A DNA stretch of 64,000 bases, from positions 1 through 64,000 of the forward strand of contig JALHNZ010000009.1 in assembly GCA_022843265.1 (NCBI GenBank), read 5' to 3'. Below are positions 1 through 64,000 of the stretch, piece by piece. The position numbers were made by a program, and so were the translations under genes. The stretch is from Gemmatimonadaceae bacterium (GTDB taxonomy: Bacteria > Gemmatimonadota > Gemmatimonadetes > Gemmatimonadales > Gemmatimonadaceae). Every line of letters begins with the position of its first letter. Positions within the stretch are counted from its first letter, which is position 1. Under the pieces are notes generated by a model, which worked only from the letters and a program-made list of their open reading frames with translations, had not been told where the DNA came from and did not search any database.

Positions 1-1
1 G

Positions 2-331
2 TGCGCCGCGGTGTACGGGCGCTTTTACGAGCCGCTGCGGCACAACATCAAGGCGTTGCATCCGGCACTTGATGCGTGGATGATTGTTGAGGGGTACGGA
101 AAAGTGCTCGGTCGGCCACAACTGGACCTGGCACGACGGGAGCTTTGTGTAGTGGCCGCTTGTGCCATTGCTCGGCAGGACCGACAGCTGCATTCGCATC
201 TGCACGGTGCACTTCACGCCGGTGCATCACCAGCTCAGGTAGACGCGGCGTTGCTCGCGATTGCCGATTTGCTGGACTCGGATGATGTCAAACGATACGT
301 GGGCCTCTGGGCTCGCGTGCAAGGGAAATAG
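2..331 (+). CDS. carboxymuconolactone decarboxylase (AhpD/CMD) family protein, 5'-truncated by window edge
   Basis: ORF open to the window start; ARRELCVVAACAIARQ...QLHSHLHGALHAGASPAQVDAAL is typical of CMD/AhpD-like proteins. Confidence 0.7.
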   Translation, partial: CAAVYGRFYEPLRHNIKALHPALDAWMIVEGYGKVLGRPQLDLARRELCVVAACAIARQDRQLHSHLHGALHAGASPAQVDAALLAIADLLDSDDVKRYVGLWARVQGK

Positions 332-334
332 CGC

Positions 335-1366
335 ATGTTTATCGATCGCGTCATCGTGAAGGTTGAAGCGGGCACCGGAGGGTCGGGCGCCTGCTCGTTC
401 CGTCGCGAGAAGTACTATCCGATGGGTGGTCCGGATGGTGGCGATGGCGGTCGAGGCGGCGACATCATCGTGCGCGGCGACAGCAACCTTGCCACGCTCC
501 TCGACTTCACCTACCGGGATTCCTGGATTGCCGAACGCGGTGAACACGGCATGGGCTCCAACATGACGGGGCGTTCCGGAAAAGACGTGATTCTTCCCGT
601 GCCGCCTGGCACCATCGTGCGCGAGAAGGACACGGGTGAGTTTATCTGCGAAGTGATGGGCGACGGCGAGGAGCATATCATTGCCAAGGGCGGTCGCGGC
701 GGCAAGGGAAATGCGTTCTTTGTGACCGCAACCCAGCAGGCACCCCGCAAGTGGCAGCCGGGCGAAGAAGGCGAAGCGCGCGTTCTTGAACTTGAGCTCA
801 AGCTCATCGCCGACATTGGTCTCGTGGGGCAGCCGAACGCCGGCAAAAGCACGCTGCTCTCAGTGATTTCCGCGGCGCGTCCGAAAATCGCGAACTATCC
901 GTTCACCACCTTGTCGCCCAATCTTGGCGTGGTGCCGCTGAGCGATCACCGGACGTTCGTGGTGGCCGATATTCCCGGCATTATTGAAGGCGCGCACGAA
1001 GGCAAGGGGCTCGGACTGCAGTTCCTGCGGCACATTGAGCGCACCCGCGTGTTGGCGTTCCTGCTGTCCATTGAATCAGAAGACTGGCAGGCCGAGCTGG
1101 ATCAGCTGCGGCATGAAGTACGTGAGTACTCCGAGGAGCTGGCGCAAAAGCCGTATTGCGTCGTGTTCACCAAGTGCGATTTGCTCGGCGAGTTGTTTGT
1201 GCCCGAAATCAGCGCCCCTGGTGCATTCGGGATGTACGCCGTGAGCGCACCTGGTCGCCTTGGTCTTGATGTGTTGCTCGATGCGTGGTGGAAGCGTTTG
1301 CTGTCGCTCCGCAAGGAAGAAGCGGCCGCGGCGCCACCGGCACGCGTTGATATCATGCTGCCCTGA
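335..1366 (+). CDS. obgE: GTPase ObgE/CgtA
   Basis: Glycine-rich Obg domain followed by G1 GQPNAGKST and DIPGIIEGAHEGKGLG motifs. Confidence 0.95.
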   Translation: MFIDRVIVKVEAGTGGSGACSFRREKYYPMGGPDGGDGGRGGDIIVRGDSNLATLLDFTYRDSWIAERGEHGMGSNMTGRSGKDVILPVPPGTIVREKDTGEFICEVMGDGEEHIIAKGGRGGKGNAFFVTATQQAPRKWQPGEEGEARVLELELKLIADIGLVGQPNAGKSTLLSVISAARPKIANYPFTTLSPNLGVVPLSDHRTFVVADIPGIIEGAHEGKGLGLQFLRHIERTRVLAFLLSIESEDWQAELDQLRHEVREYSEELAQKPYCVVFTKCDLLGELFVPEISAPGAFGMYAVSAPGRLGLDVLLDAWWKRLLSLRKEEAAAAPPARVDIMLP

Positions 1367-1376
1367 CGCATTGCTC

Positions 1377-2435
1377 ATGGCACCCGACGCTCTGCATAGC
1401 GCGACGTGCGACGCGCTCGCGCTATCACTGATGTCGGGCGTAGGTCCCTCGGAGCACAAGCGTCGTCTGCTCATGCATGGCTCAGCGGCGCGAGCGCTCG
1501 GTGAGTTCAGTTCGCACGAGGTGCAACAGGCGCGCTCGCGCGCGGCAGCCTATCTGGAGCTCACCGAGCGCGTTGGTGCCCAGTGCGTGTTGCCGTCGCA
1601 TGCATCGTACCCGCCCTCGTTTCACGCCCTTCACGCGCGGCCGCCTGTGCTGTGGCTTCGTGGCACCCCCGCGTACGCCGCGCAGCGCAGCGTCGCAATC
1701 GTGGGCACGCGCACTGCGTCGCCGGCGGGACTGCGGTTCGCCCGCGAGTTGGCGGAGGCCTGCGCCGGCGCGAATATCGCCGTGGTTTCCGGACTGGCGC
1801 GCGGCGTGGATGGTGCGGCGCATCTTGGGGCGCTGAACGCTCGCGGCACAACGGTCGCTGTGCTCGGCACCGGTGTCGACGTGCCGTATCCACCAAGACA
1901 TCGTGCGCTGCAGGAGCGGGTCGCTGAAGAAGGGCTGCTTGTTTCTGAGGTGCCGCCCGGAGAGCGTGGACATGCAGGCACCTTTCCGCAGCGTAATCGG
2001 CTCATTGCCGCGTTGGCGGAGATCACGGTCGTGGTCGAAGCCGGACGCGAGAGCGGGGCACTCATCACCGCACGCGTCGCGCACGAGCTCGACCGCACGG
2101 TGTGCGCGGTGCCGGGATCGGTCTATGCGCCTGAATGCGTTGGATCGAACGCGTTGTTGCAAGCCGGTGCGCAGGTGCTGTGCTCGCCCGACGATCTGCT
2201 CGATGAGCTCAAGTTGCCACGCCGCGCTGCGCAGTCCCCACAACTGGACGGCGATGCCGCTTCGTGTTGGGACGCGTTGCAGCAAGGAGTGGCGGACGTG
2301 AGCATCATTGCCCGGCGTGCTGAGCTCGACGTGCGTCGCGCAAACGTGGCGCTTGCCGTCCTTGAGTTGTACGGCCTGGTTGAGGTGGACTTGAGCGGCA
2401 CCGTGCGGCCTCTCGTCTCGGTTGCCAGCGGGTGA
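1377..2435 (+). CDS. dprA: DNA-processing protein DprA
   Basis: SVAIVGTRTASPAGLRFARELA, VSGLARGVDGAAHLGAL, FPQRNRLIAALAEITVVVEAGRESGALITA; ATG at 1377 is a better start than the ORF-track start at 1260 (overlaps obgE). Confidence 0.92.
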   Translation: MAPDALHSATCDALALSLMSGVGPSEHKRRLLMHGSAARALGEFSSHEVQQARSRAAAYLELTERVGAQCVLPSHASYPPSFHALHARPPVLWLRGTPAYAAQRSVAIVGTRTASPAGLRFARELAEACAGANIAVVSGLARGVDGAAHLGALNARGTTVAVLGTGVDVPYPPRHRALQERVAEEGLLVSEVPPGERGHAGTFPQRNRLIAALAEITVVVEAGRESGALITARVAHELDRTVCAVPGSVYAPECVGSNALLQAGAQVLCSPDDLLDELKLPRRAAQSPQLDGDAASCWDALQQGVADVSIIARRAELDVRRANVALAVLELYGLVEVDLSGTVRPLVSVASG

Positions 2436-3547
2436 GCACCGAGCGATTCGTATATGTGCACGTGCCATTTTGTGCGCGCCGGTGCAGCTACTGTGATTTT
2501 GCCATTGCCGTTCGAAAGACGGTTCCGGTTGCAGAGTATGTGGCCGGCATTGCGCGAGAGCTCCATGTGCGGGGCGTGTTGCCGGGCCCTGTAGATGCGA
2601 TCTATCTCGGTGGAGGAACACCTTCGCGACTTGGCGGCGACGGTGTTCGCGCGTTACTCGACACGATCCGCACGGTGCGGTCGCCGGAGCCAACGGCGGA
2701 GTGCACGATCGAGGTTAATCCAGAAGACGTGACCGCGGCCGATGTGCGTGCCTGGATGTCGGCCGGCATCAATCGCGTGTCGCTTGGCGTGCAGTCGTTC
2801 AGTGATCGCGTACTGACATGGATGCATCGCGTGCATGATGCGTCAGCCGCAGTGCGTGCCATGGACACGCTTCAAAACGCGGGACTCACTGACATTTCAG
2901 TCGACCTGATATTCGCGGTACCCAGCGAGCTGGAACGCGATTGGGAACGTGATGTGGCGCTGGCGTTGGAACTGCAGCCCACACACGTCTCGCTCTATGG
3001 CCTGACCGTGGAATCGGGCACGCCACTTGGCCGGTGGACATCCCGCGGCGCCGTGCTGGAAGCTCCTGAAGAGGCGTATGAACGGGAGTTTCTGCATGCG
3101 CACACGTCGCTCTCTGCGGCGGGCTTTGAACACTACGAAGTGTCGAACTACGGGCTGCCGAACCATCGCGCCCGACACAACAGTGCCTACTGGCAAGGCG
3201 TGCCGTATCTGGGACTTGGTCCCTCGGCGCATGGCTTTGACGGCACCCAACGCCGCTGGAACACCGAGGCCTATGCGTTGTGGGAGCGACAGCTCGCACA
3301 GGGCGTGGATCCGGTTGGCGGGTCGGAAACGCTGTCTAATGAGAACCGCGTGGCGGAAACCGTGTATCTCGGGTTGCGCACGACCGATGGCCTGTTGATC
3401 ACCGATGCGGAAGGTGATCTGGTGCGTCCGTGGGAGGAGGCCGGCTGGGTTTTTCGTGATCCATCGAGGCGCCTTCGGTGCACGGCGCTGGGCTGGCTCC
3501 GGCTTGACTCGATGGCCAGCGCGTTGACAGCACACCGAAGTCCTTAG
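2432..3547 (+). CDS. hemW: radical SAM heme chaperone HemW (coproporphyrinogen III oxidase-like)
   Basis: YVHVPFCARRCSYCDF radical SAM CxxxCxxC motif, IYLGGGTPS, NRVSLGVQSF. Confidence 0.92.
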   Translation: MSTERFVYVHVPFCARRCSYCDFAIAVRKTVPVAEYVAGIARELHVRGVLPGPVDAIYLGGGTPSRLGGDGVRALLDTIRTVRSPEPTAECTIEVNPEDVTAADVRAWMSAGINRVSLGVQSFSDRVLTWMHRVHDASAAVRAMDTLQNAGLTDISVDLIFAVPSELERDWERDVALALELQPTHVSLYGLTVESGTPLGRWTSRGAVLEAPEEAYEREFLHAHTSLSAAGFEHYEVSNYGLPNHRARHNSAYWQGVPYLGLGPSAHGFDGTQRRWNTEAYALWERQLAQGVDPVGGSETLSNENRVAETVYLGLRTTDGLLITDAEGDLVRPWEEAGWVFRDPSRRLRCTALGWLRLDSMASALTAHRSP

Positions 3548-3553
3548 TACACT
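3524..3553 (+). promoter_or_regulatory. sigma70-type promoter for hrcA: TTGACA-N18-TACACT
   Basis: TTGACA at 3524-3529, TACACT at 3548-3553, 18-bp spacer, at the 3' end of hemW, 7 nt before the hrcA ATG. Confidence 0.6.
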
Positions 3554-3560
3554 TAGGGTT

Positions 3561-4601
3561 ATGGCATTTTCAGAGCTCAGCGAGCGGGAACGACACGTCC
3601 TTGAGGCCGTGATTCAGGCGTACGTTGCAACGGCCGAGCCCGCCGGATCGCGTGTGTTGTCACGGCGCTTTGCGCTCGGCGTCTCACCGGCCACGATTCG
3701 CAATACGATGAGCGACCTGGAAGAGAAGGGGTTTCTCTACCATCCGCATACGTCGGCGGGTCGCATTCCGACGGACAAAGCGTATCGTGTCTATGTCGAT
3801 TCGCTGATGCGCGTGGAATCCATCTCCGCCATGGAGCGAGATCAGCTTGCCGCGCAGATCTCGGCCGGCGGTTCGGCCATCGAAGCGATTCTGCGCTGTG
3901 CCGCTCAGTCGCTTGGTGTGCTCACGCAGGAACTCGGTGTGGCGATGGGTCCGCGTTTCGATCGCGCCATTTTGCAGCGCATCGAGCTCGTGCGCGTCAC
4001 GTCCGAGCGCATTCTCATGGTGCTGACGCTCGGTGGTGGTTCGGTGCGCACCATTTTCGTCGAGGTGCCGGGCACCATCGCCGATGAAGCGTTGGTCGAA
4101 GTCACGATTGTGCTGAATGAACGATTGTCGGGGCTCACGCTCGACGAAGTACGCGCTTCACTCAGCAGCCGGTTGCGGGACGTGCCGGGCTCACTGAATG
4201 CCACGGCGCTGCTGAACATTTTTGTGCAGGAAGGCGAGCAAGTGTTCGCGCGCGCCGCCGAACCCACGGAGAATGTGGTGTTGGGCCAGGCATCGCTCCT
4301 CGCTGAACAACCGGAGTTTGCAACCGGCGAACGGATGCGGCAGTTAATTGAGTTGACGGAACGTCGTCAGGAGTTGGCGACGCTGCTGCAGTCGCGGGCG
4401 GGCTCGTCGGGGCTCAATATCACAATCGGGAACGAGCACGGCGCCCCGGGCATGGATGCGTTCACGGTGGTGACGGCCGAGTATCAGGCGGGTTCGTTGT
4501 CGGGCGTGATCGGTGTGATTGGCCCGACGCGCATGCCGTACCACAAAGTGGTGGCGCTCGTATCGCACACGTCGCAGCTCGTTTCTGATTTGCTCAGTTA
4601 A
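3561..4601 (+). CDS. hrcA: heat-inducible transcriptional repressor HrcA
   Basis: [32 protein letters not shown]...[39 protein letters not shown]. Confidence 0.95.
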
Positions 4602-4618
4602 GACTTTCCAGACATCAC

Positions 4619-5749
4619 ATGGCTGATTTTTATACAACGTTGGGCGTCGCGCGCGATGCGTCCGATGAGGACATCAAGAAGTCGTATCGCAAGCTTGCGA
4701 TGCAGTGGCATCCCGACAAAAACGGTGGCTCAAAAGACGCCGAAGAAAAGTTCAAGTCGATTACCGAAGCATACGATGTGCTGCGGGATCCGCAGAAGCG
4801 CGCCGCCTACGATCGGTACGGCGAGGCCGGGCTGCGCGGTGGCGGCGGTGGCGGATTCGAGCATGTTGATCTGTCGGAAGCGCTCAACATTTTCATGCGC
4901 GACTTCGGTGGATTCGGCGATATGTTCAGCGCCGGCGGCGGTCGTCGTGGCGGCGGACCACGCGCAGGCACGGATCTTAAGTTGCCGCTGTCGCTCACGC
5001 TCGAGGAAGTGGCAACGGGTGTCGAGAAAACGGTGATGGTGAAGGTGCTCGACCCCTGCGACAAGTGCGAGGGCAGTGGTGCTGAGCCAGGGTCCAAGCC
5101 GACCACGTGCAACACGTGCGCTGGCGCGGGCGAAGTGCGTCGGGCGCAGCGCTCGTTCTTCGGACAGTTCGTCAGTGTTGCGCCGTGCCCCACCTGTGCG
5201 GGTGAAGGCGTTGTGGTCGCCAGCCCGTGCCGCAGTTGTCGCGGCGAAGGGCGTGTGCGTGGCGAAAAAACGGTGCGTATTCAAGTGCCGGCTGGTGTGG
5301 CCACAGGTCAGTACATGACGCTGCGTGGAGCCGGCAACGTGGGGCCGCGCAGTGGTCCGCGTGGCGACATTCTTGTGGTGTTCGATGTCAAGGAAGACGA
5401 TCGTTTCGAGCGCGACGGCGAAGATCTTTTCTGCGAAGCGTTGGTCACCTATCCCCAGTTGGTATTCGGTGCCGACATCACCGTACCTGGTGTCACCAGT
5501 GAAATTTCGCTGCGCGTTCCGGAAGGCACGCAAAGCGGCACGGTATTTCACCTGCGTGGACGCGGCTTGCCGCGCGTGAATGCCACCGGTACAGGCGACT
5601 TGCATGTGCGCGTACAGCTGTGGACGCCGCAGGAACCGTCAGATGAAGAGACCACGCTGTTAAAGCAGCTTGCCGCCATGCAGGGCACCACGCCGCCGCA
5701 GCGCGAAAAGAGCATCTGGTCCAAGATGAAGGAAGCGTTGGGTGCCTGA
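4619..5749 (+). CDS. dnaJ: molecular chaperone DnaJ
   Basis: J domain with HPD motif, G/F region, four CxxCxGxG-type zinc repeats. Confidence 0.97.
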
Positions 5750-6584
5750 GACTCCGTGGACCGCGGTGCGAGTGCGCCCAAGCAGTCAGGCTGTTTCCGT
5801 ACGGAGTGCGCTCATGCAGGCGTTCTTTGACGCGGGCGCGCAAGGTGTGCATGAAGACGGTGAACAACTCGTCACACACTTCCCGCCTGATACCGATCTG
5901 CAGCACGTGCGTACCGTGTTGAACGCGGCAGATGCCGGTGTGCAGATCGATGTGGCGGACGTCCCGCCGATTGACTGGACGGAGTCGTGGAAGACCAGCA
6001 TTGATGCGCATCAGGTCGGCACGCTCGTCGTCACACCGCCCTGGCTGGCCGACCAGTACGACGCAGCGACCACCATTGTCATTGATCCGGGAATGGCCTT
6101 TGGCACCGGTGAGCACGCCACCACGCGCGGTGTGATGCGTTTGCTTGGCGCCGTGTTGCATCGCGGCGATACGGTGGCAGATCTTGGCGCCGGGAGTGCG
6201 GTGCTTGCGATCGCGGCGGCAAAGCTTGGCGCTTCGCGTGTGTACGCCATCGAGTTGGATGAAGAGGCCATTCCGAATGCGCACGAGAATGTACAGCGCA
6301 ACAACGTCGCGGATGTCGTCCACGTCTTTCAAGGTGGCGCTGAGGCCTTGCTTCCGCTTGTGGCTCCCGTCCGCATTGTACTGGCCAACATTATTTCGTC
6401 GGTGTTGCAGGAGTTGTTGCCGGTGATCGACGCCTCGATCGAGCGTGGTGGTGCCGCTGTTCTCAGTGGCATCCTGCAGGAAGAACGCGCGCACATGGTT
6501 GAGGTCCTCACGGCGGCTGGCTGGCGCATCACCGCTGAAGACGCGGAGGACATCTGGTGGAGCGTGGCGATAGCGCGGGCCTAG
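5742..6584 (+). CDS. prmA: ribosomal protein L11 methyltransferase
   Basis: [21 protein letters not shown] and [18 protein letters not shown] motifs. Confidence 0.93.
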
Positions 6585-7279
6585 CGGTGTTCTTCACCTC
6601 CGAGCCGCTCGTTGCAGGTACCATCTGTACGCTCGGCGAGGACGAAGCGCGCCACATGAAGGTGCGTCGCATCGATGTGGGTGCCACGATTGGTCTCTGC
6701 GACGGCGCCGGCGCCGTTGCGGAAGGGCGCCTGGTGCGACTGGCCAAACAGGGAGCGCAGGTGGAAGTGTCGCAGGTGCGTCACATCGCACCGGCGCGCC
6801 CGGTGCATCTGCTGGTACCCGTGGCGGATCGCGATCGGCTGTTGTGGCTGGCGGAAAAAGCGGCCGAGCTGGCGTGCACCAGTTGGCGGCCGGTGCTGTG
6901 GCGTCGCTCGCGGAGTGTGTCGCCACGCGGCGAAGGGGTCACGTTCCAGGCGAAAGTTCGCGCACGTATGCAGGGAGCACTCGCGCAATCGCACGGCGCA
7001 TGGTTGCCGCAACTGTTTCCGGAAGCGCCGATTGAACGCGCGATTCAGGCCGCACCAGAAGGTGTTCGCCTGGTGCTCGACGCCGGCGGACTGCCGCTCG
7101 CTCGGTCGCCGATTGCCGCGGGCGATGTGATGATCGCCGTTGGACCTGAGGGTGGCTTCGAGTCCGACGAAATCGACGCGCTGCACGCCGCCGGGTTCGT
7201 GTCCGCCGGCCTGGGGGACACGATTTTGCGTTTCGAAACGGCGGCTGTCGTTGCGCTGGGGATCATTCGCGCGGGGTAA
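6557..7279 (+). CDS. rsmE: 16S rRNA (uracil(1498)-N(3))-methyltransferase
   Basis: DEARHMKVRR near N-terminus and AVGPEGGFESDEIDALHAAGFVSAGLGDTILRFETAAV C-terminal SPOUT motif. Confidence 0.93.
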   Translation: MERGDSAGLAVFFTSEPLVAGTICTLGEDEARHMKVRRIDVGATIGLCDGAGAVAEGRLVRLAKQGAQVEVSQVRHIAPARPVHLLVPVADRDRLLWLAEKAAELACTSWRPVLWRRSRSVSPRGEGVTFQAKVRARMQGALAQSHGAWLPQLFPEAPIERAIQAAPEGVRLVLDAGGLPLARSPIAAGDVMIAVGPEGGFESDEIDALHAAGFVSAGLGDTILRFETAAVVALGIIRAG

Positions 7280-7291
7280 CGTTTCGAGTGC

Positions 7292-7323
7292 ACCCGCGCT
7301 GCAGTGTCAGGACCAGCGCGGGT
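7292..7323. terminator. bidirectional terminator-like hairpin between convergent rsmE and nhaB
   Basis: Perfect stem ACCCGCGCTG / CAGCGCGGGT, 12-nt loop, between converging stop codons; no strong U-tract. Confidence 0.6.
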
Positions 7324-8832
7324 TCAGGGCAACAGGAACATCACGGCCAGCAGCCCGGTGACGGAGAGCGTCATCGCGTACGGCATCGCCATGAGCACCA
7401 TGCGACCGTACGACAGGCGAATGAGTGGTGCCAGTGTCGACGTGAGCAGAAACAGAAACGCCGCTTGTCCGTTTGGCGTGGTGACGCTGGCGAGATTTGT
7501 TCCGGCGTTGATGGCGATGGCCAGTCTGTCGAACTGCGCGCGTGAGATGTCACCGGCGAGAAACGCGTTGTGTACTTCCGTGATGTAGATCGTGGCCACA
7601 AACACATTGTCGCTGATAGCCGACAAGCCGCCGTTCACCAGATACAAGGCGCCGGTCTGTGTGGTTCCTTCCAATGTGAGGACCGATCGCACCAGCGGTT
7701 GGAACAAATGCTGATCGTGAATCACGGCCACGATCGCAAAGAATACGACCAGTAGCGACGTGAAGGGTAGGGCTTCAGTAAAAGCCTTGCCGAGCCGGTG
7801 CTCTTCTGTCACGCCGTTGAGCGCGGTGGCAAGCACAATGACTGCCAAACCGATCAGCCCCACTTCGGCCACGTGAAATGCGAGGCTGAACACGAGCCCG
7901 ACCGCGATCAGCCCTTGCACCCAGAGCATGACTACTTCCTGAGAGGAACGATGGGCCTCGGTGTGCTCTTCGTACGCATTGAGAATCGTTCGCACTTTTT
8001 CAGGCAGTTGGTCGCCAAAGGAAAAAATGCGAAAGTGTTCAACGGTGACACACGTAATGAACCCCACGATGAGCGCGGGAATTGACACCGGCATCATCTG
8101 CACGAAGAACTCCTGAAAGTCCCAGCCGGCAACTTTGGCAATCAGGAGATTCTGCGGCTCACCGACCATGGTCGAGACACCGCCAAGCGCAGTGCCCACC
8201 GCCGCATGCATCATCAGGCTGCGCAAAAAACCACGGAACACATCCAGGTCGGACCGGTCGAGCTCTCCGATCTCGTCGTCGCCGGTGACATCATGCTCCT
8301 GATGGTACTGCTTGCCCGAGGACACTTTGTGATAGATCAGAAAAAATCCGTGCGCCACGGTGATGACCACAGCCGTGACGGTCAGTGCGTCGAGAAACGC
8401 CGAAAGCACAGCGGCGACTGCGCAGAACAGCAGCGACAGCACCGCTTTGTGCTTCACCCGCAGCAGCAGTTTCGTGAAGGAGTACAACAACAACTCCTTC
8501 AGGAAATAGATGCCGGCCACCATGAACATCAGCAGCAGAATCACCGGGAAGTTCTGCACCACTTCGTCGTACACCGTCTCGGTGCTGGTCAGGCCCATCA
8601 CCAGTGCTTCGAGCGCGAGCAATCCGCCGGGTTGCAGCGGATAACACTTGAGCGCCATCGCGAGGCAGAAGATGAACTCAAGGATCAGGATCCAGCCCGT
8701 GATAAACGGACCGGCGGTCACAAGAAGCAGTGGGTTGACGATCAGGAAGCCGACAATGGTGAGCTTGTACCAATCGGGGGAGTTGCCAAGGAAATTATCT
8801 GCGAGCGAAGCCGCGAGCGTTGGCCTTGGCAT
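7324..8832 (-). CDS. nhaB: Na+/H+ antiporter NhaB
   Basis: [61 protein letters not shown] closely resemble NhaB. Confidence 0.9.
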
Positions 8833-8968
8833 TCAGGCCAGTCCGCGCATCAAGAAACGATCCGGCGTGTGCATGCGGTCGGGTCAGAAGAGGTGGGGGG
8901 CGGCGCAGTTTTGGCACAGGAGGGACTGCCTGGGGAGGCGTGCCCACAACGCTAACCCGTGGTACGCC

Positions 8969-10021
8969 TCACCGTGAGGGGGACCGCCGGGGTGGCAACA
9001 AGACGCCAAAGCTGATGCCGCCAGTGCGATGCGCGGCGCCTCCTCGAAAGGCGGGCGACGTGTAGATGTGCGTGAGCTCCACGTAGCGCGTCGCCGACCG
9101 GTACACGAGGCCAATCTGCTGTCGATACACCGTACGCGATACATCGCCACTGGCGATGGTGTACGGGCTGCTCCGATTGAAGAGACCGCCTTGCAAGGTG
9201 GCGTCGTAGCCAACGACCTGGAGCTGTGGCTTCACATACGCGAAGATTGCGCGGGCGGTGCGAGCCGCCGGTGGCGTGACCGAGGGAGCCGCCGGTATCG
9301 AAGAGGACGCGTCGGAGCGCAGTCTTCCGGCGCGCAGCGTTGTGCCGATGATTGCGGCGGTGTGAAAGGTCCCCGCGCGCACGCTCGCTGCGGCCGACAC
9401 ATCTGCACGTCGCCCGACACGCTGCAACACGCGCTCTGTCGCTATTTCATAATTGAGGATGACATCGTTGTGAATCTGATGCGTCCAGCCCATCGGGATG
9501 GTGTTGCCCGTCTTGCGGTGCAGGTAGGTCTGAATCTCGCGCCCACCGGCCGCCGGACCGATCACACCAAGCGTCAGCGACGACGTGGTCAGACCACCCG
9601 TGGTTGTGTCGTTCGCAATCACGAACGCGCGAAGCTGTTTCGTGCCGGCGTACGGTCGATCGCCGACCGGGATCGTCGCTTGTTTGAGATCGCGCGACGT
9701 GTACCCGTTGTCTTCGAACGCCACGCCGAAACGCCGACGCGAATGGGACGGAGCAAAGAGCAGTTGCTCGAAGAGGCGAGCCTGCAATCGCGGGTGCACC
9801 ACTTCAATGAGGATGCCCTGCGTGTAGAAACGATCAGTCGCCGTAAAGAAGTCGTTCTCGTAGGTGACGCGCCAGAACGCGTCGGCAGACACGGCGCGTT
9901 CTGTTCCGGTACTCTGAATCGCCTGCGACAGCACTGCGCGTGGCAGCATGGAGATCGTCAGTATCAGCGCAGTGCAGGAAATGGCCTGCAGGTAACGCGC
10001 GGTGTTGGCGAGATTTTTCAT
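8969..10021 (-). CDS. lipid A deacylase LpxR family outer-membrane protein
   Basis: Signal peptide then RVTYENDFFTATDRFYTQGI and GDRPYAG motif typical of the LpxR/DUF2219 family; start chosen at 10021 (signal peptide) rather than 10087. Confidence 0.75.
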   Translation of the reverse strand: MKNLANTARYLQAISCTALILTISMLPRAVLSQAIQSTGTERAVSADAFWRVTYENDFFTATDRFYTQGILIEVVHPRLQARLFEQLLFAPSHSRRRFGVAFEDNGYTSRDLKQATIPVGDRPYAGTKQLRAFVIANDTTTGGLTTSSLTLGVIGPAAGGREIQTYLHRKTGNTIPMGWTHQIHNDVILNYEIATERVLQRVGRRADVSAAASVRAGTFHTAAIIGTTLRAGRLRSDASSSIPAAPSVTPPAARTARAIFAYVKPQLQVVGYDATLQGGLFNRSSPYTIASGDVSRTVYRQQIGLVYRSATRYVELTHIYTSPAFRGGAAHRTGGISFGVLLPPRRSPSR

Positions 10022-10222
10022 GTTCTCCGTACGCCGGTCACGTGCTTTCCGGATCGCTTGGTGACGCACTGTCGTGATTATGCGCAACGGAGCGCATCAC
10101 GCGCGCGCGCATGTGTGACGCGCTTGTGACCTGCGGGATATTGATCCGTGATGGGCGGATGGAGTTTTGACGTGTCATAGTCTTTCTCCGTCAGAAACCT
10201 CCTTCCGACTCCACACACCTCC

Positions 10223-13200
10223 ATGAACAGCCGTTTGAATTGCCTCGTGCGCTGCACGTCGGCTTTGGTTTTGTTCGCCAGCGTCGCACTCAGTGCGCCG
10301 ATCGGCACGCTTCGCGCTCAGGCCACCGAAGGCTACATCAGTGGGTTTGCGCGTGACTCCGCCGGTGCGCCGATTACCGACGCCACATTGATTGCGCGTA
10401 ATGCGTCCACTGGCTTTCAGGAGACGCGTCGTACCGACAACACCGGTCGTTTCGTGTTTGCGCAGCTTCCCATTGGTGGTCCGTACACAATTACTGCGCG
10501 CAAGCTTGGCTTGCAGGCGGAGTCCCGCACCGGCATCACGCTGAATCTCGGCGACCGCGTCACGCTCGACTTTGTGTTGCGCAGCGCGGCGCAGGAACTC
10601 GCGACGGTAGAAGTGCGCGGCGATCGCGAGGCCAAGCGCAACGAACGCGTGGGCGCCAGCTTCGTCGTCGATCAGGCAAAAATCCGGGAGCTGCCAATCG
10701 CTGACCGTAGCTTTGCCGATCTGTCGATCATTGCGCCCACCACGTCGCGGTCGGGCACGGGCGGCATTATTACGTCATCATCGTCCATTTCCGGCAGTCG
10801 AGTATCGAGCACGGACATTCGCGTTGACGGCGTGCAGCAGAAAAACACGCTGTGGGGCACAGGTTCCGGACGTGGCCCGTACTCCCTCTCCGTTGAAGCC
10901 ATCCAGGAGTTTGAGGTCGTGACGAACGTGTACGACGTCACGCAGGGGCGGCAGGGAGCAGGCGCGGTGAACGTGGCCACTCGCAGCGGTACCAACACGC
11001 GCACCGGATCGTTCTTTCTGTACAACCGGAATCAGGCGCTGACCACGAATACCAACTTCCTCGGACAGGCGGTTACGGATTTCAGCAACTACCAGTGGGG
11101 CGGAACGCTCTCCGGTCCGATCATCAAGGACAAGCTGCACTTCACCGTGGCCTTTGATCGCCAGGATGTAACAGAGCCGTTCGTCGCGCTGAGCGTTGAA
11201 AATCAGGCCGACTGGACGCGCTTGCAGGTGAGCCCGGATTCCGTCACGCGCTTTCTCAACATCCTGCGCAATCAGTATGGCTTGCCGGAAGGGCAGCAGA
11301 CGGGTGTGTTCAATCGCGGCAACGCGTTGAACACTGTGTTCGCGCGTGCCGACTGGTCGATCAACGATCGTCACCGCCTCACGATGCGCCACAACTTCAG
11401 CAACTTCTCCTACGCCAACTCGATTCCCGATCGCGAACTGTCGGTGCTGGAGAGCCGCGGCAATCAGGCGTCGCGCGAAAATCAGTTCATGACGTCGCTG
11501 AAGTCGAGCATCGGAACGTCTGGCACCAACGACCTTCGTATCGCCTTCACCGATCGTATCCTGGAGAATCAGGCCAACACGCGTTTGCCGCGTGCCTGGG
11601 TGACCGTGGCGTCCACGCTGCCAGATGGCCGCACCGGCAACCCGCAGATCCTGCAGTTTGGTGGACAGCGCACAAGCCCCGAGTTGCAGACTGAACGCTC
11701 GCTGCAGTTGGTGAACGTCACGCGATTCGAGCGCGGCAATACGGCCTGGACATTCGGTACTGACAACTCGTTCAATGACCTGTCGATGTTCGTCTCCATC
11801 GAAACCGACGGCCTTTTTCAGTTCCCGAATCTCGCCGCGTTGGAAGCGCGTCGCCCGTCATCGTACGCGCGCCTCGTGCCGTTGCAGGATCTTGAGCCAA
11901 TCATGTCGCAGAAGGTGTTTGACGGCGGACTGTTTGCGCAGGGAGAGTTTCGCCCGACATCATCGTTGGTCATTGCGGGCGGATTGCGCTACGACGTGAC
12001 GGCGTTTCTGACCGGCGCCAACTTCAATCAGGCGGCGTTCGATGCCTTTGGCGTGCGGAGCGACAAGAAGCCCGTCAGCGGGCAGTTCCAGCCGCGTGGC
12101 CAGGTCACATGGAACATCGGATCGCGCGGAACCGACGTGCTTCGCGTTGGTGGCGGCCTGTTCACCGCACAGCCGCACTACATGTCGCACATCAACCACC
12201 TGCTCAATGATGGTTCGCAGCTTGGTGATCTGCTGCTGACGGGCGCGGCGGTGCCGACGCCCGATTTCGTCAGCTATCGCCAGAACTTCGCGAACGTACC
12301 GGGCATTCCGGCGGGCAGTGCGGCGCGTCCGCAGTACCTGAACGTGTTCGCGGATGATTTCCGTGTGCCACAAACATGGAAGGCTGACCTTTCGTATCAG
12401 AAGCGCATGTTCGAAGGCCGCCTCACCATGGGCGTGACCGGTCAGTACGGCGATACGCGCAACAACTACCGCTACGTCGACCTGAACTTGCCGGAACCGG
12501 CCTTCCGGTTGTCGAACGAAAACAATCGTCCGGTATTCGCACCGGTCGCCGTGATCACGAATCCAGCACAGGCCGGTGCAGCAGGCCGCGCGGCCATCCG
12601 CCCGTTCAAGCAGTTCCAGCGCGTGCTGGAGTTCCGCTCGGATGCGGCCTTGGTGCAGCGTGCACTGATTTTCGATGGAACGCTGGTGCTGCCGCGCGGG
12701 GGTAACCTCGGTGGCTCCTTCACGTTCAACGAAACGCGTGACAATCATTCGTACAACTGCTGCATTGCGATCTCGTCCGTCTTCAATCCGGTCCCGGGTG
12801 ATACCCGAGACCTCGCCTGGGGACCGAGTGCCACGGACTTCCGCCATAAGCTCGTGCTGTTCGGTTCCACGCCGGAAGTGCTCGGCGGCCGTTTCAGTGT
12901 GCGCGTAATCGGTCAGTCGGGTGGCAACTGGTCGCCGACGGTAGCACAGGACATCAACTACGACGACGTCGGACAGGGTGGATCGTTCGCGAATGCCAAT
13001 GACCTCGCGTTCATCTTCGACCCGAGTCGTCCAGGTCTCGATCCGGCGTTTGCCGCCGCCATGCAAACGGTGCTTGATAACCCGAACAATCTCGCGGCGG
13101 ACTACCTGCGTGAGAACCTCGGCTCAATCGCCGGTCGCAGTGCCGTACGCAATCCGTTCGTCACGCAGATCGATCTGCGATATGCGCAGAAGCTGCCGTC

Positions 13201-13435
13201 CGTGCGCGGACAGAGCGCGGAGTTGACGGTTGACGTGTTCAACTTTGCGAGCATGATCAATCACGGCTGGGGTGGACAGCGCGTGGTGCCCGGCGCGAAT
13301 CAGACGCTGCTGCGCACCGCAGGATTTGATGCGGCCTCACAGAACTATCGCTACACCGTGAACCAAAACTTCGGCCAGAGTGTGCTGGCTGGAAACCGGT
13401 ATCAGGTGCAGGCCGGCGTGCGCTACAACTTCTGA
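10223..13435 (+). CDS. TonB-dependent receptor, Oar-like, with N-terminal carboxypeptidase regulatory-like domain
   Basis: Signal peptide, CarboxypepD_reg repeat (ISGFARDSAGAPITDATLIARNASTG), plug domain (DIRVDGVQ), long beta-barrel ending in ...RYNF. Confidence 0.88.
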   Translation: MNSRLNCLVRCTSALVLFASVALSAPIGTLRAQATEGYISGFARDSAGAPITDATLIARNASTGFQETRRTDNTGRFVFAQLPIGGPYTITARKLGLQAESRTGITLNLGDRVTLDFVLRSAAQELATVEVRGDREAKRNERVGASFVVDQAKIRELPIADRSFADLSIIAPTTSRSGTGGIITSSSSISGSRVSSTDIRVDGVQQKNTLWGTGSGRGPYSLSVEAIQEFEVVTNVYDVTQGRQGAGAVNVATRSGTNTRTGSFFLYNRNQALTTNTNFLGQAVTDFSNYQWGGTLSGPIIKDKLHFTVAFDRQDVTEPFVALSVENQADWTRLQVSPDSVTRFLNILRNQYGLPEGQQTGVFNRGNALNTVFARADWSINDRHRLTMRHNFSNFSYANSIPDRELSVLESRGNQASRENQFMTSLKSSIGTSGTNDLRIAFTDRILENQANTRLPRAWVTVASTLPDGRTGNPQILQFGGQRTSPELQTERSLQLVNVTRFERGNTAWTFGTDNSFNDLSMFVSIETDGLFQFPNLAALEARRPSSYARLVPLQDLEPIMSQKVFDGGLFAQGEFRPTSSLVIAGGLRYDVTAFLTGANFNQAAFDAFGVRSDKKPVSGQFQPRGQVTWNIGSRGTDVLRVGGGLFTAQPHYMSHINHLLNDGSQLGDLLLTGAAVPTPDFVSYRQNFANVPGIPAGSAARPQYLNVFADDFRVPQTWKADLSYQKRMFEGRLTMGVTGQYGDTRNNYRYVDLNLPEPAFRLSNENNRPVFAPVAVITNPAQAGAAGRAAIRPFKQFQRVLEFRSDAALVQRALIFDGTLVLPRGGNLGGSFTFNETRDNHSYNCCIAISSVFNPVPGDTRDLAWGPSATDFRHKLVLFGSTPEVLGGRFSVRVIGQSGGNWSPTVAQDINYDDVGQGGSFANANDLAFIFDPSRPGLDPAFAAAMQTVLDNPNNLAADYLRENLGSIAGRSAVRNPFVTQIDLRYAQKLPSVRGQSAELTVDVFNFASMINHGWGGQRVVPGANQTLLRTAGFDAASQNYRYTVNQNFGQSVLAGNRYQVQAGVRYNF

Positions 13436-13454
13436 CCACAGAACGGGTGAGATG

Positions 13455-13491
13455 CGAACGACCGCAGTCTGCAACAGACTGCGGTCGTTCG
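13455..13491. terminator. strong stem-loop downstream of the TonB receptor gene
   Basis: Perfect 17-bp stem CGAACGACCGCAGTCTG / CAGACTGCGGTCGTTCG with CAA loop; no U-tract. Confidence 0.7.
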
Positions 13492-13618
13492 TGCTTCGCT
13501 GCGTGTGCTTCCTTGGCGACTAGCGGGAACCACTTGGCGTACCGTCTGAGTCGTCGGCGGCGGCATGTACGCAATAGGTTTCGGGTTGGAGTCGAACCGC
13601 CACCCCATCCGCCGATCC

Positions 13619-13975
13619 ATGTCAAATTCCAGCTGCATCTTCTGCCGTATCGTCGCCGGTGAGATACCGGCCACGATCGTGGCGCAATCCGACTACGGCA
13701 TCGCATTCCGGGATCTGTCGCCGCAGGCGCCGGTCCACGTGTTGGTGATCCCTCGGCGCCACGTGGTGTCGCTGGCTGAGGCGAGCGGTGCCGACGCTGA
13801 TCTCGCCGAGCTCGGAGACCTTCTGCGCCTGACCGGAGAAGTGGCTCGAGTGTCGGGCGTGGCGGACGCCGGCTACCGGGTCGTGGTCAATACGGGTCGT
13901 GAGGGCGGGCAAACGGTGGGTCATTTGCATTTCCACGTGCTGGGCGGCCGCCCAATGGCGTGGCCTCCGGGCTAA
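13619..13975 (+). CDS. HIT family (histidine triad) protein
   Basis: CIFCRIVAGEIPA and QTVGHLHFHVLGGR; ATG at 13619. Confidence 0.92.
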   Translation: MSNSSCIFCRIVAGEIPATIVAQSDYGIAFRDLSPQAPVHVLVIPRRHVVSLAEASGADADLAELGDLLRLTGEVARVSGVADAGYRVVVNTGREGGQTVGHLHFHVLGGRPMAWPPG

Positions 13976-14011
13976 GGGCTGAAAAGCCCCGTATTTCGCC
14001 TGAAACGCGCC

Positions 14012-14040
14012 TTGACCCACGTGTCTGGGAGTGGTAAGCT
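14012..14040 (+). promoter_or_regulatory. promoter for rpsU operon: TTGACC-N17-TAAGCT
   Basis: -35 TTGACC 14012-14017, 17-bp spacer, -10 TAAGCT 14035-14040. Confidence 0.5.
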
Positions 14041-14108
14041 ACATGGCTGTCGGTACATCACTTACGCGGCGAATTTCGTCGCTCAACGGCCCCACGGGAG
14101 AGTTTGGT

Positions 14109-14294
14109 TTGTCGGAGATTATCATCCACGAGGACGAGAACTTCGAACGCGCCCTCAAGCGGTTCAAGAAGAAAGTCGAAAAGGCCGGAATTCTGTCCGA
14201 CCTCCGCAAGCATCGGCATTATGAAAAGCCGAGCGAGCGTCGTAAGCGCAAGCTGAACGCTGCGATTCGCAAGAACCGTCGCACGCGCGTCTGA
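14109..14294 (+). CDS. rpsU: 30S ribosomal protein S21
   Basis: (M)[28 protein letters not shown]...[18 protein letters not shown] start at 14109 preceded by GGGAG. Confidence 0.92.
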
Positions 14295-14305
14295 GCGCGG
14301 CCTCC

Positions 14306-14755
14306 ATGGCCGAGCTCGCTCCATTGTTTGCGCAAATTCAGGACGACCTCACGGTCGCCCGCCGCGCGCAGAACAAGGATGCGTTGCTGTTACTCGGAAC
14401 CGTGCTCGCTGACCTTCGCAATCGCGAGCTCGAGCAGCCAGAGCCGCTCACGAACGATCAGGTGATCGACGTGATCCGCAAAGGCATCAAGCGGCGTCGT
14501 GAGTCGCAGGCCATGTACGAAACGGGCGCGCGTCCCGAACTCGCCGCCCGAGAAGCAGCCGAGGCTGCGAGCCTCGAAGCGTATCTCCCGCCGGCCGTCT
14601 CAAGCGATGAACTGCGTTCCGCTGTCCGGGCCGCCATCGCGGGTGGTGCCGCCAACATGGGTGCCGTAATGGGGCGCGTTGTGTCACAGTTCAAGGGTCG
14701 CGCCGACGGCAGCCAGATCAGTGCCATCGTCAAGGAAGAGCTGGCGTCGAAGTAG
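14306..14755 (+). CDS. GatB/YqeY domain-containing protein
   Basis: RRAQNKDALLLLGTVLADLRNREL...IRKGIKRRRESQAMYE..GRPELAAREAAEAASLEAYLP; next to rpsU as usual. Confidence 0.9.
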   Translation: MAELAPLFAQIQDDLTVARRAQNKDALLLLGTVLADLRNRELEQPEPLTNDQVIDVIRKGIKRRRESQAMYETGARPELAAREAAEAASLEAYLPPAVSSDELRSAVRAAIAGGAANMGAVMGRVVSQFKGRADGSQISAIVKEELASK

Positions 14756-14791
14756 TAGGTACGCACCATTCAGGGCAGGACTGCCGCGCCG

Positions 14792-17227
14792 ATGAACGCC
14801 CACGCGCTTTCAATACTTGAACTGTCCCGGATTCTTGTGCACGTGAGTCACCGTGCGCATTCGAGTCCCGGTGCAGCTGCTGTACGCGCGCTGTCGCCAA
14901 GTAGCGACCAAAGCTGGCTTGAAAACGAGCACCAGCGCGTGTCGGCCATGCGCACGCTCATCACCGGCGAACCAGCGTGGAGTGCCGAGCAGATCCCCGA
15001 GCTTGCAGCGCCGCTCATGCGCCTGCGTGTGGAAGGTGTCAGCTGGACCGCGCCTGAACTGCTGCAGGGTAGCACCTTCCTGCGCTCTAGCCGGCGTACT
15101 CGTGAAGCGTTGCGTGACGTGCGTCGCAATGCGGTTGCACGTGCAGTGTTGCAGTCGTTTGCCGACCAGCTCATTGAAGCACGCACGGTTGAAGACGCGA
15201 TCGCCCGCGCCATCAACGATGACGGTTCGGTGCGCGACGATGCGACACCGGCGCTCCGAAAAATCCGCCAGGAGCTGCGTCGCGCCGAAGGTGAACTGGT
15301 GCGGCTGCTTGAACGGGAAATGGGCAAGCTCGAATCACATCATCAGGTGAGCGATGCCTCGGTCACCATGCGCAATGGTCGCTGGGTGATGCCTGTGCGG
15401 CGCGAGGCACGCGTGGTTGTGGGTGGTCTCGTGCACGATACGTCGGGCACCGGAGCGACAATCTTTGTCGAACCTCCGGCTGCGGTTGAGTTTGGCAATC
15501 GATTGCGCGAACTCGAGCTCGATGAGCAGCGCGAGATCGAACGCATCCTTCGTGAGATCACGGCGTTGTTGCATCCGCTGTATCAGCCGCTCAGGGATGC
15601 ATTCGCCGCAATGGTCGCGCTTGATTCGCTGTTGGCGCGCGCGCGTTACGCCGAAGATGTGCACGCCGGCCACGCCGAGTTCGGTGCGGCGTCGAGTGGC
15701 TGCGAGTTTGTGCACGCGCGCCACCCGCTGCTGCTTGCGCAGGGCATCAACGTGGTGCCGTTCACGCTCGCGCTCGATGCCGGCGAACGCACGCTCCTTG
15801 TGTCTGGCCCGAATACGGGCGGCAAGACGGCGCTGCTCAAGGCGATCGGCTTGCTGGCCGTGATGGCACAGTGTGGCGTGCCCGTGCCCGTGGCGGGCGG
15901 AAGTCGTTTGCCGGTGTTCGATGACGTCTTCGCCGATGTCGGCGACGAGCAAAGTCTCGAAGCCAGCCTCTCAACATTCAGTGCGCACCTCAAGCATCAA
16001 GGCGAGATCCTCCGTCTGGCCACGCACAACTCACTTGTGCTGATGGACGAGGTGGGATCGGGCACTGATCCGTCGGAGGGCGCTGCGCTTGGCGGCGCAA
16101 TTCTTGAAACACTCACGCGACGCGGCGCGATGACGGTTGCGACCACGCATCTTGGCGCGCTCAAGCTGCTCGCCACGGAAGTGCCGGGTGTTGTGAATGC
16201 GTCATTGCAGTTTGATGCCGCGTTGCTCGCTCCGACGTATCGGTTGATCAAGGGCGTGCCGGGTCGTTCGTACGGCATCTCCATTGCTCGTCGCTTGCAG
16301 CTACCCGAGCCTGTGCTCACGCTCGCCGAATCACGATTGCCCGCTGGCGAGCGCGATCTCGCCTTGCTGCTGGCGGATGTTGAGGCGCGTGAAGCCACAC
16401 TCGCCGAACGCGAGCTTGAGGCGGATCGTGAGGCGCGTCGCATCACGTCGCGCATTGCCACGGTGAGCGACCGCGAGAAAAAGGCCCGCGAAAAAGAAAA
16501 GGAACTCGAGCGATCCTCGCGTCAGGAAGCGCGTAAGTATTTGCTGGAAGCGCGCGCCGAAGTGGAGCGTGCGATTGGTGCGGTCAAGGCCGCGGCGGCG
16601 GACGCACAGATCAGTGCCGAGATGATCGACGCGAAAGCGCGCGAAGCGCGACGCGCGATCGAAGAAGCCGCGTCGGGACAGCAGCAGGCGGTGGCCGCCA
16701 TGGACGCGCGCGCGTCCAAAACGCGTCCCGTAGACAGTGCGCGCGTGACTACGGCGCGCAAGCATACCAGCACTGAGAACAAGCCGTTGGTGCCTGGTGA
16801 CGCGGTGCTCGTTGGTACACTCGCAGACAAGGCGGGCACGGTGGTGGATGTGCGGGGTGCGAGTGCGCGCGTACTTGTGGGTTCGCTCACCCTCGCGGTG
16901 CCCATCAGCACGCTCACACGCACCGCTGCGCCGCCTCCACCAGCCGTTCGCGTGCCGGTCATGGGAGACGTGCCTGAGGTTGATCCCGTGCGCGAGGTCG
17001 ATTTGCGTGGCATGCGCGTGGATGAACTTGAGATTGCTCTCATGCAGGCGCTCGATGCGGCCGTGCGCAATGACTTGCGCGAGCTGCGCATCATTCACGG
17101 CAAGGGCACCGGTGCGTTGCGCGAACGCGTGGGTGAAATGCTGCGTGGTGACTCGCGCGTTGCCACGCACCGGCTCGGCGGGTGGAACGAAGGGGGCGCC
17201 GGCGTCACAATGGCCGAGCTGCGCTAA
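14792..17227 (+). CDS. mutS2: endonuclease MutS2
   Basis: LLVSGPNTGGKTALLKAIGL Walker A, LVLMDEVGSGTDPSEGAAL, C-terminal Smr domain VDLRGMRVDELEIAL...IIHGKGTGALRERV. Confidence 0.95.
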   Translation: MNAHALSILELSRILVHVSHRAHSSPGAAAVRALSPSSDQSWLENEHQRVSAMRTLITGEPAWSAEQIPELAAPLMRLRVEGVSWTAPELLQGSTFLRSSRRTREALRDVRRNAVARAVLQSFADQLIEARTVEDAIARAINDDGSVRDDATPALRKIRQELRRAEGELVRLLEREMGKLESHHQVSDASVTMRNGRWVMPVRREARVVVGGLVHDTSGTGATIFVEPPAAVEFGNRLRELELDEQREIERILREITALLHPLYQPLRDAFAAMVALDSLLARARYAEDVHAGHAEFGAASSGCEFVHARHPLLLAQGINVVPFTLALDAGERTLLVSGPNTGGKTALLKAIGLLAVMAQCGVPVPVAGGSRLPVFDDVFADVGDEQSLEASLSTFSAHLKHQGEILRLATHNSLVLMDEVGSGTDPSEGAALGGAILETLTRRGAMTVATTHLGALKLLATEVPGVVNASLQFDAALLAPTYRLIKGVPGRSYGISIARRLQLPEPVLTLAESRLPAGERDLALLLADVEAREATLAERELEADREARRITSRIATVSDREKKAREKEKELERSSRQEARKYLLEARAEVERAIGAVKAAAADAQISAEMIDAKAREARRAIEEAASGQQQAVAAMDARASKTRPVDSARVTTARKHTSTENKPLVPGDAVLVGTLADKAGTVVDVRGASARVLVGSLTLAVPISTLTRTAAPPPPAVRVPVMGDVPEVDPVREVDLRGMRVDELEIALMQALDAAVRNDLRELRIIHGKGTGALRERVGEMLRGDSRVATHRLGGWNEGGAGVTMAELR

Positions 17228-17239
17228 GGTGAGCGCCGC

Positions 17240-19135
17240 ATGATTGGCGACGAGGTGGTCGAACGCGTTCGTGAAGCGGCTGATATCGCGCAGATCATTG
17301 GCGAGTATGTGAAGCTCAAGCGCGTGGGCACCGATTTTCGCGGCCCGTGTCCGTTTCATCAGGGCAAGAATGCAAATTTTTCCGTGTCGCCCAAGCGAGG
17401 CCAGTATCACTGTTTCGTGTGCAACGAAAGCGGTGATGTCATCACGTTTCTTCGCAAACGACTCGGGCTCGACTTCACGTCGGCGGTAAAGCTGCTTGGT
17501 GAGAAAGTTGGTATTGAAGTGATCGATACGCCCACACGCGCGCACGCACCTGATCCGAATGAACCGAACTGGTCAGTGCTGGCGAGCGCGGCGGCGTTTT
17601 TCACCGGGCAGCTGCGCGATGAAACAATGGGCGCCGAAGCACGCGCCTATCTGGCTGGACGGGGTCTTGATGACAAGGCCGTTGAGCACTTTGGTATTGG
17701 CTTCGCGCCGCGCGACGGTCAGCTGCTGCTCAAGCATCTCTTTACGCTCGGATTTGATCATGACCGGCTGAAAGACGCCGGCTTGCTCGTGGTGCGCGAA
17801 GAGGACACGACGACCCGCCCGCGTTTTCGCGGCCGTCTCATGTTTCCGATTCTCGACGAACTCGGACGGCATGTGGCATTTGGTGGACGTGCCCTTGGTG
17901 ACGAGCCGCCCAAGTATCTGAACTCTGCCGAAAGCGGCGTGTTTCAGAAGCGCCGCGTGTTGTACGGCATGCAGCTCGCGCGTCAGGCGGCTCGGCGCGC
18001 GCAGCGCTTGCTTGTGGTGGAAGGGTACCTCGATGTGATTCGTGTGTCGCTCGGAGGCATCGAGGAAGTGGTGGCACCGCTCGGCACCGCGCTGACGGAA
18101 GAGCAAGCCGCACTCATTGTGCGCTACGCGCCGGAAGTGTTCCTGCTGTACGACAGCGATGAAGCCGGACTGAAGGCGACGTTCCGCTCGGGGCTTGAAC
18201 TGCTGCGCCACGGTGCGGCCGTACGCGTGGTCTCACTGCCGCAGGGCGAAGACCCTGATACGTTCGTGCGTGCGAAGGGCGCGCCCGCGCTTGAGACAGC
18301 GCTGCGCGATGCGATGGATTTTTTTGATGTGCAAGTGGAGTTGCTCGCGCGGCGCGGCTGGTTCGCAGATTTGCATCATCGTCGTCGCGCGGTTGATAAG
18401 CTGCTGCCAACTATTCGTGCCACGAAGGATCCGATCACGCGTGACTTGTACATCGCGCGCCTGGCCGAAGCGTCGTCGCTTGATCGCACGCTGATTCTGC
18501 GCGAAGCCGACGAACCCACCCTTCCGGTATCGCGCAGCCGTGCGCTCGCGGTACGTAGCGACGCAGCGGCTCCGCCGGACGCCCAGCAGCCGCCACCGCC
18601 CATGGATGACGCGCCAAGCGTTCCGAAGCGCGAATGGGTCGCCAAGGGTCAGTGGAAGGGGCGTGGCCGCCCGCAGGGCCCTGAGTGGCTATCGACCGCG
18701 TCTCCGCCGCGAGCGCGGGCTGATGAAGATCCGATTGAACGCGAACTGGTGCGCGTTATGCTGCGCGAGCGCGCCTGGGTCGAGCGTATCGCCGAGCGCT
18801 ACGGTCCCGAGGGATTCCGTGATGCACGCCTCGCGACGCTCTTCCGGGCGCTGTTGGCGCACCAGCCTGACGCGGAGCTGTCGGATGTACTGGCCGGCGT
18901 GGATCAGGAAGTGATCGAGCTTGCCGAATCACTGCTGTCGCAAGTTGAGGCGCCATCCGATATTGAGTTCGCCCTCCGAAAGCTTGAACTGCGTGCACTC
19001 AGCCAACAGATCTCTGACATACAAGAGCTGATCAAGCAGGCATCTCCGGAAGAGCGTCCGGCGCTCATGGCGCGACAGACTCGACTGGCGCGCGATCGGC
19101 AGGCGTTGCTGCATCCAGGATCCCGCGGCCCTTGA
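17240..19135 (+). CDS. dnaG: DNA primase
   Basis: CPFHQGKNANFSVSPKRGQYHCFVCNESGDVITF zinc finger; TOPRIM VVEGYLDVI and LLYDSDEAGLKA. Confidence 0.97.
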   Translation: MIGDEVVERVREAADIAQIIGEYVKLKRVGTDFRGPCPFHQGKNANFSVSPKRGQYHCFVCNESGDVITFLRKRLGLDFTSAVKLLGEKVGIEVIDTPTRAHAPDPNEPNWSVLASAAAFFTGQLRDETMGAEARAYLAGRGLDDKAVEHFGIGFAPRDGQLLLKHLFTLGFDHDRLKDAGLLVVREEDTTTRPRFRGRLMFPILDELGRHVAFGGRALGDEPPKYLNSAESGVFQKRRVLYGMQLARQAARRAQRLLVVEGYLDVIRVSLGGIEEVVAPLGTALTEEQAALIVRYAPEVFLLYDSDEAGLKATFRSGLELLRHGAAVRVVSLPQGEDPDTFVRAKGAPALETALRDAMDFFDVQVELLARRGWFADLHHRRRAVDKLLPTIRATKDPITRDLYIARLAEASSLDRTLILREADEPTLPVSRSRALAVRSDAAAPPDAQQPPPPMDDAPSVPKREWVAKGQWKGRGRPQGPEWLSTASPPRARADEDPIERELVRVMLRERAWVERIAERYGPEGFRDARLATLFRALLAHQPDAELSDVLAGVDQEVIELAESLLSQVEAPSDIEFALRKLELRALSQQISDIQELIKQASPEERPALMARQTRLARDRQALLHPGSRGP

Positions 19136-19223
19136 TGAATCCAGATCTCGTCGGACAGGCGCTCCCTGCGCTATGTTCTACGTAGGAGTCATTGACAGTC
19201 CCCGTTCAGATTGGAGGGTAGGC

Positions 19224-19967
19224 GTGCAGCCGGAACTCGTAGCGTTGCTGGCAGTGCAAGAGGACGACGGCGCGATTCGCCTGATTGAGCGTGACCTGGC
19301 GGCGCTTGCACCGCGCATCGCCTCGCTGGACAAGGCGCGGCAGCGTGTCCACGACGAGGTCGAGCGCTCACGCGTCGCGATTGAGCGGGAAACAGAGCGG
19401 TATCGCACGCTCAGCCAGCGCATCACGGATCACCGTGAGAAGCACGAGAAGAATCTGGCCACGCTTGATCAGGCGCGAAAACTTCGCGAGGCCACGGCGG
19501 CCATGGCGCAGGTTGAAATGGCGCGTCGCGTTCTGGCCGAAGAAGAGAGTGAGCTGGCAGGAATGGCGCGCCGCCTCGGCGAAATGACGTCCGCGCAGGA
19601 AGCGCATCGCTCGGCGGCGGCGGCACTTGAGGCCGAGCAGGCGACGGCCCGCGCTGAAATTGCGTCCGAACAGGAGCGCTTGCAGGCGTCGCTGAAAGCC
19701 GCCTTGACCGTTCGCAATCAAAAGGCAGCCGGCGTAAATCCCGGGTTGCTGTCGCGCTACGATCGCCTCGCGATTCGCCGTAAGAGCAACGCGCTGTTTG
19801 CCATCCGCGGACTCACCTGCGGCGCGTGCGATACGGCCATCCCGCTGCAGCGTCGCAATGCCCTCATGGTGGCTGGCCTCATCGATGTATGCGAGGCGTG
19901 CGGCGTGTTGCTCTTCGCCAGCGTTGAGCCGCCGGCGGCTGAGGCATCGGCTGAGGCATCGGCCTGA
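19224..19967 (+). CDS. C4-type zinc ribbon domain (DUF164-like) coiled-coil protein
   Basis: Long coiled coil then CGACDTAI...CEACGVLLF; GTG start at 19224 after GGAGGG. Confidence 0.8.
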   Translation: MQPELVALLAVQEDDGAIRLIERDLAALAPRIASLDKARQRVHDEVERSRVAIERETERYRTLSQRITDHREKHEKNLATLDQARKLREATAAMAQVEMARRVLAEEESELAGMARRLGEMTSAQEAHRSAAAALEAEQATARAEIASEQERLQASLKAALTVRNQKAAGVNPGLLSRYDRLAIRRKSNALFAIRGLTCGACDTAIPLQRRNALMVAGLIDVCEACGVLLFASVEPPAAEASAEASA

Positions 19968-19971
19968 GGCG

Positions 19972-20005
19972 CATCGCGCACGCTCAGGATTGAGTGTGCG
20001 CGATG
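19972..20005. terminator. stem-loop downstream of the zinc ribbon gene
   Basis: 15-bp stem CATCGCGCACGCTCA / TGAGTGTGCGCGATG (one G-U), GGAT loop; no U-tract. Confidence 0.55.
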
Positions 20006-20039
20006 AGGATGCTGCTTCTGCCTGCTACTGCACCGTAGA

Positions 20040-21809
20040 TTGGCTGCCGTGACGACTTCTGCTCGGATGCCCGCCGCCGTCAGATCGCGCCCGACTCCGC
20101 GTTGGGTGCCTGGCGCTGTGCCCTGTCCGGAGCAGGTGGCGAAGTTGCATGCGGAACTGCATTTGCCATCCGTGGTGTGTGAACTGCTGGTGCGTCGTGG
20201 TTACGCCGAAGCGGAAGCGGCACGTCGTTACTTGCGTCCGCGTCTTGAACATCTCTCCTCGCCGAGCACACTAAAAGACTGCGATCGCGTGGTGGACCGG
20301 CTGGTGTCCGCGATTCAGCGTCAGGAAGTGATTTTCGTGCACGGTGACTACGACGTGGATGGCATGTCATCCACCGCACTGCTCACGCGTGTATTGCGCG
20401 GTCTCGGCGCGCAACGTGTCGTGCCGTGGGTGCCCAATCGTCTTACCGATGGGTATGATCTCGGCCCAGCGGGAGTCGCCGCTGCGCGCGCGGCGGGTGC
20501 AACGGTGGTGGTCACGTGCGACTGTGGCACATCAGCCGTTGAAGCGGTCGAAGAGCTTTCGCGCGCTGGTGTCGATGTGATCATCACGGATCATCACTTG
20601 CCGAGCCAGGCGCTGCCTCCCGCCTACGCGGTGGTCAATCCGCGTCGACCGGATTGCGAATCGAGCGACAAGGATCTCGCCGCTGTGGGCGTCGTGTACA
20701 AAATCGCGCTCGCGTTGTGTGACGCGATGGGCGTGTCGCAGGGGCTCGCGCATCAGCAGTTGGACCTTGTGGCGCTGGCCACCATTGCCGACGTGGCGCC
20801 ACTCCGCGGCGAGAACCGCGTGCTCGTGCGGTACGGGCTCAAGTTGCTGGCCGAGACCACGCATCCCGGTTTGCGTGCACTCATTCGTGCGGCCGCCATG
20901 GAGGGCAAGGCGCTCACAGCAGGGCGGGTGGGGTTTGTGCTCGCGCCGCGCCTCAACGCGGCGGGTCGCATTGGTGACGCCAAGCTGGGTTTGTCATTGC
21001 TGCTCGCCGAGCATGATGCCGACGCGAACGTTATTGCGCGCCAGCTTGAAGAGATGAATCGTGATCGACAGACGTTGGATCAGGCCGTATTGAGCGATGC
21101 CATGCGGCAGGTGGATGCGTACGATCTCGATACAACGTTTGGACTCGTACTCGCGAACAAAGGCTGGCACGCCGGAGTGATCGGGATTGTGGCGTCGCGC
21201 ATTGTGGAGCAAACGTGTCGACCCGCCGTGTTGATCGCGATTGATGACGGGATCGGCAAGGGTTCCGGACGATCAATTCCCGCGTTTGATCTTCACGCGG
21301 CATTGGGCGCGTGCTCCGCGCATTTCAGTCGGTATGGCGGTCATCGTGCGGCCGCTGGACTCACGATGCCGGCCGACAGGATTGACGCCTTTCGCGAACA
21401 TTTTGCGTGGCACGCGCGGACTGTTTTGCAGGCCGAAGATCTTGTGCCAGAGTTGCGGATTGACCTGCGCGTAGCGGCGGACCACGTGGGCGACGAACTC
21501 GAAAAACTGCTGCGTCACTTTGAACCGTTTGGCGTGGGCAATGCGGCGCCAACGTTTGCGCTCAACGCGGTGCGTCTGTCCGGCGCACCACGAAAGATCG
21601 GCAAGGACGGACTGCGGCTTTCGTTCAGCCTGCCGCAGCGTACGCTCGATGGTATCGCGTGGGGCATGCCGGTTGACCACGTGCGCATGGATGCATCGCT
21701 CCCGGTTGACGTCGCGTTCCGGCTTGAGCGTGATGACTATCGTGGTGCCAATACGTTGCAGCTGCGCGTGCACGCACTGCGTCAGACCGTTGATCCACAC
21801 ACCGACTGA
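20040..21809 (+). CDS. recJ: single-stranded-DNA-specific exonuclease RecJ
   Basis: FVHGDYDVDGMSSTALL, ITDHHLPSQALPPAYAVVNPRRPDC, LAPRLNAAGRI, KGSGRSIPAFDL, FSRYGGHRAAAGLT. Confidence 0.95.
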   Translation: MAAVTTSARMPAAVRSRPTPRWVPGAVPCPEQVAKLHAELHLPSVVCELLVRRGYAEAEAARRYLRPRLEHLSSPSTLKDCDRVVDRLVSAIQRQEVIFVHGDYDVDGMSSTALLTRVLRGLGAQRVVPWVPNRLTDGYDLGPAGVAAARAAGATVVVTCDCGTSAVEAVEELSRAGVDVIITDHHLPSQALPPAYAVVNPRRPDCESSDKDLAAVGVVYKIALALCDAMGVSQGLAHQQLDLVALATIADVAPLRGENRVLVRYGLKLLAETTHPGLRALIRAAAMEGKALTAGRVGFVLAPRLNAAGRIGDAKLGLSLLLAEHDADANVIARQLEEMNRDRQTLDQAVLSDAMRQVDAYDLDTTFGLVLANKGWHAGVIGIVASRIVEQTCRPAVLIAIDDGIGKGSGRSIPAFDLHAALGACSAHFSRYGGHRAAAGLTMPADRIDAFREHFAWHARTVLQAEDLVPELRIDLRVAADHVGDELEKLLRHFEPFGVGNAAPTFALNAVRLSGAPRKIGKDGLRLSFSLPQRTLDGIAWGMPVDHVRMDASLPVDVAFRLERDDYRGANTLQLRVHALRQTVDPHTD

Positions 21810-21812
21810 ATC

Positions 21813-22328
21813 GTGATGCGAATCGTCGCGGGCAGTTGGCGGGGACGGCGTATTGAAGCGCCCAAGGGCACGCTGGTTCGCCCCACGGCGGATCGCGTGC
21901 GTGAGGCGTGGATGAGCATCATGCACGGGGAGTTGGCCGACGCGCTGGTGATTGACCTGTGCGCTGGCTCCGGCGCGCTTGGGCTGGAAGCGCTGTCGCG
22001 CGGTGCGGCACAGGCAGATTTCGTTGAGCAGTCTGCGCTGTCCATTCGCGTGCTGGAGCGTAACATCGAAACGCTTGGCGCGGGCGATCGCAGCACCATC
22101 GTGCGAGCGGATGCCGTGAAACATGTAGCGGGACTCGCGTCTGGAGCGTACGATGTGGCATTCGCTGACCCGCCGTACGCGGATCAAACAGCCATCCTGT
22201 TGGCGGAGCAATGGCTCAAAGTACCGTTTGCACACGTGCTGGGAATTGAACACGCGGCTGCAGTGATTTTGCCCGGAGGCGGCGACACGCGCCGCTATGG
22301 GGACACCGCTCTGACCTTCTATCGATGA
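21813..22328 (+). CDS. rsmD: 16S rRNA (guanine(966)-N(2))-methyltransferase
   Basis: MRIVAGSWRGRRI...RPTADRVREAWMSI, DLCAGSGALGLEALSRGA, FADPPY. Confidence 0.95.
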   Translation: MMRIVAGSWRGRRIEAPKGTLVRPTADRVREAWMSIMHGELADALVIDLCAGSGALGLEALSRGAAQADFVEQSALSIRVLERNIETLGAGDRSTIVRADAVKHVAGLASGAYDVAFADPPYADQTAILLAEQWLKVPFAHVLGIEHAAAVILPGGGDTRRYGDTALTFYR

Positions 22329-22840
22329 CGTCGCACGCTGGCTCGTCCAATCGCCGTATCGCGCTGTACGCCGGCTCTTTTGATCCGTTCACGCACGGAC
22401 ACGCGGACATTATGCGTCGTGCGCTTGGCTTTGTTGATGAACTGGTGGTGGCCGTGGCGCTCAACGTGAATAAAAAGCCGCTCTTCACCGCGGAAGAACG
22501 TGTGGAGTTTATTCGGGCGTCTGCGGGAAGTGAACCGCGCATCACGGTGCGCGCCTTTAACGGCCTCCTCGTGGATCTTGCGCGCGAGATGAACGCCACG
22601 ATGCTCGTGCGCGGACTTCGTGCGGTAAGCGACTTTGAATACGAGTATCAGATGGCGCTCATGAACCGACACTTGCACGCCGGTCTCGAAACGGTGTTCA
22701 TGGTGCCGTCGAACGAAACCACCTACATCAGCTCAAGCATGGTGCGTGAAGTGGCACGATTCGGTGGCGACATCTCGGCGCTGGTGCACCCGGTGGTCGT
22801 TTCGGCGCTGCAACACAAGTTTGCGTCGCGAGAGTCGTGA
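22325..22840 (+). CDS. coaD: pantetheine-phosphate adenylyltransferase
   Basis: [21 protein letters not shown]...[16 protein letters not shown]. Confidence 0.97.
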
Positions 22841-23787
22841 GTAATCAGGATTTTCTGGCGCAGGTGGCAACACGTGCGGCGGCCACGCCGCGCACGATTC
22901 TTTTTCCGGAAGCGAACGACCCACGCGTTCGAGAGGCGGTCGTGCGCCTTGAGGCGGCCGGCACGGTGCGTGCCGTGTTGATCAACGATGTTGGCGATGA
23001 TCCGCGGCTGCCGGCGGTCGCTGATCACTTGTATCAGCGCCGTGCGGCCCGCGGTCTCACGCACGCCGACGCGCTGTCGCTCTCGCGCGATCCCCTGGTG
23101 TTCGCCGACGGATTGGTCGCACTCGGCGAAGCAGACGGCTGCGTTGCCGGCTGCGTGTACACCACGGGCGACGTGATTCGCGCCGCCTTGTGGATGATTG
23201 GCACCTCCGAGGGTGTGCGCACCGTGTCGAGTTCGTTTTATATGGTCGTGCCGCCATTTCGCGGCCGTGGCGATGAGGTGCTCACGTTCACGGATTGTGC
23301 GGTGCTTCCCGAGCCAACGGCTGAGCAACTCGCCGATATCGCGCTCGCCGCCGCCGCAGATCGGGTGCGCATCGTGGGAGACACACCAAAGGTGGCGTTT
23401 CTGTCATTCAGCACCCGCGGCAGTGCGGAAGCGGCAAGCGCAGACCGGGCACGAGCTGCCATCGAGCGGGTCCGTGCCCAGCGTCCTGACCTCGACGTAG
23501 ACGGCGAACTGCAGGCAGACGCCGCGCTGATCGAGAGCATCGGGGCCCGCAAGGCGCCGGGCTCACCAGTTGCCGGACATGCCAATGTACTGGTGTTCCC
23601 ATCGCTCGATGCTGGCAACATCGGGTACAAGCTGGTGGAGCGATTGGCTGGAGCGAAGGCTGTCGGGCCTATCCTTCAGGGGCTGGCGCGACCGGCCAGC
23701 GACCTTTCGCGGGGCGCCTCAGCGGACGACATTGTTCATGTGGCGGCGATTACCGCGTTGCAGTCCGCCGGTGCTCGCAGCGCGTAG
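22837..23787 (+). CDS. pta: phosphate acetyltransferase
   Basis: [75 protein letters not shown]. Confidence 0.93.
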
Positions 23788-23823
23788 TCGCGCCAGGCAA
23801 GCGACGGCCACTTCATCTTTGGT

Positions 23824-24168
23824 GTGGAGATTGACATGGGTTTTGCGATCGAGCGAGATGGAGATCTGCTTGCAGTGTCCGTGGACGGCCAGCTGGTGGT
23901 AGGGAATCGTCAGGAGTTCAAGCAGCTCGTGCTCGACGAAGTGGAGCAAGGTGCACGTCGGGTTCTGATCGACTTTTCGAACACCGGCTACATCGATAGT
24001 TCGGGGCTCGGTGCACTCGTTTCGCTCGGCAAGCGCATTCGTGAGCGCGGTGGTGAGTTGCGGCTGGCTGGCTTGAACGAAGATCTGCGCACGCTCTTTG
24101 AACTCACGCGTCTTGATACGCTCTTCAAGCTCTATGATGCCCGCGACACCGCGCTCGTCGGCTTCTGA
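23824..24168 (+). CDS. STAS domain anti-sigma factor antagonist
   Basis: VLIDFSNTGYIDSSGLGALVSLGKRIRERGGELRLAGL. Confidence 0.9.
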   Translation: MEIDMGFAIERDGDLLAVSVDGQLVVGNRQEFKQLVLDEVEQGARRVLIDFSNTGYIDSSGLGALVSLGKRIRERGGELRLAGLNEDLRTLFELTRLDTLFKLYDARDTALVGF

Positions 24169-24169
24169 G

Positions 24170-24598
24170 ATGAGCGGGGATGCGAGCGCTTCTCGCATGG
24201 AGTGGATCATCGCGTCTGACGTGAGTGAAATCGCGGCGGTCGTGGAGGCCGTCGCCGGCGCGTGTGTTGCCGCTGGCTTTGCCGACAAGGCCTGTCGTCT
24301 GAATGTGCCGGTCGCGCTCACGGAAGCCATGGCCAATGCGATTGTGCGCGGGAACGGCAGCGATGCGTCGCGCCGCGTGCGTGTCAGCGCGTGTATTACC
24401 GATGACACGTTGCGCGTGGAGGTGACGGACGAAGGCAACGGCTTCGATCTGGCGGCGGCCCGCGCTCTGTGTGAGGACCCGGAGTGGGTAGAGCGGGAAG
24501 ATGGTCGCGGCGTGTTTCTGATGCACGCGTTGATGGATAAAGTGGAAACGTGGTGCGATGCGGGGCACACCGTGCGACTGGTGCTGCGGCGCACATGA
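24170..24598 (+). CDS. ATP-binding anti-sigma factor (RsbW/SpoIIAB-like HATPase)
   Basis: VALTEAMANAIVRGNGSD (N-box), VEVTDEGNGFDL (G1), EDGRGVFLMHALMDKVE; ATG at 24170. Confidence 0.88.
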   Translation: MSGDASASRMEWIIASDVSEIAAVVEAVAGACVAAGFADKACRLNVPVALTEAMANAIVRGNGSDASRRVRVSACITDDTLRVEVTDEGNGFDLAAARALCEDPEWVEREDGRGVFLMHALMDKVETWCDAGHTVRLVLRRT

Positions 24599-26277
24599 AC
24601 ACGCTCGGTGCCGTTCTTGGCGCCTATGGTGCGGCGTCGGGACGCGACGCCGCACTGTTCGAGTGGCGCGCCGCGGATCAGTCGCCGCGTCTGCTCGCGG
24701 CCACCGATGTTTCGCGCGCCGCGGACATGCTTCCGCCCGCGGCGACGTCGGAGGAGGTGTTGCCCTGGGCGCGTGCGAATGGCTACCGGGCTGTTTCGGT
24801 GGGGAGCAACATGTTGCCCACATGGCTTGTGATGGCGCCGCCGCTCGTCGACAACCTGACGGCGCTCGATGCGCACGAGGCCGATGCGATCGATGCGTTT
24901 GTCAGTGACGTCCTGCCGCATGTGCGTCGACTTGTCCGGGAACGCGACGGTGCAACACATGAGCTGGCAGAACGATATGAAGAGATCAGTTTGTTGTATG
25001 CTATCGGTGAACTGCTCGGTAGTGGAGCGTCGGTCGAGTCGGTTGCGTTCACGGTGCTTCGCGAACTCGCGCAAACGGTCGGCGCACCGCGTGGCGCATT
25101 GATGCTGCACGATCCGCTGCGTGATGTATTGGTGCCGGCGGCGTTGCTGGGGATTGCGTCCTCAGAGACAACGATTGTCAGTGCGAACGACGAGCACTTG
25201 CTTGCCGTGCGCGCCTTCCGCAGTGGTGAAACGTTTGTTGAAGAGGGCGGGGCGCTTTCGCGCCTGGGCGCACCGCTCCTCGCGTCTGATGGTGGACCCG
25301 TGCTCGCAGTTCCGATTCGACGCACCTCGGCCAGCGGCACTATGTCGCTTGGCTCGGTGCTACTCGCCGGCCGCGTGGGCGATCCGCCGTTCAGCGCGGG
25401 AGATCGCAAGCTCGTCACGACAATCGCCTCGCAGGTTGGCACCGCACTCCACAACGCGCGACTGGTACGGGCCGCGTTGGAGCAGGAGCAGCTGGCGCGT
25501 GAAATGCGACTGGCGCATGATCTGCAGCTCAAGCTGTTGCCCAATCCGAGCGTCGTCGGACCCGAAGCGCGAGCAGCGGCGCGTGTTGTACCAGCGGAGA
25601 GTGTTGGCGGTGATTTCTACTTGCTGGCCCGACTGGCGTCGGATCGCACGGGCGTGGTCATTGGTGACGTCTCGGGCCATGGCTATCAAGCCGCGCTGGT
25701 GATGGCGCTCGCAATCAGTGCGGCGGCCATTCACGTACAAGCCGTCATTGATCCCGGTGTTGCCCTCGATGCCGTGCGTCGATCACTCGTTGACGAATTG
25801 GAAAGTACCGAAATGTCGATCACGCTCTTCTATGGCGTGATTGATGACGAGAGTTGTGTGCTGCGATTTGCTAACGCGGGACATCCGCACGCATTTGTGC
25901 TGCGCACCAACGGGATGACAGAACGACTTGCCGCACTCGTGCCGCCCCTTGGCTTTTGTGGCGATATTCCCGCGAGTCAGGAAGTCTCGTGGAATACTGG
26001 CGATCGACTGCTGCTCTTCACGGATGGTGTTGCCGACGCACGCAATGCCCAGGGCGAACGATTTGGTGAAGCCGCCGTGCTGCGTGCGGCGCTACAATCA
26101 GACCCGAATCCGGAGAGCGTGCTCGCGTCGGTATTTGACGCGGTGCATGCGTTTGTCGGCGTGACGCCACTCATTGACGATCTGGCAGTGGTCGTGCTCG
26201 ATCGCGCTGGCGTACACGCCGAGTCCATGTCGATGCCTTCACACGAACTGCGATCCATGCGACGTGCGCCCGCGTGA
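24595..26277 (+). CDS. GAF domain PP2C-type (SpoIIE/RsbU) serine phosphatase
   Basis: GAF region followed by LQLKLLPNPS, GGDFYLLARLASDRTGVVIGDVSGHGYQAALVMAL, LLLFTDGVADARN. Confidence 0.9.
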   Translation: MNTLGAVLGAYGAASGRDAALFEWRAADQSPRLLAATDVSRAADMLPPAATSEEVLPWARANGYRAVSVGSNMLPTWLVMAPPLVDNLTALDAHEADAIDAFVSDVLPHVRRLVRERDGATHELAERYEEISLLYAIGELLGSGASVESVAFTVLRELAQTVGAPRGALMLHDPLRDVLVPAALLGIASSETTIVSANDEHLLAVRAFRSGETFVEEGGALSRLGAPLLASDGGPVLAVPIRRTSASGTMSLGSVLLAGRVGDPPFSAGDRKLVTTIASQVGTALHNARLVRAALEQEQLAREMRLAHDLQLKLLPNPSVVGPEARAAARVVPAESVGGDFYLLARLASDRTGVVIGDVSGHGYQAALVMALAISAAAIHVQAVIDPGVALDAVRRSLVDELESTEMSITLFYGVIDDESCVLRFANAGHPHAFVLRTNGMTERLAALVPPLGFCGDIPASQEVSWNTGDRLLLFTDGVADARNAQGERFGEAAVLRAALQSDPNPESVLASVFDAVHAFVGVTPLIDDLAVVVLDRAGVHAESMSMPSHELRSMRRAPA

Positions 26278-27095
26278 GTGATCGTCCGCCTCCACCGCGC
26301 AAGCGCTTCGGACAACATTTCCTGCATGATTCGCGCGCGCTCGATGCCATTGTCGACGCGCTGGGACCACTTGCCGGAAAAACGGTTGTCGAGATCGGGC
26401 CCGGCCGCGGCGCGTTAACTGATCGACTGGTTGAACGCGCCGGCCACGTGGTCGCAATCGAGCTCGATCGTCAACTCGCCGAACGGTTGCGCACACAGCA
26501 CGCGGCGCGACCACATGTTCGCATTATTGAGGCCGACGTACTCAACGTGCCCCTGGGCGAAGTCGCAGGCGGTCCGTATGTGCTCGTGGGCAACGTGCCG
26601 TATTACATCACCACACCAATTCTCTTCCACGCGCTCCAACAACCGCGGCCCGACATCGCGGTGTATCTGGTGCAACGCGAAGTGGCCGATCGCATGGCGG
26701 CGGCGCCGGCGAGCAAAATCTATGGAGCGTTGAGCGTGAATCTGCAGGCGCTCGCCAGCGTGCAATTCATTCGTGCGGTTGGTGCGAAGAGTTTTACGCC
26801 ACCGCCCACCGTAGAGTCAGCCATTGTACGTGTGATACCGCATGCCACGCCGGTCATTGATCCACCGCTTGAGTCCGTATTCCGCACGTTTGTCATCGGC
26901 GCATTTGGCTTGCGACGCAAGCAGTTGGTACGCGTGCTGCGCACCTTGACGCCACTTGATGCCGAGGCGAGTACGGAAGCACTCGTCGCGTGTGACATTG
27001 ATCCGATGGCGCGAGCAGAAACCCTGTCCCCAGCGCAGTTCGCCCAGTTAGTTCGCGCACTGGTGGCGCGCGGCGTCAGTCTCCGCGGTTCGTAA
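26274..27095 (+). CDS. rsmA: 16S rRNA dimethyladenosine transferase RsmA/KsgA
   Basis: KRFGQHFLHDSRALDAIV, VVEIGPGRGALTDRL, LVGNVPYYITTPIL. Confidence 0.95.
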   Translation: MSDRPPPPRKRFGQHFLHDSRALDAIVDALGPLAGKTVVEIGPGRGALTDRLVERAGHVVAIELDRQLAERLRTQHAARPHVRIIEADVLNVPLGEVAGGPYVLVGNVPYYITTPILFHALQQPRPDIAVYLVQREVADRMAAAPASKIYGALSVNLQALASVQFIRAVGAKSFTPPPTVESAIVRVIPHATPVIDPPLESVFRTFVIGAFGLRRKQLVRVLRTLTPLDAEASTEALVACDIDPMARAETLSPAQFAQLVRALVARGVSLRGS

Positions 27096-27714
27096 GCGCG
27101 TACGAGAGGCCTTCGAGCTCCATCGCCATATTCACCGTTTTCACAGCAATGTGCGGCGGCACGTGAAGGCTGGTCGGCGCGAAGCTGAGAATCGCGCGCA
27201 CGCCGGCGGCCACGATCAGGTCCACGACGTCCTGCGCATCGTCGGCCGGAATCGCGAGCACCGCAATATCGACGCGATGCGTCAGCACATCGCTGGCGAG
27301 ATCCGAGATGTTTTGCACGGTGGCCTCACCCCACGGACGACCGATCTTGTCCGGGTTCTTGTCGTACACGCCCACCACCTTGAATCCACGCTGCCGGAAT
27401 CCGCGGTACTCCGCGAGAGCCGAACCAATTTTGCCGGCGCCTACGATCACCACCTGCCACGCCTGGCTCAGCCCCATGATGTCGCGCAGTCGCGTCGAGA
27501 GCTCATGCACCGGGTAACCCAGACCACGCTTGCCGAACGAGCCGAAAAAGGACAGATCCTTTCGGACCTGGGCCGGCGTGGTGCCGCAGAGTTGGGCAAG
27601 CTCGTCACTGGACGCCGTTTTCTGGCCAGATTCGTCCAGGCCCTCCAGATAGCGGAGGTACATGGAGAGTCGCCGGACGGTCGATTCCGCGATTCGCTTC
27701 GAGGAGAGGGCCAT
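27076..27714 (-). CDS. rex: redox-sensing transcriptional repressor Rex
   Basis: VRRLSMYLRYLEGL, VRKDLSFFGSFGKRGLGYPV, VVIVGAGKIGSALAEYRGF, VDIAVLAIPA; internal start at 27714 gives the canonical length. Confidence 0.95.
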   Translation of the reverse strand: MALSSKRIAESTVRRLSMYLRYLEGLDESGQKTASSDELAQLCGTTPAQVRKDLSFFGSFGKRGLGYPVHELSTRLRDIMGLSQAWQVVIVGAGKIGSALAEYRGFRQRGFKVVGVYDKNPDKIGRPWGEATVQNISDLASDVLTHRVDIAVLAIPADDAQDVVDLIVAAGVRAILSFAPTSLHVPPHIAVKTVNMAMELEGLSYALTNRGD

Positions 27715-27724
27715 GTCGGGGGTG

Positions 27725-27744
27725 TTTGTGAAATACTTCACAAA
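27725..27744. promoter_or_regulatory. Rex operator (ROP) upstream of rex
   Basis: TTTGTGAA-ATAC-TTCACAAA: 8-bp perfect inverted repeat matching the Rex consensus TTGTGAAWWWWTTCACAA, 10 bp upstream of the rex start. Confidence 0.85.
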
Positions 27745-27806
27745 CTTATGTCGCCGCGGCACCGGATTCCAGCGCGGGACGCCTATTCTGGCGCTACTTT
27801 GACACA

Positions 27807-28901
27807 ATGCGACGTTTTTCACGCCCCACCCGCTCAGCAGTTCGTGGCCACCAGCCGCTCGATGCGGCGATTGAGGCGATGCGCGAGCCACTGACCCGCG
27901 CGGCGCCTGAGCCCACGTCGCTCTCGGAACGGGCCGCGCAGGTGCTGTCCGCCGGACCGCGGGACGCGCGATCGCTGATGCGAGAGGTGTGCCGGGTGGA
28001 CCGGCTCACGGAGGAGGCAGCACAGCGCATGGCCGACGTGTTGCTGGGGGCCCGTGACAATTTTGTGCAGCTGGATGACGATCGATGGGCGCTGGTGCTG
28101 GAGGGGGTGCTGTGCCTCGAGGGGGGTGCGCATCATCTCGGGGTCACTCAGCAAGCCCCGCGGTCGGGAGGTACAACAGCCAACGCCGAGCGCGCTGAGC
28201 CGGTCACGACCAGCGTGGGCAACGTGTTGAGTCCGCGTTACGGCAAGCGTGTGCAGCACGAACACGCGACTCGGCTTGTCGACATTCGGTTCGCGGTGGT
28301 TGACGTGGAAACAACGGGCTCACACGCCGGATCAGTGGACCGCATTACCGAAATCGCGATTGTCACCGTGGCGAACGGCGTTGTTGCCGAACCATGGCAA
28401 CAACTCGTGAATCCCGGTCGATTGATTCCGCCATTTATCACTGGGTTGACCGGCATCTCCAATGCCATGGTGGCGAACGCGCCGCGATTCGACGAGGTCG
28501 CTGATGAAGTTGTCGCGCGATTGCAGGGGCATGTCTTCACGGCGCACAACTCGGCGTTCGATTGGCGCTTCGTGGACAACGAGCTGTCGCGTTCGCTGCG
28601 CACACGATTGACGGGCGCGTCGCTCTGCACGGTGCGCTTGTCACGCAAGTTGCTGCCGTCGTTGCCCAAGCGCTCGCTTGATCGTGTCTGCGCGCATTTC
28701 GGCATTCGCATTGACGGTCGCCATCGCGCCGGCGGTGACGCGCACGCGACGGCGCATGTGCTCGTGCGACTGCTCGAGATTGCGCATGAGGCGGGCATCG
28801 ATACGTGGCCGCAGTTGCTTAAACATCTCAACGGATCGCCGAAGCGCACCGTGCGTCCGTCGGCGCTCCCAACCCCCGTTCGTGAGGATACGACCGCGTG
28901 A
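27807..28901 (+). CDS. DnaQ-like 3'-5' exonuclease (DNA polymerase III epsilon-type)
   Basis: VVDVETTGSHAGSVDRITEIAIV (ExoI), FTAHNSAFDWRFVDNEL (ExoII), HRAGGDAHATAHVL (ExoIII). Confidence 0.88.
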   Translation: MRRFSRPTRSAVRGHQPLDAAIEAMREPLTRAAPEPTSLSERAAQVLSAGPRDARSLMREVCRVDRLTEEAAQRMADVLLGARDNFVQLDDDRWALVLEGVLCLEGGAHHLGVTQQAPRSGGTTANAERAEPVTTSVGNVLSPRYGKRVQHEHATRLVDIRFAVVDVETTGSHAGSVDRITEIAIVTVANGVVAEPWQQLVNPGRLIPPFITGLTGISNAMVANAPRFDEVADEVVARLQGHVFTAHNSAFDWRFVDNELSRSLRTRLTGASLCTVRLSRKLLPSLPKRSLDRVCAHFGIRIDGRHRAGGDAHATAHVLVRLLEIAHEAGIDTWPQLLKHLNGSPKRTVRPSALPTPVREDTTA

Positions 28902-29779
28902 CCGCCCCACAACCGCTCGTTCAATCGCGTCAGCTCGGACGCTGGCGCATTCACGCCATTCAAGCCGGTGGCCAGCAGCTCGACGGCGGCGCCATGTTCG
29001 GTGTGGTGCCCAAAACGTTGTGGGAGCGCCGCATTCCGGCCGACGAACGCAACCGCATTCCCATGGGCATGCGCTGTTTGCTCGTGGAGCATGATGATGG
29101 ACTCGTGCTCATTGATACCGGATCCGGCAACAAGGAGAACGAGAAATTTCATCAGATCTACGGCATTGAAAACGCTGGTGCAGACGGTCGCACGAATCTC
29201 GAAGACGGTTTACGCGAGTTGGGTTTTGCGCCGGGTGATGTGTCACTGGTGATCAACACGCACCTGCATTTTGATCACGCGGGCGGCAACACGTGGCGCA
29301 CGCCGTCTGGAAATGTGGAAGCCTCATTTCCGAACGCGCGCTACGTCGTGCAGCGCGGGGAAATGCACTGGGCAACGCACACGAACGAGCGCACAGCCGC
29401 CAGCTACTTTGGCGCAAACTGGGATGCGATTGTTGCAACCGATCGCTTTGATCTGGTGGAGGGCGAGCCCGAAGTGCGGCCCGGCATTCAGCTGCTGCGC
29501 ACACCGGGGCACACGCCGCATCACCAGAGTGTGAAGCTCACATCGGGTGGGGAGACGGCGGTGTTTCTCGCGGACGTCACGCCCACGGCGTCGCACTTGC
29601 CACTGCCGTGGATCATGGGCTATGACGTGGAGCCGCTGGTGACACTCGAATCCAAGCGCCATTTACATGCACAAGCCGCGGCGGGAGATTGGCTCATGAT
29701 TTTTGAGCACGATGCCACGCACGCGTGGGGACGCATTGAACACGATGGCAAGGCATACGCGCTGATTGCGGGGAGCTGA
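28898..29779 (+). CDS. MBL-fold metallo-hydrolase
   Basis: INTHLHFDHAGGNT (HxHxDH), RTPGHTPHHQSV. Confidence 0.9.
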   Translation: MTAPQPLVQSRQLGRWRIHAIQAGGQQLDGGAMFGVVPKTLWERRIPADERNRIPMGMRCLLVEHDDGLVLIDTGSGNKENEKFHQIYGIENAGADGRTNLEDGLRELGFAPGDVSLVINTHLHFDHAGGNTWRTPSGNVEASFPNARYVVQRGEMHWATHTNERTAASYFGANWDAIVATDRFDLVEGEPEVRPGIQLLRTPGHTPHHQSVKLTSGGETAVFLADVTPTASHLPLPWIMGYDVEPLVTLESKRHLHAQAAAGDWLMIFEHDATHAWGRIEHDGKAYALIAGS

Positions 29780-29898
29780 CGCTGAGCGCGAGCGAATACG
29801 CACGGCGGTGATACGTGTCGTCTCATGCGTGAACCTTTGAGAGGCGAGGCGTGTCAACTGTACCGACGCGAAGTTTCCCCGAACGTGCGGAGCGTGCG

Positions 29899-31044
29899 AT
29901 GAAGTGCAGGGCGTTCGTTGCTGCAGTGTTGATGCTCGGCGCCTGTGACTCGCCGCAGATCGAGCAGTCGACCGCGTTGACCGTCACCGTTGACACCAGC
30001 GGTCCGGTACCGGTTGTGAAGGTGTCGGGCGAGGCAAAGGAGTGGTCGCTCGATTCGCTGGCGGTGATTCGCCCCGAACCAACGGTTGGATTCTCGCGCG
30101 TGCGCTCGATTGCGCTGGATCCACGCGGCGGCATCTGGGTGGCAGACGTTGGCGAAAATCGATTGTCGTATTTTGGTGATGACGGGAAGTGGATCGAGGA
30201 TCGCGGTCGTGTTGGCAGCGGGCCGGGTGAGTTTCGCACACCATATGGCATTGCGGTGCATAACGGCGCCTTGCTCGTACACGATATGGAGAACTCACGC
30301 ATGGTGCGGTTCGCACTTGGCGGCGGCTCTGATACATCGTGGGTGATTGGTAGGCGATTGTCTGGCGACGCCATGAGCGTGCGCATCTATCCCAACGCTG
30401 ACGGTCCACTGCTCTTTGATCTCGTCGGCGACACAAGTCCGCCCCGTCGAGTGTACTCGCGTGTTGGCGGCAATGAACGCATTCAGGCGCCACCGCGCGG
30501 TACGCCGTTTGTTGACAGCCAGGAGTGCATGAATGGCGACGCGATTCATTTCTTCGGCTCTCCGTTCTCGCCCATTCAAGTGTCGACTGCGTACGGCAGC
30601 GGCTCTGTCGCCACTGAGGGCGGCGAGTACCGATTGGATTTCTACGATCGCAGTGGAGCGATTGTGCGCACCATCACGCGCAACGTGGCGCGTGATTCGG
30701 TAACGCAGGCGGAGTTCGATGCCGCGAATGCCGACTGGCTGAAATACTCGGCGGAGCACGGCACGGCCAGTTGTCGCGGCACGATCAAACAATACGAGTT
30801 CAAGCCGGCAATCCGCGCGCTGCTGCCTGACGCCGAGGGCCGCCTCTGGGTCGAACGCCGGAAAAAGGGTGGCTTTGTGTATGAAGTCTGGAGGAACGAC
30901 GCGCTCATCGCTCAAGTGCCTGCACCACAACGCGAATCAAACATTCCGCCAGTCATGCTCGGGGATCGCCTCGCGGTGGTCGCAGAATCACCAGACGAGG
31001 GACACGAGGTGCGACTCTATCGCGTGCGGCAGACTACACCGTAG
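29899..31044 (+). CDS. putative lipoprotein with 6-bladed beta-propeller (NHL-like) domain
   Basis: MKCRAFVAAVLMLGACDS lipobox; SLDSLAVIRPEPTVGFSRVRSIALDPRGGIWVADVGENRLSYFGDDGKWIEDRGRVGSGPGEF. Confidence 0.75.
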   Translation: MKCRAFVAAVLMLGACDSPQIEQSTALTVTVDTSGPVPVVKVSGEAKEWSLDSLAVIRPEPTVGFSRVRSIALDPRGGIWVADVGENRLSYFGDDGKWIEDRGRVGSGPGEFRTPYGIAVHNGALLVHDMENSRMVRFALGGGSDTSWVIGRRLSGDAMSVRIYPNADGPLLFDLVGDTSPPRRVYSRVGGNERIQAPPRGTPFVDSQECMNGDAIHFFGSPFSPIQVSTAYGSGSVATEGGEYRLDFYDRSGAIVRTITRNVARDSVTQAEFDAANADWLKYSAEHGTASCRGTIKQYEFKPAIRALLPDAEGRLWVERRKKGGFVYEVWRNDALIAQVPAPQRESNIPPVMLGDRLAVVAESPDEGHEVRLYRVRQTTP

Positions 31045-31697
31045 CTACCGACTCGCCCGCAGCGAACGCGGCCTCATCTTCATCTCCGGTCGACGCACAA
31101 TGCGCACCGCGACGTTGGTCTCAGCCGCGCTCGATTGTTCCGGCATGCGCACCATCACGGTCGCCGCACGTTCCACCACGCAATGCATGGTGAGCTCCGG
31201 CGAGCGATACAACGCGCAGTTGGCGCCGTCGGCGGCGAGTATCGGTGGTGTATTCCAGGCGTCGCGCGCAGACGTGAGCGTGATCTGAAATCGTCCCGCC
31301 GGCAGCGGCCAGGTTCGATACTCACCGCGCGCGAGCGCGACGGTGTCGTTGGCCACAAGTTCAATCACCGTCGCACTTACAATCTCTGTGAGACCGCCAA
31401 AATCCACCTCGATCCACGTTTGACCGAAGGCCTGCGGATAGATCCATTCGCGTCACCGGCGGTCCGGCACCTCGCGGCGCCGTTTGCGACCATCACAGCG
31501 GAGTCAGACGATACCACGATCTGCATGGTGGAACGCTCGATCGTCCGTCCCTCGCGCTGCTGCACCGCAACAGGCAGCGCAATCGGTGCGGGACCGTTGA
31601 TGAGGAGCGTGTCCAGTCCAACCACGAGTCGGCTGGGGGTCGCGTCGCGGCAAGCGAGGCCGGTGGACAGCAGAAGCACCAGCAGAAAAGATCGCAT
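31045..31697 (-). pseudogene. putative secreted lipoprotein, apparently interrupted by a frameshift near 31440-31475
   Basis: MRSFLLVLLLSTGLACRDA signal/lipobox in one frame (ORF 31377-31742); a plausible continuation (EWIYPQAFGQTWIEVDFGG...) lies in another frame (ORF 31045-31407). Confidence 0.4.
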
Positions 31698-31993
31698 CGC
31701 GCTAGAGTAACTCCACGGACGAATTGCTGCTCCGCTTCGCAAGCGCTCAGGCTCGGAACGATGGTGGAAGACGCCAACGGCAATCAGGCCGCGTGAGACC
31801 CCTTGACCTGCGCTCTCAAATCGGCCAGCTTTCGGTGTTGGTGGTAGTACGACAACTCGGCAAGCAGGGCAGCTCAGCGGCCGCCCTCACCCTTTGGCCA
31901 CGATCTCGCGCTGCGAGTCGACGCGCTGATGGAGTTCTCAATGCGCACACGGCGCGCCTCTGTAATCAGGGGCGAACCGTGCTTGTTACGCAA

Positions 31994-32031
31994 CGCGGAC
32001 TCCGGACATGGGGCCCGCGTTTTTTGTTTTT
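31994..32031 (+). promoter_or_regulatory. terminator-like attenuator in the infC leader
   Basis: CGCGGACTCC-GGACAT-GGGGCCCGCG stem (10 positions, one A.C mismatch) followed by TTTTTTGTTTTT, immediately upstream of the infC Shine-Dalgarno. Confidence 0.7.
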
Positions 32032-32051
32032 CTCTCAAAGGAGCTCGGCGT

Positions 32052-32570
32052 ATCCAGGATTCAACGAAGCGTCCGCCACGGGTGAACCGGCAGATCCGGA
32101 TCAGTCCCGTTCGCGTGATTGGTGCAGACGGCAGTCAGTTGGGCATCATGGAAGTCGATGCCGCGCTGGCCAGTGCGGTCGAGTTGGGCCTCGACCTGGT
32201 CGAAGTCGCTGCGACCGCGCGTCCGCCCGTGGTTCGGATCATGGATTACGGCAAGTTCAAGTTCGAAACAGCCAAGCAGGCCCGGCTGGCCAAAAAGAAG
32301 CAACACGTCATTCATCTCAAGGAAGTGAAGTATCGCCCTGGGATCGACGAGCATGATTTTCTGACCAAGACGCGCAACGCCAAGCGCTTCATTGAAGAAG
32401 GCAACAAAGTCAAAGTCACCCTGATGTTTCGTGGGCGACAGATTACCCACCCCGAGCTTGGACGGGCGGTGGTGGACCGGGTGGCTCAGGAACTGGCCGA
32501 AGTGGCCAAGGTCGAGAGCTCGCCGTTGTTCGAAGGTCGTTCCCTGACGATGATTCTCGCGCCCAAATAA
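32052..32570 (+). CDS. infC: translation initiation factor IF-3, probable AUC start codon
   Basis: RVNRQIRISPVRVIGADGSQLGIMEVDAALASAVELGLDLVEVA...FRGRQITHPELGRAVVDRV; AAAGGAG ends 8 nt before ATC at 32052; no ATG/GTG/TTG at that position. Confidence 0.85.
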   Translation: MQDSTKRPPRVNRQIRISPVRVIGADGSQLGIMEVDAALASAVELGLDLVEVAATARPPVVRIMDYGKFKFETAKQARLAKKKQHVIHLKEVKYRPGIDEHDFLTKTRNAKRFIEEGNKVKVTLMFRGRQITHPELGRAVVDRVAQELAEVAKVESSPLFEGRSLTMILAPK

Positions 32571-32639
32571 CGGCGTTCTCATCGATTCTTCGCCAACCGG
32601 TTCGCCGGATGGATACCCGTAGCATATAAGCGAGCTGTT

Positions 32640-32837
32640 ATGCCGAAAATGAAAACCCATAGCGGCGCCAAGAAGCGCTTCTCCGTGACTGGCACGGGAA
32701 AGGTGCGGCGTCTGAAGGCCTACAAGAGCCACATCCTCACCAAGAAGAGCTCCAAGCGGAAGCGCAATCTCCGTCGTCCTGCAATCATGACGACCAACGG
32801 AGAAGTCAAGCGTATCAAGCGACTCATTCAGGCCTGA
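32640..32837 (+). CDS. rpmI: 50S ribosomal protein L35
   Basis: [24 protein letters not shown]...[11 protein letters not shown]. Confidence 0.97.
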
Positions 32838-32849
32838 GGACACCACACT

Positions 32850-33218
32850 ATGCCACGCGTTAAATCCAACGTTGTTCGCTTAAAGCGTAAGAAGCAGATC
32901 ATGAAGGCGGCTCGCGGCGCCTTCGGCGGCCGCAGCAAGCTCTGGAAGGCCGCCAAGGAAACCGTCGAGCGCGGCTGGCGCTATGCGTATCGCGATCGTA
33001 AGAATCGCAAGCGCGAGTTCCGTCGCCTGTGGATCGTGCGTATCAACGCGGCGGCCCACTTGAACGGCATGAACTACAGCAACTTCATGAACGGTTTGCA
33101 GTCTGCCGGCATCGAAGTGGATCGCAAGATCCTCGCCGATATCGCCGTGCGTGATCCGCAGGCGTTTACGGCGCTCGCTGAGCAGGCCCGCGCGGCGCTG
33201 CAGAAGCAGGCCGCCTGA
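32850..33218 (+). CDS. rplT: 50S ribosomal protein L20
   Basis: [70 protein letters not shown]. Confidence 0.97.
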
Positions 33219-33234
33219 GTTCTTTGCACGATGA

Positions 33235-33271
33235 ACGGGCGGCCCGCGCGACCTTCGCGTAGGCCGCCCGT
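33235..33271 (+). terminator. hairpin between rplT and pheS
   Basis: Perfect 10-bp stem ACGGGCGGCC / GGCCGCCCGT; weak T-rich tail TTGCGTTTC. Confidence 0.6.
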
Positions 33272-33343
33272 TTGCGTTTCATCAAGCGCCTGCACGCGCT
33301 TCGCTCGCCATTCGCTCCCTCTCCACTTCCTCCCGGATCCCAC

Positions 33344-34357
33344 GTGACCCTGGACGAGTTTCTCAGCGCCTGTCGCCAACTCGCTGCCGACGCACCAGCC
33401 GCAATCGCGGTGGCGCAGTCGCCCGCCGAGTTCGCGGACGTTCGCACGCAACTGGTCGGACGCAAACACGGCCGACTCGCCGATCTCATGGCGCAGCTCA
33501 CCACGCTCGACGCCGAACATCGCCGCGATGCCGGACGTGCGGTCAACGATGTCAAAGCTGCGATTGAACAGCTGCTCGCTGAGCGTGAAGCCGCCGTTGC
33601 TGCGGCCTCGCGTACAACTGATGCGCTTGACCTCACGATGCCATCGCGTGCACGCTGGCAGGGTTCGTTACATCCGGTCACGTTGGTGATTGACGAGATC
33701 TGCGAAATTTTTCGCGAACTTGGCTTCACCATTGCACTGGGGCCCGAAGCAGAAACCGAGTTCTACAACTTTGGTGCGCTCAACTTTCCGCCCGATCATC
33801 CGGCCATGGAGTTGCACGACACGTTGTATCTCGGAAAAGACACGTTGCTGCGCACACACACATCACCGGTGCAAGTGCGCACGCTGCAACAGTACGCGCC
33901 GCCGGTGCGCGTGCTCGCGCCTGGCAACGTGTATCGTCGCGACTTTTTCGACGCGACACACGCGCCGAGCTTCATGCAACTCGAAGGCCTCGCAGTCGAC
34001 GAAGGCATCAGCTTTGCAGACTTGAAGGCCACGCTCGGCGAGTTCGCACGCCGCTTCTACGGTGGCGCACGCCGTGTGCGTTTTGGTCCGTCGTATTTTC
34101 CGTTCGTCGAGCCCGGTGCACAGATGGACGTGGAAGTGGATCTCGGCGACGGCAAAGGCACGCGCTGGGTCGAGATTCTGGGGTGCGGTATGGTGCATCC
34201 GAATGTGCTCGAAGCCGCTGGCCTTGATAGCGAGCGATACACCGGCTGGGCGTTTGGCATGGGCCCGGCACGTATCGCCATGTCACGTCACGACATTCCC
34301 GATATCCGTTTGTTGTACGATTCAGACGTTCGTTTCCTGGAGCAGTTCGCCCGATGA
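33344..34357 (+). CDS. pheS: phenylalanine--tRNA ligase alpha subunit
   Basis: HPVTLVIDEICEIFRELGF, FNALNFPPDHPA-like FGALNFPPDHPAMELHDT, GCGMVHPNVL, GPARIAMSRHDIPDIRLLYDSDVRFLEQF; GTG start at 33344. Confidence 0.96.
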   Translation: MTLDEFLSACRQLAADAPAAIAVAQSPAEFADVRTQLVGRKHGRLADLMAQLTTLDAEHRRDAGRAVNDVKAAIEQLLAEREAAVAAASRTTDALDLTMPSRARWQGSLHPVTLVIDEICEIFRELGFTIALGPEAETEFYNFGALNFPPDHPAMELHDTLYLGKDTLLRTHTSPVQVRTLQQYAPPVRVLAPGNVYRRDFFDATHAPSFMQLEGLAVDEGISFADLKATLGEFARRFYGGARRVRFGPSYFPFVEPGAQMDVEVDLGDGKGTRWVEILGCGMVHPNVLEAAGLDSERYTGWAFGMGPARIAMSRHDIPDIRLLYDSDVRFLEQFAR

Positions 34358-36804
34358 TAGTTTCGCATGAATGGCTACGGGAGTTTGTCCCCCACTCGCA
34401 GACCGCGAGCGAGGTCGGCGCGCAGCTCAGTCGACACGTGGTGACGCTCGACGGTCTCGAATCACTACGCTCGGATCTCGCGTCGTTTGTGGTGGCCACG
34501 GTGGTCGAGGCGGCAAAACATCCGGACTCTGAGCGCTTGTCGGTCACTAAAGTAGACGATGGTTCGGGCGAACTGCTCGACGTCGTGTGCGGTGCACCGA
34601 ATGTCACGGCCGGCCACAAGTATCCGTTTGCGCGCACTGGCACAGTGATGCCGGACGGACTTGTGATCGCGCGTCGAAAAATTCGTGGCGCCACGTCCAA
34701 CGGCATGTTGTGTTCGGCACGTGAGCTCGGACTTGGACAGGAGCACGACGGCATCTACACGCTCGACACGGATGCGGCACCTGGTACGCCGCTGCTGAGC
34801 GTACTGCCGGTCGGCGACGTGCGACTCGACCTCGATGTGTTGCCCAATCGCCCAGACCTGCTGTCGCATCTGGGTGTGGCGCGCGAGCTGAGTGCGCTGA
34901 ATAGTGTCACGCTTCGTATGCCACCAGAGATTCCCGCGTTGCCGGCGCACGATTCGGTCGGTGCATCGGTGTTTGGTGAAACAGAAGCCACGGCTGATGG
35001 CGTCAGCGTGAAGCTTGAAGACATCACCTCATGCCCTCGTTACATCGCGGTGATCATTCGCGGCGTCACCGTAGGCCCGAGTCCGGAATGGTTGGTGGCG
35101 CGCCTGAAATCGGTTGGGGTACGCAGCATTAACAATGTGGTCGACGCGACCAACTATGTATTGCACGGCTTCGGACAGCCCGTGCACGCGTTTGATCTGT
35201 CCATGCTCGCGGGGCAGCAGATTGTAGTGCGCGAATCGCGTGAGGGCGAGTCGTTGGTCACACTCGACGGTGTGCAACGCACGTTGCACACGGGCACCAC
35301 AGTGATCTGCGACGGCGAACGCCCCACCGCGCTTGCCGGCATCATGGGCGGTGAAGCCAGTCAGGTGAACGAGCACACCACGGATGTGCTGCTCGAAGTC
35401 GCGTGGTTTGACGCGGCGTTTGTGCGTCGCGTGCGCCGTAGTGTGCAACTATCTACCGACGCGAGTTACCGCTTTGAGCGCGGCGTTGACGCCGGGTTCA
35501 CCGGCAAGGCTGCGGGTTACGCCGCGTCGCTGATCGTTGCGGTCGCGGGTGGCACGATCGGTGGTGTGATCGATGTTGGTAGTGCACCGACTGCACCCAA
35601 ACCGGTTCGCTTGCGTGGATCACGTGTGGCCCTCTTGCTGGGCGCCCCGATTGCCGCCGCCGAGATCGAGCGCACACTCGCGTCGATCGGATGCGTCATG
35701 ACCGCCGACGGTGATGCGGCGTGGAACGTGCAGCCACCAACGTGGCGACACGATCTCGGGCTCGAAGCCGATCTGATCGAAGAAGTCGCGCGCCTTATCG
35801 GTTTCGATGCGTTGCCTGATGTGGTGCAGCCGTTCCGTCCGGGCACCGTGCCGGATCATGCCCTGCATGTCATGTCGCGGCGCGTACGCGACGCAGCGGT
35901 TGCCGCGGGGCTCGCGGAAACGCGTCCTATGCCGTTTGTGGCGAGCGCGGCGGACGAGTCGCTGCGCGTTCGCAACCCGCTCGCGGAAGACGAACCGTAT
36001 TTGCGTGGCTCGGTGTTGACCACGCTGGCCACGCGCGCCGAGTACAACTTGTCGCGCATGCAGGGTCATGTGCGTTTGTTTGAAATTGGATCCGCATTTG
36101 TCGCGAGCCTTGATCGTCTGCCGCGTGAAGAAGTGCGCGTGGCCGCGCTGGTCATGGGTGCGGTGCGTCCGCCGCATTTCACCGAACCTCAGCCGCCGTC
36201 GTACGACGCGTGGGATGCGAAGGCGCTGGCCGAAGAGTTGGTGCGTGCCGCATTTCCCGGCGAGCGCGTGATATTCGAGCCGGCTGCGGACGATGTGCTG
36301 TGGCAGATTCGTCTCGCTGGTGCGAACGAAGTGCTCGGCGCAGTGCAGCGGTTGACCATCGATCGCCCCGTGTGGGCGAGCGAAGCCTTCGGCGTGGAAC
36401 TCACGCTCGGTCACATGCCGTCCGCTGACGTGGCGCCTCACGGACAACATGCGCACGGTCAGGGCGCGCCCCGCGCGGGTTCCTCGTGGGCGAGCGTGCG
36501 GTACACTCCTTTGCCCACGTCTCCGGCGGCGTCGTTTGACCTGGCGTTGCTGGTACCGAGCGATGTGTCGGCTGGTCGAGTGGACACGTTACTTCGCGAG
36601 ACCGCGGGCGAGCTGCTGGAGTCGCTCGAATTGTTTGACGAGTTCCGTGGCCCGGGACTGCCGGACGGTGTACGTTCCCTCGCCTGGCGCTTGACGTTCC
36701 GGCATCCGGAGCGCACGCTGCGAGACAAGGAAATTGATGGACGGCGTGCCCGCCTGCTTCAGACCCTCGAACGAGAACTTGGTGTCCGACCCCGTACGTC
36801 CTGA
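34354..36804 (+). CDS. pheT: phenylalanine--tRNA ligase beta subunit
   Basis: HPDSERLSVTKVD, tRNA-binding domain, NNVVDATNYVLHGFGQPVHAFD, LAGIMGGEAS, C-terminal FDX-ACB domain. Confidence 0.96.
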   Translation: MIVSHEWLREFVPHSQTASEVGAQLSRHVVTLDGLESLRSDLASFVVATVVEAAKHPDSERLSVTKVDDGSGELLDVVCGAPNVTAGHKYPFARTGTVMPDGLVIARRKIRGATSNGMLCSARELGLGQEHDGIYTLDTDAAPGTPLLSVLPVGDVRLDLDVLPNRPDLLSHLGVARELSALNSVTLRMPPEIPALPAHDSVGASVFGETEATADGVSVKLEDITSCPRYIAVIIRGVTVGPSPEWLVARLKSVGVRSINNVVDATNYVLHGFGQPVHAFDLSMLAGQQIVVRESREGESLVTLDGVQRTLHTGTTVICDGERPTALAGIMGGEASQVNEHTTDVLLEVAWFDAAFVRRVRRSVQLSTDASYRFERGVDAGFTGKAAGYAASLIVAVAGGTIGGVIDVGSAPTAPKPVRLRGSRVALLLGAPIAAAEIERTLASIGCVMTADGDAAWNVQPPTWRHDLGLEADLIEEVARLIGFDALPDVVQPFRPGTVPDHALHVMSRRVRDAAVAAGLAETRPMPFVASAADESLRVRNPLAEDEPYLRGSVLTTLATRAEYNLSRMQGHVRLFEIGSAFVASLDRLPREEVRVAALVMGAVRPPHFTEPQPPSYDAWDAKALAEELVRAAFPGERVIFEPAADDVLWQIRLAGANEVLGAVQRLTIDRPVWASEAFGVELTLGHMPSADVAPHGQHAHGQGAPRAGSSWASVRYTPLPTSPAASFDLALLVPSDVSAGRVDTLLRETAGELLESLELFDEFRGPGLPDGVRSLAWRLTFRHPERTLRDKEIDGRRARLLQTLERELGVRPRTS

Positions 36805-37246
36805 AAGCGCTGGTCGCGCGGCGTTTCTCGATCTGGAGACCGTCGTGCGCAACGTGACCGACCAGCTGGCCGGCTTCCGGAGGCGCGCGCTCGCCGCGGA
36901 AGCACAGCTGCGCGATCTGGAGCGTGCGACCGCGCGCGTGGCGGAGCTGGAGCGAGCCGCGCAGGAGGCGCGCGTGCGCGCGCAGGCGCTGGAGCGAGCG
37001 TTGACCGAGGCAGAGCAGGCGACCGCGCGAGCCGTGGCGGAGGCCGCGGCCGCAGCCGTCGCCGTCGCGTCGGCCCCCGTTGCCAGCGTAACGGGGCCCG
37101 GAACTGATGCGAGGGAAGACGCCGCACTCTCAGCGGAAAATGCCGAACTCCGTGAGCGCTTGCACGAGGCAGCCGAACGCACGCGGTTAATTAGCGAGCG
37201 CGTACGATTTCTGCGTCAGCAGCTCGGCAATGGAGGCGACAAATGA
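36782..37246 (+). CDS. coiled-coil protein encoded immediately upstream of zapA
   Basis: Long Ala/Glu/Arg coiled coil ending ERTRLISERVRFLRQQL; overlaps pheT 3' end and the zapA start. Confidence 0.6.
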   Translation: MSDPVRPESAGRAAFLDLETVVRNVTDQLAGFRRRALAAEAQLRDLERATARVAELERAAQEARVRAQALERALTEAEQATARAVAEAAAAAVAVASAPVASVTGPGTDAREDAALSAENAELRERLHEAAERTRLISERVRFLRQQLGNGGDK

Positions 37247-37554
37247 GCGACCGGCGAAACGTCGTGCGGGTCCGCATCGTGGGCGAAGAGTACACGCTGC
37301 GCACTGAAGCCAGCGAACGGCATACCCGGGCCGTGGCTGAGCACGTGGACAAAGTCACGCGTGCGATCCTCGATAGCGGCTCGGTCGTGGAGACGCATAA
37401 GGCCGCCATTCTGGCAGCGCTTCAGATCACTGACGAGCTCTTCAATGAGCGAATCGCGGCAGACGCGTTGGCCGAAGATCTGAAATCGTTGGCTGGCGAC
37501 CTGCGGCCGCTGCTGCCCCCCGCCAAGCGTGGCGACGAAGTCGGCCCTGCTTAG
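37243..37554 (+). CDS. zapA: cell division protein ZapA
   Basis: NVVRVRIVGEEYTLRTEASERHTRAVAEHVDKVTRAI...HKAAILAALQITDELF. Confidence 0.85.
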   Translation: MSDRRNVVRVRIVGEEYTLRTEASERHTRAVAEHVDKVTRAILDSGSVVETHKAAILAALQITDELFNERIAADALAEDLKSLAGDLRPLLPPAKRGDEVGPA

Positions 37555-37563
37555 GGCCGAGTC

Positions 37564-37585
37564 GCGCGGGCTGACCGGCCCGCGC
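37564..37585 (+). terminator. hairpin just downstream of zapA
   Basis: GCGCGGGC-TGACCG-GCCCGCGC perfect 8-bp stem; no U-tract. Confidence 0.4.
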
Positions 37586-37746
37586 ATGCCGGCCGGAATC
37601 GCATTCGAAGTTCTACGGTAGTCGGCGGTTGCGGCGACCGAATTTCGCCCGTACGTTCCGGTGTGCTTTATAGGTTGCGCGCCGCTCGGTGTGCAGCGCG
37701 ACCTCGACTTCGAATCCGCGAGTGATCGTGGTGGAGTGATAGATCA

Positions 37747-39333
37747 ATGGAAGGACTTCCGATCACCGCGCTCGTAAGCGCGCTCGGTGTGCTTGCGGCG
37801 GCTGTGGCGTTTATTTTCGGCCGCCGGGCGGGTGCCGCAGCGGAGCGTGAACAGCAGGTGCGCTCGAAGACTACGGCCGAAGACACCGCCAATCGATTGC
37901 TCGATGAGGCCAAGCGCGAAGCGGAGACAATCCGCAAAGGCGCGGTGGTGGCAGGCAAGGAAGAGCTTATTCAACTCCGAGAAGAGTTTGAAGTTGAAGT
38001 GCGCCGGCGACGCGGCGAAGTGGAACGCGACGAGCGACGGATTCAGGATCGTGAAGATCAGCTTGAACGTCGCGTCGAGGGACTCGACGGTCGTGATCGC
38101 GAACTGAAAACGCGCGTCACCGTGCTCGACACGCGTGACGCTGGAATCGCCGAGCGTGAACAAGAGGCCAATCGGTTAGTCGGCGAACAACAGCGTCGCC
38201 TCGAACAGCTGGCGGGATTGTCAGCGGCCGACGCCAAGGCCGAGATTGTTCGTCGTCTTGAAGATCAGGCATTGGCCGATGCGGCGAGCCGCCTTCGTGA
38301 GATTCGTGATTCCGCGAAACGGAATGCGGACCGTGAAGCGCGCAAGATCGTGGCGCTCGCCGTGCAGCGTGTGGCGGCCGAAACCACGGCCGAGACGACG
38401 GTAAGCGCCGTCGCGCTCCCGAATGATGAAATGAAAGGTCGGATCATTGGACGTGAGGGGCGCAACATTCGAGCGTTCGAACTTGCCACGGGTGTGGACG
38501 TGATCATTGATGACACGCCTGATACCGTAGTGGTATCGTGCTTTGATCCCGTGCGCCGCGAGACGGCGCGACTCGCGCTCGAGAAGCTGGTGAGCGACGG
38601 TCGTATCCATCCGGGTCGCATTGAAGAGGTTGTTGCCAAAGCGCGTCTCGAAGTGGACGCCGCGATTGTGGAGACCGGTGAGCAGGCGGCCTATGAAGTT
38701 GGCGTCGCCGGACTGCATCCCGAGTTGGTGCGCCTGATTGGTCGCATGCGGTGGCGCACGAGCTACGGCCAGAATATTCTCGCCCACAGCAAGGAAGTGG
38801 CGTGGCTGGCGGGCATGATGGCCGCTGAGCTCGGACTCGACGTCGCCACGGCCAAGCGTGGCGCGTTGCTGCATGATGTGGGCAAAGTGCTCACGCACGA
38901 GCACGAAGGCACCCATGTGCAGCTTGGCGTCGAAGTCGCCACCAAGTACGGTGAAAACCCGATTGTCGTGAACTGCATTGCCGCGCATCACGATGATGTG
39001 CCGCACGAGAGCGAGGTGTCCGTGCTGGTGCAGGCCGCTGACTCGATCAGCGGTTCACGCCCTGGTGCGCGTCGCGAAGCATTTGAAACGTATGTGAAGC
39101 GTCTTGAAGGACTGGAAAAAATTGCGTCGAGTTATCGCGGTGTGGAACGCGTGTTTGCCATTCAGGCGGGCCGCGAAATACGCGTCGTTGTGACGCCCGA
39201 TCAGGTGGACGATGTGCGCGCCTCGGCGCTGTCTGAAGAAATCGCGCGTCGTATTGAATCCGAGTTGCAGTACCCAGGCCAGATCAAGGTGGTGGTCATC
39301 CGCGAAACACGGTCGGTGGATTTTGCCCGCTGA
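37747..39333 (+). CDS. rny: ribonuclease Y
   Basis: N-terminal TM, coiled coil, KH domain [38 protein letters not shown] domain, [20 protein letters not shown]-like block. Confidence 0.97.
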
Positions 39334-40225
39334 ACGCATCGATGGGGTCGCGCTGGCGGCTCAGATTCGCGAAGAGGTTGCGCGCGATGTCGCAGCGCTG
39401 AGCGCACGTGGTGTGGTGCCGGGTCTGAGCGTCGTGCTTGTTGGCGACGACGCCGCGAGCGCCGTGTACGTGTCCAACAAGGAGAAGGCCTCTAAAGCCT
39501 GCGGCATGCGCGGAGAAACAATTCGACTGCCAGCCAGCACTTCACAGGCCGAGCTGCTCGCGCTGGTGGAGCGACTCAATGCAGATAACGCTGTGCACGG
39601 TATCCTTGTGCAGATGCCGCTGCCGTCGGGCATTGATCCCGATGTGGTGATCCGCCATATCGCGCCGCACAAAGACGTGGATGGGTTTCATCCGGTGAAT
39701 GTGGGAAAGATGCTGATTGGGCACACCGACGGCTTCATGCCATGCACTCCTGCGGGCGTGATTGAAATGTTGTTGCGCTCAGGTGTCGAAACGCGTGGGG
39801 CGGAAGCGGTGATTGTGGGTCGCAGCAACATTGTTGGCAAACCAATGGCGGCCATGCTCGTGCAGGCACGTGCTGGCGGTGATGCAACGGTCACGGTCTG
39901 CCATAGTCGTTCGCGCGATCTCCACGCCCACACAAAACGCGCCGACATCCTGATTGTTGCGGCTGGTCGCGCTGAGATGATTCGCGGCGAACATATCAAG
40001 CCAGGCGCAACCGTGATTGATGTGGGCATGAATCGCGTGGCGGACGCATCGCGTGCGAGCGGATCACGCTTGTGTGGTGATGTGCACTTTGAAAGTGCCG
40101 AAGCCGTGGCCGGGAAAATCACGCCGGTACCGGGTGGTGTAGGGCCGATGACGATCGCCATGCTGCTGCGGAACACGGTGCGTGCCGCGGAACGCGTGGC
40201 TGATTCCCGCGTCGGCACCGCGTAG
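39323..40225 (+). CDS. folD: bifunctional methylenetetrahydrofolate dehydrogenase/cyclohydrolase FolD
   Basis: [61 protein letters not shown] start at 39323 likely. Confidence 0.95.
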
Positions 40226-41505
40226 TGGCACGCTCGTCCGCGCGTGATGAGCTCGGCGGCGCGTTCGATGACGACGTGCTGTTTGACGCGTCGTCGAACA
40301 CCGCGTTCGTTGACATGACGCCTGGCGCCTCTCCGGAATCCCCACTCGCCGTGCACGATCTCACGTCGGCGGCAAAAGACCTCGTCGAGGGCGCATTTCC
40401 GCCGCTGTGGGTGCGCGGTGAAGTGAGTGATTTCAAGGCGCATCGCAACGGTCATTGGTACTTCGCCTTGCGTGACGCACAGGCGCAGGTACGCTGCGTG
40501 GTCTGGTCGTCGCAAGCAAAGCGTTTGCCTGCGCCGCCAGATGACGGCATGCAAGTGGTTGCACTGGGACAGATGACGGTGTGGCCCGTGCGTGGTGATC
40601 TGCAGTTCTCCGTGCGCTTGCTCGAGGCGGATGGTGAAGGTCTGTGGCGCAAGGCGCTTGAGCGTACCCGTCTTCGTCTCGAAGCCGACGGCCTGCTCGA
40701 CCCGTCGCGCAAGCGTGCACTGCCTGCGGCACCGCGTACTATCGCCGTCATCACCAGCGCCGATGGTGCGGCGCTCCATGACATCATCACGGTGGCGCGC
40801 CGTCGGTCACCAGCGGTGAACATCGTGGTGGTCCCGGCGAAGGTGCAGGGTGAAGGCGCGCCGGAATCATTGGTGGCCGCACTTGATCGCGTCGCGCGGT
40901 GGGCGGATTGTGACGTGCTGATCATCGGGCGCGGCGGCGGTTCGCGTGAAGATCTGTGGGCCTTCAACGACGAGCGTGTGGCGCGCGCACTCGCACAGTG
41001 TCCGGTACCAACGATTTCGGCGGTGGGCCACGAAACCGATATCTCGATCTGCGATCTGGTGGCGGATCTTCGCGCCGCGACGCCGAGTGCGGCCGCCGAA
41101 GCCGCTGTCCCGTCGATTACCGAGCAGCGGGCCCGCCTGCGCGCGCTGGGACGACAGCTCGCGGCCACGGCGCAGCGTCGGCAGCAGCGCGTGACAGCCC
41201 GACTGGAGACTACCCAGCGGCGGATGGTGACTGCAGCCCAACGCGTGACGGAGCGCCGTCAGTCGCGGTTATCCAACGGCGCGGCTCGGCTGGAGTCGCT
41301 GAGCCCGTTGGCCACCCTGGCACGCGGATTTGCGGTAGCGCGCACGGCTGAGGGCGCTACCTTGTCGGAGGTAGGCGCGTTTGCGGCAGGGCAGCGCTTC
41401 GAACTGTGGATGCGCGACGGCGTGGTTGACGCTGAAGCCATCGGCACTCGTGCGCGTCCGGGCGCATCCGGGAATGGGTCGGCATCTGGGGAGGATAGCG
41501 CGTGA
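40225..41505 (+). CDS. xseA: exodeoxyribonuclease VII large subunit
   Basis: LWVRGEVSDFKAHRNGHWYFALRDAQAQVRCVVW, VLIIGRGGGSREDLWAFNDERVARAL, PTISAVGHETDISICDLVADLRAATPSAAAE. Confidence 0.96.
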   Translation: MARSSARDELGGAFDDDVLFDASSNTAFVDMTPGASPESPLAVHDLTSAAKDLVEGAFPPLWVRGEVSDFKAHRNGHWYFALRDAQAQVRCVVWSSQAKRLPAPPDDGMQVVALGQMTVWPVRGDLQFSVRLLEADGEGLWRKALERTRLRLEADGLLDPSRKRALPAAPRTIAVITSADGAALHDIITVARRRSPAVNIVVVPAKVQGEGAPESLVAALDRVARWADCDVLIIGRGGGSREDLWAFNDERVARALAQCPVPTISAVGHETDISICDLVADLRAATPSAAAEAAVPSITEQRARLRALGRQLAATAQRRQQRVTARLETTQRRMVTAAQRVTERRQSRLSNGAARLESLSPLATLARGFAVARTAEGATLSEVGAFAAGQRFELWMRDGVVDAEAIGTRARPGASGNGSASGEDSA

Positions 41506-41714
41506 GTTACGAAGAAGATGTTGGACGGTTAGAGGCGATTGTGCGCGATCTTGAGCGCGATGATCTCGATCTTGATCGCGCGCTGCGACTCTTCGAGGAA
41601 GGGATTGCGCGGCTGCGGACCGCGTCCGCTGCGCTTGCCGAAGCCAATGGTCGCGTGCAGGAGCTGGTCATGGCCGCAGACGGGACTTTTGCGCTTGAAC
41701 CACGTGACAACTGA
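41502..41714 (+). CDS. xseB: exodeoxyribonuclease VII small subunit
   Basis: YEEDVGRLEAIVRDLERDDLDLDRALRLFEEGIARLR. Confidence 0.92.
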   Translation: MSYEEDVGRLEAIVRDLERDDLDLDRALRLFEEGIARLRTASAALAEANGRVQELVMAADGTFALEPRDN

Positions 41715-42648
41715 CGCCCCCGCGCGGCCGCCTGTGCGGCCCAGTATGCCCACGCCAATGCCGTCCGCGAACCGATTCATTGGCGACCGTCTGGCTGTGC
41801 AGCGTTCACTCGACGCATTCTGTGCTCGCTGGCTGACAAGCGTCGCGCCACTCACGGCGGAAGCGATCCGATACGCGCTCCTCGGCGAGGGCAAACGCCT
41901 GCGGGCGATCCTGTTGCTTGAAGCCAGCCGCGCGTGTGGCGGACCGAGCAATGCGTTCGACCTCGCCGCCGCCGTTGAAGTGGTGCATGCCTACTCGCTG
42001 GTGCACGATGATCTGCCGTGCATGGACGACGATGACGTGCGACGTGGTCGCCCGACCGTGCACCGGGTGTATGGTGTGTCGGTAGCCACAGCGGCTGGGC
42101 TGGCAATGGTGCCGTTGGCCGCCAAGTGCGCGTACCGTTCTGCGCGTGAGCTTGGACTGAGCGAAAGCGAGTCCGGAGAAGTGGTGCGTACGCTCATGGT
42201 GGCGTCTGGCGGCGGCGGCATGATTGGCGGCCAGCTGCTCGATCTGGAAGCTGAGGGTGTCGCGCTGTCGCTCGACGCGATGGAGCGCGTGCATCGACTC
42301 AAGACGGGTGCGCTCATTGCCGCCTCTGTTACGCTCGGCGCGCAGGCCGCACGGGCCAGTGCGCAGCGACGGCAGGCGTTGGCGCACTACGGCGCGGCGA
42401 TCGGACTGGCGTTTCAGATTGCGGATGATGTGCTCGATGTCACCGCCACGACCGACGAACTCGGCAAAACCGCCGGCCGCGATCTCGCACTTGCCAAGAG
42501 CACCTACCCGGCGCTGCTGGGTGTGGAGGGAGCTATTGAGCGGGCCACCGCGTTGATAGATGAAGCTTGTTCGACACTCGCGGCGGAGGGGCTCCTGACG
42601 CCCACGCTCGAGCAGTTGGCCCGATATATCGTCGAGCGACGCAACTGA
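41704..42648 (+). CDS. ispA: polyprenyl synthetase family protein (farnesyl/geranylgeranyl diphosphate synthase)
   Basis: GEGKRLRAILLLEA, VHDDLPCMDDDDVRRGRPTVH (FARM), IADDVLDVT (SARM); GTG start near 41704. Confidence 0.9.
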   Translation: MTTDAPARPPVRPSMPTPMPSANRFIGDRLAVQRSLDAFCARWLTSVAPLTAEAIRYALLGEGKRLRAILLLEASRACGGPSNAFDLAAAVEVVHAYSLVHDDLPCMDDDDVRRGRPTVHRVYGVSVATAAGLAMVPLAAKCAYRSARELGLSESESGEVVRTLMVASGGGGMIGGQLLDLEAEGVALSLDAMERVHRLKTGALIAASVTLGAQAARASAQRRQALAHYGAAIGLAFQIADDVLDVTATTDELGKTAGRDLALAKSTYPALLGVEGAIERATALIDEACSTLAAEGLLTPTLEQLARYIVERRN

Positions 42649-42691
42649 CGGTCCTGTCCGACCATCACGCGTCTCGACCACCCTTTTCCGA

Positions 42692-44590
42692 ATGACCATG
42701 GCTCTCCTCGATCGCATCAAGTCACCAGCCGATCTGCGCTCACTCTCACGAGACGAGCTGCGTACTGTGGCGTCCGAAATGCGCGCCCGGCTGATTGATG
42801 TCTGCTCACACACGGGCGGTCACATTGGCGCGGGTTTGGGTGTTGTTGAACTCACCATCGCGCTGCACACGGTGCTCGACACACCGACCGATCAGCTCGT
42901 CTGGGATGTCGGGCATCAGGGGTATCCGCACAAACTGCTCACGGGTCGCAACGATCAACTCGAAACGCTGCGACAGGAAAATGGTTTGAGCGGTTTTCTC
43001 AAGCGCACGGAAAGTGAGTACGACACGTTTGGCGCCGGTCACGCGGCCACCGCGATTTCGGCGGCCGTCGGTATGGCGGCCGGTCGTGACATCAACGGCG
43101 AAACGTTCAAGGTTGCCGCCGTTGTGGGCGATGGGTCGCTGGGATGCGGCTTGTCGTACGAGGGACTGAACAACGCGGGCCATTCCGAGCGTGATCTGAT
43201 CGTCGTGCTGAATGACAACGAAATGTCGATCGCGCCCAATGTCGGTGCGATGCACAAATATTTGTTGTCGGTGCAGCGCAATCCGCTCTACAATCGCGTG
43301 CGCTCAAAGATTGGCGACATTGTGGATTCAGCGCCCGGCCCGCTGTCTGGCTTGAGCACACTCGTGCGCAAGTGGGAAGAGAGCATGAAGTCATTCCTCA
43401 CGCCGGGCGTGTTGTTTGAAGAACTCGGCTTCCGCTATTTCGGTCCGGTCGATGGACACGATATGGACGCGCTGATCGAAACACTGAGCGCGGTGCGTGA
43501 CTTCAAGGGACCGCGTCTCGTACATGTGATCACGCAAAAGGGCAAGGGATTTCCCGCTGGAGAGAATGGCGAAAAGTGGCATGCGCTGCCGCCCGGTCAT
43601 GATCCAAGCACGGGCAAACAGCGCGCCGTTGCAGTGGCCGGCAATCCGAACTGGACCACGGTGTTTGGCAAAGGTCTCGTCGAGCTCGGCGAAGAAAAGC
43701 AACGCCTGGCGGTCATCACCGCAGCGATGCCGAGCGGTACCGGCACCGGTGCGTTTGGGAAAACGTTTCCGTCGCGGTTCTTTGATGTAGGCATCGCCGA
43801 AGGGCACGCCGTGACCTTTGCCGCCGGCCTCGCCACGCAGAACATCAAGCCGGTCGTGGCGATTTACTCCACGTTTTTGCAGCGTGGCTACGACAACATC
43901 GTGCACGACGTCGCAATTCAGAACTTGCCCGTGACGTTCTGCATGGATCGCGCTGGCCTTGTTGGCGAAGACGGCGAAACGCACGCGGGCTTGTACGACA
44001 TTGCGTACATGCTGGCCGTGCCAGGCATGACGGTCACCGCGCCGTCAAACGGTACGGAAATGCTGGGATTGCTGCGCGCCGGCGTTGAGCATGATGGTCC
44101 GTTCTGCTTGCGGTATCCGCGTGACACGTCACCCGATGTACCGGTGGCCATGCGCGACATTGCGGCCGTGCCGTACGCGACCTGGGAAGTGCCGCGCAGG
44201 GGGCGTGAGTTTGCGATTCTTGCCGTGGGCACCATGGTGAATCAGGCCCTCGCCGCCGCCGAACGGCTGGCCGCCGACGGTCTCGACATCACGGTCGTGA
44301 ACTGCCGCTACCTCAAGCCGTACGACGAAGTCACGCTCAATGCGATTCTATCCGATCATACGCAGGTACTGACGCTCGAAGAAGGCACGGTCGTGAACGG
44401 ATTCGGTTCGTTCATGAGCGCCACGATTGGCCGGCTTGCGCCGAACGTCCGTGTGTCGGTGCACGGCGTCCCCGATCGCATCGTGTACGCGGCGTCACGC
44501 GCCCGGCAGCTGGCGCAGTGCGGACTCGATGTGCAGGGCATCATGGATCGCGTGCGCGCGCTCCACGAATCCGAAGCGATCGCCGGCTGA
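42692..44590 (+). CDS. dxs: 1-deoxy-D-xylulose-5-phosphate synthase
   Basis: THTGGHIGAGLGVVELTIALH, DVGHQGYPHKLLTGR, VVGDGSLGCGLSYEGLNNAG, KGKGFPAGE. Confidence 0.96.
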   Translation: MTMALLDRIKSPADLRSLSRDELRTVASEMRARLIDVCSHTGGHIGAGLGVVELTIALHTVLDTPTDQLVWDVGHQGYPHKLLTGRNDQLETLRQENGLSGFLKRTESEYDTFGAGHAATAISAAVGMAAGRDINGETFKVAAVVGDGSLGCGLSYEGLNNAGHSERDLIVVLNDNEMSIAPNVGAMHKYLLSVQRNPLYNRVRSKIGDIVDSAPGPLSGLSTLVRKWEESMKSFLTPGVLFEELGFRYFGPVDGHDMDALIETLSAVRDFKGPRLVHVITQKGKGFPAGENGEKWHALPPGHDPSTGKQRAVAVAGNPNWTTVFGKGLVELGEEKQRLAVITAAMPSGTGTGAFGKTFPSRFFDVGIAEGHAVTFAAGLATQNIKPVVAIYSTFLQRGYDNIVHDVAIQNLPVTFCMDRAGLVGEDGETHAGLYDIAYMLAVPGMTVTAPSNGTEMLGLLRAGVEHDGPFCLRYPRDTSPDVPVAMRDIAAVPYATWEVPRRGREFAILAVGTMVNQALAAAERLAADGLDITVVNCRYLKPYDEVTLNAILSDHTQVLTLEEGTVVNGFGSFMSATIGRLAPNVRVSVHGVPDRIVYAASRARQLAQCGLDVQGIMDRVRALHESEAIAG

Positions 44591-45465
44591 TGCGCGTCGG
44601 CGTCATTGGTCATCGTGGATACGCCGGACTTCCCGGCGTACTCGGCGCGCTACTCGATCTGGCGCCCGCGCTCGGCGTAACGCTCGCCTTTGAGGAGGAG
44701 TTGTACGAGATCGCGGAGCAGGGCGAGGCACTGGAAGGGCCAGAGACGCTTGATCTGTTGCTCACCTTAGGTGGTGACGGCACGTTGCTTCGCGGTGCGC
44801 GGTATCTCGCGGGCCGTGACATTCCGATTCTCGGCGTGAATCTCGGTCGCCTCGGCTTTCTGACATCGTGCGGCGGCGATGAGTTCGACGACGCGCTGCG
44901 TCGTTGGGCGCGTGGCGATTACATGGCCGAGCAGCGCATGACACTCGACGCGAAAGCGTTTGGCCTGAATGGTGAACCGCGCGGTCACTGGCGTTGCCTG
45001 AACGACGTGGTGCTGCACAAGGGCGGCTTCGCGCGCGTTGTGCGATTTGGAGTGCACGTGGACGGTGAGCCGATTGGTGCGCTCGGAGCCGACGGTGTGG
45101 TGATTTCTACGCCTACCGGCTCAACCGGCTACAGTCTGTCTGCGGGCGGCCCGGTAGTCGTTCCTACGGTCGAATCCATCATCGTGACTCCTGTTTCGCC
45201 GCACACCCTCGCCATGCGTCCGCTCGTCTTGCCGCCGGATGTTGAAGTCAAGTTGCAAGCGGAAGATGGGCCGGAAGGACTTTTGGTCACGGTCGACGGA
45301 CAGGTCGGTACTACATTCACGGCTGGTGAGACGTTGATCATTCGCCGAGCCTCCACTCCGGTCCGCATTGTCCGCTTCCCAGGCACCTCGTTCTTTGTCC
45401 GCCTCCGTCACAAGCTCGGCTGGGGTGGGCTCAGCGAGCGCGACGGCGTTATCGCACCGGTCTGA
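44590..45465 (+). CDS. nadK: NAD kinase
   Basis: LLTLGGDGTLLRGARYLAG, GVNLGRLGFLT, ADGVVISTPTGSTGYSLSAGGPVV; ATG at 44590. Confidence 0.94.
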   Translation: MRVGVIGHRGYAGLPGVLGALLDLAPALGVTLAFEEELYEIAEQGEALEGPETLDLLLTLGGDGTLLRGARYLAGRDIPILGVNLGRLGFLTSCGGDEFDDALRRWARGDYMAEQRMTLDAKAFGLNGEPRGHWRCLNDVVLHKGGFARVVRFGVHVDGEPIGALGADGVVISTPTGSTGYSLSAGGPVVVPTVESIIVTPVSPHTLAMRPLVLPPDVEVKLQAEDGPEGLLVTVDGQVGTTFTAGETLIIRRASTPVRIVRFPGTSFFVRLRHKLGWGGLSERDGVIAPV

Positions 45466-45478
45466 CGGCTCGGGCGGC

Positions 45479-47224
45479 GTGCTGCTCGAGCTTCGCCTTC
45501 GCAATGTGGCCGTTATTGAATCGGTCACGTTGCCGCTCACTGCGGGGCTCAACGTGCTCACCGGTGAGACGGGCGCCGGCAAGTCGCTGATCGTTGGTGC
45601 GCTGGGGTTGCTGCTGGGCGAACGCGCCGCGCCCGATCGTATTCGCGCTGGTGCCGATCGTGCGGTGGTAGAGGCCACGTTTGATGCGGGCACGCGCGCT
45701 GATCTGCGCGAGTGGCTCGACGCTCGCGGTGTTGAATCGGAAGACGACGTCTTGATTCTCAAACGCGAAGTGTCGGCAACCGGACGTTCACGTGCGTGGG
45801 TCAACGGTTCGCCTGTCACGATTGCCGTGCTACGCGAACTTGGCGCACAGCTTGTTGCGGTGCACGGTCAGCATGAGGCGCAGCAGTTGCTCGATACTGC
45901 GGCGCAGCGCGCATTGCTCGATGCCTACGCCGGCGCCGCAGGCGAAGCAGAATGTGTGGCGCAAACGCATGCACGCGTGTTGCAGGCAAAAACAGCGCTG
46001 AGCGAACTGCACAGCAAGCGCGCCAACGCGGCGCAGCGCGCTGATTACCTGCGTTTTCTTGTGCACGAAATCGATGCCGCGAATCTTCGAGACGGCGACG
46101 ACGAGCGCGTAGAAGCCGAGCATCGCCGCCTGGCAAACGCCGAGGAGCTGCGTGCGCTCGCGGCTGGGGCATCGCAGCGACTACAAGATTCCGAAGACTC
46201 GGTCACTGAACATCTCGGCGCAGTACGGCGGCAACTCGCCGCACTGCAGCGGATCGATCCTTCGCTTGAGCGACTGTCGTCCATCTTCGATGCGGCGTTC
46301 TTCGCGGCCGAAGAGTTGGCGCGCGAGTTGGTAGAATACGCCGACGGTATTGACGCTGATCCGGCCCGCCTGCGTGAACTCGATGCGCGACGAGCGGTCA
46401 TTCACCAGCTGTTGCGCAAATATGGCCCTTCGCTGCAGGACGTGTTGCTGGCGGCCAACACGGCACGCGAAGAACTCGCCCTCGTAGACGACGCAGACGC
46501 CGCGCACAACGCGCTGCAGGCTGAGCTCGCGCGGGCAGTTGCGGAACGCGCAGAAGCAGCGGCCGCGCTGTCTGACAAACGCAGCGCGGGTTCCGCTCTA
46601 CTTGCCGCGTCCGTTACGGCGTTGCTCCCGGAGCTTGGCATGACCAGTGGCACGTTCGCGGTACGCCTGACGCCACTGCCAGAGCCCGGTGCAAACGGTA
46701 TGGAATCCGTGTCGTTTGTTGCGTCATTGAATGCGGGTCTACCCGCTGGCCCACTCGACCGTGTCGCGTCTGGTGGTGAGCTGGCGCGCGTGATGCTGGC
46801 GCTCAGTACGGTGCTCGCACGTTTGCAACGCGTGCCAACCCTCGTGTTCGATGAGGTGGACGCCGGTGTTGGTGGGGCGGTGGCCTGGCAGGTCGGCGCA
46901 CTCATGCGCGGGGTGGCGGCGCATCATCAGGTGCTCGCGATTTCGCACCTCGCGCAAATCGCCGCCTGTGCACACCATCACGTGGTCGTCCGCAAGGACA
47001 CGAGCACGGCTGGAGCGGCGGGGCTGACGACCGCGGATACTCAGGTCGTGGACAACGACGAGCGTGTGTTGGAACTCGCACGCATGCTCAGCGGCGATGC
47101 GGATCGCGAGATCAGTCGCGCCCACGCGCGAGAACTGCTCGCACGTGGACAGTCGGTAGTCAGCGTTTCGGAAAGCCGCGGAAAATCCGCAACTCGAGGC
47201 GGTCGCGCGCGAGCGAAGGGATAG
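45479..47224 (+). CDS. recN: DNA repair protein RecN
   Basis: LRLRNVAVIESVTLPLTAGLNVLTGETGAGKSLIVGALGLLLGER, VHGQHEAQQLL, VFDEVDAGVGGAVAWQVG, AISHLAQIAACA. Confidence 0.95.
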   Translation: MLLELRLRNVAVIESVTLPLTAGLNVLTGETGAGKSLIVGALGLLLGERAAPDRIRAGADRAVVEATFDAGTRADLREWLDARGVESEDDVLILKREVSATGRSRAWVNGSPVTIAVLRELGAQLVAVHGQHEAQQLLDTAAQRALLDAYAGAAGEAECVAQTHARVLQAKTALSELHSKRANAAQRADYLRFLVHEIDAANLRDGDDERVEAEHRRLANAEELRALAAGASQRLQDSEDSVTEHLGAVRRQLAALQRIDPSLERLSSIFDAAFFAAEELARELVEYADGIDADPARLRELDARRAVIHQLLRKYGPSLQDVLLAANTAREELALVDDADAAHNALQAELARAVAERAEAAAALSDKRSAGSALLAASVTALLPELGMTSGTFAVRLTPLPEPGANGMESVSFVASLNAGLPAGPLDRVASGGELARVMLALSTVLARLQRVPTLVFDEVDAGVGGAVAWQVGALMRGVAAHHQVLAISHLAQIAACAHHHVVVRKDTSTAGAAGLTTADTQVVDNDERVLELARMLSGDADREISRAHARELLARGQSVVSVSESRGKSATRGGRARAKG

Positions 47225-48878
47225 GCGAGTCGCTCGCCGACAACGCGACCTCGTGCGCGAACAGCACCTCGAGGGCAAACTTGGACTTGCCGCGCGCAAA
47301 GGCGGCGAGTGTTGAGTAGGTCAATCCAATCGCACCGAACTGTGCGGAGCCGGATCCCGTCTCGAACACGTCGCCCTCTGCCGGTTCGTATCGATCCGCG
47401 CCGAACGAACGGTAGAGCCACGTGGCCGACACGCCGAACTTGTCACTCAGATTCAGACGCGGTGCCACTTCAAGATCCAGCCGCTGTCCGAGTGTGCGCG
47501 AGACCGCCTGCGGCGCACTGAGAAAGAACAGCTCTGGCAGTCCAGCACCGGGCACGCGTACGACCGCGTTGTCTGCCAGCGGCGTAGTGCTACGAACCGT
47601 GGCTGATACCCATGCACGGTTCTTCCACACCAGATCGGTCGTTGCACGCAGCAGCAGCGCATTGACACCGTCGCCCGTGGCCAGTGCAAACGCCTCGTTC
47701 GCCTGCGCGCTGCTGGCGGTACCAAAGCGCCAGCCTGCGGACCCCAATACGCGCACGCCCGAACGCTGGGTTGCCAGTCGCGCCGACTGGTCACCATTCC
47801 ACGTGTCGTAGAGCAGCACGCGTGCTTCGACATCAACGTCGCCCATGCCGGCGCGAAACGCGGAGGCCAGCGTGTCGGCGCCAACACCAAATACCGAGTC
47901 CTGCGCAATTCGCTGCAAACCATTTGTGCCGTACACAAGCACCGCGCCGTTCGGACCGATTGGTGGTAGCGTGGTGGTGGACAGGAACCTCGTGAAGCCT
48001 TCGCGAATGTCTTCAAGTGATTCCGTCACGGCATTGTGCACAGCGCCGCCTTGCACCGGCACAAGCGGCGACCCCACATTCTGATCATTGCCGTACACCG
48101 CGCCCCACGCTTCGCGAAACGAAGCGACACGTGCAGCCAGCGCCTGTGCGGCGGCAGGATCGGCGCGGATCGCGTCACACTCGGAGCCGGCAGTGGAGGC
48201 TCCACAGCTGGCAATCAAGTTGACCAGCCGCGTACGCTCGTTGCCGAGCTGCACAAAAATGCTGCTGTTCGCCGTGTAACTCGCGGGCGACAGAATGCCA
48301 GGATTTTCACCCACATTCGCGCCAGATCCGTTTCGGTTCAGCACCAGGTTGGCGTTGTGCGTGACTTCGACGTACGGCACGCGCACACCCACACTGATGC
48401 GCCGCGTAACTCCAAAATCGGCTTGCAGCGTGGTGGTGGTACGACGCACCGCGCCGCTCGCTTCGAGCGCGCCGAGCGTCAGGTCGAACGTTGGCAGGCC
48501 GGCAAGCGCGCGAATGCCGCTTTGCGCGTTCGCCAGCGCCGGCAACTGGGTCACGCCAAGCGACGGCGTAGCGAGGGCATCGAGGAGTGGAGACCGTGTG
48601 CCGTCGGCGAGCAGTCTTCGATCCCATTGATCCCAGGCGACGCCGATATTCACGCGCAGGCCGCGGGCCGGAATTGGGATCGCGTCCTCACCCAGACCGG
48701 CCACGGGCTGCGCCGACAGGCGAGGCGCCGCACTCGTCAGGAGAAGGCCTGCCAACAGGACGGTTGGTACTACCGCGAGCAAAGCCCGGGCGGAGCGAAC
48801 TTCAGGGCGTCGGGTCAGAAGAATTCGGGTTGATCGCACAGGGGCAAAACGGGCCGTGCGCCAAGTGTCCGGCATCAC
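47160..48878 (-). CDS. hypothetical exported, probable outer-membrane beta-barrel protein
   Basis: Signal peptide (ALLAVVPTVLLAGLLLTSAAPRLSAQP), alternating barrel-like sequence, near-C-terminal Phe; family not recognised. Confidence 0.65.
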   Translation of the reverse strand: MMPDTWRTARFAPVRSTRILLTRRPEVRSARALLAVVPTVLLAGLLLTSAAPRLSAQPVAGLGEDAIPIPARGLRVNIGVAWDQWDRRLLADGTRSPLLDALATPSLGVTQLPALANAQSGIRALAGLPTFDLTLGALEASGAVRRTTTTLQADFGVTRRISVGVRVPYVEVTHNANLVLNRNGSGANVGENPGILSPASYTANSSIFVQLGNERTRLVNLIASCGASTAGSECDAIRADPAAAQALAARVASFREAWGAVYGNDQNVGSPLVPVQGGAVHNAVTESLEDIREGFTRFLSTTTLPPIGPNGAVLVYGTNGLQRIAQDSVFGVGADTLASAFRAGMGDVDVEARVLLYDTWNGDQSARLATQRSGVRVLGSAGWRFGTASSAQANEAFALATGDGVNALLLRATTDLVWKNRAWVSATVRSTTPLADNAVVRVPGAGLPELFFLSAPQAVSRTLGQRLDLEVAPRLNLSDKFGVSATWLYRSFGADRYEPAEGDVFETGSGSAQFGAIGLTYSTLAAFARGKSKFALEVLFAHEVALSASDSPIPSLARDRLELRIFRGFPKR

Positions 48879-48968
48879 GGGGGCAATCGGCTAGATTAGC
48901 CCGATCGTCCAAGCCCGTCAACGCGACGGGTACGCGTGCTGATAGCGTCCTGCGTCCTCAAGGGTTCC

Positions 48969-50765
48969 GTGTCCGACTCTCCTCGCTCCATTCCGTCCGT
49001 GCCGTGGCAGACCACGGGCAATCACTGGCTGTCGCTACCGTGCATTCACCCGGCCAACGGTGCGATCTACGCGCTTGGCGTGTTGCATCGCGGGGCGCGT
49101 GCGGCCGTCGAGTTCGCGGGCGCCCGCGGCTTCGTCGAGGGCGAGGGCACCCCGCTCTTGAAGCCAGTGATTCGCGTGGATGGCGAGGTGCGCGAACTGG
49201 CGAGTGAGGGCATCGCCTGGGAACGCGCCGTTGGCTGGCTGCCCACCTTTACGTGCACGCTCGGCTCACTGCTGCTCCGCGGGACTGTATTCGCGCCGTA
49301 TGGGCGCGATGCCGATATGGCCGGTGCTGTGTACGCGATCACCATCGAGAATCGAGGCACAAACGCGCACCGTGTGGAGCTTGCACTCGAAGGAGTGCTG
49401 GGGCACCGCCAGCAGCGCGTGCGCACGCCGCGCGACTTCGACGATGCGCATCGTGTTGTGCTCGGCCACAACGAGACGATCATCCTTGAAGGGGCGGCGG
49501 TGCCTGGTATGGTGGCGGTTGCGATTGGCGCCGACGGCGAGGCCACGCGTGAAATCGGCGATGACGTGAACGGCGCTATAGCGTTCGCCGTGCGTCGGAC
49601 GCTCACTGTAGAAGCTGGGCAGTCCGTGCCGTGCGCGTTCTACCTCGCTGTCGGACCGGAACGCGACGGTGCGTGTGCCACGGTTGGTGTGTTGCGTCGG
49701 CGTGGCTGGCGCACGCTGCTCGCGGCCACGCGCGAGGCATTGCAGCAGCTGGAGCAGACGACTGGGCAGGATGCCATCGACCGACTCGTCAATCGCAACT
49801 TGCTCTTCTGCTACTTCTACGGTGTCGGACGTGGTCTCGATGACGCGCACTATTATCTCGTACGCACTCGAGCGCCCTGGCATAGTCTCGGCGCGACCGT
49901 GCGTGACTGGGAAGCGCTCATGTGGACGTTGAGCGCCGTGCAGCTGGCCGATAACGCACTCGCGCGTGAGTTGCTTGTGCGAACGTGTGAACTGCACGGG
50001 TACGCGCCGGGCCAGGGCGTGCATTATCTCGATGGTACCTTGTTTGAGCCGGGCTTCGCGATTGAAGGAGCGGCCGCGTATCCGATTGCCGTGGATCGCT
50101 ACATTCGCGCGTCTGACGATGACCAGATCGTGGAAGAGCCTGTGGTTGCCGATACGCTCTACGTGGCAAACGATGATCTGGTCGCGCGTCGTGACGAGCG
50201 GTTGCCGTTGTATTCGACCGAGGTGAGTCCGAGCGGACAGCCGGTACGGTTTCCGTTTACGCTGCACGGCAATGCTGTCGTTGCTGCAGCACTTGACGTA
50301 CTGCGTCGCACGCTCGATGAAGAGGCGGCGCGCGATGTCGAGGACCCGGCCGCAGTGCGCGCCGCCATGCAGCGCCATTTTGCACAGGATCGTGGTGGCA
50401 AAGCGCATCTTGCCGCCGCGATCGATCTGGCCGGTGGGGCGGATCAGGTTGACGATCCCGCGGCTTCTGTGTTGTGGCTTCCGCTGTACGACGCGCTCGA
50501 TCGCGATGATTCGCTGTTCCGGCGCTCCGTTCGTGCCGTGGCGCCGGACGATGGCGGACTCTTGCGTCAGATTGCGCGCTTGCTCGGGCCCGATGGCAAT
50601 ACGGTGTTGCAGTGGCTGCGTCGTGCACCGTTGGATCAGGGGATCGCCGCGTCCGTGGTGGATACTGACGGGCGTGGCGTCGCCGATGGTGGCGATGCGG
50701 CGCTCGCCGGATTGCTCGCGTCGACGGTCTGGTATGCGTCGCACGCACTCGGTTTGCACGAATGA
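48969..50765 (+). CDS. conserved hypothetical, possible (alpha/alpha)6-barrel glycosidase-like protein
   Basis: N-terminal beta-sandwich-like region then helical repeats (RDWEALMWTLSAVQLADNALARELLVRTCELHGYAPG); family assignment tentative, start uncertain (48936 or 48969). Confidence 0.5.
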   Translation: MSDSPRSIPSVPWQTTGNHWLSLPCIHPANGAIYALGVLHRGARAAVEFAGARGFVEGEGTPLLKPVIRVDGEVRELASEGIAWERAVGWLPTFTCTLGSLLLRGTVFAPYGRDADMAGAVYAITIENRGTNAHRVELALEGVLGHRQQRVRTPRDFDDAHRVVLGHNETIILEGAAVPGMVAVAIGADGEATREIGDDVNGAIAFAVRRTLTVEAGQSVPCAFYLAVGPERDGACATVGVLRRRGWRTLLAATREALQQLEQTTGQDAIDRLVNRNLLFCYFYGVGRGLDDAHYYLVRTRAPWHSLGATVRDWEALMWTLSAVQLADNALARELLVRTCELHGYAPGQGVHYLDGTLFEPGFAIEGAAAYPIAVDRYIRASDDDQIVEEPVVADTLYVANDDLVARRDERLPLYSTEVSPSGQPVRFPFTLHGNAVVAAALDVLRRTLDEEAARDVEDPAAVRAAMQRHFAQDRGGKAHLAAAIDLAGGADQVDDPAASVLWLPLYDALDRDDSLFRRSVRAVAPDDGGLLRQIARLLGPDGNTVLQWLRRAPLDQGIAASVVDTDGRGVADGGDAALAGLLASTVWYASHALGLHE

Positions 50766-50834
50766 TCACCAGGTCATGACAGATGCGGTGTCGGCGCTTG
50801 TAACGCGGCGCCGGCCGGGATATGTTGGGAGCAC

Positions 50835-50907
50835 GCGGGAATAGCTCAGTTGGTAGAGCACAACCTTGCCAAGGTTGGGGTCGCGGGTTCGAGTCCCGTT
50901 TCCCGCT
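50835..50907 (+). tRNA. tRNA-Gly (GCC)
   Basis: Cloverleaf: acceptor GCGGGAA/TTCCCGC, AGCTCAGTTGGTAGAGC D-arm, anticodon loop CTTGCCAAG, GGTTCGAGTCC T-arm. Confidence 0.95.
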
Positions 50908-50941
50908 CTGTGCTGTAGGTTCGTTGGTAGTTACGGGAAGG

Positions 50942-50962
50942 GGAGCGGTGCATGACCGCTCC
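50942..50962 (+). terminator. terminator-like hairpin between tRNA-Gly and tRNA-Leu
   Basis: GGAGCGGT-GCATG-ACCGCTCC followed by TTTCGCGTTTTC. Confidence 0.65.
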
Positions 50963-50978
50963 TTTCGCGTTTTCGGTG

Positions 50979-51062
50979 GCCCGGATGGCGAAACCGGTAG
51001 ACGCGGGGGCCTTAAAAGCCCCTGTCCGCAAGGACATGCGGGTTCGAGTCCCGCTTCGGGCA
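50979..51062 (+). tRNA. tRNA-Leu (TAA)
   Basis: Acceptor GCCCGGA/TTCGGGC, anticodon CTTAAAA (TAA), long variable arm CCTGTCCGCAAGGACAT, T-arm GGGTTCGAGTCCC; 84 nt. Confidence 0.95.
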
Positions 51063-51086
51063 CTCATCACCACGTAGGAGACCGGC

Positions 51087-51308
51087 TTGCGTACCGTTCG
51101 TGACTCTCAGGGCATCAACTGGATTTGTCTCGAGCTGCCGGAGGTCCCCGCTGATTTTGCGGCGGCTGCGACCACCATACAACCCCCTCCTGTTGCCGTT
51201 GAATGCAACTCTGGCGCCGATCGAGCCATTGTGTTGCTGGCAGAGGATTGGGCGGACGCGTTGTCCGATGACGGACTTGTCGAACACATCGCACGCGCAT
51301 TGCGCTAA
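51087..51308 (+). CDS. small conserved hypothetical protein (73 aa)
   Basis: TTG start preceded by TAGGAGA; compact ORF between tRNA-Leu and pcs. Confidence 0.5.
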   Translation: MRTVRDSQGINWICLELPEVPADFAAAATTIQPPPVAVECNSGADRAIVLLAEDWADALSDDGLVEHIARALR

Positions 51309-51399
51309 TCCAGCGTTGTTACTGCACTGATCTTGCGCTGATCCTCACTGGGCCGCAAAGTGGCTCAGGTGCGCGTTCACGTCATGGCAAGGGGATGGG

Positions 51400-54300
51400 G
51401 TGGCTACTGGGGAGACGATTGGGCTCGCGGCGGTAGCTCCGCCTGAGCCTCAGCGCAACGCGTTGCGCTCACGAGACGACTGGAACGCCGCGCGCGCAGC
51501 GTGCGAGGCCGATCCGGGACGCTATCACGGCGACATCGCGGCGCACACGCTGCATTGGTTTGATGCGTCCCTCGGGGATCATGGTGCGTGGATCACACAT
51601 GATGAGATCACCGGTGCCTGGGCCGGGTGGGACGCGCAGACACTGCAGCCTCTCGCTCCCACGCGAGACGCAGCATGGCGTCCGTGGAAGCGCGCGTTCA
51701 ACGATGATCACGCGCCGTGGTATCGCTGGTTTGAAGGAGCGCTCACCAACGCCGGCTTTAACGAGGTCGATCGCCACGTGCTCGCTGGGCACGGTGCCGA
51801 GCCCGCGTTTCTCGTGGAAGGCGATCGGTGGGATCAATCGCGAGATAACGGCCGCGGCGCGCCGGTTGTCTCGTATCCGATCTCGCGGAAAGGATTGCTT
51901 GTCGATGTCGCCAAAGCCGCGCTCGCTTTGCGCACACTCGGGTTGAAGACGGGTGATCGCATTGCGCTCAATCTTCCCAACATTCCGCAACAGATCGCGT
52001 GGACGGAAGCGGCCAAGCGCCTTGGCATCTTGTACACGCCGGTCTTTGGTGGCTTCTCCGACAAGACGCTGGCCGATCGCATTCATGATGCCGGCGCACG
52101 CGTTGTGATTACGGCGGACGGCGGCTGGCGCAACGCGCAGATCATTCCATTCAAGGCGGCGTACACGGATCCCGCGCTTGACCAGTACATCGCCGCGGAT
52201 CGTGCGGTGCACGTGGTGCGTGAGGCGCTCGGCGCACTTTCGCTGGACAGCGCGCAGGTTGAGCTCATTACACGCAGCGCTGCCGAGGCGGTCTCGGGTG
52301 AAATCACGGTGGAGCGGCGTGATGCGATGCGTGGCGTTGGTCGCGCGTTGCTTTCGCTGACCGAGTCCGGCGCGCTCGACGCGTCGGACGCGAGCCGCGT
52401 GCGAACGGCGGTGGCGCGTGCGCTTGTTGACGCGGGTTCATCGGTTGAACGCGTGGTCGTGGTGAAATACACGGCCCAGGCCGATGTACCATGGCGCGCG
52501 GGACGTGATGTGTGGGAAGATGAACTGCTCGGACCCGCGAGTACTGCATTGATCGAGGCCGCACGAGCTTTCGGGCATGACGTGTCGACAGAAGCCGAGT
52601 TGCGTGAGCTGCCAGACATCGAGCTGGTGCGCGTGGTGTGGTCTCTGGTTCCACCAGTTCCGGTCGACAGCGAGTTTCCGCTCTTTTTCATCTACACGTC
52701 TGGCTCCACCGGCAAACCAAAGGGCGTGGTGCATGTGCATGGCGGTTGGACCGCCGGCGTTGCGCACACCATGCGCATCGCGTTTGATGCACAGCCTGGT
52801 GATGTGATGTATGTGGTCGCGGACCCCGGTTGGATTACGGGGCAGAGTTACATGATCTCAGCGGCGCTCACGACGCGCACCACCAGTGTGCTTGCCGAAG
52901 GCGCACCCGTGTTTCCGTCAGCGGGACGTTTTGCATCGATCATTGAGCGGTACAACGTGCGCATTTTCAAGGCGGGCGTCACGTTCCTCAAGGCAGTGAT
53001 GCAGGATCCGCAGAACGCCGAAGATGTGCGGCGATACAATGTGTCGTCACTGCGTGTAGCAACGTTTTGCGCCGAGCCCACATCGCCAACAGTGCAGGAG
53101 TTTGGCATGTCGCTCCTCACGCCCTGGTACATCAACTCGTACTGGGCCACGGAGCACGGCGGCATTGTCTGGACGCACTTTTTTGGCAACGGCGATTTTC
53201 CGCTGCGTGCCGATGCGCACACGTATCCGCTGCCGTGGGTCATGGGCGATGTGTGGCTGGCCGATGGTGCGCCTGATGCAGACGGTCGCTTTGCGCCACG
53301 TGTTGCCGACGAGGGTGAAAAGGGTGAGGTGGTCATCACGGCCCCGTATCCGTACCTCGCGCGTACGATCTGGGGTGATGTTTCGTCGTTCAAGGTGGAG
53401 GGCTACGGCGTGTCGTCGCAGTGGCGCGGCGACATTGATCGTTACCGCTCCACGTACTGGAGCCGCTGGCAGGGGCGCTGGGCGTACACGCAGGGAGATT
53501 TTGCGGTGCGTTATCCCGATGGCGGATTCTCATTGCATGGACGAAGCGATGATGTGATCAACGTGTCCGGGCATCGCATGGGCACGGAAGAAATCGAAGG
53601 CGCGATTCTGCGAGACAAACAGCTCAATGCCGATTCACCGATTGGCAACGTGATCGTGGTTGGTGCACCGCATCGTGAAAAAGGACTCACGCCGCTCGCG
53701 TTCGTGACGATTGCACCGGGCCGTCGCCTGACGGCGGATGACCGTCGTCGACTCATTGAGCTCGTGCGCCAGGAGAAGGGCGCGGTTGCGGTGCCTGAAG
53801 ATTTTCTCGAGGTCCCGGCGTTCCCCGAAACACGCAGCGGCAAGTACGTGCGACGTCTCCTCCGCGCACTGGTGGAGGATCAGCCGCAGGGTGATCTCAG
53901 CACGCTTCGCAATCCGGAGTGTGTACCGGCGCTTCAGCGTGTGATTGGCGAATGGAAGGCGCGGCAGCGCATACGTGAGTCGCAGCGCATCCTGGAGCAT
54001 GGTCGCTACTTCCGCGTGCAGTACCATACGGTGGCGCAAGCCAACGGCGAAGCTGTTCGCATGGCGCTGGTCACGGTCACGAACGCGCCGGTGAACGCAC
54101 TCAACGAGCGCGCGCTCGATGAACTCGTCACAGTTGTTGAACATCTGTCGCGCCGGAGCGATGTCGCGGCCGTCATCTTCACGGGTGAAGGAACGTCATC
54201 ATTTGTGGCCGGCGCTGACATTCGTCAGTTGCTGGAAGATGTGCACACCGTTGAAGAAGCCGTCACACTTCCAAACGTGGCGCACCTGGCGTTCCGCACG

Positions 54301-56883
54301 ATTGAACGCATGAACAAGCCGTGCATTGCGGCGATCAATGGTGTGGCCCTCGGCGGCGGTATGGAGTTTGCCCTGGCCTGTCACGTTCGCATCGCGGAGC
54401 AGAAGGCGCTGTTCGGACAGCCAGAGATTCGATTGAACCTGCTCCCCGGGTACGGCGGCACGCAGCGGCTCACGCGCCTGCTGGCTGATCGCGATGGCAT
54501 GGAGGGCGTGGTGCAGGCCGTGGAAATGCTCGTCGGCGGGCGCACCATTACCGCGGGTGAGGCACTAGGTATTGGTGTGGTAGATGAAGTGGTGAGCGAT
54601 GCGCAGGACGTTGTGGCGCATGCCTCAGCCCTCGTGCGCGACTACATCGCCGACCGTGAACACAGCAAGCTCGGCAAGACATTCCGACATGTGCGCGATC
54701 GTCGCGACGCGTGGGAAAAGCCCGGTGCGCTCGATCTGCAACAGGCATTTGCCTTGCCTCCAGTGGTGCGCTTGTTGGAGCAAGCCGAGCGTGTCGGTCG
54801 TGCGACCCACGCGGCGCGCGTGCTTGATGCGGTTGAAACGGGATGGCGAGAAGGTTTGCTCGCCGGTCTCGCGCATGAAGCACAGCTCTTTGCATCCGCG
54901 GTCGTAGACCCCGAGGCGGGCAAGGCAGGTATTCGCGCCTTCTTCGATCGCGCCAGTGCGCCGCTGCCCGTTCGGCGCGGCGCGATCGTTGATGCGGACC
55001 GCGAAGCCGATCTTGCAGCGCGTGGCGAGCTGCTTCCCGTGGGTGCACCGTTCTTCCCGGGACTCACCGCCATTCCGTCGTGGCAGTATGGCCTTGGTGT
55101 CATCAAGGATCCGGATACCGGTGCATCGCGTCACGGTGAACCCGCACAGGTCGAGCAGCAGGTTGTGGTGCCGGTGGAAACACCGGGCCCCAACGACGTA
55201 CTGCTTTATGTGCTCGCGTCTGAAGTGAACTTTAATGACATCTGGGCGATCACGGGCATCCCCGTTTCGCCGTTTGATTCGCACGATCGCGATGTGCAGG
55301 TCACCGGGTCCGGTGGTGTTGGTCTGGTGGTGTCCATCGGCGATGCGGTCAAGTCTGATGGTCGTGTGCGTGTTGGCGATCTCGTCACGATCTACTCGGG
55401 GCAGAGCAGCTTGCTGTCGCCGCTCGCGGGCCGCGATCCCATGTCGGCTGATTTTCGAATTCAGGGCTACGAAACCTTTGAGGGCAGTCATCAGCAATTC
55501 TTGCTGGTGCAAGCGCCACAGTGTCATCCGCTCCCACCAGACGTTACACTCGAAGCGGCGGGCTCGTACATTCTGAATCTCGGCACGATTGTACGCGCAC
55601 TCTTTACCACGCTGCAGATTACGGGCGGCCGCACCATGTTCGTGGAGGGTGCAGCGACGGGCACGGGTCTCGAAGCGCTCAAGACGGCGGTTGCGCACGG
55701 TGTGAAGGTTACCGGTCTTGTGTCGAGCGACGAGCGCGCGCAAACGGTCAGGTCGTTCGGCGCAACAGGCGCCATCAATCGTCGTAGCGCGGGGATTGCG
55801 GACTGCTTCACGATGGTGCCGGGTGACGCCGCCGCCATCGCGACGTGGGAAGCCGAGGGACAGCCACTGCTCGATGCGTTTCGCGCTCAGCACGAGGGCA
55901 AACTCGCGGACTACGTGGTGTCACACGCAGGTGAACAGTCGTTCCCCCGAAGCGTACAGCTGCTCGCCGAGGGTGGATCACTCGCGTTCTACGGTGCGTC
56001 CACCGGCTACCACTTCACGTTCGCCGGAAAGCCAGGTGCGGTGAATGTGAACACGATGTACGAACGAGCTGGCCTGGTTGCCGGTGAAGCCGTGCTTGTG
56101 TACTACGGTCCTGGCCTCGCGGCCGACGCCCTCGTTGATGCTGTCGGCATTGAAGCCATTGAGGCGGCTGCCGCACGACGCGCGCGTATCGCGGTGGTGT
56201 GTTACACAGACGCGCAGCGCGAGTTCGTACGCTCGCTCGGCTTTGGCGATCAACTCGCGGGCGTTGTCGCGCTCGATGAGCTGCGTCGACGCGCGAGTAT
56301 GGAGTTCGATTGGCCCAGCACCATGCCGCCGCTACCCGACGTACGCCGTGATCCCATGGCTTTCAAGGAGGCCGTGCGCGCATTTCAGGAGCGCACGATC
56401 AAGCCGCTCGGACAGGCGGTGGGCAAGTTGCTGCGTTCCTCCGACAATCCACGCGGTGCGCCCGACCTGATCTTTGAGCGCGCCGCGCACGACGCGCTCG
56501 CCGCGTCGACCGCACTGGTGCAGCCGTTCAGCGGACGCATCGTGTATGCGGAAGACATGCAGCACAAGCGCTACAGCTTCTACGCCCCGCAAGTCTGGAT
56601 GCGTCAACGACGCATTCTTCTTCCCACGTGCAGCATTCTCGGCACTCATCTCTGCAACGCCTACGAGGTTGTCCGCATGAATCAGATGCTCGCCGCTGGT
56701 CAGTTGGATGTCACGGCCCCAACCGTGGTCCCGTGGAACGACTTGCCGGAAGCGCATCAGGCCATGTGGGAGAATCGCCACGCTGGTGCCACCTACGTGG
56801 TGAATCACGCGCTGCCCGCAACGGGATTGCGTTCACGCGATGAACTGTACGAAGCGTGGGCTTCGGGGAGCAGCAACGTATGA
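51400..56883 (+). CDS. pcs: propionyl-CoA synthase: 3-hydroxypropionyl-CoA synthetase / 3-hydroxypropionyl-CoA dehydratase / acryloyl-CoA reductase fusion
   Basis: 1827 aa. ACS domain: FIYTSGSTGKPKGVVHVHGGW, YWATEHGGIVWTHFFGN, ETRSGKYVRRLLR. ECH domain: FVAGADIRQLLED, NGVALGGGMEFALACH, LPGYGGTQRL. MDR/ECR domain: ASEVNFNDIWAITGIPVSPFDSHDRD, FVEGAATGTGLEALKTA. Order and length match Chloroflexus aurantiacus PCS from memory. GTG start preceded by AAGGGGA. Confidence 0.95.
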   Translation: MATGETIGLAAVAPPEPQRNALRSRDDWNAARAACEADPGRYHGDIAAHTLHWFDASLGDHGAWITHDEITGAWAGWDAQTLQPLAPTRDAAWRPWKRAFNDDHAPWYRWFEGALTNAGFNEVDRHVLAGHGAEPAFLVEGDRWDQSRDNGRGAPVVSYPISRKGLLVDVAKAALALRTLGLKTGDRIALNLPNIPQQIAWTEAAKRLGILYTPVFGGFSDKTLADRIHDAGARVVITADGGWRNAQIIPFKAAYTDPALDQYIAADRAVHVVREALGALSLDSAQVELITRSAAEAVSGEITVERRDAMRGVGRALLSLTESGALDASDASRVRTAVARALVDAGSSVERVVVVKYTAQADVPWRAGRDVWEDELLGPASTALIEAARAFGHDVSTEAELRELPDIELVRVVWSLVPPVPVDSEFPLFFIYTSGSTGKPKGVVHVHGGWTAGVAHTMRIAFDAQPGDVMYVVADPGWITGQSYMISAALTTRTTSVLAEGAPVFPSAGRFASIIERYNVRIFKAGVTFLKAVMQDPQNAEDVRRYNVSSLRVATFCAEPTSPTVQEFGMSLLTPWYINSYWATEHGGIVWTHFFGNGDFPLRADAHTYPLPWVMGDVWLADGAPDADGRFAPRVADEGEKGEVVITAPYPYLARTIWGDVSSFKVEGYGVSSQWRGDIDRYRSTYWSRWQGRWAYTQGDFAVRYPDGGFSLHGRSDDVINVSGHRMGTEEIEGAILRDKQLNADSPIGNVIVVGAPHREKGLTPLAFVTIAPGRRLTADDRRRLIELVRQEKGAVAVPEDFLEVPAFPETRSGKYVRRLLRALVEDQPQGDLSTLRNPECVPALQRVIGEWKARQRIRESQRILEHGRYFRVQYHTVAQANGEAVRMALVTVTNAPVNALNERALDELVTVVEHLSRRSDVAAVIFTGEGTSSFVAGADIRQLLEDVHTVEEAVTLPNVAHLAFRTIERMNKPCIAAINGVALGGGMEFALACHVRIAEQKALFGQPEIRLNLLPGYGGTQRLTRLLADRDGMEGVVQAVEMLVGGRTITAGEALGIGVVDEVVSDAQDVVAHASALVRDYIADREHSKLGKTFRHVRDRRDAWEKPGALDLQQAFALPPVVRLLEQAERVGRATHAARVLDAVETGWREGLLAGLAHEAQLFASAVVDPEAGKAGIRAFFDRASAPLPVRRGAIVDADREADLAARGELLPVGAPFFPGLTAIPSWQYGLGVIKDPDTGASRHGEPAQVEQQVVVPVETPGPNDVLLYVLASEVNFNDIWAITGIPVSPFDSHDRDVQVTGSGGVGLVVSIGDAVKSDGRVRVGDLVTIYSGQSSLLSPLAGRDPMSADFRIQGYETFEGSHQQFLLVQAPQCHPLPPDVTLEAAGSYILNLGTIVRALFTTLQITGGRTMFVEGAATGTGLEALKTAVAHGVKVTGLVSSDERAQTVRSFGATGAINRRSAGIADCFTMVPGDAAAIATWEAEGQPLLDAFRAQHEGKLADYVVSHAGEQSFPRSVQLLAEGGSLAFYGASTGYHFTFAGKPGAVNVNTMYERAGLVAGEAVLVYYGPGLAADALVDAVGIEAIEAAAARRARIAVVCYTDAQREFVRSLGFGDQLAGVVALDELRRRASMEFDWPSTMPPLPDVRRDPMAFKEAVRAFQERTIKPLGQAVGKLLRSSDNPRGAPDLIFERAAHDALAASTALVQPFSGRIVYAEDMQHKRYSFYAPQVWMRQRRILLPTCSILGTHLCNAYEVVRMNQMLAAGQLDVTAPTVVPWNDLPEAHQAMWENRHAGATYVVNHALPATGLRSRDELYEAWASGSSNV

Positions 56884-59800
56884 GCGAGACAACACCAGGC
56901 ACCGCGGATCGCCGTCGCGCCCCTCGCGGCAGACTCGCAGGCAAGGTCGTGCTGCTCACCGGTGCGGCCGGCAACATTGGCACGCAAATCTCCAGACAGC
57001 TGCTGCGCGAAGGCGCAACTTTGGTGATGAGCGGGCGGGATCAGGCGCGACTCGACACTGCCAAAGCGGCTCTGCGTGAAGAGCTGCACGTACCGGCGTC
57101 ACGCATACTCACCGTGGTGATGGATGGCGCGGAGCCGGGTCAGGTGCGTGTCGGAGTGGAGCAGGTGATGGCGAAGGCCGGTCGTATTGACGTGCTGGTG
57201 AACAATGCCGGATCTGCGGGCCCGAAGTGCCGTTTGCATGATGTGCCATTCACCGCTGGCGAATTGGAAGCGCTCGCGGAAGTGGGTGTGCATGAAAAGG
57301 AGACAGTGAGCGCGGCCGCACGAAATTTGTTCGGCATTGCGTGGAATCTTGTGCGCGCCTGCGTACCGCACATGAAGGCCGGCAGTACCATCATTAACGT
57401 CTCCACCATTTTCTCCCGCACGCAGTACTACGGTCGCTCCGCGTACGTAGTGCCGAAGGCAGCGCTGAATAGCTTCTCCAAGCAGCTCGCTGCGGAAATC
57501 GGGCCGCTCGGCATTCGTGTAAACACAGTGTTTCCCGGCCCGATTCGTTCGGAGCGTATTCGGACGGTGTTTTCGGCCATGGACAAGCTGCGTCATGTCG
57601 ATGACGGTACAACCGCGAAAGAAAACTTTGACCTGATGACGCTTGCGCGCTCAGTAGACGGCGCGCCTCCGGAGCGCACGTTCCCGAGTGTCGAAGACGT
57701 GGCCAACACCATTGTATTCCTGTCGACCGATGAATCGGCGGCGTACAACGGTCACAACTTTGAGGTCACACATGGAATGCGCGTCCGTCAGGAATCGCGC
57801 AGTACATGGGTATCGCGTCCTGAACTGCGCACCGTCGACGGTACGGGAGTGCGCGTATTGCTGGCCGCAGGTGATCAGGTCAAGGACGCGTTGACCGTGG
57901 CCCGTGTACACGCCGGCTGTGGCGCGGAAGTCGTACTGGGTCTCGGCTCCGAAGAAGGTGTGCAGGCGGCGCAGGAAGCGCTCGGCGCCAGTCCCGGTGA
58001 CGAACGCATTCGCCCCGTGTTGCTCGATCGGATGCGTCCGGACACCGTGGACAGCCTGTTCGAGTCCTTGCGACATGAAGATGCGATCGTGCACGGTGCG
58101 ATCATCATGCCGGCGTTCGGCGCGTGGCGTTTCCGTGGTCGATTCACCGATGCATCAGACAGCGACGTGTCAACATTCATCGATGGCGAAATCGCGGGTA
58201 CCATGTTGCTGGCGCGAGCGCTCACCGTGTTCTGGAAAGATGTGGAGCACGAACTGAGCATGCCGCCGAGCATTGCGTTTGTCACCAATGGTGATGACGG
58301 TGCCGGCAACAACTACGCCGATGTCTTGCGAGCCGCCACTGAAGAGTTGTGCCGCGTGTGGCGCGATGAGACCGAGGTACAGCAGGCCTCCGGAGAGCGT
58401 CGATTCGAAGAATGGTCCAACCAGATCATTCGCTGGGGAAATCGCGAGCCGGAAGAGGTGCCGTTTGCGGCCGGGCAATCTGCGCGTTTGCTGTACACGC
58501 GTCGTCGTATTCGACAGGTAAACCTGTACCTGCCGCTTTCCATCGTGCGCGCGACCGGCTCACGTCGCTCCTCGTTTGGCTGGATGGAGAACGTGATGGG
58601 CTTGCACCTGGGTAAGGTTGCGCTCATCACCGGCGGTTCTGCAGGTATCGGCGGACAGCTGGCGCGACTGCTCGCCATCGGCGGCGCGCGTGTCATGCTC
58701 GTCGCGCGTCGAGCTGACCAGCTGAAAGAAATGCGCGACAGCATTGTCACGGAGCTGGAAGACATCGGGTACTACGACGCGCCAGATCGTGTGCAATGTG
58801 TGGCTGATGTGGATGTCGCTGATGAAGCGAGTCTCCGCCGAGCGGTAGACGAAACGCTCGCTGCCTATGGTCGCGTTGACTACTTGATAAACAACGCGGG
58901 CGTTGCCGGCGCGGAGCAGATGGTCGTGGACATGGATGTCGAGACATGGCGCAATACGCTCAACGCCAACCTTGTCTCGAACTATTCATTGATCGAAAAA
59001 ATCGTCCCGATCATGAAGAAGCAGGGTAGTGGATACATCCTGAATGTGTCGTCGTACTTTGGCGGTGAAAAGTACATTGCTGTGCCGTATCCCAATCGTG
59101 CCGACTACGCGGTGTCCAAGGCCGGTCAGCGTGCACTCACGGAAAACCTCGCCCGTTTTGTTGGGCCGGAGATTCAGGTCAACGCAATTGCCCCCGGTCC
59201 TGTTGACGGTGATCGACTGCGCGGTGTTGGAGGTAAACCCGGCCTGTTCGAGCGCCGCGGCAAGCTGATTCTTGAGAATCGCCGACTGAACTCGGTGTAC
59301 AAAGCCGTCATCGACGCGCTGCGCGCCGGTGCGCAGGTCGCAGACCTGCTGGCGCTGTTGCAGGGCAATGATGTCGACGCCATCGCAACCGACGAGAAGG
59401 CACCGGCGGCGTTGCGAAAGCTCGCAGACAGTATCCGCGCGGAATCGCTCGCGGCCGATACAGAAGCCAGCTCGGGTCGTTTCCTGATGACGAGAAGTAT
59501 CGCCCAGCGCCTCGTGGCGCGCCTGCGCCTTGGTGGACGTTTTCTCTCACTGCCTCAGGACGCGCCGCAGTACGACGACGCCTGGTTGCTCGCCATTCCG
59601 GATGCAGTCGAACCCTTTATTGATCGTGATCAGATCAAGCGTGAAGCGAGCAAGATCGGCAAGGGTGTGCTGAGCATGTTGCACCTGCGCAATATGCCGG
59701 GCGAGCTCGAAGTGGCACTGGCCACGGTGTATTTCCTCGCGGACCGTGCCGTGTCGGGCGAAACGTTCCAGCCATCAGGCGGCCTGCATCAGGAGCGCAC

Positions 59801-60578
59801 CATCACGGAGCGCGAGCTGTTCGGTCGTGCGAAGCCGGAGCGCATTGCGCGTATGGCGCAGCAGACGATCTGGCTTGTTGGCGACTATCTGTATCCCCAC
59901 CTTGCGCGTGCCGCGCGACTCGCGCTCGAGTACAGTCACGTGGGACGCATCATGTTGCTGACGCGCACGGCCGAGGCTGCGGCGCAAACGCAGGACTTGC
60001 TGCGCATTGTGCTTGGTAACGAGCGTGTGCACAGCATCGTGGTTGGTGACGATCTCGACGCGGGAATGGACGAGGCACTGCGTGTTGGTGGGCAACCGGC
60101 CGCGGTGGTGTCCACACCGTTCGAGCCGCTACCGCGCGAGCTCTTCAACGCGGATGGTTCGGCTGCGCTCGATGCGGCGGGCTTCGCATCACTTGTGGAA
60201 GAACACCTCACCCATCACTTCCGTGTCGCGCGCAAGGTGTCACTGTTTGACGACGTGCGACTGGTTCTGGTGTCTCCGGACGTACCAGTACACCCCACGC
60301 ACGCCGAGTTCGCGCTCGCAAACTTTGTCAAGACCACGTTGCACGCCCTCACCGCCACGCTCGGCGTGGAGAATGAGCGTCTCGTGCATAACGTGCCCGT
60401 CAATCAGATCAACCTCACGCGTCGCGTGCGCTCGGAAGAGCCGCGTGACGCCCGTGAGCAGGCGGAAGAACAGGAGCGTTTTGCCCACGCGGTGCTGCTC
60501 GCCAGCGCCCCGTTGCCGGATCAGGAAGACAGCCGGTACAGATCGCGTATTTACCGAGGCTTGGCCATCACCGTCTGA
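56880..60578 (+). CDS. mcr: malonyl-CoA reductase (bifunctional, 3-hydroxypropionate-forming), two fused SDR modules
   Basis: N-terminal SDR: LTGAAGNIGTQISRQLL, NNAGSAG, YVVPKAALNSFSKQLAAEIG. C-terminal SDR: LHLGKVALITGGSAGIGGQLARLL, INNAGVAGAEQMVVDM, NVSSYFGGEKYIAVPYPNRADYAVSKAGQRALTEN; terminus YRSRIYRGLAITV resembles Chloroflexus MCR. ATG at 56880 overlaps the pcs stop. Confidence 0.95.
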   Translation: MSETTPGTADRRRAPRGRLAGKVVLLTGAAGNIGTQISRQLLREGATLVMSGRDQARLDTAKAALREELHVPASRILTVVMDGAEPGQVRVGVEQVMAKAGRIDVLVNNAGSAGPKCRLHDVPFTAGELEALAEVGVHEKETVSAAARNLFGIAWNLVRACVPHMKAGSTIINVSTIFSRTQYYGRSAYVVPKAALNSFSKQLAAEIGPLGIRVNTVFPGPIRSERIRTVFSAMDKLRHVDDGTTAKENFDLMTLARSVDGAPPERTFPSVEDVANTIVFLSTDESAAYNGHNFEVTHGMRVRQESRSTWVSRPELRTVDGTGVRVLLAAGDQVKDALTVARVHAGCGAEVVLGLGSEEGVQAAQEALGASPGDERIRPVLLDRMRPDTVDSLFESLRHEDAIVHGAIIMPAFGAWRFRGRFTDASDSDVSTFIDGEIAGTMLLARALTVFWKDVEHELSMPPSIAFVTNGDDGAGNNYADVLRAATEELCRVWRDETEVQQASGERRFEEWSNQIIRWGNREPEEVPFAAGQSARLLYTRRRIRQVNLYLPLSIVRATGSRRSSFGWMENVMGLHLGKVALITGGSAGIGGQLARLLAIGGARVMLVARRADQLKEMRDSIVTELEDIGYYDAPDRVQCVADVDVADEASLRRAVDETLAAYGRVDYLINNAGVAGAEQMVVDMDVETWRNTLNANLVSNYSLIEKIVPIMKKQGSGYILNVSSYFGGEKYIAVPYPNRADYAVSKAGQRALTENLARFVGPEIQVNAIAPGPVDGDRLRGVGGKPGLFERRGKLILENRRLNSVYKAVIDALRAGAQVADLLALLQGNDVDAIATDEKAPAALRKLADSIRAESLAADTEASSGRFLMTRSIAQRLVARLRLGGRFLSLPQDAPQYDDAWLLAIPDAVEPFIDRDQIKREASKIGKGVLSMLHLRNMPGELEVALATVYFLADRAVSGETFQPSGGLHQERTITERELFGRAKPERIARMAQQTIWLVGDYLYPHLARAARLALEYSHVGRIMLLTRTAEAAAQTQDLLRIVLGNERVHSIVVGDDLDAGMDEALRVGGQPAAVVSTPFEPLPRELFNADGSAALDAAGFASLVEEHLTHHFRVARKVSLFDDVRLVLVSPDVPVHPTHAEFALANFVKTTLHALTATLGVENERLVHNVPVNQINLTRRVRSEEPRDAREQAEEQERFAHAVLLASAPLPDQEDSRYRSRIYRGLAITV

Positions 60579-60640
60579 TGGGACAGACCACGTAGTTTTC
60601 GGGGCGTTGCAATGCGAGCGGAGTCATTACTTTTCGCCAC

Positions 60641-61636
60641 ATGACAGACGTCGTTGCACTCGCCACTGAATTGCTCTCCATTGACTCGTCCACCGGCCGC
60701 GAACGCGAGGCGGTGGACGTCGTTGGCCGCTGGCTCGTTGCCCGGGGGTGGAACGTCACCCTGCAGGAAGTCGAGCCCGGCCGCAGTAATGTCTGGGCCA
60801 CGCGTGCTGGAGGCGGGGTCACGCTCTCCACGCATCTTGATACGGTGCCACCGTACATCGCGCCGCGTCTCGACGATGGCCGACTGTACGGGCGCGGTGC
60901 ATGCGACGCCAAGGGGATCGCGGCCGCGATGCTGGTGGCTGCGCAGCAGCTCGTGGACTCGGGAGAGGAACGCGTGGACCTGCTGTTTGTGGTCGGTGAA
61001 GAGAAGGGCTCGCCGGGCGCTCGTGCGGCGAACCGCCTGCCAGCTACCAGCCGGTGGTTGGTGAATGGTGAGCCCACGGAAAGCAAACTCGCATCAGGTG
61101 CGAAAGGCGCGCAGCGCGTGATTGTGCGTGTGCGCGGACGTGAAGCGCACTCGGCGTATCCAGAGTTTGGTAGCAGTGCGCTTGATCCGTTGCTCGCGCT
61201 GCTCCCGCAGGTGCGCGATCTCCCGCTGCCGAGCGACGCCGTGCTTGGTATGACGACCAGCAACATCGGTGTGCTGCGCGCGGGGACCGAAGCGAATGTG
61301 ATTCCGGGACTCGCCGAAGCGGAAATCATGATTCGCCTGGTTGGTGACGTGGCACCAGTCAAGAAAGTGTTTGAAGAGTGGGCCAAAGGCCGCGCCGAGT
61401 TGGAGTGGGGCTCGTTCATTCCCGCGCAGCGCTTTCACACGATCGATGGCTTTGACGTCGCACCGGTCGCGTTTACCACGGACATTCCACTGCTCAGCCG
61501 CTGGGGCACACCGCTGCTGTTTGGTCCGGGTTCGATTCACGTTGCGCACACGCCCGACGAGCACATTGCCGTTACCGAACTGCGAGACGCGGTGTCGGCG
61601 TACGTGCGCATCGTGGAGGCATTGCTCGCGACATGA
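60641..61636 (+). CDS. M20 family metallo-hydrolase (LysK/ArgE/DapE-like)
   Basis: LSTHLDTVPPYIAP, LYGRGACDAKGIAAAMLVAA, FVVGEEKGSPGARAAN; neighbours asd and lysC. Confidence 0.85.
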   Translation: MTDVVALATELLSIDSSTGREREAVDVVGRWLVARGWNVTLQEVEPGRSNVWATRAGGGVTLSTHLDTVPPYIAPRLDDGRLYGRGACDAKGIAAAMLVAAQQLVDSGEERVDLLFVVGEEKGSPGARAANRLPATSRWLVNGEPTESKLASGAKGAQRVIVRVRGREAHSAYPEFGSSALDPLLALLPQVRDLPLPSDAVLGMTTSNIGVLRAGTEANVIPGLAEAEIMIRLVGDVAPVKKVFEEWAKGRAELEWGSFIPAQRFHTIDGFDVAPVAFTTDIPLLSRWGTPLLFGPGSIHVAHTPDEHIAVTELRDAVSAYVRIVEALLAT

Positions 61637-62721
61637 ACACGCCTCACAAAATTCCGGTAGCAATCCTCGGTGCTACGGGCGCCGTCGGACAGGCGTTCAT
61701 TCGTCATCTTGCGGGACATCCGTGGTTTGAGATCGCAGAAGTCGCCGCGTCGGAGCGTTCGGCCGGGCGCCCGTATCGTGAGGCAGCGCGTTGGTTGGAA
61801 GGGGTGCTGCCGGATGATGTGGCTGCACTGACCGTGCAAGCATGCTCTCCCTCCCAGGTGACATCACCCATCGTTTTCTCGGCGCTCGATTCTGGCGTCG
61901 CGGGTGAGGTAGAGGCCGAGTTTGCGCGCGCTGGACGACTCGTGCTTTCCAATGCGAAGAACTATCGCATGGAAGCAGATGTACCGCTCGTGATTCCTGA
62001 AGTGAACGGTGACCATCTCGGCCTGCTGGCTACGCAGCAAGCGGTTCGTGGCTGGAGCGGCGCGATTGTCACCAATGCCAACTGCGCGGTGACGGTGATC
62101 GCCGCCGCGCTGGCACCGTTGCATGAGTTGTACACCGTGCAGAAAGTTGTCGCCGTCACCATGCAGGCGATTTCCGGTGCTGGGTATCCCGGCGTGCCGT
62201 CACTCGATATTCTCGGCAATGTCATTCCGTATATCGGCGATGAGGAGCCCAAGATCGAGACGGAACTTGGCAAGCTGCTCGGTCGCTTCACCGATGATCG
62301 CATCATCACCGCCCCGATTGCGGTCAGCGCCCATGCGAATCGTGTACCGGTCGAGCACGGGCACACCGTCTGCCTCACGGTCGGCTTTGAATCGGCACCC
62401 ACGGTTCATGAGGCAATGGAGGTGCTGCGCAACTGGCGCGGACACCCGTCGGTGCAGGGACTTCCGTCGGCTCCATTCCCCCCGATCGACGTGCGAGACG
62501 AACTCGATCGTCCGCAACCGCGCCGCGATGTCAACAATGGTCGTGGCATGACGATCACGGTTGGTCGTGTTCGCGAAGACGCCGTGATGGATCTGCGCAT
62601 GGTGGCGATGGCCCACAACGTGGTGCGTGGCGCGGCGGGTGGATCTGTGCTCAACGCTGAAATGTTGTTATCCACCGGTGTGCTGGATCGGGCAACCGGT
62701 GCCCTGCGAGTTGGTTCGTGA
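61633..62721 (+). CDS. asd: aspartate-semialdehyde dehydrogenase, archaeal/fungal-type
   Basis: VAILGATGAVGQAFIRHLAGHPWFEIAEVAASERSAGR, VTNANCAVT active-site Cys, MQAISGAGYPGVPS, DELDRPQPRRDV. Confidence 0.93.
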   Translation: MNTPHKIPVAILGATGAVGQAFIRHLAGHPWFEIAEVAASERSAGRPYREAARWLEGVLPDDVAALTVQACSPSQVTSPIVFSALDSGVAGEVEAEFARAGRLVLSNAKNYRMEADVPLVIPEVNGDHLGLLATQQAVRGWSGAIVTNANCAVTVIAAALAPLHELYTVQKVVAVTMQAISGAGYPGVPSLDILGNVIPYIGDEEPKIETELGKLLGRFTDDRIITAPIAVSAHANRVPVEHGHTVCLTVGFESAPTVHEAMEVLRNWRGHPSVQGLPSAPFPPIDVRDELDRPQPRRDVNNGRGMTITVGRVREDAVMDLRMVAMAHNVVRGAAGGSVLNAEMLLSTGVLDRATGALRVGS

Positions 62722-64000
62722 TTGTCTGCAAGTTTGGTGGCACATCGGTCGCTGACGCAGGGGCGATTGATCGCGCGGCGGGTATCGTAAAAGCCAAGCT
62801 TGATCGCGATCCGGTGGTGGTGGTATCGGCACTATCTGGCGTAACCAACGAGCTGCTTGAGGTCGCGCGACGCGCTGCCGCCGGAGACCTTCTGCTCGCG
62901 GTGACCAACGTGGAGACGTTGCGTGCGCGGCATCTCGCTGAGGCGCAGGCACTGATTGGCGACAGTGCCGAGTACGATGACATGGTGGCCGAAATCAGCG
63001 TAGGGTTCGATGAACTCGCGCATCTCGCCGAAGCGTTCAGCACACTTGGGTTCGTCACGCCTCGCTCGCTTGACGCGGTTGCGGCAATCGGCGAGGTCTT
63101 GTCGTCGCAGATGGTGGCGGCCGCGTTCCGGCATCGCGGTGTACCGGCGGAGTGGGTGGATGCGCGCACGGTGATGATCACCGACGATCACTTCACCCGT
63201 GCCGCGCCGAACGTGAATGCGATTGCCGCGGCGTCTCGCGAGCACATTCGTCCGCTCGTTGCACAGGGTAAGGTTCCTGTGCTCGGCGGGTTCATCGGCT
63301 CTACAACGGGCAACGTGACCACCACACTCGGTCGTGGTGGCTCCGACTATTCGGCGGCCTTGTTTGGTGCAGCGCTCGAGGCGGAAGCGATCGAAATCTG
63401 GACCGATGTAGACGGCATGCTGACTGCCGATCCGCGTGTCGTGCCAATGGCGCGCCTGATTGATCGCATTCGATTTGACGAAGCGGCCGAACTGGCATCG
63501 TTTGGCGCGAAGGTACTGCACCCAAGTACAATCGCGCCGGCAGTACAGCGTGGTATTCCCGTGTTCATTTTCAACTCGCGCCGGCCAGAAGGCACGGGCA
63601 CGATGATCGCGTTCGACGCACCGCGGCATCCGGTGCGCGCGATTGCGGGCAAGCGAAACACCACGCTCGTGAAACTGCGCACCACGCGCATGCTGCTCGC
63701 GCATGGGTTTTTGCGTTCGGTATTTGAAGTGTTCGAGCGGCATCGCACCTCGGTCGACGTCGTTGCCACATCAGAAGTGTCCATCTCTGTCACCCTTGAT
63801 GACCCCGCGCGACTCGACGACATCGTAGCCGATCTCTCGGTGTACGGCGATGTATCGGTCGAGCGATCACGCGGTATTGTGGCCATCGTGGGTGCCGGTC
63901 TTGCCGATGGCACGGCCACGCTCGCGGGCGCGCTGGCATCGCTCGGTGCGATCAGTGTGCATATGGCGTCGCTCAGTGCAACCGGGATCAACTTCACGTT
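62718..64000 (+). CDS. lysC: aspartate kinase, 3'-truncated by window edge
   Basis: Not in the ORF track (no stop in window). GTG at 62718: VIVCKFGGTSVADAGAIDRAAGIVKAKLDRDPVVVVSALSGVTNELLE; ACT-region sequence at the end. Confidence 0.92.
   Translation, partial: MIVCKFGGTSVADAGAIDRAAGIVKAKLDRDPVVVVSALSGVTNELLEVARRAAAGDLLLAVTNVETLRARHLAEAQALIGDSAEYDDMVAEISVGFDELAHLAEAFSTLGFVTPRSLDAVAAIGEVLSSQMVAAAFRHRGVPAEWVDARTVMITDDHFTRAAPNVNAIAAASREHIRPLVAQGKVPVLGGFIGSTTGNVTTTLGRGGSDYSAALFGAALEAEAIEIWTDVDGMLTADPRVVPMARLIDRIRFDEAAELASFGAKVLHPSTIAPAVQRGIPVFIFNSRRPEGTGTMIAFDAPRHPVRAIAGKRNTTLVKLRTTRMLLAHGFLRSVFEVFERHRTSVDVVATSEVSISVTLDDPARLDDIVADLSVYGDVSVERSRGIVAIVGAGLADGTATLAGALASLGAISVHMASLSATGINFT

Follow-up and report, generated by a model that had tools for sequence, protein, structure and literature searches.

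Two large neighbouring genes of a Gemmatimonadaceae bacterium raise the question of whether they encode the two fusion enzymes of the 3-hydroxypropionate (3HP) bi-cycle and, if so, what purpose this pathway serves in such a host. The DNA analysed (the window) comprises 64,000 nucleotides, i.e., positions 1 to 64,000 of contig JALHNZ010000009.1 (assembly GCA_022843265.1), and belongs to a metagenome-assembled genome (MAG; 4.63 Mb, 95 % complete, 2.11 % estimated contamination, 211 contigs). A first-pass annotation had described same-strand open reading frames of 1827 and 1232 amino acids, the start codon of the latter overlapping the stop codon of the former, and had assigned them to propionyl-CoA synthase (PCS) and malonyl-CoA reductase (MCR) of a member of the Gemmatimonadota. 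Both frames and the overlap exist as described (Table 1), the phylum is correct, and both assignments find support in trees, in the catalytic residues and in the similarity over the whole length.

Table 1. Features of the pcs-mcr locus and its borders (positions in the window)
Feature	Position	Strand	Basis or remark
tRNA-Gly(GCC), left edge of conserved site	50835..50908	+	ARAGORN, Rfam
tRNA-Leu(TAA), upstream of pcs	50979..51063	+	ARAGORN, Rfam
pcs, propionyl-CoA synthase (trifunctional fusion)	51400..56883	+	GTG start, 1827 aa
PCS acyl-CoA synthetase domain (3-HP to 3-HP-CoA, predicted)	51679..53940	+	residues ~94-847; AMP-binding and AMP-binding_C
PCS enoyl-CoA hydratase domain (3-HP-CoA to acrylyl-CoA, predicted)	54049..54924	+	residues ~884-1175; ECH_1 E=2.5e-36
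PCS NADPH enoyl-CoA reductase domain (acrylyl-CoA to propionyl-CoA, predicted)	55123..56874	+	residues ~1242-1825; ADH_N, ADH_zinc_N
mcr, bifunctional malonyl-CoA reductase	56880..60578	+	ATG start, 1232 aa
ATGA overlap of mcr ATG and pcs TGA	56880..56883	+	direct sequence reading
MCR N-terminal half, SDR1-SDR2 (malonate semialdehyde to 3-HP, predicted)	56925..58571	+	
MCR C-terminal half, SDR3-SDR4 (malonyl-CoA to malonate semialdehyde, predicted)	58572..60575	+	
M20-family deacylase gene, right edge of conserved site, outside pathway	60641..61636	+	Peptidase_M20

The start codon of pcs is preceded by a plausible ribosome site (AAGGGG, 51389-51394). Its product combines acyl-CoA synthetase (ACS), enoyl-CoA hydratase (ECH) and NADPH-dependent enoyl-CoA reductase domains in one polypeptide and in the order expected for PCS (Pfam: AMP-binding, ECH_1, ADH_N/ADH_zinc_N), with residues 16-1825 matching residues 15-1844 of Erythrobacter PCS (PDB 6eqo) collinearly over the full length (2416 bits). 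The synthetase domain carries the P-loop YTSGSTGKPKG (at 432), GRSDDVI (at 714) and the SGK lysine motif (813-815), the hydratase domain GADI (at 938) and PEI (at 1008); the reductase domain scores 216 bits against the crotonyl-CoA carboxylase/reductase-type model TIGR01751, i.e., under the model cut-off. The phylogeny with proteobacterial homologues proposed in the first-pass annotation was constructed from 68 rows, all collected via the family of the window protein, and hence gives placement inside PCS rather than separation from other fusions. In this tree, the window PCS groups with named PCS of Pseudomonadota and with PCS of Gemmatimonadota, close relatives are held by Gammaproteobacteria MAGs, and the Chloroflexota proteins form a separate clade (support 100), ruling out a Chloroflexota origin. 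Judged by domain order and full-length similarity, the pcs product is a full-length PCS.

In case of mcr, the ATG within the overlap is favoured over a GTG at 56856 (1240 aa) as start codon. The protein contains two adh_short regions (Pfam) and, over its full length, matches the MCR structures of Roseiflexus and Chloroflexus (8hi4, 1198 bits; 8hjw, 1185 bits), its C-terminal half matching 6k8s with 814 bits. Catalytic and ligand residues of Roseiflexus MCR (RfxMCR; PMC10470521) served as reference for 13 mapped positions (Arg1164 of RfxMCR was left out), all 13 of which are identical in the window protein: the SDR1 triad Thr176-Tyr189-Lys193 (RfxMCR Thr165-Tyr178-Lys182) with ligand residues Tyr183 and Arg186 (Tyr172, Arg175), furthermore, in the C-terminal half, Ser725, Tyr737, Arg740, Tyr743 and Lys747 (Ser731, Tyr743, Arg746, Tyr749, Lys753) as well as Arg779, Leu789 and Arg793 (Arg785, Leu795, Arg799). 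The Thr-Tyr-Lys of SDR1, the Ser-Tyr-Lys of SDR3, the YXXRXXY motifs and the substrate Arg are therefore all present. The window protein was also placed in an MCR tree and, by these matches and residues, is a full-length MCR. That the two products are polyketide or fatty-acid style multidomain enzymes merely resembling PCS and MCR is extremely improbable: generic matches to ACS, ECH, MDR and SDR domains are common by themselves, but both proteins align collinearly and at full length with the solved enzymes, retain all mapped catalytic residues, and are encoded by genes that adjoin each other in most loci of Pseudomonadota and Gemmatimonadota, with second-cycle genes adjacent in several.

The position of pcs-mcr next to a tRNA gene resembles the edge of a recently acquired island, yet this reading is not favoured, given that different genera share both flanks. 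Seven further loci, representing five genera, have the same tRNA-Gly/tRNA-Leu pair to the left of pcs; tRNA-Leu(TAA) is kept in L022, L047, L048, L049, L052, L054 and L059, and the M20 gene follows mcr in L047, L048, L049, L052 and L054. In the congeners and in genomes G074 and G204, pcs-mcr is flanked by recN/tRNA-Gly/tRNA-Leu on one side and M20-asd-lysC on the other. Identity to the window PCS amounts to 83, 82, 81, 70 and 66 % in G244, G186, G146, G074 and G204, and that of the flanking recN to 68, 66, 64, 58 and 52 % in the same order. Since PCS identity drops in step with that of the flanking gene and the flanks are conserved, vertical descent at a fixed site is favoured. Both genes are under purifying selection (dN/dS: pcs 0.09-0.11 versus congeners, mcr 0.08-0.09).

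The first-pass annotation had advised against assuming a full bi-cycle and had proposed to search the genome for a propionyl-CoA route and the second-cycle genes. The caution was reasonable, but the genome encodes the former and, with a putative Meh, the latter. For propionyl-CoA utilization, genes for a biotin-dependent acyl-CoA carboxylase (predicted propionyl-CoA/acetyl-CoA carboxylation) are located 13 kb downstream of mcr, and large and small subunits of methylmalonyl-CoA mutase (MCM) with MeaB as well as an epimerase (134.8 bits, cut-off 114.95) are also encoded. The second (glyoxylate) cycle resides on another contig (C2) as a smtA-smtB-mct-mcl-mch run with a putative meh in divergent orientation. 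SmtA and SmtB, two adjacent family-III CoA transferases (locus L041, 7278-9751), were assigned by family and position and have counterparts of 68-82 % identity in proteobacterial islands. Mct matches 7xkg (4e-197) and the 2-methylfumaryl-CoA isomerase 8apq (1e-196), Mcl matches 6kin/4l7z (2e-198 and 7e-198), and Mch matches 4e3e/8hgn (2e-155 and 2e-126). The putative Meh, named by position and fold family, is a FAS1-like dehydratase protein of 298 amino acids scoring just under the Pfam cut-off (21.5 versus 22 bits); in the islands, its gene and smtA or mct are divergently transcribed. Across all eight bi-cycle genes, dN/dS ranges from 0.03 to 0.21.

The same genome contains the reaction-centre genes pufL (423 bits, cut-off 266), pufM (513, 364) and pufC (351, 150) on a contig different from those of pcs-mcr and the second cycle; by these genes, the host is an anoxygenic phototroph with a type-II reaction centre. 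Isocitrate lyase was not found in the genome, nor was NiFe hydrogenase in the search for electron donors that covered it. The only RuBisCO homologue (132.7 bits) reads VIIMPGLGDRMM where the RuBisCO of G127 reads IHAGTIVGKLEGD; it lacks the loop-6 lysine present in the latter and is RuBisCO-like, which rules out CO2 fixation via RuBisCO.

A binning artefact, by which pcs-mcr or the second cycle would stem from a co-sampled proteobacterium or member of the Chloroflexota, might be suspected from the contamination estimate of the MAG and from the close PCS relatives in Gammaproteobacteria MAGs. It is very improbable and was set aside, since the site is syntenic in the congeners, G074 and G204, the pcs-mcr contig also bears ribosomal-protein and other housekeeping genes, the second cycle was found in all three congeners, and the single-contig genome G074 combines pcs (1,214,052), mct (1,567,997) and puf (2,084,478-2,086,132). 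For the distribution of pcs-mcr, second cycle and puf over different contigs of the MAG, the congeners and G074 provide an indirect answer.

The first-pass annotation had also considered the module unexpected in Gemmatimonadota, which does not hold: 17 of the 399 Gemmatimonadota genomes surveyed encode PCS, the full 3HP bi-cycle was described in 2022 for two Gemmatimonadales MAGs (PMC9802188), and mcr was reported in 2026 for a Gemmatimonas MAG (PMC13184969). Mct occurs in 12 of the 399, each of which also encodes PCS, leaving five with PCS but without Mct. Reaction-centre genes were detected in 14/17 PCS genomes versus 32/382 others (Fisher p ~5e-12, without correction for kinship) and in 11 of the 12 Mct-positive ones; the PCS genomes G123, G334 and G355 yielded no reaction-centre match, which makes light non-obligatory. 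Isocitrate lyase, present in 110/382 other genomes, is encoded in none of the 17.

The gene set agrees with the bi-cycle of Chloroflexus aurantiacus and Roseiflexus in MCR, PCS, SmtA, SmtB, Mct, Mcl, Mch, Meh (putative here), propionyl-CoA carboxylation, MCM and epimerase, and likewise in its pairing with a type-II reaction centre. The organization differs, as pcs in Chloroflexales loci either lacks mcr in its vicinity or follows it (L105, L139), whereas in the window both form one operon with pcs first. Also in contrast to Chloroflexota, the second-cycle genes on the other contig are gathered in one run with divergent putative meh. Aerobic anoxygenic phototrophic Alphaproteobacteria (Erythrobacter NAP1, Porphyrobacter, Novosphingobium) share the order pcs then mcr and the link to aerobic phototrophy (PCS 59-62 %, MCR 49-56 % identity), but no second-cycle genes were seen within the flanks of their loci, and Porphyrobacter ULC335 was described as lacking the full pathway (PMC10674011). 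All eight bi-cycle genes are adjacent in L055/L072 and in the betaproteobacterial L073, L113, L118 and L132, the latter four having the same order as Gemmatimonadota L055; in the window genome they are split into two loci.

The 3HP pathway and its presence in Gemmatimonadota are thus already reported, the two Gemmatimonadales MAGs being direct prior art; in the text of PMC9802188, these are tied to inorganic electron donors rather than phototrophy, and Burkholderiales MAGs are likewise assigned a complete gene set with glyoxylate operon. Phototrophic Gemmatimonadota (G. phototrophica, soda-lake MAGs) share the phylum and puf genes with the present host, and lake MAGs also its RuBisCO-like protein. 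Lake phototrophic MAGs were reported to be devoid of carbon-fixation genes (PMC8547001), soda-lake MAGs to possess the Calvin cycle (PMC8779627), and the main text of a 2023 phylum survey is silent on hydroxypropionate (PMC10581226). A systematic coupling of the bi-cycle to phototrophy in this phylum was not found described in the literature.

As a two-gene operon, pcs-mcr would provide that half of the bi-cycle which leads from malonyl-CoA to propionyl-CoA: MCR would reduce malonyl-CoA with 2 NADPH to 3-hydroxypropionate (3-HP), and PCS would convert 3-HP with ATP, CoA and NADPH to propionyl-CoA within a single protein. Carboxylation and rearrangement of propionyl-CoA would yield succinyl-CoA, SmtAB may then form malyl-CoA, from which Mcl would split off glyoxylate and acetyl-CoA, and Mcl/Mch/Mct/Meh may convert glyoxylate plus propionyl-CoA to pyruvate and acetyl-CoA. 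Enzyme activities, flux direction, coupling to light and autotrophy are inferred here.

True photoautotrophy, with the bi-cycle as main carbon source in the light as in Chloroflexus and with sulfide, thiosulfate, CO or another inorganic compound as electron donor, is unlikely. The complete gene set beside a reaction centre and the lack of true RuBisCO and isocitrate lyase would agree with it, as would sulfur-oxidation genes in the glacier Gemmatimonas MAG with mcr (PMC13184969) and the enrichment of Gemmatimonadota in 13C-heavy DNA after addition of 13C-bicarbonate to cryoconite (PMC12011081), for which no tie to the 3HP pathway was made. However, the genome lacks NiFe hydrogenase, and phototrophic Gemmatimonas relatives in culture, which are outside the present gene comparison, need organic carbon (PMC8779627).

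Also unlikely, if slightly less so, is a purely heterotrophic use, i.e., assimilation of acetate, propionate, 3-HP, acrylate, glycolate or glyoxylate, or a sink for NADPH or carbon, in place of the missing glyoxylate shunt, with light merely sparing respiration. The absence of isocitrate lyase from all PCS genomes fits this use, and where Mct is missing, PCS-MCR alone must serve something; co-assimilation of organic compounds via the bi-cycle is known from Chloroflexus (as cited in PMC9802188), and partial cycles were interpreted accordingly in Kentron (PMC6593406). Yet the Kentron type retains the second cycle without MCR and PCS (PMC6593406), while here both halves are kept under purifying selection; MCR and PCS catalyze costly reductive steps that may better suit net CO2 assimilation with surplus reductant, and reaction centres accompany most PCS genomes.

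We therefore favour, as quite probable from the gene content, the view that this phototrophic Gemmatimonadaceae bacterium possesses a complete 3HP bi-cycle, photomixotrophic CO2 co-assimilation and anaplerosis being its likeliest use, as suggested by a type-II reaction centre in the absence of glyoxylate shunt and true RuBisCO. Organic compounds such as acetate, propionate, 3-HP and glycolate would be co-assimilated with bicarbonate at the expense of light, and full photoautotrophy might be possible given an electron donor. In Porphyrobacter, 3HP genes are increased in expression during daytime and CO2 co-assimilation was proposed (PMC10674011). More tentatively, with chances clearly below even, one may speculate that the bi-cycle naturally supports photoautotrophy or photomixotrophy in phototrophic Gemmatimonadaceae across several genera, that pcs-mcr is an old trait of the family inherited vertically at one chromosomal site, and that its transfer ran from Gemmatimonadota to some Pseudomonadota (e.g., the Gammaproteobacteria of L062-L064) and not in the opposite direction.

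Phototrophic Gemmatimonadota are generally described as photoheterotrophs, a few soda-lake representatives with the Calvin cycle being exceptions. With the bi-cycle beside a reaction centre, a second pathway of CO2 fixation driven by light is predicted for this phylum of soils and waters, which thus probably contains bacteria fixing CO2 with light by a non-Calvin route, and the genomes identified, one of them on a single contig, allow for testing it. Different phyla share the pathway in the form of a single ordered set of eight genes, a finding relevant to the question of how phototrophs of the Chloroflexota, Pseudomonadota and Gemmatimonadota acquired it.

Two long reading frames (pcs and mcr; see table), located exactly where the first-pass annotation had placed them, encode a propionyl-CoA synthase (PCS) and a malonyl-CoA reductase (MCR). 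The predicted PCS matches that of Erythrobacter end to end (2416 bits) and the predicted MCR those of Roseiflexus and Chloroflexus (1198 and 1185 bits), which bears out the initially assigned identities and rules out a chance origin of both frames. Bases 56880-56883 read ATGA, so that the pcs stop overlaps the mcr start, also as annotated. Against congeners, dN/dS is ~0.1 for both genes. At 13 catalytic or ligand-contacting residues taken from the Roseiflexus MCR structure paper (PMC10470521) and mapped via alignment, the window MCR is identical to its counterpart (13/13); these positions include the triad of SDR1 (Thr176-Tyr189-Lys193) and, in SDR3, Ser725, Tyr737, Arg740, Tyr743, Lys747 and Arg793. 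Motifs present in PCS are the P-loop of the synthetase, GRSDDVI, and a C-terminal lysine motif, SGK.

Features of the pcs-mcr region, related pathway genes and two further loci
Feature	Location	Strand or orientation	Remarks
Conserved neighbour	window, 47163-48878	-	572 aa, no Pfam match
Conserved neighbour	window, 48936-50762	+	609 aa, no Pfam match; 58-87% identity in relatives at the same site
tRNA-Gly(GCC), tRNA-Leu(TAA)	window, 50835-51063		directly upstream of pcs
pcs	window, 51400-56883	+	GTG start, preceded by AAGGGG; 1827 residues
mcr	window, 56880-60578	+	ATG start at 56880; 1232 residues
Carboxyltransferase and biotin carboxylase gene run	window's contig, 13 kb downstream of mcr		
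meh, smtA-smtB-mct-mcl-mch	contig 2 (L041), 6202-13147	divergent: meh leftward, others rightward	
meaB, both methylmalonyl-CoA mutase subunits, one carboxyltransferase	contig 75		
Epimerase	contig 41		
RuBisCO-like protein	G000:C11:50502-51269 (L180)		no loop-6 lysine
Divergent pcs-mcr locus	G290:C301 (L060), 3181-16975		meh, smtA, smtB, mct adjoin

In both enzyme families, the established sequence of MCR followed by PCS converts malonyl-CoA to propionyl-CoA at the expense of 3 NADPH and ATP; as members of these families, the window proteins would catalyze the same conversion at the same cost. The window lies on contig 9 of a 4.63 Mb genome (95% complete), in which smtAB, mcl, mch and mct as well as mutase, epimerase and carboxylase genes, all proposed for a genome search by the first-pass annotation, are present. 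Mct matches the solved 2-methylfumaryl-CoA isomerase, and Mcl and Mch their respective solved counterparts (E < 1e-120 each); SmtA and SmtB were assigned by family and operon position, and Meh, scoring just below the Pfam cut-off, is the weakest assignment. Together with these genes, the 3-hydroxypropionate (3HP) bi-cycle would close on paper.

The same genome encodes a type-II reaction centre (pufL, pufM and pufC well above curated cut-offs). Neither isocitrate lyase nor NiFe hydrogenase was found in it. The only RuBisCO homologue in this genome reaches 132.7 bits (genuine RuBisCO of genomes G127 and G152: 452 bits), and its loop 6 is missing the lysine; the protein is therefore RuBisCO-like, and a genuine RuBisCO was rejected. 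Proteins of this type have been reported for lake phototrophic Gemmatimonadota.

Of 399 evenly drawn Gemmatimonadota genomes, 17 carry PCS, and the 12 with Mct are all among these 17. Reaction-centre genes occur in 14/17 PCS genomes vs 32/382 others, isocitrate lyase in 0/17 vs 110/382; the uncorrected Fisher p values for association with PCS (Mct 2e-19, reaction centre 5e-12, isocitrate lyase 0.005) are too optimistic, because the genomes are kin. A complete bi-cycle and genuine RuBisCO never coincide among the 17 PCS genomes: the two with genuine RuBisCO, G127 and G152 (loci L051 and L050), are pcs-mcr-bearing phototrophs of another family without Mct. The single-contig genome G074 carries pcs (1.21 Mb), mct (1.57 Mb) and puf (2.08 Mb), which answers the binning doubt for the gene combination as such. 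NiFe hydrogenases, with matches in two score classes, are found in PCS genomes G186, G136, G204, G334, G339 and G290, where they could supply electrons for autotrophy.

In congeners of the window genome as well as in G074 and G204, pcs-mcr occupies a common site (recN ... tRNA-Gly, tRNA-Leu / pcs mcr / M20, asd, lysC); the module has thus been retained at a single place in several genera. The tRNA pair left of pcs also occurs in G339 and G123, and is conserved here in five genera; some listed reading frames in this stretch are spurious tRNA translations. The eight genes form a single cluster (meh<-|->smtA-smtB-mct-mcl-mch-pcs-mcr) at L072, on a contig shared with L055 (Gemmatimonadetes S09.Bin022), and in identical order at the betaproteobacterial loci L073, L113, L118 and L132, 3/4 of which are named Burkholderiales.

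In the PCS (68 rows) and MCR (46 rows) trees, which include the proteobacterial homologues called for initially, the window proteins group with Gemmatimonadota and Pseudomonadota. Chloroflexota form a separate PCS clade (support 100); the MCR tree has just two Chloroflexota rows, which serve as its root, and thus cannot test this separation. As judged from these trees, supported branches force several exchanges between Gemmatimonadota and Pseudomonadota, which may have run either way. The second-cycle protein tree places the window with its congeners, its resolution stopping short of the deeper order. The very divergent L060 PCS and MCR (54% and 45% identity, respectively) form the longest branches in both trees, outside other Gemmatimonadota and Pseudomonadota, and possibly represent an old lineage of the pathway. 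Nested within the Gemmatimonadota clade are the gammaproteobacterial MAG loci L062, L063 and L064 (PCS 74%, MCR 72-73% identity); no second-cycle genes are present in the flanks covered, and this pattern suggests transfer of pcs-mcr by itself. PCS homologues of Aneurinibacillus (Bacillota; L093, L119) and the haloarchaeon Natronococcus (L138), with 56-59% identity and no mcr alongside within the examined stretch, perhaps serve 3-HP or acrylate assimilation.

The 3HP bi-cycle and its occurrence in Gemmatimonadales are already known: a 2022 report described it beyond Chloroflexota, two Gemmatimonadales MAGs included (PMC9802188), and mcr was reported from a glacier-ice Gemmatimonas MAG in 2026 (PMC13184969). 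For phototrophic Gemmatimonadota, carbon-fixation genes were reported absent from lake MAGs (PMC8547001) and RuBisCO-based ones present (PMC8779627, PMC10581226); no statement on a complete bi-cycle in these phototrophs was found in the open-access library searched, which is no proof of novelty.

Strict photoautotrophy on the bi-cycle would be a possible mode of life for the window organism, given an electron donor. Photomixotrophy, in which CO2 is assimilated along with small organic acids, is favoured, since PCS genomes nearly always carry a reaction centre and lack the glyoxylate shunt, and since the 3HP enzymes of related phototrophs have been proposed to serve CO2 co-assimilation (PMC10674011).
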